This document shows positions 1 through 64,000 of a stretch of 64,000 nt of DNA, piece by piece. The notes beneath the pieces were generated by a model. The model had not been told where the DNA came from, did not search any database, and saw nothing but the letters and a program-made list of their open reading frames with translations. A program made the position numbers and the translations under genes. The stretch's first letter is position 1, and each line of letters opens with the position of its first letter. This stretch comes from Halichondria panicea (Eukaryota; Porifera; Demospongiae; Suberitida; Halichondriidae), in the NCBI RefSeq assembly GCF_963675165.1, contig NC_087387.1, positions 2,221,501 through 2,285,500 on the forward strand, given 5' to 3'.

Positions 1-3
1 ATG

Positions 4-1194
4 CAGGGGGAGGTCACTACTATGCACACTACACTACCGTTCGCTACCGCGGTCAAGATTCTTGACCCCCCAATTTTCTTCTTGACCGCTTGACCAGCCT
101 AAGATATTATGCTTGACCCCTTGACTGCAAAAAATTAAGCTCTTGACCCCTTGACCATTCAATTATCGCCGCAACAGACTGCACTATTCATGTCTATCAT
201 GCAATGCAAGGGTGTACATGCTCATAAACTGGTCCAGTGGATCCACTACATGTACAGGTATTTATATATACATGTAACAGTGATAGCTCTAGCTAGGATT
301 ATAGCTCTATAAAAGAGATTTTCATTGACACAAATTGTACAACATGTCATTTATCTAAGACTATTCATGCACAGACCTGTCATATTAATCACTGGCCACA
401 TATGAATTGGTCAGGAGAAGTGGTTATGGATGGAGCATGCACATGCACTAGCTAGGACCTCTTATATTACTTTTATGACTTCATGATCTTGCTCCAAGAG
501 TATCACTATGGGAAGCTGTCTGTCTGTGCACATCGCTGAAAATTCGCCACAACAACAAGATATGAGCATGCTCAATAAACAAGCGGAAACAATTGGAAAT
601 TAGAGAAGGACCTACTGCTACGAAGTATTTAATACGTGATATGGGACATGATGAGAAGCAATTGTACTTTTCTATCGATCAGGATCCTAAGAAAAAGATC
701 TCCTATACGTTCAGGACCGAACATGAAGCCAGGTTCTTCGTAGACATAATTTTGTTTATGCAGGCTGACAATTGTCTAAATCCGGCAACTTTGTCAGAGG
801 TTGCTACACCAGACTATACTCTCTTTCAATCCATATTGCATAGGAATGCTAAGGATCACTGACTATTAGAGTTCATTTGCTGGCACTGTGTAGCTACAGG
901 ATAGTAATTATGTGTGTGTTGTAATTCCTGTCTGTGGCTTGTTGTGTTGTGGGTTGTGGGTTGTGGTTGTGGTTATTGAGCTAGTGTGCGCATTGGATTT
1001 TGAATTTCCCGGTTAGCTTAATGAGTTCAAAGTCCACTAAAAGAGTGCTTTGTTGTCTTGACTTTTGACCTTTTGGTGGTGTATTTACCTTGTTGACCCC
1101 TTGACCATCATTAAAATACCCCCTTGACCCTTTGACCACATCTTGACCGGGTAGCGAACGGTAGTGTAGTGTGCATAGTAGTGACCTCCCCCTG
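4..1194. mobile_element. TIR DNA transposon, hAT-like ends (non-autonomous)
   Basis: Positions 4-57 and 1141-1194 are inverted copies of each other, about 54 bp long and identical except for one single-base indel. The ends read CAGGGGGAGGTC and its complement. The right flank begins TTATG, and the three visible left-flank bases are ATG, which fits a 5-bp target duplication cut off by the window edge. Just inside both ends lie several TTGACC motifs, in the same orientation at both ends. No transposase is recognisable; the only ORF is a short unknown one in the middle. CAGGG termini with a 5-bp duplication match three other elements in this window, so I place it in a hAT-like group by inference. 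The boundaries are strong and the superfamily is moderate. Confidence 0.85.
566..862 (+). CDS. Unknown ORF carried inside the TIR element
   Basis: The reading frame is open from just after a stop at 563 to the stop ending at 862. The readable part includes KYLIRDMGHDEKQLYF and a lysine patch DPKKKISY. There is no in-frame ATG before about 641, so the ORF would need an upstream exon or a short start. It does not look like a transposase, zinc finger or helicase. It may be the last exon of a cargo protein or a chance frame. It is the only sizeable open frame between the two terminal repeats. Confidence 0.25.
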   Translation, partial: ACSINKRKQLEIREGPTATKYLIRDMGHDEKQLYFSIDQDPKKKISYTFRTEHEARFFVDIILFMQADNCLNPATLSEVATPDYTLFQSILHRNAKDH

Positions 1195-1250
1195 TTATGC
1201 GGGCATAATTTGGGGCATAAAATAGGTTAGGTCATATTATGCTGGCATAA

Positions 1251-1511
1251 TTGGGGCATAATAGGGTTAAAATTTTGAATTTGGTCAATTTGGTACAAAT
1301 ACAACGGTCCTCTACTGTTGCTGAACGTGTTTTTTCTCTTTTAATGACTCTTTCATGTCTAGAGGATTATGTTCAGTTATGTTACAAATGTACAAATATG
1401 AATACAAGTACAAGAGATAATCTATTACTGCTCAGTGAAAAAATGACGTCAATCATGGGTTCTTTCGACAAGCATAATAGGCTGAATTTGGGGCAGTGCT
1501 CAAAAGCATAA
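1251..1511 (+). pseudogene. hAT transposase C-terminal dimerisation-domain relic
   Basis: The frame reads RSSTVAERVFSLL followed by CLEDYVQL. This matches the hAT dimerisation signature (SSAxxERVFSLL ... SLEDYIExS). Nothing upstream restores the catalytic part, so this is a fragment. The surrounding 1.2-1.65 kb repeats the word GCATAAT on both strands at about 1203, 1247, 1254, 1474, 1506, 1524 and 1629, which may be the remains of that element's own subterminal repeats. The fragment starts just outside the right end of the 4-1194 element, and its frame does not continue into that element. The domain call is fairly safe; the original extent is unknown. Confidence 0.7.
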
Positions 1512-2600
1512 TAGGCAGAAAAAAGAGCATAATTTGAGCTCCTTGTAACCGAGTTCATTCGCAGCCAGGTATGGTTCAACACTAAAATTAGCCTTTGCTT
1601 AGAGTCAATAATCCTTCTTTTCACGTTCATTATGCTATAATAGGAAAATATACGGAGTGTTACCGCCCACTATGATGTGGACAAATCTGATTGGCACTGC
1701 CAAGTGATTCTGGCAGGGGTCCACAGAATTGCTGCAATAGTGACCAGACGTTCCCTCCCTCCCACGTCTGCTCGCGAGACTAGTATTCATGCACTCCTAC
1801 CATGTATCCATGGATCAGAAAAACAGCTCCCCCCTTCCACATGGTGCCAATTCCCCCAACCAACTTTCAGGGACAAAACATGGGGGTATTAGCCCCCGAC
1901 TGGAGAAATCTTCTGGTGGTGTCTGACGATGTTACATTGCAAGCTGAGTGGATGAGCACTGTACAGCAGTGTACAACGCTTTGGTTTAGTTAACTTGAGT
2001 GATTGTGTATATAGTTCAGTACTAACTAACTGTATTGGTGTATTTTAACACAACTGTAGGTGTATTTTCTCACTAAAAATGATAGCTGTAGAGTAAGTCG
2101 CCAAACTCTGTCAGACATCAAAGTGTGTCGGGCGTGTAATGCACGAACATAACAAGATTGATTCAAACTAATTACACACACTAACAGATGGCCATGGGAC
2201 TACTATCCAGCGAAAACTTGGATAGGCCAAGTCGCTTCCAGTCCGAGCAAAAAAACTACCGAATAATTTGATTTGCGCCAGAACGTACCGATCCCCGTTT
2301 TTGCCAAACTACACAGCTATAGAGCTAACTGACAAGCTGAGTACAATCTAGATAGAGTGCATGCAGTACAGAGTGGAGCAATTCCCATAATCAGGCAACC
2401 CTGTAAAGCAGAGGTACACTTGTTTCTTTGTGAGGGTTGTAAAGTGCTGAGTCAGCAATACTCCAGCTATAAGCGCTAATATATAGCGCTATAGCTGTGA
2501 CTTACTCTATAATACTGTTGGTGTATTTTATCCACTTCACTTAATTGTTATATGAGGGAAAGAACTGGTCCAAATTGAGGTAAGAGGCATAGGGACGAGG
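1512..2600. other. No gene recognised
   Basis: Short ORFs here have no recognisable motif and poor start context. A few bases are duplicated (ACTCTATAATACTG-like words near 2030 and 2510), but I see no clear gene, RNA or element ends. Confidence 0.5.
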
Positions 2601-2602
<2 letters not shown>

Positions 2603-2646
<44 letters not shown>

Positions 2647-2661
2647 ACACACACACACAAA
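2603..2661. repeat. (CA)n microsatellite
   Basis: An almost pure CA dinucleotide run with one ATA interruption. The long CVCV reading frame on the minus strand here is an artefact of the run. Confidence 0.95.
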
Positions 2662-2759
2662 CACACCTGCGAAAATACTGTATACGACGACCAGGAACAT
2701 CTGCTTAATAATAATCTTTTGTGTAATCTAACATCAAACATTTGTTTTACAGGAGCTAG

Positions 2760-3012
2760 AAGGAGGAGCAACTGGAACTCAAATCTGCTAAACCTGACGA
2801 GTATGTGGTAAGTTTTTCTTTGGTTCATTCCCGTTCCCGTTAATACTATATCTTCCCATAGTTTGCGCATGAGCGGACCCACCAGTTGCTTCAGCAGCTA
2901 AGAGGAGCAGCAACTGGCCAGGGAGGAAGAGCTACCTACCATTAAAGTTAGGCGTGGTTATATGCAGCAACCTGACCCCCTGCCCCTTTTTCTTGATGGC
3001 AAACCCCGCGAG
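2760..3012 (+). pseudogene. Two exon-like segments of an unrecognised coiled-coil/basic protein
   Basis: Segment 2760-2807 follows CTAG and ends at GTGGTAAGT; it reads KEEQLELKSAKPDEYV. Segment 2862-3012 follows CCCATAG and ends at GAGGTAGG; it begins FAHERTHQLLQQL. After a single-base shift near 2915 it continues as LAREEELPTIKVRRGYMQQ and ends FLDGKPRE. The splice signals and smooth amino-acid composition suggest real former exons, but the frameshift suggests decay or a sequence error. I do not recognise the family. It lies upstream of other gene scraps and could be part of the same debris. Confidence 0.35.
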
Positions 3013-3501
3013 GTAGGACACACCTCACATCACATTAGTGAATTCACACGCAACACACACACGCAGACATGCACACAGGAAGTATCTTCTTGATTATCAA
3101 AAGAATGTCAGAGCTCCCCCTTTATTTCCCCATGCTTTTCCTCTTGGTACCCCACCACCACGTTCTTGATTTGTGGATTAGTATACTAAAACTTTTTTCT
3201 CGCTAGTTTAAAGGCTGTTGCAGTCTCTTCAGAATCTTTCGTAGCATCATTTGTTCGCACAAAGTTTCTATAATTTAGTCTTGCCTAAAGCGCTAGCTTT
3301 TTGTTAGCTACAAGAGTCAGAAAAGAGCTGTAAAGCTAGCTAGCTCTTGCAGACACACCCCTTATTCCTGTGTGTAACTAATGTATGCGCGCATTCTATA
3401 ATTCTTCTGTTTAGCCATTGTCTGTGGCTACTGCTCCTATCTACACCTGCTTAAAGATGTAAGCATCAGAGGCTTATAGGAGCTATTCTATCGCAACTTT
3501 A

Positions 3502-4040
3502 GGACGATGGACTGTGCCATCCAGTGGCCTATGCGAATCGCTCTCTAACAGCTGCAGAGCGTAATTATGGAATTACCGAACTAGAGACCCTAGCAGTCGT
3601 TTGGGCACTGATTCACTACCGCAGCTACCTTTATGGACAAGAAGTCACTGTGTACACGGACCACTCCGCAGTGAAGGCTGTCCTCCTTACACCGAAGCCA
3701 AGTGGGAAGCACGCTTGATGGTGGACCAAGACATATGGCTCTGGAATCCGGGACCTGAATATTGTACATTGCTCAGGCAAGAGTAATGCTAATGCCGACT
3801 CTCTGTCGCGCAGCCCTCTATCTCGATCCCCACAAGAAGGCATTGGTGAAGCCGAGTGTCAGATTGCGGCGATTTCCTTCCGGTCAGTCGATGTGCGTGA
3901 CATTTCTTCCTTATTGCAGTCGGAGTTGTCTTCGCCCAAACAGACTATCTCTAGAAGAGCAGATGAAAGACCCGTGGCTAGAGAAGCTCTTCCGAGATGG
4001 TAACCTGCTGCTGGATGGGCAAGGAAAGTTCTACTACAGA
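3502..4040 (+). pseudogene. Ty3/gypsy retrotransposon pol relic (RNase H region)
   Basis: The frame from 3503 reads the start of a retroelement RNase H domain, with YANRSLTAAERNYGITELE and then VYTDHSAVKAVL, which contains the TDH active-site region. A frame change near 3715 is needed to reach NANADSLSRSP, the conserved 3' end of this domain in gypsy-like pol, and another leads to a [11 protein letters not shown] stretch typical of the spacer before integrase. Reverse transcriptase, integrase and LTRs are not seen. This is a dead fragment about 540 bp long that abuts the SMARCE1 relic. Confidence 0.85.
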
Positions 4041-4044
4041 GCAG

Positions 4045-4752
4045 ATCATTGGTCAGAAGTGGCGTGAGCTCTCAGAGGAAGAGAAGCAACCTTTCAACGA
4101 TGAGTACGAGGCAGATAAGGCTAGATACAATGAGCAGCTGAAGGTTTATTGAAACTCGGTAGCCTTCAGACGATGGCAAAAAGCAAAGCAACCAGGTCAG
4201 CAAACAATGGTGTTTTAATGGTGTTTATTGTCAATAAATTATTTCCCCGTATAGCTGAGACTGCAGCTCGTGAGGCGGCCGGTCGAGAAGCAGCTGGTCT
4301 GAGTGAACACGGCTCCCCACCCCCTGCTGTGAATGCCCCACCCAGACAGAATAGTGCTGAGGCTAGGTTGCAGATGATGCAGCAAGAAGAAAATGATGAA
4401 GGTGAACAATTTGTATAGTTTCTAAATTTCTTTTCTTCTGCAGATGAGTACATCATCAAGAATTAAGCAGTTGGCAGCAATACGTTTTCACAGAAACCAT
4501 GCATCGTCTGATGCTGGAGATCTTCGGTGACACAAAAATCGCCGACACACGTTCTGTTGTGACCAATTCACGACTGGTAGTCCTACGCAAGCAGGTCACT
4601 CCTGCATCATAATTATCGCAACGAGTTCATAATTTTTCCAGAGAAAACTGGAGTCCGAGATCAAAGGATTTGATGTCTACAAGGCGAAGAAAACAAGAAA
4701 AGAGCATGCATGTTTGGACGACTCTGAGAAGTTTAGAAGAGAGCTAAAGAGG
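4045..4752 (+). pseudogene. SMARCE1-like: 5'-truncated, frameshifted copy of SMARCE1/BAF57 (HMG-box chromatin-remodelling subunit)
   Basis: The frame from 4045 reads [17 protein letters not shown] and [16 protein letters not shown], the second half of the BAF57-type HMG box. An in-frame TGA follows directly, and then NSVAFRRWQKAK, the BAF57 NSPAY segment. A probable intron (about 4207-4255) leads to an Ala/Glu-rich exon ending near 4400, and another (about 4401-4440, ending TTCTGCAG) leads to the BAF57 region seen in two shifted frames as QLAAIRFHRNH and HRLMLEIFGDTKIADTRSVV. The last exon-like block, ending at AGGGTAAGC (4752), reads EKLESEIKGFDVYKAKK. At least one stop and two frameshifts are visible, and the N-terminal half of the HMG box is missing at the junction with the gypsy scrap. 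Retained introns argue for a DNA-level duplication rather than a processed copy. Confidence 0.8.
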
Positions 4753-5133
4753 GTAAGCTAAACTGCATGTTGTTGTGATATGTTGCTCTGGCCCTCGGTA
4801 GCTTCATGAAACCCCACCCACAAGTTGGAAGAAACCAGCGCTGTCTCTAGCCTCAAAGGATTTGCCAGAGCCAGTGTCAGATCCAAAGTATAAGACATTG
4901 TGAAAGCAAGAACATTCTCATATAACACTGTTGAGCTTCACTCTAGCATCAAAGATCACTTTTGATTTTGTGATGTCAATGAGCTGTAATTGCCATGCGC
5001 ATTGATTAGATTACAATGTAGAGTCTAGTCGGGTAAAGAAATTTATATCAAAATAATGCATGGGCGGCTAACTTTTCAATGTATACATATTTTCATTGAA
5101 CTGCTTCTTCTCAACTCATCAGCAAAAAGCATC

Positions 5134-5258
<125 letters not shown>

Positions 5259-5285
5259 ACATCTCATTCTCAACTGAACTTAACT

Positions 5286-5301
5286 GGTTCTTCTAAGAAC
5301 C
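5286..5301 (+). terminator. Histone mRNA 3' stem-loop
   Basis: The 16-base element GGTTCTTCTAAGAACC has a perfect 6-bp stem and a 4-base TTCT-type loop, followed by ACCACA. This is the metazoan replication-dependent histone 3'-end signal, bound by SLBP and cleaved with U7 snRNP. It lies 28 bases after the H4 stop codon, and a purine-rich CAAAGAG follows as a possible histone downstream element. The signal is intact although the H4 coding part is deleted. Confidence 0.88.
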
Positions 5302-6490
5302 ACCACATTTCAAAGAGTCACCATTTCATTTTTTGTCTTTTGTGAATTAACCACTGCAGTTTACCAACGTTAACAAGTAGTCTATGCATGGTGTGACATT
5401 AGTGTCAAGATTAGGGTGATTTCAATGAGGGTGTTGTTTTCTGCCAGTTAGGGTGCTTGCTAATCTTATGAGGATGCATCAGTTTCTGCCAATGAGACCA
5501 GGGTGATCATTGCTGATCTTATGAGGGTGTGTTTTCATACATTGAGGGCTGATCTACGACGAGGGATTGAGGGTGCTCGCTAATCATATGAGTGACTCTG
5601 CAGAGTGTGTACCATGATCAAACAAAGCTGGGAAAGTCCCTTGCTTGTGAGACTGTGCATGTACCATGATGCAAAGCTGGGAGGAAGCCAGGGAGTCCCT
5701 TGCTTGCAATAACACTACACCACACATGCAATGTGCGAACAAGAGCCCTCGCTTGCATGCTCAACATAGTTGCTACGATTGGCCGGGGAAAACACCAAAA
5801 AGCTAGCTTAGCTACTTCGCAGCGTGCGAGGAGTATGTCAATCTGTCACAACATCATTCACGTGCATGATGTATATTCTTTAAAACTAAAGATTACTGCT
5901 ACGGCCAAAGCTGAAAAACAGCCTGGTCCACAAATATCAATGTGTTTGCAAAGTTTAAGACTTTAGTTTTATGTCACTCAAACTACGAGCTACAGCTATG
6001 CACTCCTGATTTCACGATCGTCTCATGCATCGAATCATTATTTTTGTTACTAACCCTCATTTGTATCAAGCCTATATATTACCAATCATGCAGTATCTTG
6101 ATAATGAAGTAAAGAAAAGCCACTCACTAGCCATCTGAGCTATAGCTATCTGCCGGCGATCTATATAATTTGGTGAACCCCACAGAAAAAAGTATTCACC
6201 CCTTATTTTGCACAGTTCAAACTAGATCTACTTCAAGCTGAATGAATGCCAGCAGGCTCAACAAGGAATTGTTAGTTAATCTCTATAGCTCTCAGTCTAA
6301 TTATGACCTGTAGACTACTCGGTGTATCTTGCTATCTAGTCTATATTGACGGTCGTGTGTATTCTAGGATATGTATTTGCATAGCTAAATCTACATCTAG
6401 ATAGATGACACAGAAATTAATATTTTACATCTCCTCAGATAACGCTAAGCCTTACGCAATAAATACAGCACTTGATAATTTCCCAAAGCC
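5302..6490. other. No gene recognised; degenerate GAGGGTG-type repeats
   Basis: From about 5400 to 5600 the words AGGGTG, TTATGAGG and TTTCTGCCA recur irregularly, suggesting a degenerate minisatellite. Near 5780 the words GGCCGGGGAAAACACC and AAAAAGC match the ends of a repeat family seen at 8972, 9203 and 15541. No convincing coding region. Confidence 0.45.
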
Positions 6491-8596
<2,106 letters not shown>

Positions 8597-8758
8597 TGCC
8601 AAAGAGTGTTGTGTTTATAGTAGATCTATCTATCAATCCATTCCTCCTGGAAACAAAGCATGCATGGCCAAGCAAGTGTTAGAACGTGCTGAAGTACGTT
8701 GTTGTTTTACTTTAACGAGACAAATCTCACACGCTAGCTGGCTAGTCCCTTACATGCA

Positions 8759-8885
8759 TGGTCCTAAATTGAGTCGTTATATATAGGTAAATTATTTCCT
8801 AGCCTATATATAGTATAACAAAGGGCGTATAAAGAAAGTTTACTTTTATATGCCCTTGGTAAAACGATTGACTAAATTAGGACCA
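8759..8885. mobile_element. Hairpin MITE
   Basis: GGTCCTAAATTGAG at the left is mirrored by ACTAAATTAGGACC at the right. The centre forms a second inverted pair, AAGGGCGTATAAAG against CTTTTATATGCCCTT. No coding capacity. The arms are imperfect, suggesting some age. Confidence 0.6.
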
Positions 8886-8971
8886 CCACGTAACATTTTT
8901 AAATGCATGGGGAAGTGCATGGCCAATTTAACAATGACAACAGCAAGAAAAAGGAAGGCCTGCTGGGAATG

Positions 8972-9317
8972 AGGCTAGGGAAGCACCAAAAAGCAAGAAA
9001 ATTCATATTCCAATTCGTTACAATATCATTCACACGTAAATTGTTCGCGTATAAAGATCTATAGTTTTTCCACGCTATTTAGTGTTTTTCCATTTTTTTC
9101 TTTGCTTCCTCATTTCATCTATTCTTTTTTTGCTACCTTTTATTTATGTCATGACATCAGCATGACAACAGCAAGAAAAAGGAAGGCCTGGGAACGAGGC
9201 TAAGGAAACACCAAAAAGCATGAACATTCACTCCAATCCGTTACAACGTCATTTCACGCATAAATTATAAAGATCTATATATAGTTTTCTACGCTATTTG
9301 CTGGTTTTCCCGGCCAA
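8972..9317. repeat. Two direct copies of a MITE-like repeat
   Basis: About 8972-9095 and 9203-9317 are similar to each other: each has AAGCACCAAAAAGC or AAACACCAAAAAGC at the left, ATCCGTTACAA- or TTCGTTACAA-like words inside, and CACGCTATTT or TACGCTATTT with GTTTTTCC or GGTTTTCCCGGCC at the right. Their upstream flank, CAACAGCAAGAAAAAGGAAG, is also repeated, so a larger block was duplicated. The same family recurs at 15541-15702. Confidence 0.65.
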
Positions 9318-9978
9318 ATCCTGTAGCAATGTAACCATAGTTATATATGGCACGCAACTACCCTATATAATTGCAGGAGTACATAAAGGAGAGTAAGCAA
9401 CTACTATACAGCCCATACAAATGTGTTGTTATCTCACAATTGTCGGATTGTTATTTATAGTTATTAATGAGTCAGTTCGATCACCTACTAAGAAACTGAT
9501 AACACAAATTGTATGATATTAAGTATAGGTGATCTAATTAGTATGCGTCAAGTGCATGTAAATTTAAGTGAAAACAGTTGGTTTTAATCAAATGTAAACC
9601 GTCCTTGTTGCCCAGTGAGTGGGCAGATCAAAGCAATCCAGTGCTCAGTATATGGCATTGCATCACTGCCATGGCTACCATATATTGCACTGCATTATAT
9701 GGCATAATGCACTGGATTATATGCACTTGCACTGTGTGTAAATGCAGTAGATTTCTTTAAGAGATATCCATTTGGGACTTATGCCCCACCATCCTACCCA
9801 ATACTCAGTTGGTCCCTTTTATAGGCTACTACCTTTACAACTACTAGTGGGAAGAAAACCTAAAAAATTTACTATGGAATTCAGCAAAACTAATGAATAC
9901 ACTAAATTCCTTCAAAACACATGTCTTTTATTACGATTTATATGACCAGTCAGACGAGTTTAACGTCATTGGGCAACA

Positions 9979-10115
9979 AGTTAGTTATTGCCGGCGCCCT
10001 CGTGCAACATGCCATATATTGCACTGGATGACATAATGCCCTCGGGCATTATATTGCTCCAGTGCAATATATGGCATGTTGCACTCTGGCTGGGCAATAA
10101 CTAATACTTGGAGGT
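9979..10115. repeat. Large inverted repeat (palindromic MITE)
   Basis: Arms GTTAGTTATTGCC and GGCAATAACTAAT bracket a second strong pair, GCCATATATTGCACTGGA against TCCAGTGCAATATATGGC, around a small centre with CCCTCGGGC. Related words (CCAGTGC, CATATATTGCACTG) occur at 9636-9715, suggesting an older broken copy next to it. No gene between 8597 and 10420. Confidence 0.75.
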
Positions 10116-10420
10116 TTACTGTATGTAGTGGACATTAAGTAATCAAGGACAAAGTATGCTGTATGGTGATCATTACCAGCTCTAGTGCTCAATAGGCGGG
10201 GTGGGCGATGGTTGTTTCTCGTGTAACCAAATCTCAGACAACATCATCTAGAAGTATAATAAACTGCCAATTCACAATCATGCACATAAATGCACTGGCA
10301 TGTATACATGTATATACAAAAATAGTCATTCTATAAATCCTACAGAATCAGTACGACTTCACTGACACCAAAAATACACGTACAACAAATACATGCATAC
10401 ATGCATGTACGTAAAAGTTT

Positions 10421-10734
10421 TCAAACAGAAGTTTGGTATGAAGATCGTCGTCTGTACATTACATTAGTATATCCAGTGGCTGTTCTTACGCCTCGATTGC
10501 CATTACGCGGTTCAGATTCGGATTGTTGTGGGTCGCTGTTGAAATGGTGAGCTGATTCAGTAACCTGCAAATCGTGTTCACTTCTCAGCCCATAAACAAG
10601 ATTGGTCTCCATGGTTTTTTGTTCAGCTTGTAACTGATCCTCGTCTCTGAGCCCATACGAAGCATTTGTTTCCATCTCAGTAGCAGCCTCAGTAAGTTTG
10701 CTTTGCTCTTCGAGCGAGAGGACATGATCATACT
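10421..10734 (-). CDS. RTK last exon: cytoplasmic tail with repeated tyrosine motifs
   Basis: Begins at an acceptor (CAACAG) and joins the previous exon to give EDEHKYDHV. The tail is acidic and polar and holds a duplicated segment, [18 protein letters not shown] and [17 protein letters not shown]. The end reads [21 protein letters not shown] fits the pYxN consensus for Grb2-type SH2 domains, and the duplicated YGLR tyrosines may be further docking sites; binding is inferred only from motif form. Confidence 0.85.
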
Positions 10735-13700
10735 CTGTTGTAGGGTAATAGAACACTCAGTCAAACACTTAAATATATCACTAACCTAACACGAACTATC
10801 AGAATACTACATTACTAATACATTACGACACCTTAATACAAATGTAGAAGGTGCTTCTGTTGAATTTGCTAAGAAACACAACAATTACGGAAATGCGTTC
10901 AATTAATACAGTGTCTCCTATATACTCAGAGTGAACTTGCTTACTGTGTTCATCCTCAGTGATAGCGACTAGCTCCATGTTCAATTCCATGTAGCCCACC
11001 ATGATGCTTAAAACTTTCTCCAACTCGGTTGCTAGCTCATCAAAGGATGGCCTCTCTTCTGAATCCTCGTACCAACATCTGGTCATCAGTGAGACCCTGT
11101 AGTGATACGATCAGCTAGTTACAACATAGACAAGGCAATGTACTTCCATACAATACTAGAATCAAAGCATATTATTATGATTTGCCATGATAATTATATA
11201 CTAGTATAATGAATTGGTATACATAACTTAAAGGTGTTCCTTAACTGCTAGTGTATCAATGTTTATACTTACATCTCTGTAGAGCAAGCAGTATTCTGGG
11301 GAGGTTCCAATCTCTTTCCCTCTCTGAGTAGAGCCACTAGGGACATTGGGTCCACTCCAGGGTAGGGGGTTCGGCCACCACTGAAGACCTCCCACACGGT
11401 TACACCATACGACCACTGCATTATTGTGGAGACAACATACAAGGCTAGACTAATGTAGTCGTAATGTCAACCAAATAACGTATATGCTTTGAGGGCACAA
11501 AACTGAAGTCTATATAGAGCAACAATAACAATGTTACATTAATTCTGTAGCTGAATCCGTTCGTACTGAGCACCACACGATGTTTATTTTATTGCTACCG
11601 TAACTAGAGCATCATACATACCACATCAGTTTTCTCGTTGAAGATAGCATCGCTTAGACTCTCCATTGCCAACCATTTGTACGGCAGTTTAACTCCCTCA
11701 GCTTCACCCTGTCTGAAGTATCCTTGCGTATACATATCCTCAGCCAAGCCAAAATCACTAACTTTGAGGTCACCGTTTGAATCCAACCTACATATTCAAT
11801 GAGAGTAACTCACAATCTATTGAAGATTTCCTGTAACCTGAACTATACATTATATTGATAAATTATATGCAAATGCTTAACGTTACTGTGTGCACATGCA
11901 CAAGACTACAGTCTAGTCTAGACAAACTACAAACCAATTCAGTGCCTCACATGCAGTTCCTAGCAGCCAGATCTCGATGGACGAACTTGTGCCCAGCAAG
12001 ATACGCCATTCCAAGAGTTATCTGATGACACATCTTCAACAGCAACTTCCTCACAGCAAACACCTACGTACAAATTGTAAACGAGATAATTTTGCATAAT
12101 TATGAGTTAAGATTAGCATATAATTATAGTAACAAAAATTAATTACAACACATACGTAAGTTGATAGGCCTTGCAAAGAGTCATGTAGTTTTGTAATGAA
12201 ATTCCTAACTCATAATTATTATTGACCCTCGAAATTCCTGGAGTTTGCAAAGCCTTTGCAAAACATCTATAAAAGCGTTGCACGTTGCACGTTCTTTATA
12301 TCAGTACTAATACAAACTACAATGTGTCACTATTTTCCATATAAGGAACGCACAACGCGCAATGTTTTAAGTTTTATCGAAAGCTATATAATTGTTTAGT
12401 ATTATAAGAGTGACCAGCACATAGGGTGACCACAATAACTGCATGATTGTGCTAACACTTGCTCGGCCGTACTGAATTTTCATTTTTGGCATGGAATTCA
12501 AAATACCTTCTCAGAATCCTCTCCCTCTGCCAACTCTAGGTTAGACCTCTCTTTTTTCAAATAGTCTAGTAGACTCCCGTTCGTCATATAAGGCATCACC
12601 ATGGAAACACCGGATCCGGCATCAAGACACACCCCAATCAGAGGCATGACGTGAGGGTGGTGGAATTCTTGCATTTTGGTGATCTCACTCACCATGCTCT
12701 GTACGTCATTCTGAGTGAACAGACCTGGGGAGAGGGGGGGGGGGGGGGGAGGTATAATGTACTCATAAGTAGCTATAGGACTTGTGCATGTGTCCGCTCT
12801 TAGACAAGAGAAAGTTTGAAGGTACACATATAAAATCTGCCGGGAGACTTGTTTCAAAAACGCACGAGTATATATGAAATATATGTGCTTATAATTTATA
12901 GTTAACCTTTTAGTGTCTTCAAAGCCACACCCCTCATGGCAACGTTATTCCAGTCCATTAGTAATCCTTTGTACACAATCCCAAAGGCTCCTAGAATGAT
13001 GGGAACAAACCAAACATTATCAAACTGCCAGAGATGGACAAGAGAATGAAGTCTGACAAGCAATATTCTTGTAATGTGGATCCCATGCACTTGAAGGTGT
13101 TCAAACTATAATTATGATAGTTCTTGGCTGGTAACTATAGTTCGCCAAAGAAAAGTGGGATCTATCCATTACGTAGTTACCTTGACCAACTGCATCTTGC
13201 AATTTCAGATTAGAGCTGGGAATTCTCATTGATTCTGGAACATACTTCAAAATCTCCCGCGTTTGATATTCTGCAGAATGAGAAATGCATGAGATTGATT
13301 TGAATGCCCATACACGTGCAACATACAGTATATATACATACCTATAAGAGTTCCTGGGCCAGACAACTTCCTCATTCTATAAAAGGTTTATAATGGCAAT
13401 AATATACACAGCACAGCAGCTACACAGTTCAAATACTATACATGCAGACACTGTTGGGGCACCTTTTCTACTTTTATGGCTCAGCCATCGTAAAGAGCTC
13501 ACCTTATAGTAGACACTCTTAGCTTTTTTTCTTTGTTTCGTACCGATCTTCTCGTACAGAGACAGCAAACTATCGCCAATATAGCAAGAGCAGCCATAAC
13601 CATGACAGCGGTGACGCTGATAATCACAGGGTCACCTCCCTGACTGATTGACCGAGCCGTGGACACTGTTGGGTCTAGAGATAAAATCAGGCAATTATGT

Positions 13701-16700
13701 ATAATTGTTATATCAACAGAGGAACTCAAACAATTTGGGGACAATATACAAAGCATGTAATTGAAGTTATACAGGAGAAAGAATTGTACCTAAGCCTATT
13801 TCCTTGTCATAAAAAAGTACACTAATTTTGTCACGGGACTACTGCATATTACACTGAATATATACACACCAGTAGATCTACCAGCCACACATACATATAC
13901 CCAGGGCTTACTTTCTATGCATGCAGGTTCTGTGGCTGTCCAATTTCCAGTGTCACATATCCTATAGCTAGTGGCATTTCCATCCAGCCTGAATCCATCG
14001 TCACAAGTGTATGTTGCAACAGTTCCATTCGGTCTAGTGGCATTAAACAGACTTTCCATCATATCATATTCCAAGACACCGTTGTCAATTGGAGGCAGGT
14101 CACGGCAAAAGGCTACAATAATGAACAAAACCTTGAGTTTTAATTTGAATTCAAAAATCAAACTAGGTAAAAGCCAAGTACCAGAGATTTGCTTGGTAGA
14201 AAATAGAGGCTATATATGTAACAGTGTCCCACATATAGCCTCGAAATAATTAAGGCCTATATAGACGACTGTAACCTGCCCGGAAATATTTGATTATTAT
14301 ACTTTTACTAGGCCAGTGCGAATATAACAATTCTAGGTTTATAATAATGTAAATAATGCAGCAATGAACCATACCTATACATGTCGGCATTGTACCCAAC
14401 CATTCACTGTTGTTACATGTCCTGTTTTCATCTCCAGAGAGAGTGTATCCTTGATTACAGGTGTGAGTGGCAACAGTACCATACGGCCTCAGAGGGTAAC
14501 CATCAAAACTATAGGAGATGTTTCCATTGGACAACGGGGGAAGATGATCACACTGACCTGCGTACATTCAACATCAGCAACATAAATTATAACAGTAGTC
14601 TAAGAACGTTTCAAATAATAATCTAAACTCTAAAATCAACACTTTTTGGGGACCGTCTAAGAACCCAGAAGTGTTCTACACTTGACCTGCATGCATACGT
14701 ATGTAGGTTACTTGAACATCAATTAAAAGTGGAACCAATGTGGATTGGGACCTAGGGTTGATTTCTATGTATAAGTACCATCAACTGCATGGGTATATAT
14801 AAACACATATTCTTTGAACTGCAACAGCAATCATTAGACGTAAATCATACAATCGACAAACTATAGAAAGGGGCTTAATTTTCGCCGTTTTCGTGGGTTG
14901 GCAATCCTACACGGAAATTAAGTCCAGGAAATTGTTCTTTAATTAGCTATAACGTGCAAAGATTAAAGGCATGGCTTCCGGTAAGCTGTCTCCCACGAAC
15001 ATTGTGCAACGAAATGCTTTTAGAGGCCATTCCACGAAATATAAGTGCATGCGCATGCCTCAAAAATTTCGCACTATACGGTATATAGTGATTGTAGGGA
15101 CACATTAATGATAATTAAGCGTGACAGCTGTATACGTACGTACCTTGATCGTCTATAATGGTGATGGTGTAACTTTGTCGTGGTAGATAACAGTTTTCAC
15201 TAGCATCACATTCAACAAATATTTCCAATTTTTCAATTGGTTCCGGAATGTCATCATCAATTATGGGCACGATAAATCGATTAACGGGAGCTGAATTACG
15301 GCGTCTCCATCTCATGTTACTATTGCCTGATCCTGGGCGTACACCAGTTAAAGTATAGTCCTCTCCTGCATGTGGAAAAAATGTTTGGTGGCTGCCTGAA
15401 TCTACAACATTCATTGTCTTTTAACTAGGATTTAATTGGCATGCACTCCATGTTCACAGTAGAATAAGTTCCTAATGTCTGTGTTTCTATGCATGATGGT
15501 AAATAGAGACCCACAAAAACGTTTGCAATGTGCTATAGGATTGGCTGGGGGAAACACCAAAAAGCGTAGAAACAAGAAAGCGGACTGGGGCAAGAAGAGC
15601 ATACTACACTAATCCGTTACATATCTAAGGCTACATGTATGTATACCTTAATTTCTTGGCTGGTAGTTTTTCTATGCTATTTTTGTGGTTTTCCTGGCTA
15701 ATTGTTCAATCTATGGTCCGACAACCGTGCACCTAACATTAATTTTTGCTGAATCAGCATTTTCATAAAACTTGTCTTTAGAGGTACGTGTTGCACTCTT
15801 CTTAGACTTAGTCCTCTGTCTTGTATTGTTAGGTCTAGTAATAGGAGCTAACTCTCTCAACAACATCTGTAAAGGCAAGTTTTATTAAATGCTGATTCAG
15901 CAAATCGGACCTCCTCTGGGGTTCTTATTCTATTGGAGTGGTGCCGTCATTAATTAGGAAAGACGGTAGCCTACGTATTTATTGCTCACCCTACATTATT
16001 TTACCTTCTGTTGCAGACAAATTTCTAGTAACAGCAAAAGCTCTTGTTACTGTTGAACGGTCCCCTCTTGTTATCAAGAACTCCATATCCACTTGACCCA
16101 CTGTTTCCAAAACACTCATGTCTTGAGCTTCAATCCAAGCCACTGCAAGAGGAAAAAAGTGAAGTGAAATTAAGGACACATTTTAGGTGGTATAGAACTT
16201 ACGTCCTATTGGTTTCATCGCAAATGGAAGAGGGTAAGCAAATGAAATTTCCTTAGCAAAACCATATGCATACCCCCAGAACGGTACATCACCAGAAAAA
16301 TGTATATCAAATGCATCTACTCCGAAGACTCCAGTAGCTCCCCGCCCACACACCATTGATGCAATACAGTCCACACTACAATCGATGGTAGTGAAACCAT
16401 CAGTTGGTGTGTATGCATCTCCATTGACTAGTAATCCTTGAGTGTTTGGTTCGTAATCACTTTCCCGGAGAGTATAGCTTAAGGACACAGAAGAAGGATC
16501 TGACAGACTTGTGAGACTGTACCGAGTTAGATAGGAATCGACAGGTGGTATGTACACCATCGAGGGACTGATGATTAGATTAGTGAAGTTCAAATTATCG
16601 ACTGAACTTCCAAGGGTGTAGCTCATAACTGTAATCGGACGTGTTGACTGGACGCTGCAAAATGTACGACTGTTATGTGGTGTTCTGCACTCAACGTATT

Positions 16701-19700
16701 GGCCTCGATTTATAACAGCGGTCATAGACCGACCAAAGCCTGATAGGAGGACTCTTCGACCATTACTACTAGCAGAGACTGGCTCACATAGACAGTTCAC
16801 TTGTATAGAGGCTTCATCGCTGACAGTACCGATTCTATATACTTCACCACTTTGTCGAAGATCAAATGGTGCAAGAAAAAACATATTACCGTACGTTGGG
16901 TGTGGTGGAATTTGTTCTACCAGATAATCGCAAGTTCCATCGTTGGTAGGTTTTCCACATTGATGGCCACTGAAAACAGACAAAGGTTTGTCAGATGTAA
17001 TGATAGAGCTGGTTAAATCATTCATATTACTAAGCATCAGAGTGTCGAAGCGATTGAAGTGCACTCCGTATGTCGATTCTACCCGAGTGTTAGTGATAGC
17101 AGGGTTTGGTCTCACCCAGGAGGGATGAAGCTGTCTTTGTGATGTTATCATTTGAATACGTGTGTCATCCTGACATGGTGTGATGAGAAACTGACTCTCA
17201 AAAGTTCCTCCACCGTTTGCATCTGACGAGAATATGAAATATTGGTAATCTTTCGCTGTTGGAAACTCGACACAGTTAATAGCCATGAAGGCATCAGCGG
17301 AGGAGGCCATGTCATTATTACTACTGAGAGCATATACGGTGAGCTCATCATTTGGATTATTTGCAGTTAAAATCAGTCCTTTTTGTCTATCATTTGTAGA
17401 TCCATCATTATCGCCGTCACTCTGTACTGATAAGTCCTGCCGTCCGTTACTCACTCCACCAGCTTGCAATTGAATGACTGTGAAATGCCCCCTCTGTGCT
17501 GTGCCAGTACGAGAGAACAACCCACTGTCAGGTGATACCTCGTTGAATCTAACCAGGCCAGGAAGCCTCGTTTCAATAGTGAAAGCAGACACATCTTGTT
17601 CCGTCGTAATATAAAGTGATATTTTGGACCGTCCAACAGCATTTCTCATAAATGCAAAAGCAAATTTATTGCCTCTGGTTTTAAGAGAATTGGAATCTAT
17701 GGAAATAATGTCATTATGAGAGGTACATACTTTGTGACCTGTAGGAGGTTTGTTATAATGATAAACTTTTTTAGAAAGCTGTTTATGGTCTCACACTTAT
17801 ACATCATCCTGTACTGAGGTGGTGGTACATCGTAACTAGGGTAAATACATAGACACTTACTATACACAGGTGCCTTGCGGGAAGCTCTGATTTAATAAAT
17901 TGTTTATGTTGAATTTTAACGTGAAAGAAATGAAGAAAATCTTACACGATAAGATTGAGACACTTATTAATTTGCACTATCAATTACAGCAAGTACCGGT
18001 ACTTATAGCCAGTCAATCGACAAGCTTATAGCTATATACGTTGTATAGGGGATCATTGTGTAACTTACATCCAAGCTTATAATTCTGTATTATAAGTACA
18101 TACAGTCATATGAAATGTATATAATTATACCATCAAACCACAAATTAAAGCATGTACGGGCGATTTGGAAACAAGTGCATGTAAGTGAAATATAGACACA
18201 ACTATCCACATACCAGGGCTCTGGATTTTATACAGAGGTAATTTATGACCCAGTGGATAAATAAATAATGCAGCAATTAAACCTACCTTTACATGTCGGC
18301 ATTGTTCCCAACCATTCACTGTTGCTACATGTCCTATTTTTATTTCCAAGGAGATAGTATCCTTGGTTACAGGTGTAAGTGGCAACAGTACCATACGGCC
18401 TCAGAGGGTAACTATCAAAACTATAGGAGATGTGTCCATTGGGCAACGGGGGAAGATGATCACACTGACCTGCGTACATTCAAAGGTTAATCACAGTGCA
18501 TGGAACCTCTAAATGGTCACACTTCTGGGAACTATAATTATGGAGATTGATCTTTGTGTCTTGATTTCAGTGGTTAATTTCTACGTGCTTCTATTTTGAT
18601 TGAGTGACCTGATTATAGAAGTGCCTTGTCTACATGCATTTAGTTACATTGAACATAAATCACTAATATGCATACAGTGCATGGACAAACTAATGAATGT
18701 GGGCACACACAACATAAGATGATGAGCATGACAGTGACGTACGTACCTTGATCGTCTATAATGATGATGGTGTAAATTTGTCGTGGTAGATAACAGTTTC
18801 TATTGTCCTCACATTCAACAAAAATCTCTAATACTTCGATTGGTTCCGGAATGTCATCATCAATTATGGGCACAATAAATGGAGCAATGGGAGCTGATGT
18901 ATGACGTCCCCATCTCAAGTTACTTTTGCCTGTACCTGGGCGCAAACCAGTTGAATTATAGTCCTCTCCTACAAGACAAAAGAAAATACTGAGTTTAATC
19001 TCTCTACATGCAATACATTAGTGAACACATGCATGCACTTTGTAATCTAAAGCTCTTGGACTGAGTATCATTTTAGAGCATGGACCCTGCGAAAAATTTC
19101 TCCAACATGTACATGAATAAAAAGAACCTGCCAATACCTTCCGTTGCAGACAAATCACTAGTGACAGCGAAAGCTCTTGTCCTCACTGAATTGTAACCTC
19201 CTGTTATCATAAACCCCATATCCACTAGACCTACATTTTCCATAACAGTCTTGTTTTGGGCTTCAATCCAGGCCACTGGAGAAAAGGAGTGAAGTAAATA
19301 AGGGACACATTACTTTTGTGTGTATAACTTACGCCCTATCGGTATCATCTCAAATGGTAGAGGATAAGCAAATGAAACATCCTCAGCAGAACCGTATGCA
19401 AACCCCCAGAATGGTATATCACCAGAAAATCGTATATTAAAGTTTCTTTGACCTAAAAATTTAGTAGCTCCTAGCCCTCCTAGCCCACATAGCACTTTTC
19501 CAATGCAATCGATTAAACCCTCAGATGGTGTGAATACATCTCCGTTGACAAGCAATTCTGGAGAGTTTACATCGAAATCACTTCGCCTGAGAGTATAGCT
19601 TAAGGACACAGAAAATGGATCTGACAGACTTGTGAGACTGTACCGAGTGAGATAGGAATCGACAGGTGGTATATACACCATTGAGGGATCGCCGATTGGA

Positions 19701-22700
19701 TTTGTGAAGTCCAAATTATCGACTGAACTTCCGAGGGTGTAGCTCATAACTGTAATCGGACGTGTTGACTGGATGCTGCAAAATGTACGACTGTTATCTG
19801 GTGTTTTGCACTCAACGTATTGGCCTCGATTTATAACAGCGGTCATAGACTGACCAAAGCCTGATAGGAGAACTCTTTGACCATTACTACTAGCAGAGAC
19901 TGGCTCACATAGACAGTTCACTTGTATAGAGGCTTCATTGCTGACAGTACCAATTCGATATACCTCACCACTTCGTCGAACATTAAATGGTGCAAGAAGA
20001 AACATATCACCGTACGTTGGGTGTGGTGGAATTTGTTCTACCAGGTAACTGCAAGTTCCATTATTAATAGGAGTTCCACATTGATGGCCACTGAAAACAG
20101 ACAGTGGCTTGTCAGATGTAACGATAGTGCCAGTCAAATCATCAACATTGCTAAGCATCAGAGTATTAAAACGATTTAAATGTAGTCCGTATGTCAATTC
20201 TTCTTGAGAGCGAGTGATAGTGGAGTTTAGGCTCACCCAGGAGGGATGAAGCTGTGTTTGTGATGTTATCACTTGAATACGTGTGTCATCCTGACAGGGT
20301 GTGATAAGAAACTGGCTCTCAAAAGGTCCTCCACCAGACGAGAATACAAAATATTGATAATTGGGTGCTGTTGGAAACTCGACACAGTTAATGGCCATGA
20401 AGGCATCAGCGGAGGAGGCTATGTCATTATTACTGCTGAGAGCATATACGGTGAGCTCATCACTTGGATTATCTGCAGTTATAATCAGTCCTTTTTGTCT
20501 ATCACTTGTATCATTATCGCCGTCACTCTGTACTGATAAGTCTGGTCGTCCGTTACTCACTCCACCAGCTTGTAATTGAATGACTGTGAAATGCCCCCTC
20601 CGTGCTGTGCCAGTACGAGAGAACAATTCATTGTCCGGTGTTACCTCGTTGAATCCAATCAGGTTAGGAAGCCTCGTTTCAATAGTGAAAATAGACACAT
20701 CTTGTTCCGTCGTAATATATAGTGTTATTTTGGACCGTCCAACAACATTTCTCATAAATGCAAGAGCAAATTTATTGCCTCTGGTTTTAGGAGAACTGGA
20801 ATCTGTAGAAATAGATTTCATCACATGAGAGGTACATACTTTGTGACTTCGTGATTTGTACGTTACTTTTTATGCATGGTCGTGATCCCCCTCTGTAACA
20901 GCTAGGTGATATCTTAATTATCGATCTAAATACAGTGGAACCTCCATAAACGGACACCATTGGGGAACAGCCATTTGGCCGTTATAGAGAGGTGGTCTTC
21001 CTTGGGAGATTCCGATTGCCAGCTATTTATGGTCTATGAGTCATTTCTTGCTGCAAATGAATCTTGGAGCTTTGCTAACTGCTCTTTAGCTCATACAAGC
21101 TTTGAAAAGGCTGTAGAGACAAGCTACAGCTAGGTTTTCACGATTGTGCAAAATAATGCTATCTCAGCAATAATTTCTGAGTGTGGCTGTCCGTTCTGGG
21201 AGGTTATTTTCCATTGCTAAAGCTGGTTGGGGACTAGAAAGCTACTCGTTATATGGAGTAGAGAGGTGGTCGCTCCTGAGAGGTTGCTTTACATTGTAGT
21301 TTCAATCCGGACCTGAGCTCTTGGCTGTTATATAGCGTGTGGTTGCTCTTTGGAGGTGGTTGTTAATGGAGGTTCCACTGTACCACCCCATGTCAAACAT
21401 CCTATAATATTATACCCTGGCCTGCATGTATCAATGTCCACAGAAACTAGAACTATAAGTTCTCACTTGGAGTGACCGGCCTAAGTGCACCACAATCTAT
21501 ACCGTATAGTGGGTAATTTTTGTGGATTCGTTAATTTAAATAGCTGATTTTCGTGAGTAAAAATTTCGTTTGCTTTATTACGTGCACTGTAGTGCATGCG
21601 TTGTTAACCACGCCTATGTTTTCATGTGGCAGTAAACTAATGACGTGACAAAAGTATAGGATATACCACACCTAAGAGGAGGATATGTACCCATATATCC
21701 TCCGCTACTGTGGTTACTCCGAGGCGTAGCCGAGGGGTATGTAACCATGGTAGTGGAGGATATATGGGGTGCATATCCTTCGAGTAGGTGTGGCATATCT
21801 GACTTATACCACGTGACCGCAGCACTATAAAAGGACCTCCCCCTAGCAACAATTCAATCCACGATGCAGACTGCAAAAAGAACAAGGCTGTGTGCCGGAT
21901 TTTGCAGCCGTCAAAGAGCTAGTTGAGCAACGTGTTGACTCCTACAGATGCTCAAGAGCTTCGATCACTGGTCCAAGTGTTGACCATTCGACGTCCCTTA
22001 CTGGAGTTGCAAGCTCTTCTTGGATAAAATGCACGAAGCTTAGCCATCTTGTTGGGAGCAGCTTCCGTATTTCTGCCGTCACTTTGAGTCTTAGTACCGT
22101 TAAGCATGGCTCTTTTCTCTTTGCTTACTTTCTTGACAAATTAAAAAACAACTTGAAAACTGTGCATGCCTGGGGCTGCATAATATTTTTCTATATATCT
22201 TACAGCTGTTAACCAATGAAATCAATTAGTGGTGACGTAAGTGTGGTATAACTATAGCTTGCAAGCGCTCAGTTATGTGTTTCATGCATTGCCACTATCA
22301 ATATTATCATGCATGCAGCAAGTACTGGTAATTGTATAGTCATTCAGTCGACAAGCTTATATAATTATAGGTATATACAGTGTAGGAGATCTAATTTCTA
22401 AGTGTGGAACTTTGCATACATGTACTTGTATATACGACAATTGTACGTATACATGTACAGTGTACTGAAAAATGTAACCAAGTATAATAATTATAATAAA
22501 TACATACCATTAAGCCACAAAATAAGTTTGAAAACATGTGAATGTGTTTGAAAGAAAGCAGCGACTGCTAGGAAATGTTCGTCGATAAATTTTGCACTTG
22601 TTAGAAGTGAAATAGGCATGACTATCCACATACCAGGGCTCTGGATATGACAGACCTAATGGTCTCAATTGGAGTATTATATTGACCCAGTGGATAACAT

Positions 22701-25700
22701 TTTAAATAAATAATGCAGCAATTAAACCTACCTTTACATGTCGGCATTGTTCCCAACCATTCACTGTTGTTACACGTCCTATTTTTATTTCCAAGGAGAT
22801 AGTATCCTTGATTACAGGTGTAAGTGGCAACAGTACCATACGGCCTCAGAGGGTAACCATCAAAACTATAGGAGATGTTTCCATTGGACAACGGGAGAAG
22901 ATGATGACACTGACCTGCGTACATTCAAAGGTTAATCAGCAGCATTATACAATTCGATGGAACCATAATCATCTCTAAGTACAATCAACTATCTCTACAT
23001 CAGCACCTTTGGGACCTATGGAAAGCATCCTCTATACATTTAGGTTTCCTGAAGTTCTACTGGAGTGTCTTGATTATAAGAGGTGTCCTAATTTCACTAA
23101 TTTTAGGGGTACCACTGAACATCAATCATAGACTACTATGTATAATCATAATTATACAGTCGACAAGCTAATGAATGGCAGAACTATACAAAAACTGCAA
23201 ACCGTGCAGATAAGAACCTCACTATATATAGAGCTGTAGTAAGTTTTTTGTAAATACTGTTGCTATTTACGAATTGGGGAAAAAGTGTACAAACAAGTGC
23301 AAAAAAATATTAATTTTTGTGAAATGGCTCGAGTACCAAAAATAGACTAAGTATTGGTTATTTTATAGTTATAGTTATAGTTGAGATTGCATGGTTTGAG
23401 TGATATAGGATACAGTTTTACGTACCTTGATCGTCTACAATGGTGATGGTGTATCGTTGTCGTGGTAAATAACAGTTTTCGTTAGCCTCACATTCAACAA
23501 AAATCTCTAATACTTCAACTGGTTCCGGAATGTCATCATCAATTATGGACACAATAAACTGATTATTGGGAGTTGAATTTCCAGCTCTCCATTCCAATTT
23601 ACTACTATTGCCCAGTGTACCTGGAAGTAAACCAGTGGAACCATAGTCCTTTCCTAGAAGAAAAATGATAACAGTAACCACCCTACACGTTTTATTACGC
23701 TCGGGAGACTACAGTCCCTTTGGGCTTTTAAATCCCATACGGACACAACTCACATATAAATTATAGTGTCTAGATATACTACAGATTTAGTGTGAATGTG
23801 CAAGCCTTGCCCTCGAGGCTACTAACTACCGTATAGCGGGTAATTTTCGTGGGGTAAAAAATTCGTTTAACTCGAAAACGGTGATTTTCGTGAGTAAAAA
23901 TTTCGTTTAGTCTCATTGCCTCCACTGCATTAAAATTTCGTGGAGGTCAGCTTGCCCACGAAAATAACGAATTTTTTACCCCACAAAATTACCCGCTATA
24001 CGGTATACAATACAACAAGTTTATTGTACTTGGCAACAGGCTATTCGTTAATTCCATGCTAAAATACCTCCTCAGAGCCATGTATAATAATTATAAGATC
24101 TTCAACTATGTAGTAAGTAATATTTAACAGTACATTGTATTAACACAGAATAATCCTCTTACCTTCTATTGCAGTAATATTTCTAGTGACAACGAAAGCT
24201 CTTGTTCTCAGTGAAGTATCTCCATTTGTTACTCTGAACCCCATATTTACTAGACCCACAGTTTCCATAACGATCATATCTTGAGCTTCAATCCAGGCCA
24301 CTAAAACATTCAAAGAAGTTATTACGGACACGTTTATACGATATAGCTAAAACTTACGTCCTGTTGGTATCATCTCAAACGGTAGAGGGTAAGCATATGA
24401 ATTGTTCGTAGCAAAACCATTTACAAAACCCCAGAATGGTACGTCTCCAGAAAACTTTATATCATGATTTTTTGGGCTTAAGAATCCTGTAGCTCCCTGA
24501 CCGCACGACATCGATCCAAAGCCCTCATTGCAATTGATGGTAGTGAAACCATTAGTCGGTGGGAGTACATCTCCATTGCCAATCAATCCCTCTGTGTTGG
24601 GTTCGTAATAATCTCTTTCCTGGAAAGCATAGCTTAAGAAAGCAAAACGAGAATCTGACAGATTTGTGAGACTGTACCGAGTCAAATAGGAATCAACAGG
24701 TGGTATATAAACCATAGAGAAATACTTGAAAAGTTTATTATAGTTCATTACTGTAACTGGACGCGATGACTGAACGCTGCAAAAGCCTTGGGCCTGTGAT
24801 CTACATTCAATATATTGGCCTTGATTTATAGTAGCAGTGAAAGAGCTACCAGATCCTGAAAGGAGCACTCTATTACTACTCGCAGAGACTGGCTCACAGA
24901 GACAGTTAACCTCAACAGAGGTTTCATTGCTGACAGAGCCTATTTGAAACATTAAAGATATTGATGCAAGAAAGAATAAATCACCGTAAGTTGGATGAGG
25001 TGGAATTTGTTCTACAAGATAACTACTGTCTATTAGAGCGCCACTGAAAACAGATAACGGCTTGTCAGATGTAATGATAGTGCCCGTCAAATCATCCAAA
25101 TTGCTAAGCAACAGAGTATCAAAGCGATTGAAACGCAGTTCGTACAAGGCTTCACCCCGTGGATAAGTTGTATTAACACTTGGACTCACCCAAGAGGAAT
25201 GATGATGCACTTGTGAAGGTCTCACTCGAATAGTTGTCTCATCTTGACAGGGTGTGATGAGAAACTGACTCAGAAAATCACCTCTGCCAGTTACATCTGA
25301 TGAGAACACGAAATATTGGTAATCTCTTGTCGTTGGAAACTCGACACAGTTAATAGCCATGAAGGCATCAGCGGAGGAGGCCATATTATTATTACTGCTG
25401 ATAGCATATATTGTGAGCTCATCACCTGGATTATCTGCAGTTAAAATCAGTCCCTTTTGTCTATCACTTTCATCAATATTGCCATCAGTTAGTACAAATA
25501 TGCCTGGCTGCTCGTTAACTTCTCCAAAAACAACTTGCAATTCAACAACAGTGAACTCCCCCCTTCGAGCTGTCCCAGGACGAGAGTACAGTCCAGATGA
25601 CGTTTCGCTGAATCCATTTAGGCCTGAAAACTTCGTTTCGATAATGAAATTAGACACCCTTTGTTCAGTCGTAATATATAGCAGTATTTCAGCTCGTTTA

Positions 25701-28700
25701 ATACTATTTCCCATAAACGCAAGAGCAAATTTACTACCTCTGGTCTTAAGGACATTTGAATCTGTAAAAAAGAAATAACATAATGAATGTTGCAAGCTGC
25801 GCTGTGCTAATGCCTCTCAGCATATCTTGCTTTGCTTAAAAAGTATGGAGTGTTACAGAAGAGGTAATTGTTATGTTCCGAAATAATTATATGGAATTCC
25901 ATATTAATCTCAAGAGTGTTATAATTATAGAAATGGAAACAGATATAATGAAAGCACCGCAGGTGCTGATGCCTCGGTGGAGATGCCAAAGCTACATAAC
26001 ATAAAGCTACTATAATAGCTTAATTTTATACACATGATGAACATTTTTTATTTGCATGCTGCATGCAAACTCGAAGAGTGGGTAATGATCGACCATGATT
26101 GTTGTTAAAAACGATCGATGCCAAAGTTCAAGTCTAAAATTAATAACTGCCATCAGCAGAGCCTTGCAGCTTTCTTCTCACTCTTGCAGCTACCAATAGC
26201 TAGCGTTCTAGTGCAGAGCTAACTACTAAGTAGAGTAGCAACACTCGGTAAACAAGTTTGGCTACGTGCTCTTCTGAAAAGGCTGCATTGGCATTCCAAG
26301 TAAGCAAAACTAGGCATAACTCGAGAACGAAGCATTATTTTGAAAATCCACGAATTAAAATCCAAGAAAACATGACTAGAAGAAGCCTATAGAAACTCTT
26401 ACTTGCACTTCATTGATCTTTGAGCAGCTGTAGCAGTCTACCACACAGACAGACACACACACAAACACACTACCGTACACCTCGCTTGTGCATGCGCACC
26501 GAGGCATAATTATGGTGGGGCTTGATGAATGTTCAAGGATAGAAGCATATAGATCTAAAGTTTTAAGGAGTATTTTGCGTGCAGAAAAAGGGGTGTATCT
26601 GCAATAGGTTAAAGTTCGCAATTTCTTGTTTCCACGCTTTTTTGTGTTTCCCCTGGCCAATCTTAGCAACCGTTTTACGTTTTTTATCCAGATTCCCTTT
26701 CTTTTTTCAGAACAGAAGTAGTACGTTTCAATAATGAATACATAAGTCGAACATCAAGAAGCAGTACAAGTTAAATATGAGAAGACATGCAGGACTGGAA
26801 TAAACGCATATATACCGTCTTTCTTCTAACTACAGGACCACTTTAATAGTAGAACCAACTGTCAGTTGTGTTCTATTTATGAACCATTTCTAGGTGTTTA
26901 GCTAATTATATAGGCTTGAAACCCATCACCCTTCTTTTGGTGGACAGCCCACACCCATAAGGTCTAATAATAAATCGAAACAAAGTGTACATTTACTGGA
27001 TTTTACATAATTACCTGTCCAGTAGTAGATTAGCTAAATGTCAGACTCAGCTATAGATCTACTTACTGACTTTACTTTTTATACTCGAGACATAGTTTAT
27101 CATTCTCGAAATAACAGCCATGCAATTACAAATTGCCAGCTATTACCGTATAGCGGGTGATTTTTGGGGGGCTAAATATTCGTGGTTGGCAATATTTATC
27201 GTGATTGCTGCACTGCAGGTAAAGGTAGGCAAGGTCGGTTCATTTGTGGGTAAAATATTCGTGGTAAGACCTTCAACCCCGAAAACCACGAATCTTTTGC
27301 CCCAGGCTAAAATTAATTACCCTCTATACGGTATTATTCCCCGCATTACTCCTCAGTTTAAACCTTAAGTACACCCCAGAGTTATCAATCAACGGTACAT
27401 GCATGGTGCTGTTTGGAATGAGGGATGACATTATCTTAATTAAGTTTGTTACAGAGTATGTATCAATTAACAGTGTGCATGAAGCAATAATGGGGTACAT
27501 GAATGGTACTGATTGGAAGAGGGATGAAACAAACTTAACTATTAATGGATATAGTTTCTTCTCAAATTCCTGCAATCTATAAGCACCACTCTATATATGC
27601 TGTGTGTTCTTCGGGGCATGTCAGTTGGTTACTGTCTTTGAATTATGCACGCAACATTCATTAATGTTGCGTGCACGTACAATTTGAATTATTAATTAAG
27701 AGAGGTGAATGGAAAAGGATAATAGGAGAATTCTATGGGAATCAGAGAATAGAATAACAGGAAATGTCTTGAGCATAATCTATAAAGGCCTAACAGTCTG
27801 GGAATGCACTGGATCAGACTGCTGCTTGAAAAAGATGCTTAAAGTTCAAAGTTTATAATTAATGGCTGCTCTGTGCAGCTTAATTTGCAGCTCTTTCCTC
27901 ACTCCTAATCTAACAGATTTTGCTATGCACGTGTTTGAAGAACCTGCAATAGCCATTAATAACTTGAGAACGAAGTAAATCCACCAACGAATAAAATGTA
28001 GCTAAAAGCCTATAATTATCCCTTTACCGGTCAATCGTTTAATTCGGGAAAAGGGTCATCACTTTAGTTTGAATTTGAATTTGTGGGTCAGCCCAACCCA
28101 CCAACTTAGCTTGATTTGATCATTCCAATGAAGACTTGGCTTAGAAGTAGTCTCGAATTCCAGCCTCTTTGCAAGCTAATTTGGGGAGGGCGTGGCCAGA
28201 CTAGCTTAGAAGATGGGCGTGGGTCAATGGTTGTGCACACACACACACACTAACCAGTCGATTATGCCTTGCTGCTTGCCTCGATGGAAGTATGTGTGGC
28301 CTTTAAAAGCTGTAGCTGGTCTAAACCTTCAATTTGACTGGTAAAGGGACACAGTAGGACACACAAAAGCCTGGAGAAAGTAATATTAAACTTGGCATAT
28401 TTAAAGGTGGTGTAGATGGAAGCAGTAGCCAACAGACAATGGCTAAACAGGAGAATAAGCAGTTAAGAACACCTGAAAAAAAAAGAGTACAATGCTTCCA
28501 GAGCCATCCAGTTTCAAGTGTCTAGCAGCTCAGCAAAACTAGTACTTCAAAGCTCTCACAATCTACCACACAATCCAATATCAACATTGATCAATATTGA
28601 CAAGTGAATAGCATGCTCCTTTGTTGTTGTAATATTTACAACAATTTGACCGGTAAAGGGATATAGAGCTCTTATCTGCACTTCAATTGTAACTGTCGAG

Positions 28701-31700
28701 CAGCTATAGAAGTGGTGACACACACAAACACATGCATACACACACTGTATACCTCACTGTGCATGCATGACAACACCGAGGCATAAGTATGTATGTGTAT
28801 GTATGTATGTACTATATCAATGTTTCCAAATACTCACTCACTCACTCACTTACAATTGAAATAGTCCAATCTTCAAATGATAATGAAAGTTTATCGAGTA
28901 CCGTATAGCGGGAAATTTTCGCAGGTGCAAATTTTCGCTATTCGGCTAGAGAGCCCTCAAAAGAAATTTTTGCAGTTGTAATATCCGTATTCAATGCCAG
29001 AAAACCACACCTACCAAGCGTTTTGCATGTGAAATACCGGTGTGTTAGCTTCCTTCGCAGACTCTCCTTTTTCTGTTCTTTGTCACTATACGAGATGAAT
29101 TGGAGGAACAAAAAAAGGAAGAAGGAAGAGACAAAGAAAAGGAGAGCCTGCCTTGCTAAATCGCGTGACGTTAGACAAGTGGTATACAAGTGAAAATGAA
29201 CGTGGGCAGTCACTAGCTGGACGGAGCCTGGCAGGGCAAAAAACTACAGCATGCCTACGCATTCCATACTCACCATAGTATAAGTATAATTATGCTCTCA
29301 CACATAAAAGCTGTAGCATCATAGATAGTATGCCAGAATCAAGTGTGGAGACATCGTAGACGAGGGATTACCTAGTAAAGATTAAAGATCTAGATCTACT
29401 TTTCCTGAGTTCAGAACAGACCCAGAGTAGATATAATTCGCAAACAAGGTATACGATAGTGTGTTTGTGTGTGTGTGTGTGTGTGTCTGTCTGTCTGTCT
29501 GTCTGTCTGTGTAGACTGCTACAGCTGCTCAAGGATAAATGAGGTGCAAGTAAGAGGATTCTAGTAATGTTTTCTTGGATATAAATTTGTGGATTTACAA
29601 AATAATGCTTCGTTTTTGAGTGATGCCTAGTTTTGCTTACTTGGGAATGCCTTTTCAGAAGAGTGCGTAGCAAAACTTGTCCATGCACCGAGTGTTGCTT
29701 TTACTTAGTAGCTAGCTCTGCACTATAGCTAGAACACTATAGCTATTGGTAGCTGCATGCATGCAAGAGTGAGAAATGAGCTGCAAGGCTCTGCTGATGC
29801 AGCCATTAATTTTAGACTTGGACTTTTGGCATCGATCTTTTTTAACCAACAATCGTGGTAGATCATAACCCACTCACTCTTTGAGTTTCCCTGTGATTCT
29901 GGATTCTGCCTGCGCATGCAGCAAAATAAAAATGTTGATCATGATACAGTAGAACCTCGCTAATCCGAATAGAGCCGGACCAGATCCCATCCAAATACAT
30001 GAAAATTCCGGATTAACAGATTTCATTATGAATATCAACGAAGAGATACTTTTGTACATGTATTATGATATTACTGTAGCCAGAAGGGAAGCTGCTAGCT
30101 CTCCAATACAGTCAGTCTTGTGAGCTCTCTCTTTTTTTTCTTTGCAGTGGCCATTGTTTGAGCAGTTTATTAATATTAATAAAATTATTGCTGATTCAGA
30201 AGAAAGTTAGATTGCGCATGCGCAATAGTATATTCTATACTGACAGCCCTCCTCTTTTTCAGTTTGCCGTTTTGTCTGGATTTGCGAGGTTTCAGACTAA
30301 AGAGGTCCGGATTAGCGAGGTTCTACTGATATGTGTACTTTATATGTTATGCATGTAGTTTTGACACCTCCACCGAGGCATCAGCACTCGCGGGGATTTC
30401 ATTTTTACAACAGTAACAGTCTACTCTAGTCTTTCATACTTCCTCTACTGACTAAAGGTCTCACGAAGGCTGACTCTACTGTAGCCTCGTTTCCAGCCTC
30501 GTTGTCTCTAGCTAGGCCGCCAACTAGGCCTGGTGTTGATTGTATCTGGGCGTGTATCTGAAAAGAACAGAAAAAGGAGGGCCTGCGAAGGAGGCTACTG
30601 GTTGCGTTGGCCCAGTTTGATTTTCACGTTAACTGCTCTGCATGCCCTCGAAAAACGTGAAATTTTGTACTGCTAGAAATACGGTATCATAACGAGTGCT
30701 GCAAGTTGCGCTGTGCTAATGCCTCTCGTATGTCAAAAACTATTAGAGTGTTATAAAAGAGGTAATTATAGTTTGCTTTGATAATGTTCCGCAAGAGTAG
30801 ATAAGAGTAAAAGTGTTGCAGCATTTGCCTTGTATTGCATCATCACTTGACAGTAATCAGTATACTATGTTAGCAAACTTCCCAGAAGCCACATATGCTG
30901 ATTGGGCAATTACTGAGTTACAAACCACAAACCACATTACTCAACAGGACTCGAATAGTGACCATAGTGATGACGCAATTTAAGGCAAATGCGGTTTCAC
31001 GTTTACTACAGGAGTTCAACACTCTTACTCTTGTGTTACGTTATTATGTTGTATATAATGTTAATTACGTTATTATTATTGTTGATTGCAATTGTTCTAC
31101 ACATGCAGCAGTCATATTATAGGAGAGGAGCTGAATGGAAACAGAAGCCTATTTGATGGCTTGATGAATTATCTTTAAGGATAGAAGCACTAAACTGCAT
31201 GTTATTATACATGTACAATGTAGAAGGTCAATGAATCATGTCTGGAGTCATGTATGACTTTTGTTGAAATGGCCATTTGATGCAGGTACAGTAGACTCTC
31301 GCTATTCCGGCTCCCTGAAGTATGGCCATCTCGATATACTGGCCATTTGGCTTGGCATGGAATGCTAGCTATATGTTTACTGCACAAAACTCACCCTGAA
31401 GTACGGCCACTCGCTATTCCGGTTACCGGCCAGTGCTGGCTGTCCCAAACAGGGTTTTCAATGTAATTTTATACGTGTATTACGGCCGGATATGACGTTT
31501 TGGGTGTGGTTTAGCAAATAAAATTGAATTACACTTAAATAGAGAACAAAATGATTCATTATCCTACATTATCCTCGAGACAAAAACCGCAAAAGTAGTC
31601 ATTAGATTTGAGGTAAGGTCGTTTTTAAGCCGCGGCTATTTCCTGAGCTGCAGCCACCTCGCTATTCCGGCCAAGCTGCATGGTCCCAAGGGTGACCGGA

Positions 31701-33211
31701 TTAACGAGAGTCTACTGTAAGTTGGATGTGGTCCCACCATAGATTGAAGAGAAAGGGATTGGCAACGGAGTGCACTTCCGGTACCATCCGTGTTTCGCCT
31801 CGAGGCTTACTTCTAACGTGGGAGTCTAAATCATGAGAATTGTTTTTGCCGTCTGTAAAAAAGTCTACGAGCAGTTCTACTGCTATACATCAACTTCACC
31901 TCATTTGTGTGGCCATTTGATCAGAGGTTTTTCATGCTTGTGTTCCTATAGCACCTATATGATATAGCTAAAGTTGTGTTACTAAGTAGTGTGTAGTGTG
32001 TCCCACCCAGTACCTCTAGCTACTTCACGAAAATCAAGATTTCATTTCCAAATGAATAATTCTACATGCATGGTAGCATTGTAGTGTTTCATGGCTTACA
32101 TGGACCTCATGAAAAAGAAGAAATTGTCGATCTCACACACGTGCATGGGATGAATGCACATGCGCAGAAAAAGGGGTGTATCCACAATAGGTTGAAATTC
32201 GCAATAGCTGCTGCATTCTGGCAGTACAGCTTTGTAGCTCTTTTCTGACTCTTGTAGCTAACAAAAAGCTAGCGCTTTAGTGCAAGGCTAACTCATAAGT
32301 TGAATAGAAACTTTGTGCAAACAGATGATGCTACAAAAGAGTCTGAAGAGACTGCAACAGCATTCACTGCAAGTATAATTAGCCATTTGTCGCATTGCTA
32401 CCATACCGTTGAGCTAACTTCGATCCTAGGCCGAGTTTTCGCTTTTATTTCGCCTATCCGTTTTAAAAGCGAAAACTCTGCCTGGGATCGAGGCTACAGT
32501 TGAGCAGTTACAGCTGCACACCTTCGTGCGGCTAGACCTCGAGGCATAATTATTACACAAAGAATAAACTGTGCATTTCCAGATTATCATGCAGGCCTTT
32601 CACTGCAGTATAATTATATTGAACATGAGTGAAATATACCGTATTAGCAGGTTATTTTTGTGGAAATTTTTCATATTTTTCGTATTATTTTTCGTATTGT
32701 AATTTTTCGTACTGTAGAGTATCATCCGAATATTAAAACTGTTCCGCAATAGATTCAACGTCACTATACCTGAGCTGTACGAATATTTAAAATACGGGCA
32801 GTTCATACGAAAATTAGCACCAACAAAAATTACCCGCTCTACGGTATGTGAATTATTGCACCACAACGTACTGCCAATCCTATGTAAAAACCTACTGGTT
32901 TTACACTAATACTGAATTAACATAATTATAGTCCCGTACTGTCAAAACAAAGTCACCACAAAATAAACATGCATGAAGACTTGGAACTCGTGCATACAGT
33001 GAAATAGACTTCACATACCAGGCTCCAGATTTATTGCAGCTTGTCGTCTCTGTCTGGTTCTATCAACACTGCTGGAAAAGGTGCTTGTAATGGATGCCGC
33101 AGCGGTAGGTACTCCACAGTCAGGACAGTTGCCATCTTGTACTGCCTTTTGCATAAGTGCAAACAGAATTAGGACACATGCAATAAGCTTATACATCACA
33201 GAAGTTCTCAT
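10421..33211 (-). CDS. Receptor tyrosine kinase with triplicated IgGFc-binding/Calx-beta/sushi ectodomain (24-exon model)
   Basis: Minus-strand exons in transcript order: 33211-33019, 25761-24358, 24300-24163, 23653-23426, 22914-22732, 20802-19333, 19275-19138, 18968-18747, 18469-18287, 17696-16203, 16142-16005, 15365-15144, 14557-14375, 14112-13912, 13674-13503, 13376-13342, 13270-13181, 12990-12907, 12724-12507, 12063-11951, 11787-11622, 11415-11273, 11096-10945, 10734-10421. All borders have GT..AG signals and compatible phases. The lengths sum to 7,884 nt, an exact 2,628 codons with stop. The ectodomain introns are all phase 1, the pattern expected of shuffled modules. Alternatively the three ectodomain units could be separate genes, but units B and C have no kinase, transmembrane or signal exon of their own and their last sushi exons splice in phase into the next IgGFc exon. 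The link of the signal exon across a 7.3-kb intron is the weakest part. Ligand unknown; the product should sit in the plasma membrane and signal through tyrosine phosphorylation. Confidence 0.6.
10945..13270 (-). CDS. RTK kinase-domain exons
   Basis: Eight exons (13270-13181 to 11096-10945) encode a complete tyrosine kinase domain. The Gly loop is [13 protein letters not shown], split across an intron; the VAIK lysine is in GVALKTLKG. The hinge region holds [15 protein letters not shown], the catalytic loop is [12 protein letters not shown] and the metal site is DFGLAED. The activation loop is [15 protein letters not shown] with two tyrosines, followed by [24 protein letters not shown] and [14 protein letters not shown]. 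The HRDLAARN and KWLAMES forms mark a tyrosine rather than a serine/threonine kinase. All catalytic residues are present, so it should be active. The acceptor before the 12724 exon has a pure C tract (about 17 C) as its polypyrimidine run. Confidence 0.95.
13342..13674 (-). CDS. RTK transmembrane and juxtamembrane exons
   Basis: Exon 13674-13503 encodes a short stalk ([16 protein letters not shown]), a hydrophobic helix ([17 protein letters not shown]) and a basic stop-transfer [11 protein letters not shown]. The next exon, 13376-13342, is only 35 nt long ([11 protein letters not shown]). Phases 1-2-1 connect it to the sushi exon upstream and the kinase downstream. The orientation, ectodomain N-terminal and kinase inside, follows from the basic residues. 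Confidence 0.9.
13912..14112 (-). CDS. RTK membrane-proximal sushi (CCP) domain exon
   Basis: One exon, phase 1 at both ends, encodes a sushi domain: [11 protein letters not shown], then [24 protein letters not shown] and PACIE. The four cysteines and the Trp before the last Cys are in the usual order. It has no counterpart in units B and C, so it is unique to the membrane end. Confidence 0.88.
14375..14557 (-). CDS. RTK unit A sushi domain exon
   Basis: A phase-1 exon of 183 nt: [43 protein letters not shown] and PTCI. It has the four-cysteine sushi pattern. It is nearly identical to 18469-18287 and 22914-22732, the matching exons of units B and C, so the triplication is recent or homogenised. 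Confidence 0.9.
14863..15083. mobile_element. ACCGTATA-family MITE in an RTK intron
   Basis: The right end reads TTTCGCACTATACGGTA; the left end is degraded. The interior (GGGGCTTAATTTTCGC ... GGCATGGCTTCCGGTAAGC ... CCACGAACATTGTGCAACG) is closely similar to the copy at 57174-57404. Confidence 0.75.
15144..16142 (-). CDS. RTK unit A Calx-beta domain (two exons)
   Basis: Exon 16142-16005 ([17 protein letters not shown], then [13 protein letters not shown]) and exon 15365-15144 ([13 protein letters not shown], then [26 protein letters not shown] and [10 protein letters not shown]) together form one Calx-beta-like fold. DDDIPEPIE followed by E.F.V is the typical Calx-beta acidic strand and could bind Ca2+. 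Intron 15366-16004 contains a MITE (15541-15702). Lengths of 138 and 222 nt are the same as in unit B. Confidence 0.85.
15541..15702. mobile_element. MITE with GGCTGGGGGAAACACC ends
   Basis: TTGGCTGGGGGAAACACCAA at the left pairs with TTGTGGTTTTCCTGGCTAA at the right, and AAAAAGCGTAGAAA with TTTCTATGCTATTTT. Same family as 8972-9317; a single right-type end lies near 26625-26665. Lies in an RTK intron. Confidence 0.7.
16203..17696 (-). CDS. RTK unit A IgGFc-binding-type domain exon
   Basis: One 1,494-nt exon, phase 1 at both ends. Readable landmarks are [19 protein letters not shown] near the start, [55 protein letters not shown] and [15 protein letters not shown]. The order of these matches the N-terminal IgGFc-binding domain of FCGBP-like proteins. 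The function in a receptor is unknown; adhesion or microbe/mucin recognition is a guess. About 80-90% similar by eye to the unit B exon and more distant from unit C. Confidence 0.88.
18287..18469 (-). CDS. RTK unit B sushi domain exon
   Basis: Sushi module of 183 nt ([18 protein letters not shown] ... WLGTMPTCK), phase 1-1. Its donor leaves one G that joins the unit A IgGFc exon as GAT (Asp), giving [13 protein letters not shown]. Supports one continuous transcript. Confidence 0.85.
18747..19275 (-). CDS. RTK unit B Calx-beta domain (two exons)
   Basis: Exons 19275-19138 ([30 protein letters not shown]) and 18968-18747 ([41 protein letters not shown]) match unit A in length and phase. The intron between them is only about 170 nt, much shorter than in unit A, where a MITE lies. 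Confidence 0.85.
19333..20802 (-). CDS. RTK unit B IgGFc-binding-type domain exon
   Basis: A 1,470-nt exon, phase 1-1, starting [16 protein letters not shown] after the acceptor TCTACAG. Landmarks as in unit A ([44 protein letters not shown]). High similarity to unit A in both sequence and codons indicates recent tandem duplication or gene conversion. Confidence 0.88.
20933..21380. mobile_element. TA-flanked TIR element (mariner/pogo-like MITE)
   Basis: CAGTGGAACCTCCATAAAC at the left and its near-complement ending GGAGGTTCCACTG at the right, each directly flanked by TA. No transposase inside. CAGTGGAACC-type ends with a TA duplication point to the Tc1/mariner/pogo group. Relatives at 29947 and 31289. 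Lies between RTK units B and C. Confidence 0.85.
21660..21799. repeat. Imperfect inverted repeat
   Basis: GATATACCACACC at the left mirrors GGTGTGGCATATC at the right, and CCATATATCCTCC mirrors GGAGGATATATGG. A TATAAAAGG follows at about 21835. The 1.9-kb spacer between RTK units B and C holds no other exon that I can see. Confidence 0.7.
22732..22914 (-). CDS. RTK unit C sushi domain exon
   Basis: 183-nt sushi exon ([18 protein letters not shown] ... WLGTMPTCK), phase 1-1, splicing in frame into the unit B IgGFc exon (PTCK-DSSSPK). Confidence 0.85.
23426..24300 (-). CDS. RTK unit C Calx-beta domain (two exons)
   Basis: Exons 24300-24163 ([17 protein letters not shown]) and 23653-23426 ([36 protein letters not shown]). 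Phase 1 throughout. A hairpin MITE (23827-24005) lies in the intron between them. Confidence 0.83.
23827..24005. mobile_element. ACCGTATA-family hairpin MITE
   Basis: TACCGTATAGCGGGTAATTT at the left and its complement ending CGCTATACGGTA at the right. The inner arms also pair (GGGGTAAAAAATTCGT against ACGAATTTTTTACCCC), so the 179-bp unit is almost one long hairpin. Other copies: 14863, 27144, 32637, 50352, 57174; single ends near 21500 and 28901. Confidence 0.9.
24358..25761 (-). CDS. RTK unit C IgGFc-binding-type domain exon
   Basis: A 1,404-nt exon starting [16 protein letters not shown] after TTTTTACAG, phase 1-1. It keeps the landmarks [17 protein letters not shown] and [15 protein letters not shown] but has lost the GHQCG-type cysteine stretch of units A and B. 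It is the most diverged of the three, as expected for the outermost, oldest copy. Confidence 0.87.
25969..26507. mobile_element. Dispersed repeat with ATGCCTCGGTG / CACCGAGGCAT ends
   Basis: ATGCCTCGGTG at the left and CACCGAGGCAT at the right are inverted copies. The interior carries AGCAAAACTAGGCATAACTC, GAGCAGCTGTAGCAGTCTAC and a CA-rich run. A near-identical copy lies at 45873-46396, with truncated or interrupted ones at 28655-28790, 29446-30381, 38092-38337 and 39917-40935. It is inside the first RTK intron. Confidence 0.8.
27144..27333. mobile_element. ACCGTATA-family hairpin MITE
   Basis: TACCGTATAGCGGGTGATTT at the left; TTACCCTCTATACGGTA at the right. Confidence 0.85.
27334..29445. 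other. RTK first intron, no exon recognised
   Basis: Contains a small hairpin (TGCACGCAACATT / AATGTTGCGTGCA, 27647-27678), short GTAT and ACTC runs (28792-28855), a truncated CACCGAGGCAT repeat (28655-28790) and a lone ACCGTATA-type end at 28901. No convincing coding or RNA gene. Confidence 0.5.
29446..30381. mobile_element. CACCGAGGCAT-family repeat interrupted by a second element
   Basis: The left part carries a GT/GTCT run and TGTAGACTGCTACAGCTGCT; the right end is CACCGAGGCATC at 30371-30382. The interior is split by the 29947-30328 TIR element, with repeat sequence resuming after it (TGTGTACTTTATATG ... CACCTCCACCGAGG). The left terminal repeat is missing. Confidence 0.7.
29947..30328. 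mobile_element. CAGTAGAACCTCG TIR element (mariner/pogo-like), nested
   Basis: CAGTAGAACCTCGCTAATCC at the left; GGATTAGCGAGGTTCTACTG at the right. The arms are perfect over 20 bp and both flanks read ATA. Inserted into the 29446-30381 repeat. Confidence 0.88.
31289..31717. mobile_element. CAGTAGACTCTCG TIR element (mariner/pogo-like)
   Basis: CAGTAGACTCTCGCTATTCC at the left; GGATTAACGAGAGTCTACTG at the right; TA on both sides. Inside it has repeated CGCTATTCCGG words. Non-coding. Confidence 0.88.
32417..32496. mobile_element. Palindromic MITE of the TAGCCTCG..CCAGGC family
   Basis: CGATCCTAGGCCGAGTTTTC at the left pairs with GAAAACTCTGCCTGGGATCG at the right, ending GAGGCTA. Same termini as the helicase-bearing element at 34621-35417. 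Confidence 0.75.
32637..32846. mobile_element. ACCGTATA-family MITE
   Basis: TACCGTATTAGCAGGTTATT at the left; AATTACCCGCTCTACGGTA at the right. Confidence 0.82.
33019..33211 (-). CDS. Probable RTK signal-peptide exon
   Basis: ATG at 33211 (a second in-frame ATG is at 33196). The peptide [18 protein letters not shown] is a good signal sequence. It is followed by [10 protein letters not shown], a Ser/Thr-rich stretch and DRTRQRRQ, a furin-like basic site. The donor CTGGTATGT leaves one G, which makes GAT with the unit C exon (INLEP-DSNVLK). The sequence around this donor resembles short stretches at 18206-18226 and 22626-22646, just upstream (in transcript sense) of units A and B, which supports membership in the same gene. 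Distance to the next exon is 7.3 kb, so the link needs RNA proof. Confidence 0.55.
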
Positions 33212-34081
33212 CCGATATAGCAGTTTGTATTGTTACAGGCTAGCTAGCTATAGTCTGATCATGCAGCACTCCTGTTAGATCTTATACTGCGAGCTAGCTA
33301 GAGGCTGGAACCACTTGACCTTAGCTAGCTGTGCCTTGACCTCGAGAACAAGCCCCTCATGATATCGAGGCTAGTACAAGAACACTGATTTGATCTCTGC
33401 TTCTGAGCAAAATTAAAAGTTAACCTCCTGCAAAATAACGTTTTAAAACTTATAGACACTAAAAACTAGGCTTGAAGTAGTCTGTAAAAGAAGTTTGGAG
33501 AAATCCAATTAGTGACCTTAATTAGCTAAGGTCAAGTGGCTCCAGTCCACAGCTATCAGAGGCACAAAGATCCTTCGTAAAAACATGGAGCACTATTTCG
33601 AGATTGAAATGAAATCGCCTTTTTTCGGACAAGCTAGACAAGTGGGCCTGGGTACTGAACACACTCCACTGGAAAGCAATAACTACGATTTTACGCGCCT
33701 CCTCTAGCTCTGTACTGAAGCTCATGTAACAGGAATTTCAAACAGACATCAAGCCCATTATATTAACACATTGATGTTAAAGGCTTCTCCATAATTTCAT
33801 CATATCATTGCCAAAAAGGTCCTGCCAAAATGGCTGTCCCTTCCCTTTGGTGTGGTCAGTAGAAACCCTAGCTCTTGGCCACACCTGAAGAAAGGTCAAC
33901 TACGATAAAAGCCCCAAATGATTTGTACAAAACAACTCTTCAACAAAGGCCATCTCTGTATAAGGGCCAAAACAAAGATATCCGTAATAATTATCTGTTA
34001 ATAATTATACAGGGGCTCTACAGATTACAACTGTATTGTATCCATAGAACCCCTCTCCTTGTTTATAGGTGCCAACTTCCC
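33212..34081. other. No gene recognised
   Basis: A minus-strand frame at 33522-33725 has no motif and no splice support. The words AAGGTCAAGTGGCTCCAG (33530) and CTGGAACCACTTGACCTT (33305) form a distant inverted pair, suggesting another repeat. Confidence 0.4.
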
Positions 34082-34145
34082 TAGCCTCGATTCCAGGCCG
34101 CGAAGAGAAAGGCGCCTTTCTCTTCGCGGCCTGGAATTGAGGCTA
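34082..34145. mobile_element. 64-bp near-perfect palindrome of the TAGCCTCG family
   Basis: TAGCCTCGATTCCAGGCC and its complement flank GCGAAGAGAAAGG and its complement, meeting at GGCGCC. Probably an extreme deletion derivative of the 34621-35417 type element. Confidence 0.88.
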
Positions 34146-34412
34146 CAACTTCCCCAGCCGAATTTCAGGGAGAAAACATGGGGCCATTAGCCCCAAGCCA
34201 AAGGAGTCACATTTTTGGGAATTTAAGAACACACGACTCTGGTTTTCAGGGCAAAGACAACAATTCTTCTTTCACATGGAAAAAATACATGGAAAAAATA
34301 TAAATTGTTGTGGGGATGCTCTCAATGTGGCTTTATCGTACTAACTCACTGTGCATGCTCATAATTGGGGCGAGCGAAGCGAGTCCCTTCCTAGTGATGA
34401 ACGTTGCAATTT

Positions 34413-34415
<3 letters not shown>

Positions 34416-34501
<86 letters not shown>
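34416..34501. repeat. (TG)n microsatellite
   Basis: Two long TG runs separated by TTGTC. The CVCV and THTH frames reading through it are artefacts. Confidence 0.95.
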
Positions 34502-34503
<2 letters not shown>

Positions 34504-34620
34504 GCACAATATTTGTTTTTTGTACTCGTGACCCTTTACCAACTTTTACGTGAAAGCTGCGCATGGGCACAAGAGCTAGCTATACACTCAGAACGAGGCT
34601 CAGACAAGCACGCCTACAGC

Positions 34621-35417
34621 TAGCCTCGGTCCCAGGCCGATTTTTTTTAATAGAACGAAGTTGAAAAATACGGCCTGGTATTGATTGTATCTGGGCGTGG
34701 CAGGAACCGGAAACTAAAGCAGAGATTCTTCACATTTTGTTTCCTGCTTTTTTTCTGTAATACTAAAGGTGTACGTAGAGGCATTTTACTCCCGTAAAAC
34801 TTACAGTAATGTAGCTCCGTGTCATGTTCTCAATTTATAGCTAGCTAGCTATGGCATGCAACGCGTTGTTTGTTTGAAGCAAGATGGCCTCACTCTCATG
34901 GCAGAACAGGCCCAGGCTCTCAAGCTCCTGTTTGAGGGAAGGGACGTGTTTATCTGGTTCCCAACGGGGTATGGCAAGTCTCTCTGCTATATCAGTTGCT
35001 ACCCTTTTTAATGGACTACAAGCTAGGTAGGACCAAGGCTCCTCCTGTTGACAAAAGTGTTGTTCTTGTTAATTGTCTCTCCCCTTGTATCTCTCATCAT
35101 GAGACTCATAATTGACCAGGCAGGAGTCTAAACAATAGAGGTGTTTCTGCTGCCATCCTCAGTAGCTCAGTAGCAATAAAGGAATCGACAAAAATTTGGT
35201 TGCCACTGCCAAAAAAGTGTCTTCTGGAAAGTATTTCCTGCTGTATACTGCCCCAGAGGTTGTTGTTGAAGACCACTGTTGGAGGATTCATTTTTTGTTG
35301 TACCAGAGTCAATTTATTAAAAAACCACGCCCAGATCACGCCCAAATACAATCAATACCAGGCCTAGTAGGCGACCTAGCGTTCAATTGGAGACGGATCG
35401 GCCTTGGATCGAGGCTA
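34621..35417. mobile_element. TIR element carrying a RecQ-like helicase fragment
   Basis: The left end, TAGCCTCGGTCCCAGGCCGA, matches the complement of the right end, ATCGGCCTTGGATCGAGGCTA, with a few differences. A second inverted pair lies inside: GGCCTGGTATTGATTGTATC against CAATACCAGGCC preceded by CCCAAATACAAT. Short palindromes with the same termini at 32417, 34082 and 36196, and related ends at 30500, 45724 and 48685, show a family with internal deletions. Confidence 0.8.
34868..35290 (+). pseudogene. RecQ-like DNA helicase fragment (motif I region)
   Basis: One frame reads AEQAQALKLLFEGRDVFIWF followed by PTGYGKSLCY, the Walker A motif of a RecQ-type superfamily 2 helicase. After frame changes, VSPLVSL (motif Ia region), SSVAI, and SGKYFLLYTAPEVVVED can be read, in helicase order. 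Stops near 35005 and 35130 break it, and the DEAH box and C-terminal lobe are absent. It is cargo of the surrounding TIR element, non-functional as it stands. Confidence 0.75.
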
Positions 35418-35419
35418 GC

Positions 35420-35761
35420 CTACAGCAGGTCAGAGCGTCCCCATCTGAGCCTAAGATCACACAGGCACGCCTGCAGGAGGTCACAGCAGCTTACTTGCCA
35501 CGTTTCACTTCCAAGTCTTGTGTTTTTGTGATAATAAACCTGCTAGCTCAACAGGACAGGGATCGAGACCAGTCACTACGACAGGTCAGAGCAGCTCAGA
35601 TGGAGACTTCTGAAGTTGCACAGGCACCTTTAGACAATACAGCACTACGGCAGGTCAGACCAGCTCAGATGGAAACTTCTGAGGCCACACAGGCACGCTT
35701 ACAACAGGTCAGAGTAACTTACTTACCCGGCAAGGATTGTTCACAGTATACTATTTTGTAA
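35420..35761 (+). other. ORF with internal LRQVR..AQMETSE repeats, unknown
   Basis: An open frame of 124 codons whose first codon is not ATG. It contains three or four degenerate units: LQQVRASPSEPKITQARLQE, LRQVRAAQMETSEVAQ and LRQVRPAQMETSEATQARLQ. The DNA itself is repeated (GCAGGTCAGA..AGCTCAGATGGA). It begins inside the right end of the helicase element and ends TAA at 35759-35761. Could be a repeat-rich exon or a coding-looking minisatellite. No family recognised. Confidence 0.3.
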
Positions 35762-36195
35762 TTTGGGTCCAGCAAGAAGTGATAATATCTCCTTGCTCCT
35801 AACCTTGCTCCTCATGTTAGTTTGTGTAGCCAGCTCCTTCATGCTGAACTTTCACTCATACATATGTTTCACCTTGAATCTTGATGTTACACCACAGTCA
35901 AACAACCCTACACCACTCAGAATAATTGTCACGGATATACAGCTGGCACAGGGAAATCGTATCTAATCCACTGCATCAGACTACTCGTTTATATTCACTG
36001 TTACACAATCACTGTTACTAATTTCATTTCATGCGATAAATAAAACTTAAATTACCACATCATGCACTGTACAACAAACACAAATTGCTCGCTCGCCCCA
36101 AACATGCTCTGCATGCTCCTAGTAATAATAATGTCATTATTAAATGCACAAGCAAGTGAGCCCCGCCCATTTATTAGATTCGCGCTAGCTAGCAG

Positions 36196-36256
36196 GTAGC
36201 CTCGAGACCAGGCCGATAAAAATATGTATTTTAATTGGCCTGGTCTCGAGGCTAGC
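36196..36256. mobile_element. Palindrome of the TAGCCTCG family
   Basis: TAGCCTCGAGACCAGGCC at the left and GGCCTGGTCTCGAGGCTA at the right, an 18-bp perfect stem with a 23-base AT-rich loop. The surrounding GCTAGCTAGC is also mirrored. Confidence 0.85.
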
Positions 36257-36316
36257 TAGCAGGTAGCCTCGATTCCTAGCCTCGATCCCAGGCCGATCCC
36301 TACGGTGGCCCTGACT

Positions 36317-37118
36317 TACGGTGGCCCTGAGCGCTACTCTAGTTGGTAGTTCATACTTGATAGTTCAAATGCGTAGTTGGTAGTTCGCAGTTGCTACTTG
36401 ATAGTTCAAATGCGTAGTTGGTAGTTCGCAGTTGCTACTTGATAGTTCAAACACGTAGTTGGCAGTTGGCAGTTGGTAGTTGGCAGTTGGCAGTTGGGAG
36501 TTGGCAGTTGGGAGTTGGTAGTTGGGAGTTGGCAGTTGGTAGTTGGGAGTTGGAAGTTGGCAGTTCGTAACCTTTAAACTTTGCAACAATAATTAGCCTG
36601 CTTTTAAATTATGATACTGGCACAGATATCTAGTTGGCCTAAGACAGCAATATTAAATCTTATATGTACACATCTAGGTAGGGAGATCATTTCAAGTCTA
36701 ATCCTCATGTACCTATATTCCCAGATCCCAGCAGGGAGGGGGGAATTATAGAAACAGGTTTTGCATGGCACTTTTAGATTCTATTGAGGCTATTTAAAGT
36801 TATGGTTAAAAGATTAGAGGCAGTGCAAAGATATATCTATATACAACATTTGCTAACTGCAAAGTTTAAAGGTCACGAGCTATATACCAACTGCCAACTC
36901 CCAACTGCGAACTACCAACTACCAACTGCCAACTGCCAACTACCAACTACCAACTGCCAACTGCGAACTACAACTGCCAACTCCCAACTGCGAACTACCA
37001 ACTACCAACTGCCAACTGCCAACTACCAACTGCCAACTGCCAACTACCAACTGCCAACTGCGAACTCCCAACTGCTAACTGCCAACTACCAACTGGAGTA
37101 GCACTCAGGGCCACCGTA
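36317..37118. mobile_element. TIR element with heptamer satellite in both arms (copy 1)
   Basis: Ends: TACGGTGGCCCTGAGCGCTA at the left; its near-complement ending CTCAGGGCCACCGTA at the right. Inside, the left arm has an array of AGTTGGN heptamers (about 36457-36567) and the right arm the complementary CCAACTN array (36889-37098). A unique core (36568-36888) separates them. Each array reads as a 7-residue QLPTANY peptide repeat, which is not a gene. The 10-base TACGGTGGCC is doubled at 36301. Confidence 0.85.
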
Positions 37119-38090
37119 CTGACTCCTATATAGTTGATAGTTCATACTTGATATTTCAAATGCGTAGTTGGTAGTTTGCAGTTGCTACTAGATAGTTCAA
37201 ATGCGTAGTTGGCAGTCGGTAGTTGGCAGTTGGCAGTTGGCAGTTGGTAGTTGGCAGTTGGTAGTTGGGAGTTGGCAGTTGGGAGTTGGAAGTTGGAAGT
37301 TGGCAGTTGGGAGTTGGTAGTTGACAGTTGGGAGTTGGTAGTTGGTAGTTGTCAGTTGGGAGTTGGTAGTTGTCAGTTGGTAGTTGGTAGTTGTCAGTTG
37401 GCAGTTGGGAGTTGGCAGTTGGCAGTTGGGAGTTGGGAGTTGGCAGTTGGGAGTTGGCAGTTGGGAGTTGGCAGTTGGTAGTTGTCAGTTGGTAGTTGTC
37501 AGTTGGTAGTTGGTAGTGGCATGCAGTTGGGAGTTCGTAACCTTTAAACTTTGCAATAGCTTGCTTTTATGTAAGTTAAAATTATGATACTGACACCAAT
37601 AGATATCTAGCTGGAGCCTAAGTCTAAGACGGCAATATTAATCTTTACATGTTATATGTACACATCTAGGTAGGGAGGTAATTTCAAGTCTAATCCCCAT
37701 GCACCTATATTCCCGGATCCCAGTAGGGAGGGGGGGGGGAGGGCATTATAAAAACAGGTTTTGCATGGCACTCTTAATTAAGGCCATTTAAAGTTATGGT
37801 TAAAAAATTAGAGGCAGTGCAAAGATCTACATACAACATTTGCTAACTGGCGTAGAAGATATAGTCTTTACTGGCCTCAGACGGCACTAATGTGTGTCCA
37901 CTAATTAAGTAGGGCTTGTACCCATCAATGAAAGCTTAGAGAAACAGGTTTTGTAGAATAATTCCTGGCATTAGTTTGTTGCGAAGTTTAAAGGTCACGA
38001 ACTACCAACTGCCAACTACCAACTACCAACCACCAACTGCCAACTATCACTGCCAACTACCAACTAGGAGCAGCACTCAAGGCCACCGTA
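37119..38090. mobile_element. TIR element with heptamer satellite in both arms (copy 2)
   Basis: Directly adjoins copy 1 in the same orientation. G-strand heptamers at about 37205-37527, core 37528-37998 similar to that of copy 1 (shared AACCTTTAAACTTTGCAA and ACACATCTAGGTAGGGAG), short C-strand array at 37999-38068, and a right end CAGCACTCAAGGCCACCGTA. Its left TIR is merged with the right end of copy 1. Confidence 0.8.
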
Positions 38091-38091
38091 G

Positions 38092-38337
38092 CATTCCAAG
38101 TAAGCAAAACTAAGCATAACTCGAGAACGAAGCATTATTTTGCAAATCCATGAATTAAAATCCAAGTAAACATGACTAGAAGCCTATAGAAACTCTTACT
38201 TGCACTTGATTCATCCTTGAGCAGCTGTAGCAGTCTACACACACACACACACGCACGCACGCACGCACACACACACACACACCCTACACACACACACACA
38301 CACCCTACACACACACACACACACACACACACACCAT
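38092..38337. repeat. Truncated CACCGAGGCAT-family repeat with CA run
   Basis: Starts GCATTCCAAGTAAGCAAAAC, as in 26295 and 46190, and ends in a CA microsatellite (38238-38337). It abuts the heptamer element, suggesting that element landed in it. Confidence 0.75.
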
Positions 38338-39916
38338 AGATACTGTACACTCCGTGGATGTGAAACACTTCCGCCCACTACCAAAAGTCCTGAAACACTC
38401 ATTGCAACGGATGACACGGACCCAGTATCCGGAATTCCGTATAGTATACGGAATCTACTGCATGTGGATACAATAATAACAGTAACTACGTGTGAGTGAT
38501 AGGATAACTGAAGCTCCCAGTCCAAGTTCTTCCAGTGCTAACTGATTCTCTGCGCAGGGAGAGCCAAGAGAGATGTTCATGAATGAAAGTGGAAATGCAG
38601 AAATCATATTGGAACCTGATCTAGCTACATGTACACTGCTGATTTAATTTTTGTGATGACATTGTATATATAGCACAGCATGTATGCACACAGAATATTA
38701 TATAGGCAGGCATCCATGTACGGAGATAGACTTAGTAATAGACAACTAAATGGACAACTAAAACCGATTTAAAGTTGAAGGAGGATTCTTCTTCGTCTTA
38801 TCGCTACTTGTGCTCGTACACTTGTTTGTTAGTCTTGCATCAGGGAATAATTATGCTCCTTTCCGCTTCCTTTGGTGATAGAGCATTACCTAAATTAAAA
38901 AAGTATGTTAGTAATAATAATTTACTCAGGCCGCTGTTGTACGATCATGTATGCATTATCATCATACAGTACATTTGTATGAGTAAACATGTTCACCACA
39001 AAAAAACACGCTTTCCTGAAATAACAAAACATTTACTGAGGGTCAAAATATTTATACCCTATAATAGTGCCGCTAGCAATGTATATTATAGTGGCTTGCT
39101 CAGCCCTCAGCCCCCCCCCCCTTCTTGATGGCAATCGATTCCACCATGGAGCGTTTGACTATAATAATGGTGTTAGATCGAGACTACTTTCTTCTTTGTT
39201 GGGTGGGAAGCTGAGTATCCGTAGTTGAGAACTCCTGATTGTCAGGGTGTTTAGCAGGATCCGGTACCTGCGGTGAGCCGTGTATAATTTTAAAGTGCTC
39301 TTTGCTTGCTTGCTGTAGGGAGGTGCACTTATATCTCCCATGGCTGTGATGGGTGGCGACCATCGTTTAAGGCCATTACTATCAAGACATGTAGGTTTGC
39401 CAATACCGCCTACCCTGCCATTTTATTGAGTTTGCTGCCAGTTACCATAACCCGCCTTTTGTCGGTGCCATTTTCTGAGTTTGCCCTGCACTTTTTCCTA
39501 AATGTTGTTGAGTTTGCCATACCCCTCCTGTTGTTGGTACCATTTGTTGAGTTTGCCATAGCTATACCCTACTGAGTTTTGCTGCGTTTGCCATACTCAG
39601 AGTTTTTCATACCTGCGAACTTTGCGAGATACCTGTGGTGCGTGCAGGAGCAGTTCATAAAGTGTACTGTGGCTCTTTGCTTGCTGAGGTGTATATTGTG
39701 TTTGATTGACCTGCCCCGACATTTATTTTGGGGGATGGGCCCAGGGGGGTATATATGCCATACCCCGCTACTTGAGGTTAACTTGCAATACCAGGGTTTG
39801 CCACACCCTACTCGGCTATATTTGTTGAGTGTGTTGCCATTTGTTGAGTTTGCATTTGCTATACTCTGGTTTATTAGTATGCCATTTGTTGGGTTTTGCC
39901 ATACCCGCCATTATTG
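38338..39916. other. No gene recognised; TTTGCCATACCC-type degenerate repeat
   Basis: From 39400 to 39910 phrases such as GAGTTTGCCATACC and CCATTTGTTGAGTTTGC recur, a degenerate form of the minisatellite at 41285-41600. ORFs here are products of that repetition. Confidence 0.5.
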
Positions 39917-40935
39917 TGCCTCGGTGCGCATGCGCAAGCGAGGTATACTTTATGTATTGAGTAGAGTAGAAGAGGGTATTATGAGATGGAACCAATTATG
40001 AGACAGCTGTTTAAAACGGGAGTGCTTCAGCTATTCTGTCTGCAGTTAATAGCACTACCACTCTAGTATTTTTTTCCAAAAGAAATTTGGAGTTGTATGC
40101 TTGTGTTGACAGAGATACCACAATAGTTTGTTTAAGTACAGAATTTAATTGGAAAAAACATTTTTAATTGACCAAATTTAAGTGGGTGCCAAATGTTTGT
40201 AGTAAAATTCACTAGGTATCAGTTAAAACAGGAGTAACTGTTTTTATAGGCAAAATAATCACTATATTTTAATATCAAAAAGTTCCAGATATGTTAGAAC
40301 AGCCAATTAGCGTTAAAATTAATTAATTGCAATGGTGTCTCGTAAATACCCCCCCCTGTCTCATAATACCCAAACCACTTTGAACACTAAAATGCTAGCA
40401 TTAGCTGCAAACAAAGCACTGTCACTAATTTTTTTGCTTACATGCAAAGCATATTGACCATAATAGTTAGTGAACAGGCTATTTAGCTCCCTCAAGATTA
40501 CTGCAAGACAGGGGGGTCAGACACATTTAGAGGTCTCATAATACCCCCCTTGTACTCTATGTTTGTGTGTGTGTGTGTCAGTGTAGACTGCTACAGCTGT
40601 TCAAGGATCAATGAAGTGCAAGTAAGAGTTTCTCTATAGGCTTCTAGTCATGTTTTCTTGGATTTGCAAAATAATCAGTGCTTCGTTCTCGAGTTATGCC
40701 TAGTTTTGCTTACTTGGAATGCCAGAGCATGTATCCAAACTTGTTTACCGAGTGTTGCTACTCTGCGAAGTAGTTAGCTCTGAACTAGAACGCTAGCTAT
40801 TGGTAGCTGCAAGAGTGAGAAGAGAGCTGCAAGGCTCTGCTGATGGCAGTCATGACAGAGACAATTAATTTTAGACTTGAACTTTTTAACAACAATCTTG
40901 GTCGATCATTACCCACTCTGAGTTTGCATGCAGCA
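39917..40935. mobile_element. CACCGAGGCAT-family repeat split by a GGGTATTATGAGA element
   Basis: The left end, TGCCTCGGTGCGCATGCGCA, and the interior from about 40562 (GTGTAGACTGCTACAGCTG on) belong to the family. Between them, 39974-40549 has ends GGGTATTATGAGA and TCTCATAATACCC, an inverted pair, so a second element appears to have inserted. Confidence 0.65.
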
Positions 40936-41284
40936 AAAATGTTCACCAGACCAGGCAAAGCAGCCTCCCACCACCACATGGTTTTTTTAAAAATTGATGA
41001 GGCCATGAGGGGTCACTAATCACTCTTCATTATGCTGACAATGCAATATTTCGGTACACAACCATTACATCATCAGTAATCGGTTTCTAATTTGCCGTGT
41101 GGGCTGCGCTGGGTGTAACTCATTAATTGTAGACCACTGCCTAATATACAGTGGGTGTGGCTCATTAATTTAGGCCACACCTAACAAATAATGAATAATG
41201 AACTTTTGGGGGAAGGCTAAAAGTGATGAGGGGGCTGATGAGAAATTACTGATCTAGTCTGCCTGGTATAATAGCTTTGCGTCT

Positions 41285-41600
41285 CCTGCGGTGCTTTCAT
41301 TTGCTGGGTTTGCCACGCCCTGCCAGTTGTTGCGTTTGCTATAGTCGGCATTTATTAACATGCACACTCGGCAGTTTGTTAGTATGCCATTTGTTGGGTA
41401 TGCCATCACCCTGGCATTTGTTGGGTCTGCCATCACCCTGCCATTTGTTGGGTATGCCATCACCCTGGGTCTGCCATTACCCTGGCATTTGTTGGGTATG
41501 CCATCACCCTGGCATTTGTGGGTATGCCATCACCCTGCCATTTGTTGGGTCTGCCATCACCCTGCCATTTGCTGTGTTTGCCGTACCTTGTTGAGTTGGC
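41285..41600. repeat. Minisatellite, about 28-bp unit
   Basis: Around eight head-to-tail units built on CCATTTGTTGGGTATGCC and ATCACCCTGG. Degenerate units continue at 41690-41910. Both strands give open frames through it (GMPSPWHLL and NARVMAYPT peptide repeats), which I treat as non-coding. Confidence 0.85.
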
Positions 41601-42554
41601 CGCTGTCCGTGGAGCGACATGACATGTACTGTATATAGCTAGGTACTTAACTACGTATAAAGCATTTGATCCTACACCACCTTGGCAGTGGTTTGCTATA
41701 CCCTGCCATTGTTGAGTTTGCCATACTCTGTTGCTATTTGTTGAGTTTGCCATACTCATACTCTTATCTGTTTGAGTCCATGCAGCGACATGATCATTAT
41801 AGGTATTGTCTATACAGGTATACGAATAAAGCATCTATATGCACGTACATAGGCTTACTCTGTTGCTATGTTGATTTTGCCATACTCTGTTGCTACTTGT
41901 TGAGTTTGCCATACTCTCCATGCAGCGACATGATATAATTTATTAATTTATTGTCTATAGCTACACTGTCTATAGCTACACTGAGCATGAGGTACGTATA
42001 AGGCATGGTTAGCGACTATATGTATTGATCCTACACCACCTTGGCAGTCAATTGTGCCCCTGATTTTTCACATTCATATTAGAATGGAGAGGGGTTATCG
42101 ACGCGCCAGCTGCGGTGGTGTCTAAGTAACTTTTGGCTAAAGGCTTAGGTGTTCTGTACCTGCCAACTGAGGGGGGGGGGTCCATGGCCGATGACCGGGC
42201 ACTAATCGGTAGAGAGAATTGGTAGACAGAAGATGAATGAATGAATGAATGATGGACGTCTGATATGCTCACAAAGTGACTGCTAATAGTTCTGAGACTG
42301 CCACGAGGCTTCAACTTTAGTGCACATGCGTTGAGATGAGTGACGTCATTGCGGCCTGCTCCTTGTTGTTAACCCCATTTAATATGCTATTAAATTCCAT
42401 TTATAGACTACATCGCCGCATGCGCACCGAGGCATAACAAGTGCTCTGCTTGTGGGAGTGGCTAGGCATTGTAAGGGAAGCCAACACAATTACGTGACTG
42501 GTTTTCACTGCGTGTGTTTGATAGCACTCTAGTCTAGCTATATAGCTGAAAGAA

Positions 42555-45500
42555 ATGATGCAGTATGGTGCTCTTTCAGAAGGAGATATATGTGTGAGGA
42601 GGACTATTGACGAGAACCCTGTGGCCAAAGGGCTGGCCATTGTAGTAGCTAGTCAGGAGAGCCGAGCCTTTCCCAATGCTATTCTCGAAGGAGTCACGAT
42701 TGATTTTCAGAATACCTGCTCAGCTTTTAGATTATTAAGATATGCTGTACTGCCATTGCTGAATGCCACTGAAAAGATGATTACAGATGTTGTCCAAGCT
42801 GTCCCGAAATGCTTTCCCATATGTGGTGATAACGATCCTCGATACAAGCGAATTGTATTTTATTTTGCTGGGCATGGAGACAATAATGTTCAAGTTCATA
42901 CACATGATGGAGAAATTAATGTAGATCGAAAAATTATTTGGCCTCTCTTGCCAGAAAACTGTCCAAATTTGAGGCACATACCGAAATTGTTTTTCATTGA
43001 TGCGTGTCGTGGTGAAGGTACAGATATAGCCATACCTAGAGGAGGGGGTAATATCTTTTCTCGTGTGTCAGGTATGGCTAACTACCTTGTCGTGCGGTCC
43101 ACTTTGCCGACTATGAAAGCATTCGAGCAAAGCAATCGTCGTGGAGGTTTTTGGACTCAGGCGTTTGTAGAGCAGCTTATTAGCCCAACCAATAAAGGAA
43201 GGGATATTGGGTACATTCTCATTGAGATAAACCGTCAGGTGAATAGGTTATTCAACTCCCAAAATGTTCTGTGCACTCAACAAGCGATTACTGAGAGCAC
43301 ACTCCTTGATCACGTCTTCTTCCTGGATGAAGCTCAGGAGCTTGAAGGTACAGAATAATTGGAGCTTTGGTGATCACAGTTCAATCCATTGTGCATTGTA
43401 TTTCAGAACTGGCAAGTACAGCATACACTTGGAGCAGTTGTCAGCCTGGTTTGCCTGGTAAGTGTATGTTACTGCATGTGTCAGTGCATGAGCACACATA
43501 TTTACGTGATCGTATACAGTGTATTAATAGAATTAACCTGGTTTGTTTCATACCAGTAGGTTCGCATTCAGCTGGCTCCATTCCTGGTGCATTCCCACCT
43601 CCAGCATTTTACAGAGGTATATTATAGAGGCAAATCCTTTTAATGAGTTATATAGTTATTGACAAGAATGGATCGTAGGCCGGTATCTGGAGATTAATTA
43701 ATTAAGCTAGTGCATGTTTTAATTTCCCCAATACAGGTCTATTTGGGTCTACAGCCTCAGAACTGCCTACGTCCTTCTCTCTACCAGCAAGAGTTATACC
43801 GAGTGCTGCAGCAGTAGCGAGTGGAACCTCTGAAATAGTGAATCCTTTGGTACTAGTATCAGACCCAGTGTCCCAGTCTGATGCTATAGAAGATGTCATG
43901 TCACAATTACAGGAAGGTACGTATACTGAAGTTATTCTTTCCCTCTACCCAAAGTAGACTAAGCTCATACACATTCATGCCCAATCAATTTATAAACATG
44001 CTGCCTCAATTCTGCATGGATTACTATAATAGTTTTAGCAGACACAAAATAATTATACTGGCACACAACAGACTACTATAGCCTGTGGCCGCCTATTATG
44101 TGGCTTGGGTTAATAGAGCTATTGGTACAAGTAAAGTGCTGTAGGTACCGTGTATGCTTGATCAGGAGCCGCGGCTACTAACTGTTTCATTTTACTGGAA
44201 GAGGAGGCTACAATTCGAGAGAGGCCACTGTTCAAGAGCGACGTTTATTAGCTCTAGTTTGTCATCAAAAGTTATTTTCACCTGCAAAAACTTGAACTCT
44301 GCATGCCATGAGAAAGTCTTTGTGAAACACTAACAAGCAGTATCTAGTATAGTACATGTAGCTAGCTGCTAGTGTTAATAATAACTTTTTCTGGCTGCCA
44401 CGTGCAAAAATGCTAGAGTCAAAGTTCACTGAAGCTACTATTTGAGAGCGGCTACTAAATGGTTCATTTTGCTAGCAAAGGAGGCTACTATATGAGAGCG
44501 GCCTCTGATCGAGCGTATACGGTACTTTAATTACCCTGTGCGGGCATTGCGCGCAGCAGGGGTAGAGTGATTGGTGTGTGGACACAAATATGAGCTGTTT
44601 GAGCAAAATATACACTTTTATGGATTGCTGTATATAACTGCTAATGTGGCAGTGGTTGAAAAATAATAGGCTACTTATAGTAGGAACTTGTAGGCGATCT
44701 TCAAAGGCGACAAAAAACACTGTGTTCTAATCGTTGCTTTATGATTCACGATAATTTCCCATAATGAAGTCATTACAGTAAAACGTTATCGTATCCGTTT
44801 TGCCGCTGTGCGATGAAGCTCAACGCACAAGGTGAATGCTCTATTAGTATATCTTGTTTCTGGACCAATTGCCTCGAGGCGTCGCCGCGCACGAAGGGTA
44901 CGGTAAAGCTGACTGTGTGTGTGTGTGTGTATTCCAGCTGTAACTGCTCAACGGTTGTAATGCAGCGAAAACTAACCGCTTCTATAGGCTTCTAGCCACG
45001 TTCTCATGGATTTTATTCGTGGATAAGCGCTAGCTTTTTGTTAGGTACAAGAGTCAGAAAAGAGCTGTACTGCCAGAGTGCAGCAGCCGTTGCGAACGTT
45101 AGCGGATACGCCCCTTTTTCTGCACATGCACATTCAATCTCACGTGTGTGAGATCCTGACACGTGAGATCCTGAAACAAAATACAATTCTTTTCGTGGGG
45201 TTCTGGTAAGCCACGAAACACGTACTACAATTCTTGTTACCATGTAGATACACAACTCTTTCTTAAACCCCTTTCTCATTGACAGGAAATCAGGGTGTCA
45301 TACAGGATTTTGAAGTAGAGGGGGGAAATAAGAAAAGTAACCAGAAAATTTTGCTAAAAAAAGGTCAACTGTTATTTCATAGTATGTAAAATTGCCAGCT
45401 ATGGACCCTCAGTCAGCAAAAAAGGGGGGGGAAATTGGAGATAGGGGGGGGATATCCCCCCTTTCCCCCCTGTATTACACCCTGGAAATGTGAACTTTTA

Positions 45501-47604
45501 CATTGTAAATCTACATGTTCCTATGTTTCCATTAATTAAGCTCCTCTCCTATATATAAAGACTGTGTGGTGTGAACAAATTGCAATCAACAATAATAACG
45601 TAACATATACAAAGCAACCTCTTCTATAGCACTCCTAATAGTTTTTGAGCGAAAGAAAAACATGGCGAGAGCCATTACTCACCGCAATAGCACAGTGAAT
45701 TTGAGAATCGATGTATACAAGTCTAGCCTCATTCCCGGCCCTCTTTTCTCTAATAGGTTAAAAAGAGGGCCTGGTACCAATAGTGCGCATGCGCTTCAAA
45801 TTACCCAGAATATGCATGTGGAATCGTACTATGACCGTAAAACCTTAGTAAATGAATGCACCGCAGGTGCTGATGCCTCAGTAGAGGTGCCAAAGCTACA
45901 TAATATATAAAGATGAATTTGACGAACATGTTTTGCAATTTTGCTGCATGCAGGAACCACAGGGAACTCAGAGAGTGGGTAATGATTGTTGTTAAAAACG
46001 GTCGATGCCAAAATTTCAAGCCTAAGATTAATCCGGGCTGCATCAGTAGAGCCTTGTGGCTCTCTCTCTTAAGCTCACTGTTGCAGCTACCAATAGCTAG
46101 CGTTCTAGTGCAGAGCTAACTACTAACTAGAGTAGCAACACTCCATGGACAAGTTTTGCTACGCACTCTTCTGAAAAGGCTGCAATGGCATTCCAAGTAA
46201 GCAAAACTAGGCGTAACTCGAGAACGAAGCATTATTTTGCAAATCCAAGTAAACATGACTAGAAGCCTATAGAAACTCTTGCTTGCACTTGATTGATCCT
46301 TGAGCAGCTGTAGCAGTCTACACACACACGCATGCACACTCATGCACACACGCACACACTACCGTGTACCTCGCTTACGCATGCACACCGAGGCATAATT
46401 ATACGGTAGACTAGTCCGTTTACTAACAATATGTTCCATAATACTTTATGTTCATGACTGAGCTGTGAAGCTGTGGCTTAAACCATCTATTGCGTTGGTC
46501 TAGAAGGCTTGAACACTAGTCTGAGACAGAAGAGGCTCTCATCTACGTCTACGATGGTCCCATAGCCGGGTTGTCTGTCTTCGTAAGTAGCAGTTAGGAA
46601 GCACTATACACTTCCTGTAGCCTGTACAGATCCAAGCTACCTGACTACACAGCCATCACAGAGGTAGATGAAAGCCTTCTAGAACAATGCAATAGAAAGC
46701 TAAACTGCTTTACATAGATAGAAAAATAGATTAAAGAAAGAGAAAGGGGATTGAGTAAATTAACGCATGTGCACTATCGCACATGTAATAGGTACATAGG
46801 CCGTGTTATTTCCCCTTCCTGCATGTCTAGCTATTAGAAAAAAATCGGGACCGAGGCTAATACAAGTCTTACGTGTATAGTGCTGATAAGCTAGGAAAGT
46901 CTTGTGCTGTCATGTGTGCCAAATAAGATTAGTAGTTATTTTACATCTATACTGCCCCTCCTCCCTCCCTCCCCCGGCCATATAGTATGGCCACCCTGTT
47001 CTTTACACTGGGGAAAACGCTGATCTTAACAACTCTCTAATATAAATTTGTAACATATCGTATAGGCCCTGATCAGGAATTGGAAATATCTCCATTTGAA
47101 AATTATCCTCGAAGTACAACAATACCCGGTCATTATAAACAGAAAGTTAACCGTTTCTTCCAAGAGAACGGTATTAACCCCACATATGAATATCTATATG
47201 GCAGTGAAACTGGTCCCACTCAATACCGATGCACCGTACGCTACACAATATGCGGAGAATCCAAAGAAGTCGATAGTGTACATTACTACTTGAGCAAAGG
47301 AGATGCTAAAGAACAAGTTGCTAAGCTGGTACTTGAGAGAGAAAATGTTGCACCAATAGTCAGTAAAGGAATCAGTCCACCTTCCAACAAGATATGGAAG
47401 TCTAAACTGAAGGAATATTGTGACAAGAACAAGGTTGTCCTCCCTTCTTATTGCACCGTTCCAACTGAAAATGGGTTCAAATCGACGTTCACGTTGTTTG
47501 GTCAAGATATTAAAGGAAAAGAGTGTAAGAGCAAACAAGAAGCTGAACAGAATGTGGCCCACCAAGCATGGCTGAGTCTTGAACATAATAATGAGTACAC
47601 GTAA
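42555..47604 (+). CDS. Caspase-family protease with two C-terminal dsRNA-binding domains
   Basis: Five exons: 42555-43347, 43407-43457, 43557-43616, 43737-43916, 47066-47604. Every junction is phase 1 with GT..AG, total 1,623 nt, 540 aa. Exon 1 is a C14 caspase domain: the p20 part has KGLAIVVASQ, the catalytic His (H107) in VFYFAGHGD and Cys (C151) in KLFFIDACRGE. The p10 part has VVRSTLP, GGFWTQAFVEQL, a Q..N-type strand and LLDHVFF. Exons 2-4 are a Ser/Pro/Ala-rich linker. Exon 5 has dsRBD 1 (residues about 382-455, NPTYEY..GPTQYRCTV, SKGDAKEQVAKL) and dsRBD 2 (about 470-535, LPSYCT, SKQEAEQNVAHQAW). Exon 5 has no ATG and must be spliced. The ATG follows an in-frame TAG and has no prodomain; a TATAG acceptor at about 42546 allows an upstream exon. 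Family knowledge: caspases drive cell death and dsRBDs bind dsRNA. Inference: a dsRNA-activated caspase. Confidence 0.78.
45291..45484. mobile_element. hAT-like MITE, 5-bp target duplication GAAAT
   Basis: CAGGGTGTCATACAGG at the left, CCTGTATTACACCCTG at the right (one mismatch); GAAAT directly on both sides. The interior has G-runs and C-runs that could fold together. Confidence 0.9.
45873..46396. mobile_element. CACCGAGGCAT-family repeat, full copy
   Basis: ATGCCTCAGTAGAGG at the left, ACACCGAGGCAT at the right. Closely similar throughout to 25969-26507. Confidence 0.8.
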
Positions 47605-47718
47605 TTATAGGCACACAAATAGCTAGCGCGGACTCAACACATTATGACACCAGTACCGGTATATTTATTTTATATAGCTGCTATAGGAATCCAAACTGTA
47701 TTACTCATTATTGTCATT

Positions 47719-47724
47719 AATAAA
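47719..47724 (+). promoter_or_regulatory. Poly(A) signal of the caspase gene
   Basis: AATAAA 115 bases after the caspase/dsRBD stop codon, the first canonical signal downstream. Confidence 0.55.
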
Positions 47725-48195
47725 AGTGTGTGTATAGACTATATATTCTGCTAGAAAATATTTGTGTTATTCTTTTAACAACCATCATGGTCGATCATTC
47801 CACACCATGGTCAATGACTGTAAAATTGTATTCGATTTACATGTACATGTATGTATATATTTAAGGCTTTGTTTTTTCCAATTTTATCGAATAACATTAT
47901 TGTAATAATTATACCCCCCCGGCCCACGCAGTCGAATTATTATTGTATGCTGTAAGGTATGCATGCATGTGAGTATAATACTATGTAAATGGAGATCAGA
48001 CCGAGGCTGTGGAGAAACATTTCTGAATCTACGTATACTGGAAAACTGGTGTGTTTTGTCTCGTATATCTCTGCTCAAACTGGTTAATTGTTTGTTGGCA
48101 TAATACGTATCTGTGACAATTTCCATGACGGTATATATATTATTTGTTTTGAAAATAGCTCTGCAGATGTTCAACACCGTATTGTTACAATGTTG

Positions 48196-48305
48196 TTTTG
48201 CGAGTGAACAACCTTTTTTTAATGTGCGAAATCCACTGTTAAGCGAATATGGTGGTGGACATCACTTTAGAATGATTGAAATCCTCAAGCTACATGTAGC
48301 GATAT
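48196..48305. repeat. Dispersed repeat, copy also at 58315-58422
   Basis: Shared phrases: AGTGAACAACCTT, AGTGCGAAAT or TGTGCGAAAT, ACTGTTAAGC, GTGGTGGACA, GAAATCCTCAAGCTA. One copy lies downstream of each immune-like gene. Confidence 0.7.
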
Positions 48306-48415
48306 AGACAAAATTTGGATATAATTATGCTGTAGTACTACAGCATGTACTATAGCGCCTATATGCTCTTCGTATGTTTGAGCAGCTGTATATATGTAGT
48401 CTATATACACACACC

Positions 48416-48548
48416 AGAGGAGGTCCAACATGCGTGCACGAATCACTAAAAGTTTAGCATTGATGTCATTACGGTCACATAATAACATGCAGGCCACAAT
48501 GCACTGAACTTATAGTGATTCGTGCACGCATATCGGACCTCCTCTGTA
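48416..48548. repeat. Inverted repeat with 33-bp arms
   Basis: AGAGGAGGTCCAACATGCGT and GTGCACGAATCACTA at the left are mirrored by TAGTGATTCGTGCAC and GCATATCGGACCTCCTCT at the right. Non-coding MITE or hairpin. Remaining sequence in 47605-49690 has no recognised gene; a lone mariner/pogo-type end (GTTCTACTG) is at 49177-49186. Confidence 0.82.
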
Positions 48549-49690
48549 CACGCACACTAGCTTGCGCATGCGCACAAGCGTGCGTGTGTGTGTGATACCG
48601 AGGCAATAATTATGATTCTGAGCAATATTAAACATTACAAACGACCTCTACCATAATTCCGAGCTAGGCGAGGTTATGTTTGGGTCTAGCCTCATTCCCG
48701 GCCCGACTTTTCTCGACTTGAACGATACTATCATAATAGCCTCGATCCCAGGCGCTTTAGTGAAAAGTGTGTATCAAGACTCTCGCGACTGCATCAGAGA
48801 AATATTTCAGGCTATCTATCTAACACAAGGCATCACCATGCACCTCATGCAATTATGGGCTTTTAAACTTGTGATAATAATAAATTAAACTAACCTCAAG
48901 GTTTGTTTATTATTGTACAAAAGAGCAAGTGCCCTCTATAATGTTTGAAACCTTGATTATCCAGCTTGACAATTTTTAGGGGTGTGTCCCTTAAATGCGC
49001 ATGTGCATTGCAGCTGTTACCATGGAGACAGGCCTGCTCATCTTCTGTGCATGCGCAGACAACCATGTGGGACTGCTATTTATCAATTAAGTGGGTGGAT
49101 CAAGGCGTGATTTATCTATTCGATTATCCATTGTCTGGCCTGCCACTGGAACCAAGGTGTCCGGATGATCGAAGTTCTACTGTATATATATAGACACAAC
49201 AAAAATAATTGTTAATCAATTATGTGTCACGTACTCTAGTAATCAATTATATATTGCCGGAATCCGGGCAAGATCAACTGGTTACCTGAGGCGCGTGTGG
49301 GCAGGCGGCCACGGGTATAGTATAGCCGGTTGGTTTGTCTGTCTGTTTGAGCCTGCTCACCTGGATGCCACGCACACCATGTCAATTGATCTCTGAGATC
49401 AAAGTGCCACGATGCACTGTATTGCCTATGAATATCCGTATCAGTAAATTATTGGCGTTTGGCCAGCTTTTGGTAACCACATGCAGCTCATAATTAGATT
49501 AGATTACACATCCCACATAGCTGACGGTACATAATTTAATACCTTTGGGTTCCTTAGTCTAGTTAGCATAAAATTATAGCTGGAGCTAGAGAGTTAAGTA
49601 GTAGTCTACATAGACAGGGTGAAGTTAGCTAGCCTAGACCTGTAGTTTATATAATTTATTGATATTATAGCAGTATAGCTGGTGTACGGT

Positions 49691-52600
49691 ATGGATCAGC
49701 CAAAAGCTAACTTCGTACAAACAAGATTTGAAAAACTTTTGAAACATTATGACATCAACGATTTTACCCGGTTTCTTGCCAAAAAGGAGTTCCTGCCTAG
49801 ATCTACGTATGAACTGAAATTTCTACCCAGTGGTAAATCTGCCCCCAAACAGGAAATCATTAGCTCTCTACTGTCTCATGTGTCTAGTAGAGACCAATTT
49901 GCAAGTGGCCTCTTGGACATTTTTTGTCAGTACACTGAATTTGTCTCAGAAGATGTGGCCTTGACACTTTCTGAAATACCCTCAGCTAGAAAGGTGGCCC
50001 TGACACTTTCTAAAACACCCTCAACTAAGAAGCACTTTTCACACAACAAAAAAGGATCCGATTCTGACTCGTGTTCGTCATCGTCATTCTCTGATGATTC
50101 TGACCCTTGCCAGCCCAGCCAAGAGTGTCCAACTACTGTAAGTCTGACACAACCATGCACAGGACTTCACTATTGTATTGTTAGTAGATCATATATACCT
50201 CAGTGTAAGTATACTAAAGTATATTTGCGTTAAGTTCGGCCCCGGAAGTCATGTGGTCAATTATGGCTTCATTTATGCGCCTTTATGTGGTTGACAAGTA
50301 AGGACTTTTACTAACTTTTAGCTGGTTGAAGGTTATCAGCTCTACAGCATATACCGTAAAGTTAGAAATTTATGCGGCCCAAAAATTCTGTAAATCCTGC
50401 GAATGAATGAGTAAACGCAGAAATATTATCCGCAAATGCCTATTAACCATGCCTACTTTAAAGTTTAATTCGCAGAAATAGTATCCGCAGAATGTCTTTT
50501 TACAGCTAATCACAGAATTTTGGAGGCGCAGAAATGCAGTCTAGCTATACGGTAGATAGAAACAATTTTTAACAAGGAATCCATGACAAAGTTATGACAA
50601 CATTTATATGAAGGTCAATCTCAACAATATACTTTATTTAGTCTAGGTCTCATGGCTATATTATAACCTCTCAAAGTAAATCACATCATACAGTAAAGGG
50701 ATTGGAAACGGAAGCACCCTCAAAGTATCATTTGTGTATCCCTGAATCGAGGCTTACTTTTAACGTGGAAGGCTAACATAAATTTCATGAGAATTGCATG
50801 TTTTACTACCTGTAAAAAGTCCATAAGCAGTTCCGCTGCTAAACATAAATACCTTAATCACCTTATATTTGAGGACACAGCACTAGTTACTTAGTTATAC
50901 GGCTTTCAATAGCTATCCTTATATATACAAGCATGAAGAAGCGCTCTGCGTACCTCTAACTACTTCACAACAAGATTATGATACTCACCATCAAGAGACA
51001 TAACTAGAGCACTAAAGTGCAAACCCTCGGCTGTTGACGTGATAATAAAGAAACCAGAAGAGTGATAATGCAGTGCATGTAGCATGTATGAATAGCAGAG
51101 CACAGCAACTCAAGAGCAATAAAACTAAACTAACAACGTACATGCATGAGACATGCACTATGGACTGGGATCACAGCAAAGAAGCCTGGAGTCTTCTAGA
51201 CTAAGAGAAGTATGGCTCCTTCCAGGCTGGAGTACGTATAGGATCCAGAGTCAGTCAACAACCAGTCACAATTCTACTTTCTTGACAATTGTTCCTGGTA
51301 CGGGATCACTTCAGCTGAAAATACATAATCAAGCCTTGACTACGTATTTTCAGCTGAAGTGATTCCGTACCTTGACTCAAGGCCACGTGGCAAGTTTAAG
51401 CTTCTTAGCTTTTGCTCGCTTTTACTCGACAAAGAAGCTTTAACATCAAAATCTGCCACTATTTAAACCAAGATATTGTTGTGTGAAGACTACCTATGCT
51501 GCAAACGCAGTGCTATGGCATCCAGGTGAGTAGATATACTCGTTACAAACAAACAAACAAACAAACTAGAGCACTAAAGTGCAAACCCTCGGCTGGTGAC
51601 ATGATTATAAAGAAACCAGAAATATAATGCAGTGCATATAGTGATGTTGTTATCATGTATGACTTGCACAGCAACTCAGGAGCAATAAAACTAAACCAGA
51701 CTGGAGGCATGCTGAGAACAGGTAGTGGTAGACTACTATAGATGATATGCACTGTGGATTAGGATCACAGTAAAGAAGCCTGGAGTCTCAGAGAAGTATA
51801 GCTCCAGGTTCTGCATGGAGTAGGATCCCAGTCAGCAGCAGGAGCTATAATTCAAGCTCCTACTTTAGTGACCCTGTTCCATTGTTCCTGGTATATACAG
51901 CTTTCTACTTTAGTGACCCTGTTCCATCGTTCTTGGTACAGGATCACTTCAGTTATAAGTAACGCATGTGCAAGTTCTGTTCCAGCTACATTTTGCTCGC
52001 TTTTATTAGACAAAGGAGCTTTAACACCGAAAGCTGCCACTATCAAAAGTACTAACTTGTTGTGTGGAGGCTACTCATGCTGTAAACGCAGTGCTAGAGC
52101 ATCCAGGTAAGCAGACCTAGTCACAAGCTTATTCAAGCTTCTTAGCTTTTGCTCGACAAAGAAGCTTTAACAGCAAAATCTGCCACTATTTAAATCAAGA
52201 TATTGTTGTGTGAAGGCTATCCATGCTGTAAACGCAGTGCTGTGGCATCCAGGTGAGTAGATATACCTATGACAAACAAACAAACAGACAAACAAACAAA
52301 CCTAGAGCACTAAAGTGCAAACCCTCGGCTGGTACATGGTGACATGATTAAAAAGAAACCAGAAATATAATGCAGTGCATATAGTGATGTTGTTATCATC
52401 ATGTATGACTTGCACAGCAACTCAGGAGCAATAAAACTAAACCAGACTGGAGGCATGCTGAAACATTTGAGAACAGGTAGTGGTACTATAGATATATGCA
52501 CTATGGATTAGGATCACAGTAAAGAAGCCTGGAGTCTCAGAGAAGTATGGCTCCAGGTTCTGCATGGAGTAGGATCCCAGTCAGCAGCAGGAGCTATATT

Positions 52601-55600
52601 TCAAGCTTCTACTTTAGTGACCCTGTTCCATTGTTCCTGGTATATACAGCTTTCTACTTTAGTGACCCTGTTCCATCGTTTTCTTGGTACAGGATCACTT
52701 CAGTTATAAGTAACGCATGTGCAAGTTCTGTTCAAGCTACATTTTGCTCGCTTTTATTAGACAAAGGAGCTTTAACACGGAAAGCTGTCACTATCAAAAG
52801 TACTAACTTGTTGTGTGGAGGCTACTCATGCTGTAAACGCAGTGCTAGAGCATCCAGGTAAGCAGACCTAGTCACAAGCTTATTCAAGCTTCTTAGCTTT
52901 TGCTCGACAAAGAAGCTTTAACAGCAAAATCTGCCACTATTTAAATCAAGATATTGTTGTGTGAAGGCTATCCATGCTGTAAACGCAGTGATGTGGCATC
53001 CAGGTGAGTAGATATACCTGTGACAAACAAACAAACAAACAAACTAGAGCACTAAAGTGCAAACCCTCGGCTGGTGACATGATTATAAAGAAACCATATA
53101 ATGCAGTGCATTGCCATAATTATAGTGATGTTGTTATCATCATCATGCATGCATGACTTGCACAGCAACTCAGGAGCAATAAAACTAAACCAGACTGGAG
53201 GCATGCTGAAACATTTGAGAACAGGTAGTAGTACTATAGATATATGCACTGTGGATTAGGATCACAGCAAAGAGAAGCCTGGAGTCTCAGAGAAGTATGG
53301 CTCCAGGTCCTGTTGGATCCCAGTCAGCTAAAGCAAGCTTTCTACTTTAGTGACCCTGTTCCATTGTTCCTGGTATATACAGCTTTCTACTTTAGTGACC
53401 CTGTTCCATTGTTTCTGGACCTGGTACAGGATCACTTCAGTTATAAGTAACGCATGTGCAAGTTCTGTTCAAGCTACATTTTGCTCGCTTTTATTAGACA
53501 ACGAAGCTTTAACACCGAAAGCTGCCACTATTAGAAGTACTGACTTGTTGTGTGGAGGCTACCCATGCTGTAAACACAGTGCTAGAGCATCCAGGTAAGC
53601 AGACCCAGTCACAAGCTTCTTAGCTTTTGCTCGTTTTTATTTGACAACAAAGGTTTAACATGAAATTCTGCCACTATTAAAACTAATAATTTGTTGTATG
53701 AAGGCTATCCATGCTGTAAACGCAGTGCTGTGGCATCCAGGTGAGTAGATTCACCTGTCACAAACAAACAAACAAACAAACCAAACGACTACTATAACCC
53801 GTGGCCGCCCACGTGCCTCGGGTTAACAAACAGACCAACATACTACTATACCCGTGGCCGCCCACGCGCGCCTCGGGTAACTAGAGCACTAAAGTGCAAA
53901 CCCTCGGCTGGTGACATGAAACCAAAAGACTGATATAATGCAGTGCATATAGTGATGTTGTTATCATCATCATGCATGACTTGCACAGCAACTCAGGAGC
54001 AATAAAACTAAACCAGACTGGAGGCATGCTGAAACATTTGAGAACAAGTAGTACTATAGATAATTAATATGCACTGTGGATTTAGGATCACAGCAAAGAA
54101 GCCTGGAGTCTCAGAGAAGTATGGCTCCAGGTCCTGCATGGATCCCAGTCAGCTAAAGCAAGCTTTCTACTTTAGTGACCCTGTTCCATTGTTCCTGGTA
54201 TATACAGCTTTCTACTTTAGTGACCCTGTTCCATTGTTTCTGGACCTGGTACAGGATCACTTCAGTTATAAGTAACGCATGTGCAAGTTCTGTTCAAGCT
54301 ACATTTTGCTCGCTTTTATTAGACAAAGAAGCTTTAACACCGAAAGCTGCCACTATTAGAAGTACTGACTTGTTATGTAGAGGCTACCCATGCTGTAAAC
54401 GCAGTGCTAGAGCATCCAGGTAAGCAGACCCAGTCACAAGCTTGTTCAAGCTTCTTAGCTTTTGCTCGACAAAGAAGCTTTAACATCACAATCTGTCACT
54501 ATTTAAACCAAGATATTGTTGTGTGAAGGCTATCCATGCTGTAAACGCAGTGCTGTGGCATCCAGGTGAGTAGATATACTCGTGACAAACAGACAAACAA
54601 ACAAACAAACAAACAAACCAACAGACTACTATACCCGTGGCCGCCCACGCGCGCCTCGGGTAACAAACAGACAAACAGACAGACTACTATAACCCGTGGC
54701 CGCCCACGCGCCTCGGGTTAATTATGATTTGATTCAGTGATGGGGGTAGCTCTGAGATGTATTCATTGGCTATACAATAAGTTTCCCGGGTTCGTATAGG
54801 AGTTGTATAGAAGCAATACACATACAGGTGGTCCCAGAGCCACTATACCGGCGTAGACTTCAATGTAAAACTCACGCGTACGTGAATTGCTTCTGTTGCT
54901 AATCCTTTTCCTTTTCTATCTATATAATATGATAATTATCACATGACAGTAGACAAGTTAAGTCAATTTTCATTGAAATTAGAGAGACATAATTATGTAT
55001 GATGAATGATCACCAACCCCTGACTATACTCCTATTATTGGAAAAACCAGCCTTAGCACGTATTATTCTAAGCTTAAATGCCATGCAAGCATAATTGGTG
55101 TGTGTCAACAGGCAGCTGTCTTGCAGACAGACGTGCATCCCACATAAATGTGGGAGTGGGAGTATAATTATTTGAACGTCTGATATGTATGCAACAGAGC
55201 AATCATGTATGACTATGCATGGTATGACCTATGACTATGGTATGACCTATCAGTATATGACTATGGTATGACCTGCATGTATACTTACTTAATATGCAGG
55301 ACATAAGTGAATGTTTAGCCACTGATCCTGGGTACTGTACACAAAGCAATTCGCTGGGCCTTGAGCTCTCTCTGACTAGTAATGTTCAACTCCCTTCCGT
55401 GGAATGCCTTGAAGCGAACAGCAGACAATTGAAACCAACCCCAATGCATCACGAACGAACGAAGAAAAACAGACGCTCAGCAGGGATTGTGTACAACATC
55501 ACCAATAATCATTTTAATGTAATGCCTAAGAATTCAACAAGCCGTGGTTCTTCAAAACAGATATACAGCTTGCCACAACACCAGAGCCCAAATCAGGTAA

Positions 55601-56625
55601 CTATAATTACCAATATGCAGTTTTGTTACAAGCCAATCAACTGGCTGTAGCGGAATTGTTTTTTAAGTGTATTCATACTGTCATTAGGATGCCAAAAGTT
55701 CGAAGTTCATAGTATCAATAGGTGTTAGTCAAAGGCATACTTAACAGTGTAGATTCAGCTGTACAAATGCAACAGTCAATATAATATTATATACAACAAT
55801 GGGTAATACATGAATTAGCCTATGCAACACTCACATAAAAGCGGGTGTAATTTCCGTAGAAAGCGGTACTGTCGACGTCGCGTGTAACATCGTATAGTGG
55901 CAAAGCACATACATTTTTTTGCAGATTAACATTGGACTTCAAACATTACGACTGTGGAATTGTATAATTGATAAAATTTTCCAATTTACCGAATAAAAAA
56001 GTTATAGTGTTTTACTCTCCATTACAGTGTTCTTATCATTAATTTTACCAAAAAAATAATACAAAAGCAATCCTTGCCTCACCCACACCCTCACATGGAT
56101 CCTTGTCGGGGCCGCATGTGTGTATATATAGATAAGATATACCTTGAATCCAACTATTGTCTATGTTGCAGGATTTTCGTACAACAACAGACGGCCTATT
56201 TCCACTACAGTCATCAGTTTGTGGTATGTAAGTCCACCTATGTTATAGTTCTACAATAAGTTGAACATAAAAAATTATTCTGCTTTCAGCAGTACTTTTT
56301 TTTACCATGTTATATAGAAAAGATAACAAAGTTCCAGAGAGTACTACAAAAATGCTGCCATGAGTTTACAGTGTGCTTGAACGTACAATCATTGCTACCC
56401 TATCTGTGTGAGCAAGAGCTTTTGACATGGAACGAATTCGAAACTCTCAAAACGGGAACTCAAAATGAGCAGAACCAGTCACTATTACGTATACTACTCT
56501 ACAAAGGTGAACATGCTTACGAACGATTCCTCAAATGCCTATTAAACGATAAGGAACACTCAGGCCATGTGCACCTTGCAACACTACTGAGTAGTATGAT
56601 GTATCCAAAGTCGATTGATGTGTGA
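49691..56625 (+). CDS. CARD-containing adaptor-like protein
   Basis: Four exons: 49691-50137 (phase 0 donor ACTGTAAGT), 55300-55596, 56172-56223, 56318-56625; total 1,104 nt, 367 aa. The last exon is a CARD-type death fold: LLPYLCEQELLTWNEFETL, then LLRILLYKGEHAYERFLKCL, with the LL.iL..kG..a...F..L signature. The first exon encodes an all-helical, possibly CARD- or DED-like domain (residues 8-80: FEKLLKHYDINDFTRFL, EIISSLLSHV, FASGLLDIFCQY), then an acidic Ser stretch (SDSDSCSSSSFSDDSD). Exon 2 is polar, with IVYNITNNHFNVM at residues 212-224. No enzyme or membrane segment. Alternative donor at 50204 (CAGTGTAAGT) is possible. It lies 2.1 kb downstream of, and on the same strand as, the caspase/dsRBD gene; an adaptor role in death signalling is inferred from the fold and that context. 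Confidence 0.68.
50352..50554. mobile_element. ACCGTATA-family MITE
   Basis: TACCGTAAAGTTAGAAATT at the left; CTAGCTATACGGTA at the right; interior CGCAGAAATA/TATCCGCA pairs. In intron 1 of the CARD gene. Confidence 0.75.
50697..50880. repeat. Dispersed repeat, related to 31752-31905
   Basis: Both copies share AAAGGGATTGG, CGAGGCTTACTT, CATGAGAATTG and a GTAAAAA-GTC phrase in the same order. Confidence 0.65.
51953..54419 (+). other. Four conserved 154-nt exon-like cassettes
   Basis: Cassettes at 51953-52106, 52704-52857, 53441-53594 and 54266-54419 each follow ATCACTTCAG and end at GCATCCAG before GTAAGCAG. All are exactly 154 nt, and in one frame all four stay open, reading NACASSVQATFCSLLLDKEA or variants and ending CCKRSARASR. 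Phase would be 1 in, 2 out. They could be alternative exons of the CARD gene or repeat units that look like exons; phase 1-2 does not fit between exon 1 (phase 0) and exon 2 (phase 0). Confidence 0.35.
53788..53880. repeat. GC-rich CCCGTGGCCGCCCACG hairpin pair
   Basis: Two copies of ACTACTATA-CCCGTGGCCGCC-CACG..GCCTCGGGT in tandem; another pair at 54623-54720, single degenerate copies at 44070 and, inverted, 49290. ACCCG and CGGGT pair at the ends and GTGGCCGCCCAC is near-palindromic, so each folds as a compact hairpin. Confidence 0.7.
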
Positions 56626-58488
56626 GCAGTGCATGTACCATTGTATATACTTAAAAAATAACGTAGTTACAGTCAGTACATAATTAAAGTATTTAACATA
56701 CGTATATATACCTTTTGTTGTTGTAATGCAGCTATACTGAGTAATTATACTCTACTATAAGTCTTCTGTTAGATAATTTATGTCTTAACTTAACGTACTT
56801 AACGCTACATAAATTATTGTAATGACTGATACCACCTTATAGTAGTCACATTATTTGTAAATTGTTAAGTTATATACGTATATACAAGTAATTTTTGTTT
56901 GTACAATGTCACAACACCATTTTATAAGCTGTTATGTCAATTTTACCACAATTACTATGTGCATGTTCTTGTGCATACATGCATGTAGCTACTACCGTAG
57001 TTATTGATGTAAAGCTAAAGTCAAGTGCTTTAATAGAAATCAGGGCTAAAATGTGTGTGCTATAATTATATATGCAGTACAAGAGGAGTATTACAACTTG
57101 CTACACTCAATTAAGTTACGTTGCTCTGATCCCCTTCCTCTACTATCTATATGATGTGACTATGTGTAACGAATACCGTATACGCGAAATTTTCGAGGGG
57201 CTTAATTTTCGCGGATTTCGTGGGTTAGAATTCTACACGAAAATTAAGTCCACGAAAATTGTTTGAGAATTACCTGCTATTATGCAAATATTTAAAGGCG
57301 TGGCTTCCGGTAAGCAGTCATTCCACGAACATTGTGCAACGAAATGGCTTTTAGAGGCCAATCCACGAAATATAAGTGCCTTGAAAATTTCGCGCTATAC
57401 GGTAGTACAAAGTACCGTATATATTATATAATATATATAGCGCGTATATTTCGAGGGTATAAATGTTCGCGAAAGTTTATACTCTCGAATTATACCCACT
57501 ATACGATATATAATGTTTGCAGCAGTATTTCAACAAGATCAGTAGTAAAGCACGTATCCTTGACTTTAGTTTAGGCAAATGATAACAGATATCAATGAGA
57601 ACAACGACAAAACTAAACATGCATGCAGCTATAGGGACGGCGCAGGGCCTCTTCACAACAAAGCCTAGCTATAATTATGTACAGAACAATTTAGGGAGGC
57701 TCTGCTCTACTATATATACATTCCTATACAAGCATGTTACTAATAAGTCTTGCGGGCCATATATTAAAACACATACCCGGTGCTATATCTACATTTAACA
57801 TAAGTGACATGGAATGCTATAGGCCAGCTCTGTCATATACTACCATGCATGCAGTATGGTGCATGCACTCCTGATCTATTATACATGCACTGCATTAGTT
57901 TTGAGGCCGGGCCACAGTTAGCGGGTTATAAAATGATCTTAGAGTGAAAACGACTGTGCCATTAATATTCACCTATTATTCAAAATTATTCTCACTTCAT
58001 CAGGCTATAATTATTATTCATTACATACACAGCAGCGAATAACACACCTATAGCACATGCATGGGCTGAAGTTAATTTTCAACATTATTGGATAAAAATT
58101 TAGATTTACAGTGGAACCTCCCATATCAAAGGACAACCTCTCTATAAACATTAGCTATGGTACGGATTAATCACTATTATACCTCCCACGAGCGGACCTT
58201 CTTGATTCAAGCTTTAATTTGTCTTCCCAACTGACAAACTCTGTACAAAACCACCTTTTATTATCACATGGTAGACGATATTGAGTCTGCAATCGTATTG
58301 ATAAAATGTTTTACAAGTGAACAACCTTATTTTTTAAGTGCGAAATTCATGTAATAAACTGTTAAGCTGAAAAAACGTAGTGGTGGACAATCACTTCAGA
58401 AATCCTCAAGCTATAGATAATGAAAAATAGTACATGCATCTGTACATGTTATGTTATGTAGTACATAACATATACATATACATGTACG
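56626..58488. other. Intergenic, repeats only
   Basis: Contains the MITE at 57174-57404, a smaller hairpin at 57413-57510 (TACCGTATAT / CACTATACGATATA), a lone CAGTGGAACCTCC end at 58111 and the repeat at 58315-58422. No gene seen. Confidence 0.55.
57174..57404. mobile_element. ACCGTATA-family MITE
   Basis: TACCGTATACGCGAAATTTT at the left; AAATTTCGCGCTATACGGTA at the right. Close relative of 14863-15083. Confidence 0.88.
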
Positions 58489-60654
58489 TTAAACTTGATT
58501 GTTAGCGACTTTCACTGGGAACATGCCCTTCATTGGTGGAGATGTTTTGCTTAGCAACGGAGATGATGGATGGCAGTCAGTCATGTAACCTGTAGACTTA
58601 TAGGATCTAACTTGTCTCTGTGAAGATGGGGAATAGTATTGAGGTGGGGTGGACAAGGGTTTCTCGTGAAGGCGTCTGTCAGTGGCCAAAAAAAAACAGT
58701 TAAGTAATGTGTAACAGATAAACTTGACATCAACTAATTATCTTTCAGGAACTTACTTTATCTCTTTCTTGCATTTTTTGTACTTTTCTTCAACGTGTGT
58801 CAATTCTTCCTGTAATTGCTCGTTGGTACTTTCTAGTCTTGTAATTTTGGATTCTGTCTTTGTTAGCTTTTCTCGTAAATCATTCAACATTGCCTTCTCC
58901 TAAAAAATTAATGTTATCCATTTCACTATAATAATTATATTGTCTATATACGTACGTCTTCATGTTTACCTGAGAGAGTGATGCATGAAGTGAGTAAACT
59001 ACTTTGAAGATATCCATGTCCTCTTCGAACAATTGTATCTTTTGTCGGGTCCATATGGAAAATTCAGACAGACCTTCTTTGAGTACAGTTGACTCAGTGT
59101 GTAGCAACTATATTAAATGGTATGAATCATGCACAATTATTCCGCTTTACTTGTACTTACAGCACATTCTTTTTTGTAAGTAGCTCTCTCATTGGCTCTC
59201 TTTGATCTCACACTATTGAGGTCACTCTCCATACGCTGTGTAAACACTCAAAAATTCATAGCAGCATGAATTTCATTACAGATAATTGTCACCTCTTTCT
59301 CCTCTTGAAGTGCAATGATATCATTCTTTGCGTTCTCCAAAGCTGTAATAAAATCTGACGGAACCGTTGCTTGATCGTTGACAGTCACTGTGGGCACTAT
59401 CTTTTTTGAATCAACCATAGGGGCTGTTTGGGTGCTACAGTCTCTCGTTGTAGCTGCTGCCAATTTGTACCTATAGGTTAATGGGGAACAAATGACGCTT
59501 GCATGTCTTAGGAAGGGCTTGAACGCAGAATCACTCACCTTCGAGGTATGACTGCTGGACTGTATGATAGAGGGGTACTGGTACCACTACGTGCTCCAGG
59601 GGTTATTTGGTCAGAGCTCACTACTAATAGCGGAGGCGAACATTTTTTTCCACTTGGTGGCAATCTAATATAAATAGCTAATTATTACATATATATACAC
59701 ATGCATAATTATGGGTCTAGCTATAATTTTGACACATAATGATGAGTATACTATGACTAGCTATATACTACATTAGGTATAAAATACAGTATATAGACCA
59801 ATTACTTTGCGGTTGGCGTGACTGTTTCAGTGGTGACAACATCACGTCGTGATGAATTTGAGCTCTCTCTTGGTGTGACAATATTCTCTTTGACGTCATT
59901 TTCATTGATCAGATCTGTCAAGCTTTGGCTCCTATCTCGCTGTCTGTTTACACTTAGTAGTGTAGACTGTGTTGCAGCTGACTCTATCTCGAGCTTTCGT
60001 ACTTTGAGTATCAACTCCTCTTTTTGCTTATTAGATATCTGCAATTTCTTCCTAAGGTCGTTACCGAGTAATCTCTCTTCTAAACAGTTTCTTTCCAGGG
60101 AGATGAGCTTCTCTGTTAAATCACTCCTTCCAACAGCCCCCTTTAACAGTGCATTCTCCATAGTAAGATCTAAATGAAGGTATATATATCGTATACATGC
60201 AGTTGTATAATTATATATACGGTATACACGACTTTTACATGCATTATTTTAACGATTGGTGCATGAATTATGTGAACTTCTATAGAACATAGCTATAAAA
60301 CATAGAACATTGGCCAAATTGATTCGGTAATCCCTATGTATACCTAGATTCACTATCTGGCTAGATCTATTAATTTCTCTAGACTATTGCAAACCCAATC
60401 GATGTAAGCTGGATGTCTACGTATACCTCACCTTCCATATTTTTCTTCAGCGTTTTTATCCGCCCCAGAGCAAGATCTCTCTCCCTCTGCAAATCGATCA
60501 CTTCCTCCATCATTACAGCAGCTCTATGCTCCTGCAACAGACGAATTTGCTCTCTCATCTTTTGTTCCATGGCAGTTACTGCAATGCTTTGATGAGAGGA
60601 GTTGATGGGCTGGCACTCATCTCCTACAACAGCTTTCCCTCCTTGTACTGACAT
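58489..60654 (-). CDS. Coiled-coil protein with TQT (LC8-type) motif
   Basis: Eight exons in transcript order: 60654-60432, 60169-59806, 59664-59539, 59470-59293, 59235-59161, 59107-58970, 58899-58757, 58675-58489; total 1,434 nt, 477 aa, all phases and GT..AG borders compatible. ATG at 60654 begins MSVQGGKAVVGDE. Predicted coiled coils: residues about 25-75 (EQKMREQIRLLQEH, QRERDLALGRIKTLKK), about 80-150 (LTEKLISLERNCLEERLL, RKKLQISNKQKEELILKVRK) and 270-410 (ITALENAKNDIIALQEEKE, KITRLESTNEQLQEELTHVE). The link at about 200-260 is Ser/Thr/Pro-rich and holds DCSTQTAP, which fits the TQT core bound by dynein light chain LC8. The C-terminus is basic and Ser/Pro-rich. Looks like a cytoskeletal or centrosomal scaffold, but I cannot name a family. 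Divergent to MSMO1. Confidence 0.82.
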
Positions 60655-60700
60655 GCTGCTGTGTGTGTTAGTAGTAGACTGACAACACTTGGTATAAACT

Positions 60701-61092
60701 CAGGGGCGTAGGGAGGGGGAGGGCTTTGGGGGCTGGAGCCCCCCCTTTCTCTGCAAAAACTACACTAAGAGCCCACCTTCTCTGATGAGTCTTCAGCCTG
60801 GGAATTACTGGTATAGATTAGTGGCAGACAAACAGCATGTCCAAGAGCTAGCTATACTATACTAGTAACTTTGATTCTTTAGTGCAACTAAGCTAGCTAG
60901 CTACGGCTAGCTAGCTAGCTTTAGCAGTATTATTAATTGAAGCAAGGTGTGGCTATTTCTTGCACATGCGCAATGAGTCATTAATTAGGGGGTGTGGCTC
61001 CTGGTCACCGGAATTTTCGGCGCTCCGCGCCAAGTAGTTTCTGGCGCGAACAGCTCAGCCCCCCCTTCCTCAAATTCCTGCCTACGCCCCTG
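60701..61092. mobile_element. hAT-like MITE, 5-bp target duplication AAACT
   Basis: CAGGGGCGTAGG at the left, CCTACGCCCCTG at the right, AAACT directly on both sides. Interior is G/C-run rich at both ends (GGGGGAGGGC, AGCCCCCCC). It lies 46 bases upstream of the coiled-coil gene's ATG. Confidence 0.92.
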
Positions 61093-61630
61093 AAACTAGA
61101 CTACGTTTGAGCCCCACCCCCTTTAAAGCATTTTGTCTGAGACTGGCCATAACTATAGCTGATCATTGGCATTGCCTCAATCATCTATGGGCTAGCTAGA
61201 TATTATCACAAGCTTACCTGCACTGAAAATACTTCTCTAACTATAGTTAATTCTGCTCCAGAGTTCTGGTTCTGCTACACTATATACTAGCACTGTACAC
61301 AACCTCAAATACAGGTAAGGGGGCGCTCCTGCATGCAAAATGAGACCCTCCCATTATGGGCGTGGTCAGGTGGATAAGAAAATAAATCAGCTGAGGTACG
61401 TATACACGGTAAAAAGGTGAGCTGTTTTTCCACATCATTATTTTACCCACACATTCTTTTGTTTTTGCATGTGCTATGCACACCCCAGTTATGGTATGAG
61501 CAGTAGTTAGCAATGCACACACCATTCCACACAGATTAAAAGAAAGTCACTATTCAACTTGCACGTCCAGACAGCTAAGATATTCATCAAGTGATTGTAA
61601 GTCTACTGCTCACTCACCCTCAATAAGGAG

Positions 61631-63669
61631 ATGTCTGTGGATTCAGACTATATACTGAAGAGTGTCTATGAGACTGCATCCATTGTGGGAAACAGCACTG
61701 TACCTTTTGAAGGCTATGTCAAGACAGGATGGAACGCCATGACAGACAGATATTCACACTTCACCATTGCTGTGCTTTTCTCTGTGATTCTGCACGAGGT
61801 GAGTATTAGTGCAGCAACTGCATGTTTGTGTGGTTCCCATCCATTGTTTGATAATCCACTCTAAGGGCGTACTGTAAGCTTATACGCGCCCTTGGCTATA
61901 TATTGTTACTGCTACAGTTGATCAAGTAATACAATGTGCTGTGCGTTACTTACATTTCTTCCTGGAGGCATAATTATCAACTATCTGCGCATGCATATCG
62001 TTACATACATTTCTTCCTGGAAGCGTAATTATAGTCAGGGCTGCATTGAGGGGGGGGGGCGAGGGGGGTAATTCGCCCCCCCCTAGGATCTGGCAGATTC
62101 GGCATTTGTACTGCGATGACTTCCCCCCTACATTTTTCATTTGCGCAATTCGCCCCCTCTGATCCAAAGTCCTGGATGCAGCCCTGATAGTGCATACATA
62201 CTAGAGGATAAATATTGTTTGTTTGCTTAATGTTAATGTTAGTGTTTGGTTTCACTCTTGCAGATTACTTACTTCGGTCTAAGTACGCCTGGATTTCTGG
62301 CCCAATTTCTCCCCTTCATGAGGAGATTCAAAATACAGGTTTGTACACACAAGTATATAGTTGTGGTGACTCAGCTTGAAATAACTCGTGGTAAATTAAT
62401 TGGCCATTCGTTTCCTATTGTCAATGTGTTCCGTTTGTTATATTCATAGCCGTGGTTGGTCCAGATGTGACCTCATGTCTTGCATGTGATCAGGTGATCC
62501 CCTCACCCCATGTATATCATTCGGGTGCACGTATAACCATTATTTTGTACGTTTCAGTTTATACCTCGAGCTGGTTAGCTATCATCCTGAGATCTCACAG
62601 CGCCGCTTTATGAATTTTATGAATGTCTTGTCCCACTATTTACCGGCATAGAATTAAGCTTGTGTGTTCAGTCCCCTTATACTGTCTTTTATTAGCTATT
62701 GATGCCTTCGGTGTCACTGTAGTTACTATAGCTTCCACCTCACTGCCGTATATACTAACCCTGCATGCATGGACATGTACCGTTGATATATTATATCTGT
62801 AGGTGAAAATGCTGAGTGTTGTTGCTGGTACTCAGTAAAAGTATTTTCTTATTCATGCTTGTGTATAGAAATACATATCTTTAATGGGTACAGGAGAAGC
62901 CTGAGTCGACTAAAGTGCAGTGGAATTGTTTCGTTTACATCCTACTCAACCACTTCTTTATACAGGTATACAGTACACCTACCTATATAGTACATGTTGT
63001 ACATGTTTAGTACAAGTCACATGCAGTAAGCACATTCTTGATTAATTGTCCGATGAATGTGTTTATTCTATACGATGCATGTACATTAATAATCAGTACA
63101 TACGTGATCTCCTAATTTTCATGAACAACTTTTGACCATGCCGTCTCTTCCCATCTGTCTACATGCATACAGGCACCTATGATAGCTGGGATGTATCACT
63201 TCAACTACTACATGGGAGTGAAGTATGAGTATGATGACATCCCACGCTGGTGAGTTGTTGTTGCACTTGATAGAACTATTAGTAATATGCATCTAAAGGT
63301 CTGCGCTCACTTGAAAGCCATTTGAAAGTGTTGTTTTACCGACAGTTAATTACCTCATAGCCAGCTCGAGCATGCACATGTGTGTGGTGGTTATAGCATT
63401 GTTTTGTAAGGACTGTTTTAATTCCTTCATGTAGCGGTGTTTGGTTTGTACATGTATTTTTGTCTGATAGTGAAATATTGCGTTTTGTGACAGGTACGTG
63501 GTGATCCCTCAGCTGGTGGCTTGTCTGATGATTGAGGACACCTGGCATTATTTCATGCATCGACTTCTTCATCACAAACGTATCTACAAACACATTCACA
63601 AAATCCACCACCACCATCAGCAACCGTTTGGGTTAACAGCCGAGTACGCCCACCCTCTGGAAACAGTCA
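61631..63669 (+). CDS. MSMO1: Methylsterol monooxygenase (C4-methylsterol oxidase), N-terminal part
   Basis: Five exons: 61631-61798, 62264-62338, 62894-62965, 63173-63249, 63494-63669; phases 0, 0, 0, 2, then 1 at the last donor (TCAGTAAGT). The gene continues beyond the window. Landmarks match the MSMO1/ERG25 family in order: [69 protein letters not shown], then the iron boxes [20 protein letters not shown] (HxxxH) and [12 protein letters not shown] (HxxHH), then EYAHPLET. The third His box is not in the window. The enzyme is a di-iron ER membrane oxidase that removes C4 methyl groups in sterol synthesis. About 190 codons are present of a usual 290 or so. Confidence 0.95.
62036..62186. mobile_element. 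hAT-like MITE, 5-bp target duplication ATAGT, in MSMO1 intron 1
   Basis: CAGGGCTGCAT at the left, ATGCAGCCCTG at the right, ATAGT on both sides. The interior holds a G-run and C-runs around AATTCGCCCCC. Just upstream, ACATTTCTTCCTGGAGGC (61951) and ACATTTCTTCCTGGAAGC (62007) are a local direct repeat. Confidence 0.9.
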
Positions 63670-64000
63670 GTAAGTGGAGTTGTCAGTACTAGAGCAGAGC
63701 ACTGTTTTGCTGAGTGGTGTGTACACTGTTCCATGTTCAATTTGTTCATGGCTCTTAATACCATGTCCTTTATACTAGCTAGGGTTGTGTAGCTACATGT
63801 ACATTGTAGTAACTGTTACTAGCTGTCAATGTGCATGCATAGTACTGCAGCTTAATGAATCAACATCTAACTTTATATCTTGAGGAGCTGCCCTGAACAG
63901 TGTTAGTAATGAAGAACCCACTGTTGTGTATGTCCTCACATGTGCACACACAGACACACCTTACGACTCTATCACCCCATCCACACGCACGCACAGTTCT
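63670..64000. other. MSMO1 intron, no exon seen
   Basis: The next exon (the region after the EYAHPLET box) is not found before the edge; short CA-rich stretches near 63940-63990. Confidence 0.6.

Follow-up and report, generated by a model that had tools for sequence, protein, structure and literature searches.

Does the caspase-type domain encoded at this locus of the sponge Halichondria panicea share one protein chain with double-stranded RNA-binding domains (dsRBDs), and might such a chain turn dsRNA into proteolysis? The window, a 64,000-nucleotide stretch of contig NC_087387.1, carries on its + strand a gene (W) that a first-pass annotation had proposed as a dsRNA-triggered death protease combining these parts. 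We placed five exons by hand within 42555-47604, with splicing predicted from sequence (Table 1). All borders are GT/AG, and the joined exons give 1620 nt with zero internal stops (539 aa plus stop). The domain search suggested by that annotation, run with Pfam on the spliced model, returned Peptidase_C14 (PF00656, E = 1.5e-18, residues 38-248) and dsrm (E = 6.6e-14, two stretches). Six further genes of the same genome were modelled by hand (A-F; seven models with W): in A-E, a protease exon is followed on the same strand by one or more dsRBD-type 3' exons, and gene F has no protease exon, so protease counts below cover six genes.

Table 1. Features of gene W in the window
Feature	Position	Strand	Remarks
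Exon 1, C14 protease domain (p20+p10)	42555..43347	+	Start ATG, ends in phase 1; Pfam PF00656
Catalytic His107 (AGHG)	42873..42875	+	
Asp149-Ala-Cys151, catalytic Cys	42999..43007	+	Asp at the caspase Gln position (S1 pocket); alignments, available part of PMC4357240
Arg162 of IPR-GGG, intersubunit linker	43038..43040	+	Proposed self-processing site; motif by eye, function inferred
Glu191 (KAFE)	43125..43127	+	Equivalent of MALT1 Glu500, replaces the caspase S1 Arg; alignments, available part of PMC4357240
Exon 2, linker	43407..43457	+	51 nt, symmetric 1-1
Exon 3, linker	43560..43616	+	57 nt, symmetric 1-1
Exon 4, linker	43737..43916	+	180 nt, symmetric 1-1
Intron 4	43917..47065	+	3149 bp, phase 1
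Dispersed high-copy repeat within intron 4	45851..46402	.	
Exon 5, terminal, two dsRBDs	47066..47604	+	Without Met; TAA stop
dsRBD I	47134..47337	+	21.8 bits; GP in b1-b2 loop, SKGDAK at helix 2
dsRBD II	47395..47580	+	Higher HMM score; without GPxH-type loop

The terminal dsRBD exon

The two dsrm stretches bear out the earlier reading of two dsRBD-type folds in the terminal exon, on the same strand as the protease. When the genome was searched in six frames, dsRBD II scored 40.7 bits on its own (Pfam cut-off = 23), and dsRBD I by itself lay just below that cut-off (21.8 bits, E = 0.03). A four-row profile of the exon matched the tandem dsRBDs of plant DRB4 (E = 5.7e-7; the match starts midway through dsRBD I and runs to where dsRBD II ends), and the closest solved dsRBDs by sequence were those of plant DRB4, DRB3, DRB2 and HYL1; the tandem dsRBD of PKR matched weakly (E = 0.028). 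The predicted exon-5 structure is of low confidence (mean pLDDT = 40.5), with the order H-E-E-E-H in dsRBD II. In Foldseek, its best 10 of 521 matches were eight named dsRBD structures and two chains of dsRBD-protein complexes, none of the ten at E <= 0.001, and structure matches also included R2D2, RDE-4 and a Dicer-1/Loqs complex. An NCBIfam RNaseIII match of the exon, far below its cut-off (E = 6.9e-6, 25.7 of 166 bits), presumably arises through the dsRBD. On the profile matches, with the fold matches as support only, a dsRBD fold in exon 5 can be predicted with near certainty. The exon has a dN/dS of ~0.31 between W and A and is under purifying selection. We also asked whether exon 4 of W might be a degenerate dsRBD resembling the one in gene C; its local score of 44 was reached in 0.3% of 2000 shuffles, its composition is of low complexity, and the candidate was dropped as not convincing.

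The dsRBDs might mainly dock proteins, as in Dicer partners, and take the protease to Dicer/RNAi complexes with no direct dsRNA sensing. This would fit the nearest solved dsRBDs and the R2D2, RDE-4 and Dicer-1/Loqs matches, together with weak Dicer_dimer matches that recur in W and its paralogues (Pfam) and RNA-contact motifs that, by eye, are only partly present in dsRBD II and in the additional exon carried by genes A and B. However, dsRBD I retains the GP and SKGDAK-type positions, which we take to be dsRBD RNA-contact motifs, and PKR is also among the weak matches. Docking as the main role is therefore unlikely, although some dsRBDs of the family may be protein-protein modules, since dsRBD II misses part of the RNA-binding signature.

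A caspase-fold protease with an acidic S1 pocket

The first-pass annotation had reported a complete caspase domain with H107 and C151; both residues and the C14 domain stand, but a caspase in the strict sense is not supported, as the S1 residues are Leu/Asp/Glu and the protein falls outside the canonical group. In caspases the Asp-binding triad is Arg/Gln/Arg, which is kept in 10 of 11 canonical caspase rows of the same genome and in both PDB chains. Among the family proteases, Leu and Asp were aligned in 6/6, and Glu in 6/6 in one alignment and in 5/6, with a gap for gene D, in another. The pocket was assigned from alignment, the AF2 model of the protease exon alone being too weak to draw on (pLDDT = 35), and the roles of its residues follow the part of PMC4357240 available to us. 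By eye, all six members carry R/K followed by S/G-G in the linker, 11-15 residues past the Cys. The ACRG context around the Cys is shared by five of six, gene D having DSCLG, not DACRG. An NCBIfam scan of the W protease gave zero matches.

From this charge-swapped pocket, we predict that the family probably cleaves after Arg or Lys (P1). Consequently, the term "death protease" cannot be carried over from Asp-specific caspases. Self-processing of the linker after Arg/Lys is somewhat favoured on the basis of the motif; an acidic S1 need not imply it, because in MALT1 cleavage at the linker position is not required (PMC4357240, as far as available).

W could also be a regulator without important protease activity, a dsRBD scaffold or decoy. 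MALT1-like proteins have scaffold roles too, and the DSCLG of gene D points the same way, but the catalytic His and Cys are invariant in 6/6 family proteases, which makes this quite improbable.

Phylogenetic analysis placed the six family proteases outside the canonical (QAC) caspase group (support = 98/95), which again formed without them once long or partial rows were left out (97/94); as one group, the six had a support of no more than 48/94 in the full tree. A distinct MALT1-type p20 exon is also present in this genome (L020, E = 1.1e-21). MALT1 and this exon, both partial rows on long branches, joined at 100/96 and, with L018/L019, at 95/88, apart from the six. By these placements, the family proteases differ from the MALT1 gene of the genome. 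Against PDB, the best matches of the family profile were caspases (5.8e-33), and MALT1 was absent among the matches listed (60 of 240); by these comparisons, the protease sequence is overall nearest to caspases. The same profile matches and the retained p20-p10 layout would suit an ordinary Asp-specific caspase fused to dsRBDs, as suggested for oyster, with neutral S1 changes. Yet three of three Asp-binding residues are replaced, the Asp and Glu are invariant in six, and the linker motif is basic rather than Asp, so this reading is very improbable.

A probable single chain and a family of mosaic genes

In the spliced frame, no premature stop lies between exons 4 and 5, and the frame adds up exactly, in agreement with the claim that protease and dsRBD exon share one frame; more precisely, phase 1 describes the four introns, and the stop is counted in the 540 codons reported earlier. 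Gene A has the same layout with introns of only 104-260 bp (its exon 4 acceptor was picked for an open frame, a site 10 bp downstream giving an internal stop, and hand-built models may contain errors), and introns were phase 1 in 20/20 cases across the seven models. Because five genes of the same genome share this plan, the splicing of W is supported beyond chance, and its protease and dsRBDs very probably form one predicted protein. That W is instead two adjacent genes, with the protease gene closing behind exon 4 and the dsRBDs encoded by the next one, is hardly credible: intron 4 is long and, with its donor unused, the frame reaches a stop at 43957, but exon 5 lacks a start codon of its own, as noted earlier (zero Met in its reading frame, 47041-47604), W/A DNA similarity starts at its AG acceptor, the gene A counterpart lies 108 bp 3' of exon 4 of A, and a dispersed repeat sits within intron 4. 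This repeat accounts for part of the intron length; of 6815 first-look candidates 40 were scored, and the 39 besides this one span most of it at 79-84% identity. Given the stop at 43957, retention of intron 4 makes a protease-only isoform possible.

The dsRBD-type 3' exons of A-E are clear in two genes and weak by profile in three. Genome matches of exon 5 at E < 1e-20 numbered four (W, A, B and F), all within family models. The dsRBDs of C, D and E are weak: in Pfam they matched mostly Dicer_dimer (E = 0.02-0.13), and in an ORF search they reached E = 0.03-0.85. Single exons of D and of C gave zero matches in PDB, and Pfam found nothing in the additional exons of A and B. As a control, four canonical caspase loci were taken with 3.0-5.1 kb downstream and the other loci with 1.5 kb; in the same ORF search, the best ORF from any canonical caspase locus ranked 25th (L013, E = 5.4). 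Beside C14, no accessory domain exceeded the Pfam cut-off on the six protease exons, gene D showing one Ig-type match below it (E = 0.15). By sequence, the dsRBD terminal exon has moved between loci.

Beyond this genome, one relative was found among 28 pattern matches in prokaryote contigs, a Planctomycetota MAG ORF with SGHG and DAC (34% over residues 92-161) and no dsRBD seen by eye; in viral contigs, 0/53 pattern matches were relatives. Within these scanned collections there was no sign of recent transfer. Among the literature matches listed, judged by title and start of abstract and with subscription journals thinly covered, we found no sponge caspase/dsRBD protein and no caspase with C-terminal dsRBDs. 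A figure legend in PMC10967218 lists DSRM among caspase domain combinations, and PMC11251625, in which dsRBD and dsrm were counted 0 times, assigns names to 160 putative caspases of metazoans, Porifera among them.

Proposed working and comparison with known systems

We propose that the W family consists of single-chain caspase-fold proteases whose S1 is acidic as in MALT1 and whose C-terminal dsRBDs follow a flexible linker. The dsRBDs of W would bind long dsRNA, and several copies aligned along one RNA would let their protease domains dimerise. The dimer would then process itself after Arg/Lys in the intersubunit linker (IPR162-GGG), gain full activity and signal defence or death by cleaving cellular proteins after Arg/Lys. 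As a whole, this mechanism for a six-member family of dsRNA-clustered Arg/Lys proteases is slightly favoured; triggering of W by dsRNA is an even call, and cell death as its output is doubtful. More tentatively, an early-branching animal may have evolved a caspase-fold branch of swapped charge (S1 and self-cleavage site, Asp to Arg/Lys) and turned it into one-molecule dsRNA alarms, with dsRBD exons passing among the protease genes and a death-domain protein encoded nearby via phase-1 exchange.

If this holds, a single chain would both sense dsRNA and deliver proteolysis, bypassing adaptors, and the paired S1/linker change would be a natural experiment on the gain or loss of caspase Asp specificity, a question commonly posed as one of caspases against metacaspases and paracaspases. 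The exon mosaics would illustrate how such sensors can be re-equipped.

A caspase/dsRBD fusion as such is already known. The first-pass annotation pointed to possible molluscan examples, and these exist: the oyster caspases Cg3C-like A and B are described in the accessible part of PMC7836458 as carrying two DSRM domains each, and its authors proposed them as viral pathogen detectors. Like W, they combine a C14 protease with two dsRBDs per chain. The oyster dsRBDs form an N-terminal prodomain, whereas those of W lie at the C-terminus, downstream of symmetric phase-1 exons; an in-frame TAG (42543-42545) stands directly 5' of the start ATG of W. By description, the oyster protease groups with caspase-3C (PMC7836458, as above), whereas that of W has an acidic S1 and falls outside the canonical caspase group. 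The family resembles MALT1 in having equivalents of Asp365, Asp462 and Glu500, but differs in tree position, in its basic linker motif and in showing no Death or Ig domain over the Pfam cut-off in W or the six protease exons. With caspase-3/-7 it shares the overall domain profile, the ACRG context (5/6) and the position of the linker motif, but R/Q/R in S1 has become L/D/E, and the caspase-3 linker IETD-SG contrasts with R/K then S/G-G; the His/Cys dyad and p20-p10 domain of canonical C14A are present in W. By analogy with PKR-type enzymes, W may join a tandem dsRBD to an enzyme that RNA crowding could switch on, although it is a protease, not a kinase, and its dsRBDs are C-terminal.

Gene structure and the pairing of protease with dsRBDs

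The five exons that the first-pass annotation had proposed for W, the protease-dsRBD gene of the window, have GT-AG borders, and the spliced frame comprises 539 codons plus a stop. Domain search recovered both proposed parts, with a C14 (caspase-fold) protease in exon 1 and two dsRBDs in exon 5, and the exon-5 frame, said to have no start codon, contains no methionine. The three internal exons have lengths that are multiples of three and phase-1 borders, so that skipping any one of them leaves the protease in frame with the dsRBDs. Intron 4 spans 3149 bp, partly because of a dispersed repeat; a repeat search with the whole intron gave 6815 first-look candidates, of which 40 were scored, and no other gene was seen inside it on inspection. 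Relatives of the repeat also occur in locus L031, around the long intron of gene D. A 184-aa ORF with a Ser/Asp-rich tail lies 2 kb downstream of W (window 49679-50233, +); it matched nothing above cut-off in Pfam and nothing in the PDB.

As one genome sequence is insufficient as proof of splicing, replicates were sought among same-genome paralogues, and models of five predicted genes with a protease exon and 3' dsRBD-type exons (A-E; with W, "the six") and of gene F, which has no protease exon, were made by hand from genomic DNA (see table). All 20 introns across the seven hand models (W, A-F) are phase 1. In gene A the introns measure 104, 260, 150, and 108 bp, the 108-bp one preceding its two-dsRBD exon, and W and A resemble each other at the DNA level (77% over 528 columns) from the acceptor AG of exon 5 (W 47063) onward.

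Genes and other features discussed (C8, C11, C12, and C16 are contigs; linker motifs are those after the catalytic Cys)
Feature	Location	Description	Linker motif
W	C11; window 42555-47604 (+)	5 exons, 539 aa	IPR-GGG
A	C16	Hand model, 5 exons, 619 aa; extra dsRBD-like exon + two-dsRBD exon	VPR-SGK
B	C16	Hand model, 4 exons, 490 aa; extra dsRBD-like exon + one dsRBD	VPR-SGP
C	C16	Hand model, 2 exons, 362 aa; intron 3.25 kb	IPR-GGG
D	C16	Hand model, 3 exons, 565 aa; two dsRBD-like exons	VPK-SGC
E	C16	Hand model, 4 exons, 421 aa	SSR-GGK
F	C16; L029 5466-2847 (minus)	339-aa model, directly 3' of gene A	
Dispersed high-copy repeat	Window 45851-46402	~550 bp, inside W intron 4	
L019	C8:3185023-3185691	C14 with Asp at Cys-2, without loop-5 Glu	
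L018	C8:3219293-3219961	C14 with Asp at Cys-2, without loop-5 Glu	
L034, L036	C12	C14 with Asp at Cys-2, without loop-5 Glu	
L020/L044	C16:2528441-2528827	MALT1-type p20 exon, E 1.1e-21 to human MALT1	

The genome searched (131 Mb, 39 contigs; window = C11:2221501-2285500) holds 33 C14 matches; for dsrm it holds 16 at E up to 1, of which 12 exceed the Pfam cut-off. Three of these 12 lie on the same strand and within 10 kb downstream of a W-kind C14 gene: they belong to W, to gene A, and to gene F, which follows A. Across the 14 canonical caspase loci compared, no above-cut-off dsrm match downstream on the same strand is nearer than 390 kb; on either strand the closest is W exon 5 itself, ~31 kb from L010 by match coordinates. 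A genome search with W exon 5 returned W itself and, on C16, three strong relatives with 71, 68, and 53% identity that all fall inside the paralogue models (including F); one further match was at chance level (E 4.45).

The dsRBDs differ in quality. Terminal exons of A and F pass Pfam clearly (1.3e-14 and 1.8e-16). That of B gave no dsrm match in Pfam on its own and is 51-53% identical to W dsRBD I; Pfam recovered nothing in the extra exons of A and B, which are dsRBD-like by eye. Evidence for C, D, and E is weak: all four of their dsRBD-type exons matched Dicer_dimer at E 0.02-0.13 (Pfam), one D exon also matched dsrm at E 0.2, and PDB searches with gene D exon 3 and the gene C exon found no match. 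A same-genome dsRBD profile (nine sequences, four being W and A domains and none from C, D, or E) was run over 1751 ORFs of the compared loci and the window. The four C/D/E exons took ranks 15-18 (E 0.03-0.85), matching chiefly in the last helix, directly behind 14 ORFs from profile-supplying loci, other dsrm-match loci, or the locus with B's exon; a profile version with a low-complexity row placed them at ranks 15, 17, 23, and 25, among background. For W exon 5, eight of the best 10 of 521 Foldseek matches to a low-confidence structure model were named dsRBD structures (DRB4, R2D2, DRB2, DRB3, HYL1, and RDE-4) and the other two were chains of Drosha/DGCR8 and Dicer-1/Loqs complexes; none of these 10 reached E 0.001. 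We regard W, A, B, and F with confidence as dsRBD proteins, and C, D, and E as probable ones.

Substrate pocket, linker, and tree

In caspase-7 the Asp-binding S1 residues are Arg87, Gln184, and Arg233, and MALT1 Asp365, Asp462, and Glu500 occupy similar positions, according to a clan CD review (PMC4357240). Across the six, Asp at Cys-2 and Glu at loop 5 are both invariant in a six-row alignment, and in a wider alignment Leu replaces the first S1 Arg; gene D has a gap there at the loop-5 Glu column and reads SYE by eye, like gene E. R/Q/R was found in 10 of 11 rows of canonical caspases from the same genome (L013 is R/Q/S) and in both PDB chains. This tabulation leaves out L009 and L012 (C14 scores identical to those of L008 and L011), the split C3 gene, and further C14 matches that are partial or remote, L020 among them. 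Asp at Cys-2 alone is not distinctive, because four non-family C14 proteins (L018, L019, L034, and L036) also have it, with Leu in the first place and either S or G at loop 5; the helix-1 Asp, invariant in the six, is uninformative because canonical caspases share it. On these alignments the Asp/Glu pair is the distinctive S1 feature of the six.

In a 25-row tree, canonical caspases form one group (98/95) that excludes the six, which require a single change with poor support (48/94), and MALT1 pairs with L020 (100/96) away from them. A MALT1-type p20 exon alongside canonical caspases is consistent with an animal genome. A reduced tree, from which L013, L034, L036, and both p20-only rows were removed, sets the six apart by a 93/94 branch and gives the canonical group 97/94. 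The label "caspase" originally given to W thus holds for its C14 domain but not for its Leu/Asp/Glu pocket or its position outside the 98/95 group. Since the tree is unrooted, it does not separate an ancestral acidic S1 from a reversal.

Caspase-3 is cleaved at IETD-SG, which lies in its linker 12 residues past Cys. The six carry a basic linker motif 11-15 residues past Cys, read by eye from one alignment that is loose in the linker. A basic residue near the caspase-3 Asp position together with an acidic S1 is what co-evolution of an enzyme with its own cut site would be expected to give.

Exon histories and gene F

Protease exons of W and C are 60% identical in amino acids. Those of W and A share only 33%, with synonymous sites saturated, whereas their terminal exons share 68% (dS 0.60, dN 0.19); conversely, A and B share 84% in the protease exon (dS 0.32) and 51% over 97 codons in the terminal exon (dS 1.08). 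Within the W/A terminal exon, fourfold sites differ at 2/26 in the dsRBD I half and 7/17 in the dsRBD II half, a pattern expected from a recent conversion tract. These contrasts indicate that the gene parts have separate histories, which symmetric phase-1 exons would have made easy.

In gene F the leader exon (MLLLLIFFLLLQSGDVEVNPGPTL) is followed by a death-domain-like exon, a linker, and a two-dsRBD exon, the last within a duplicated stretch whose DNA is 91.8% identical to its gene A counterpart. The death-domain-like exon has seven PDB matches at E up to 10, every one a PIDD or FADD death domain (best E 0.039), and Pfam Death is under cut-off (E 0.067). The leader has an NPGP motif, which resembles a 2A sequence; in the literature found, NPG/P is mentioned for cardioviruses only. 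Gene F is a candidate death-domain/dsRBD adaptor, and, with the same dsRBDs and adjoining A, it lends circumstantial support to a dsRNA-to-death-signalling theme.

Elsewhere in the window, three consecutive ORFs of 489-535 aa (16183-25816, minus) each have an IgGFc_binding match (PF17517, E 9e-26 to 5e-40). A 560-aa open frame (6914-8596, +) begins with what by eye is a B-box/coiled-coil-like part, continues with stretches that resemble histone H4 (E 1.6e-4 to Pfam Histone, under cut-off), and looks like an H4 copy captured by a TRIM-like frame.

Proposed activity and comparison with known systems

In the most economical reading, a W-type protein would be a protease that is clustered by dsRNA, specific for Arg/Lys, and self-processing. 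What the data show is the sequence anatomy. The Arg/Lys specificity is what we infer from the S1 residues, whereas for dsRNA activation and the biological outcome we can only guess from the example of PKR-type sensors. The leading alternative is docking of the dsRBDs to RNAi partners.

Among the matches listed in the open-licence literature, we found no C-terminal dsRBDs on a caspase-like protease, no acidic S1 in a caspase/dsRBD fusion or basic linker motif, and no multigene family or exon trading of this type. Apoptosis induced by dsRNA is described for a cnidarian (PMC11251625). The mollusc caspase/DSRM combination tentatively mentioned in the first-pass annotation is in print: a caspase/dsRBD fusion is known from oyster, and its authors state that none had been reported before for any caspase (PMC7836458).
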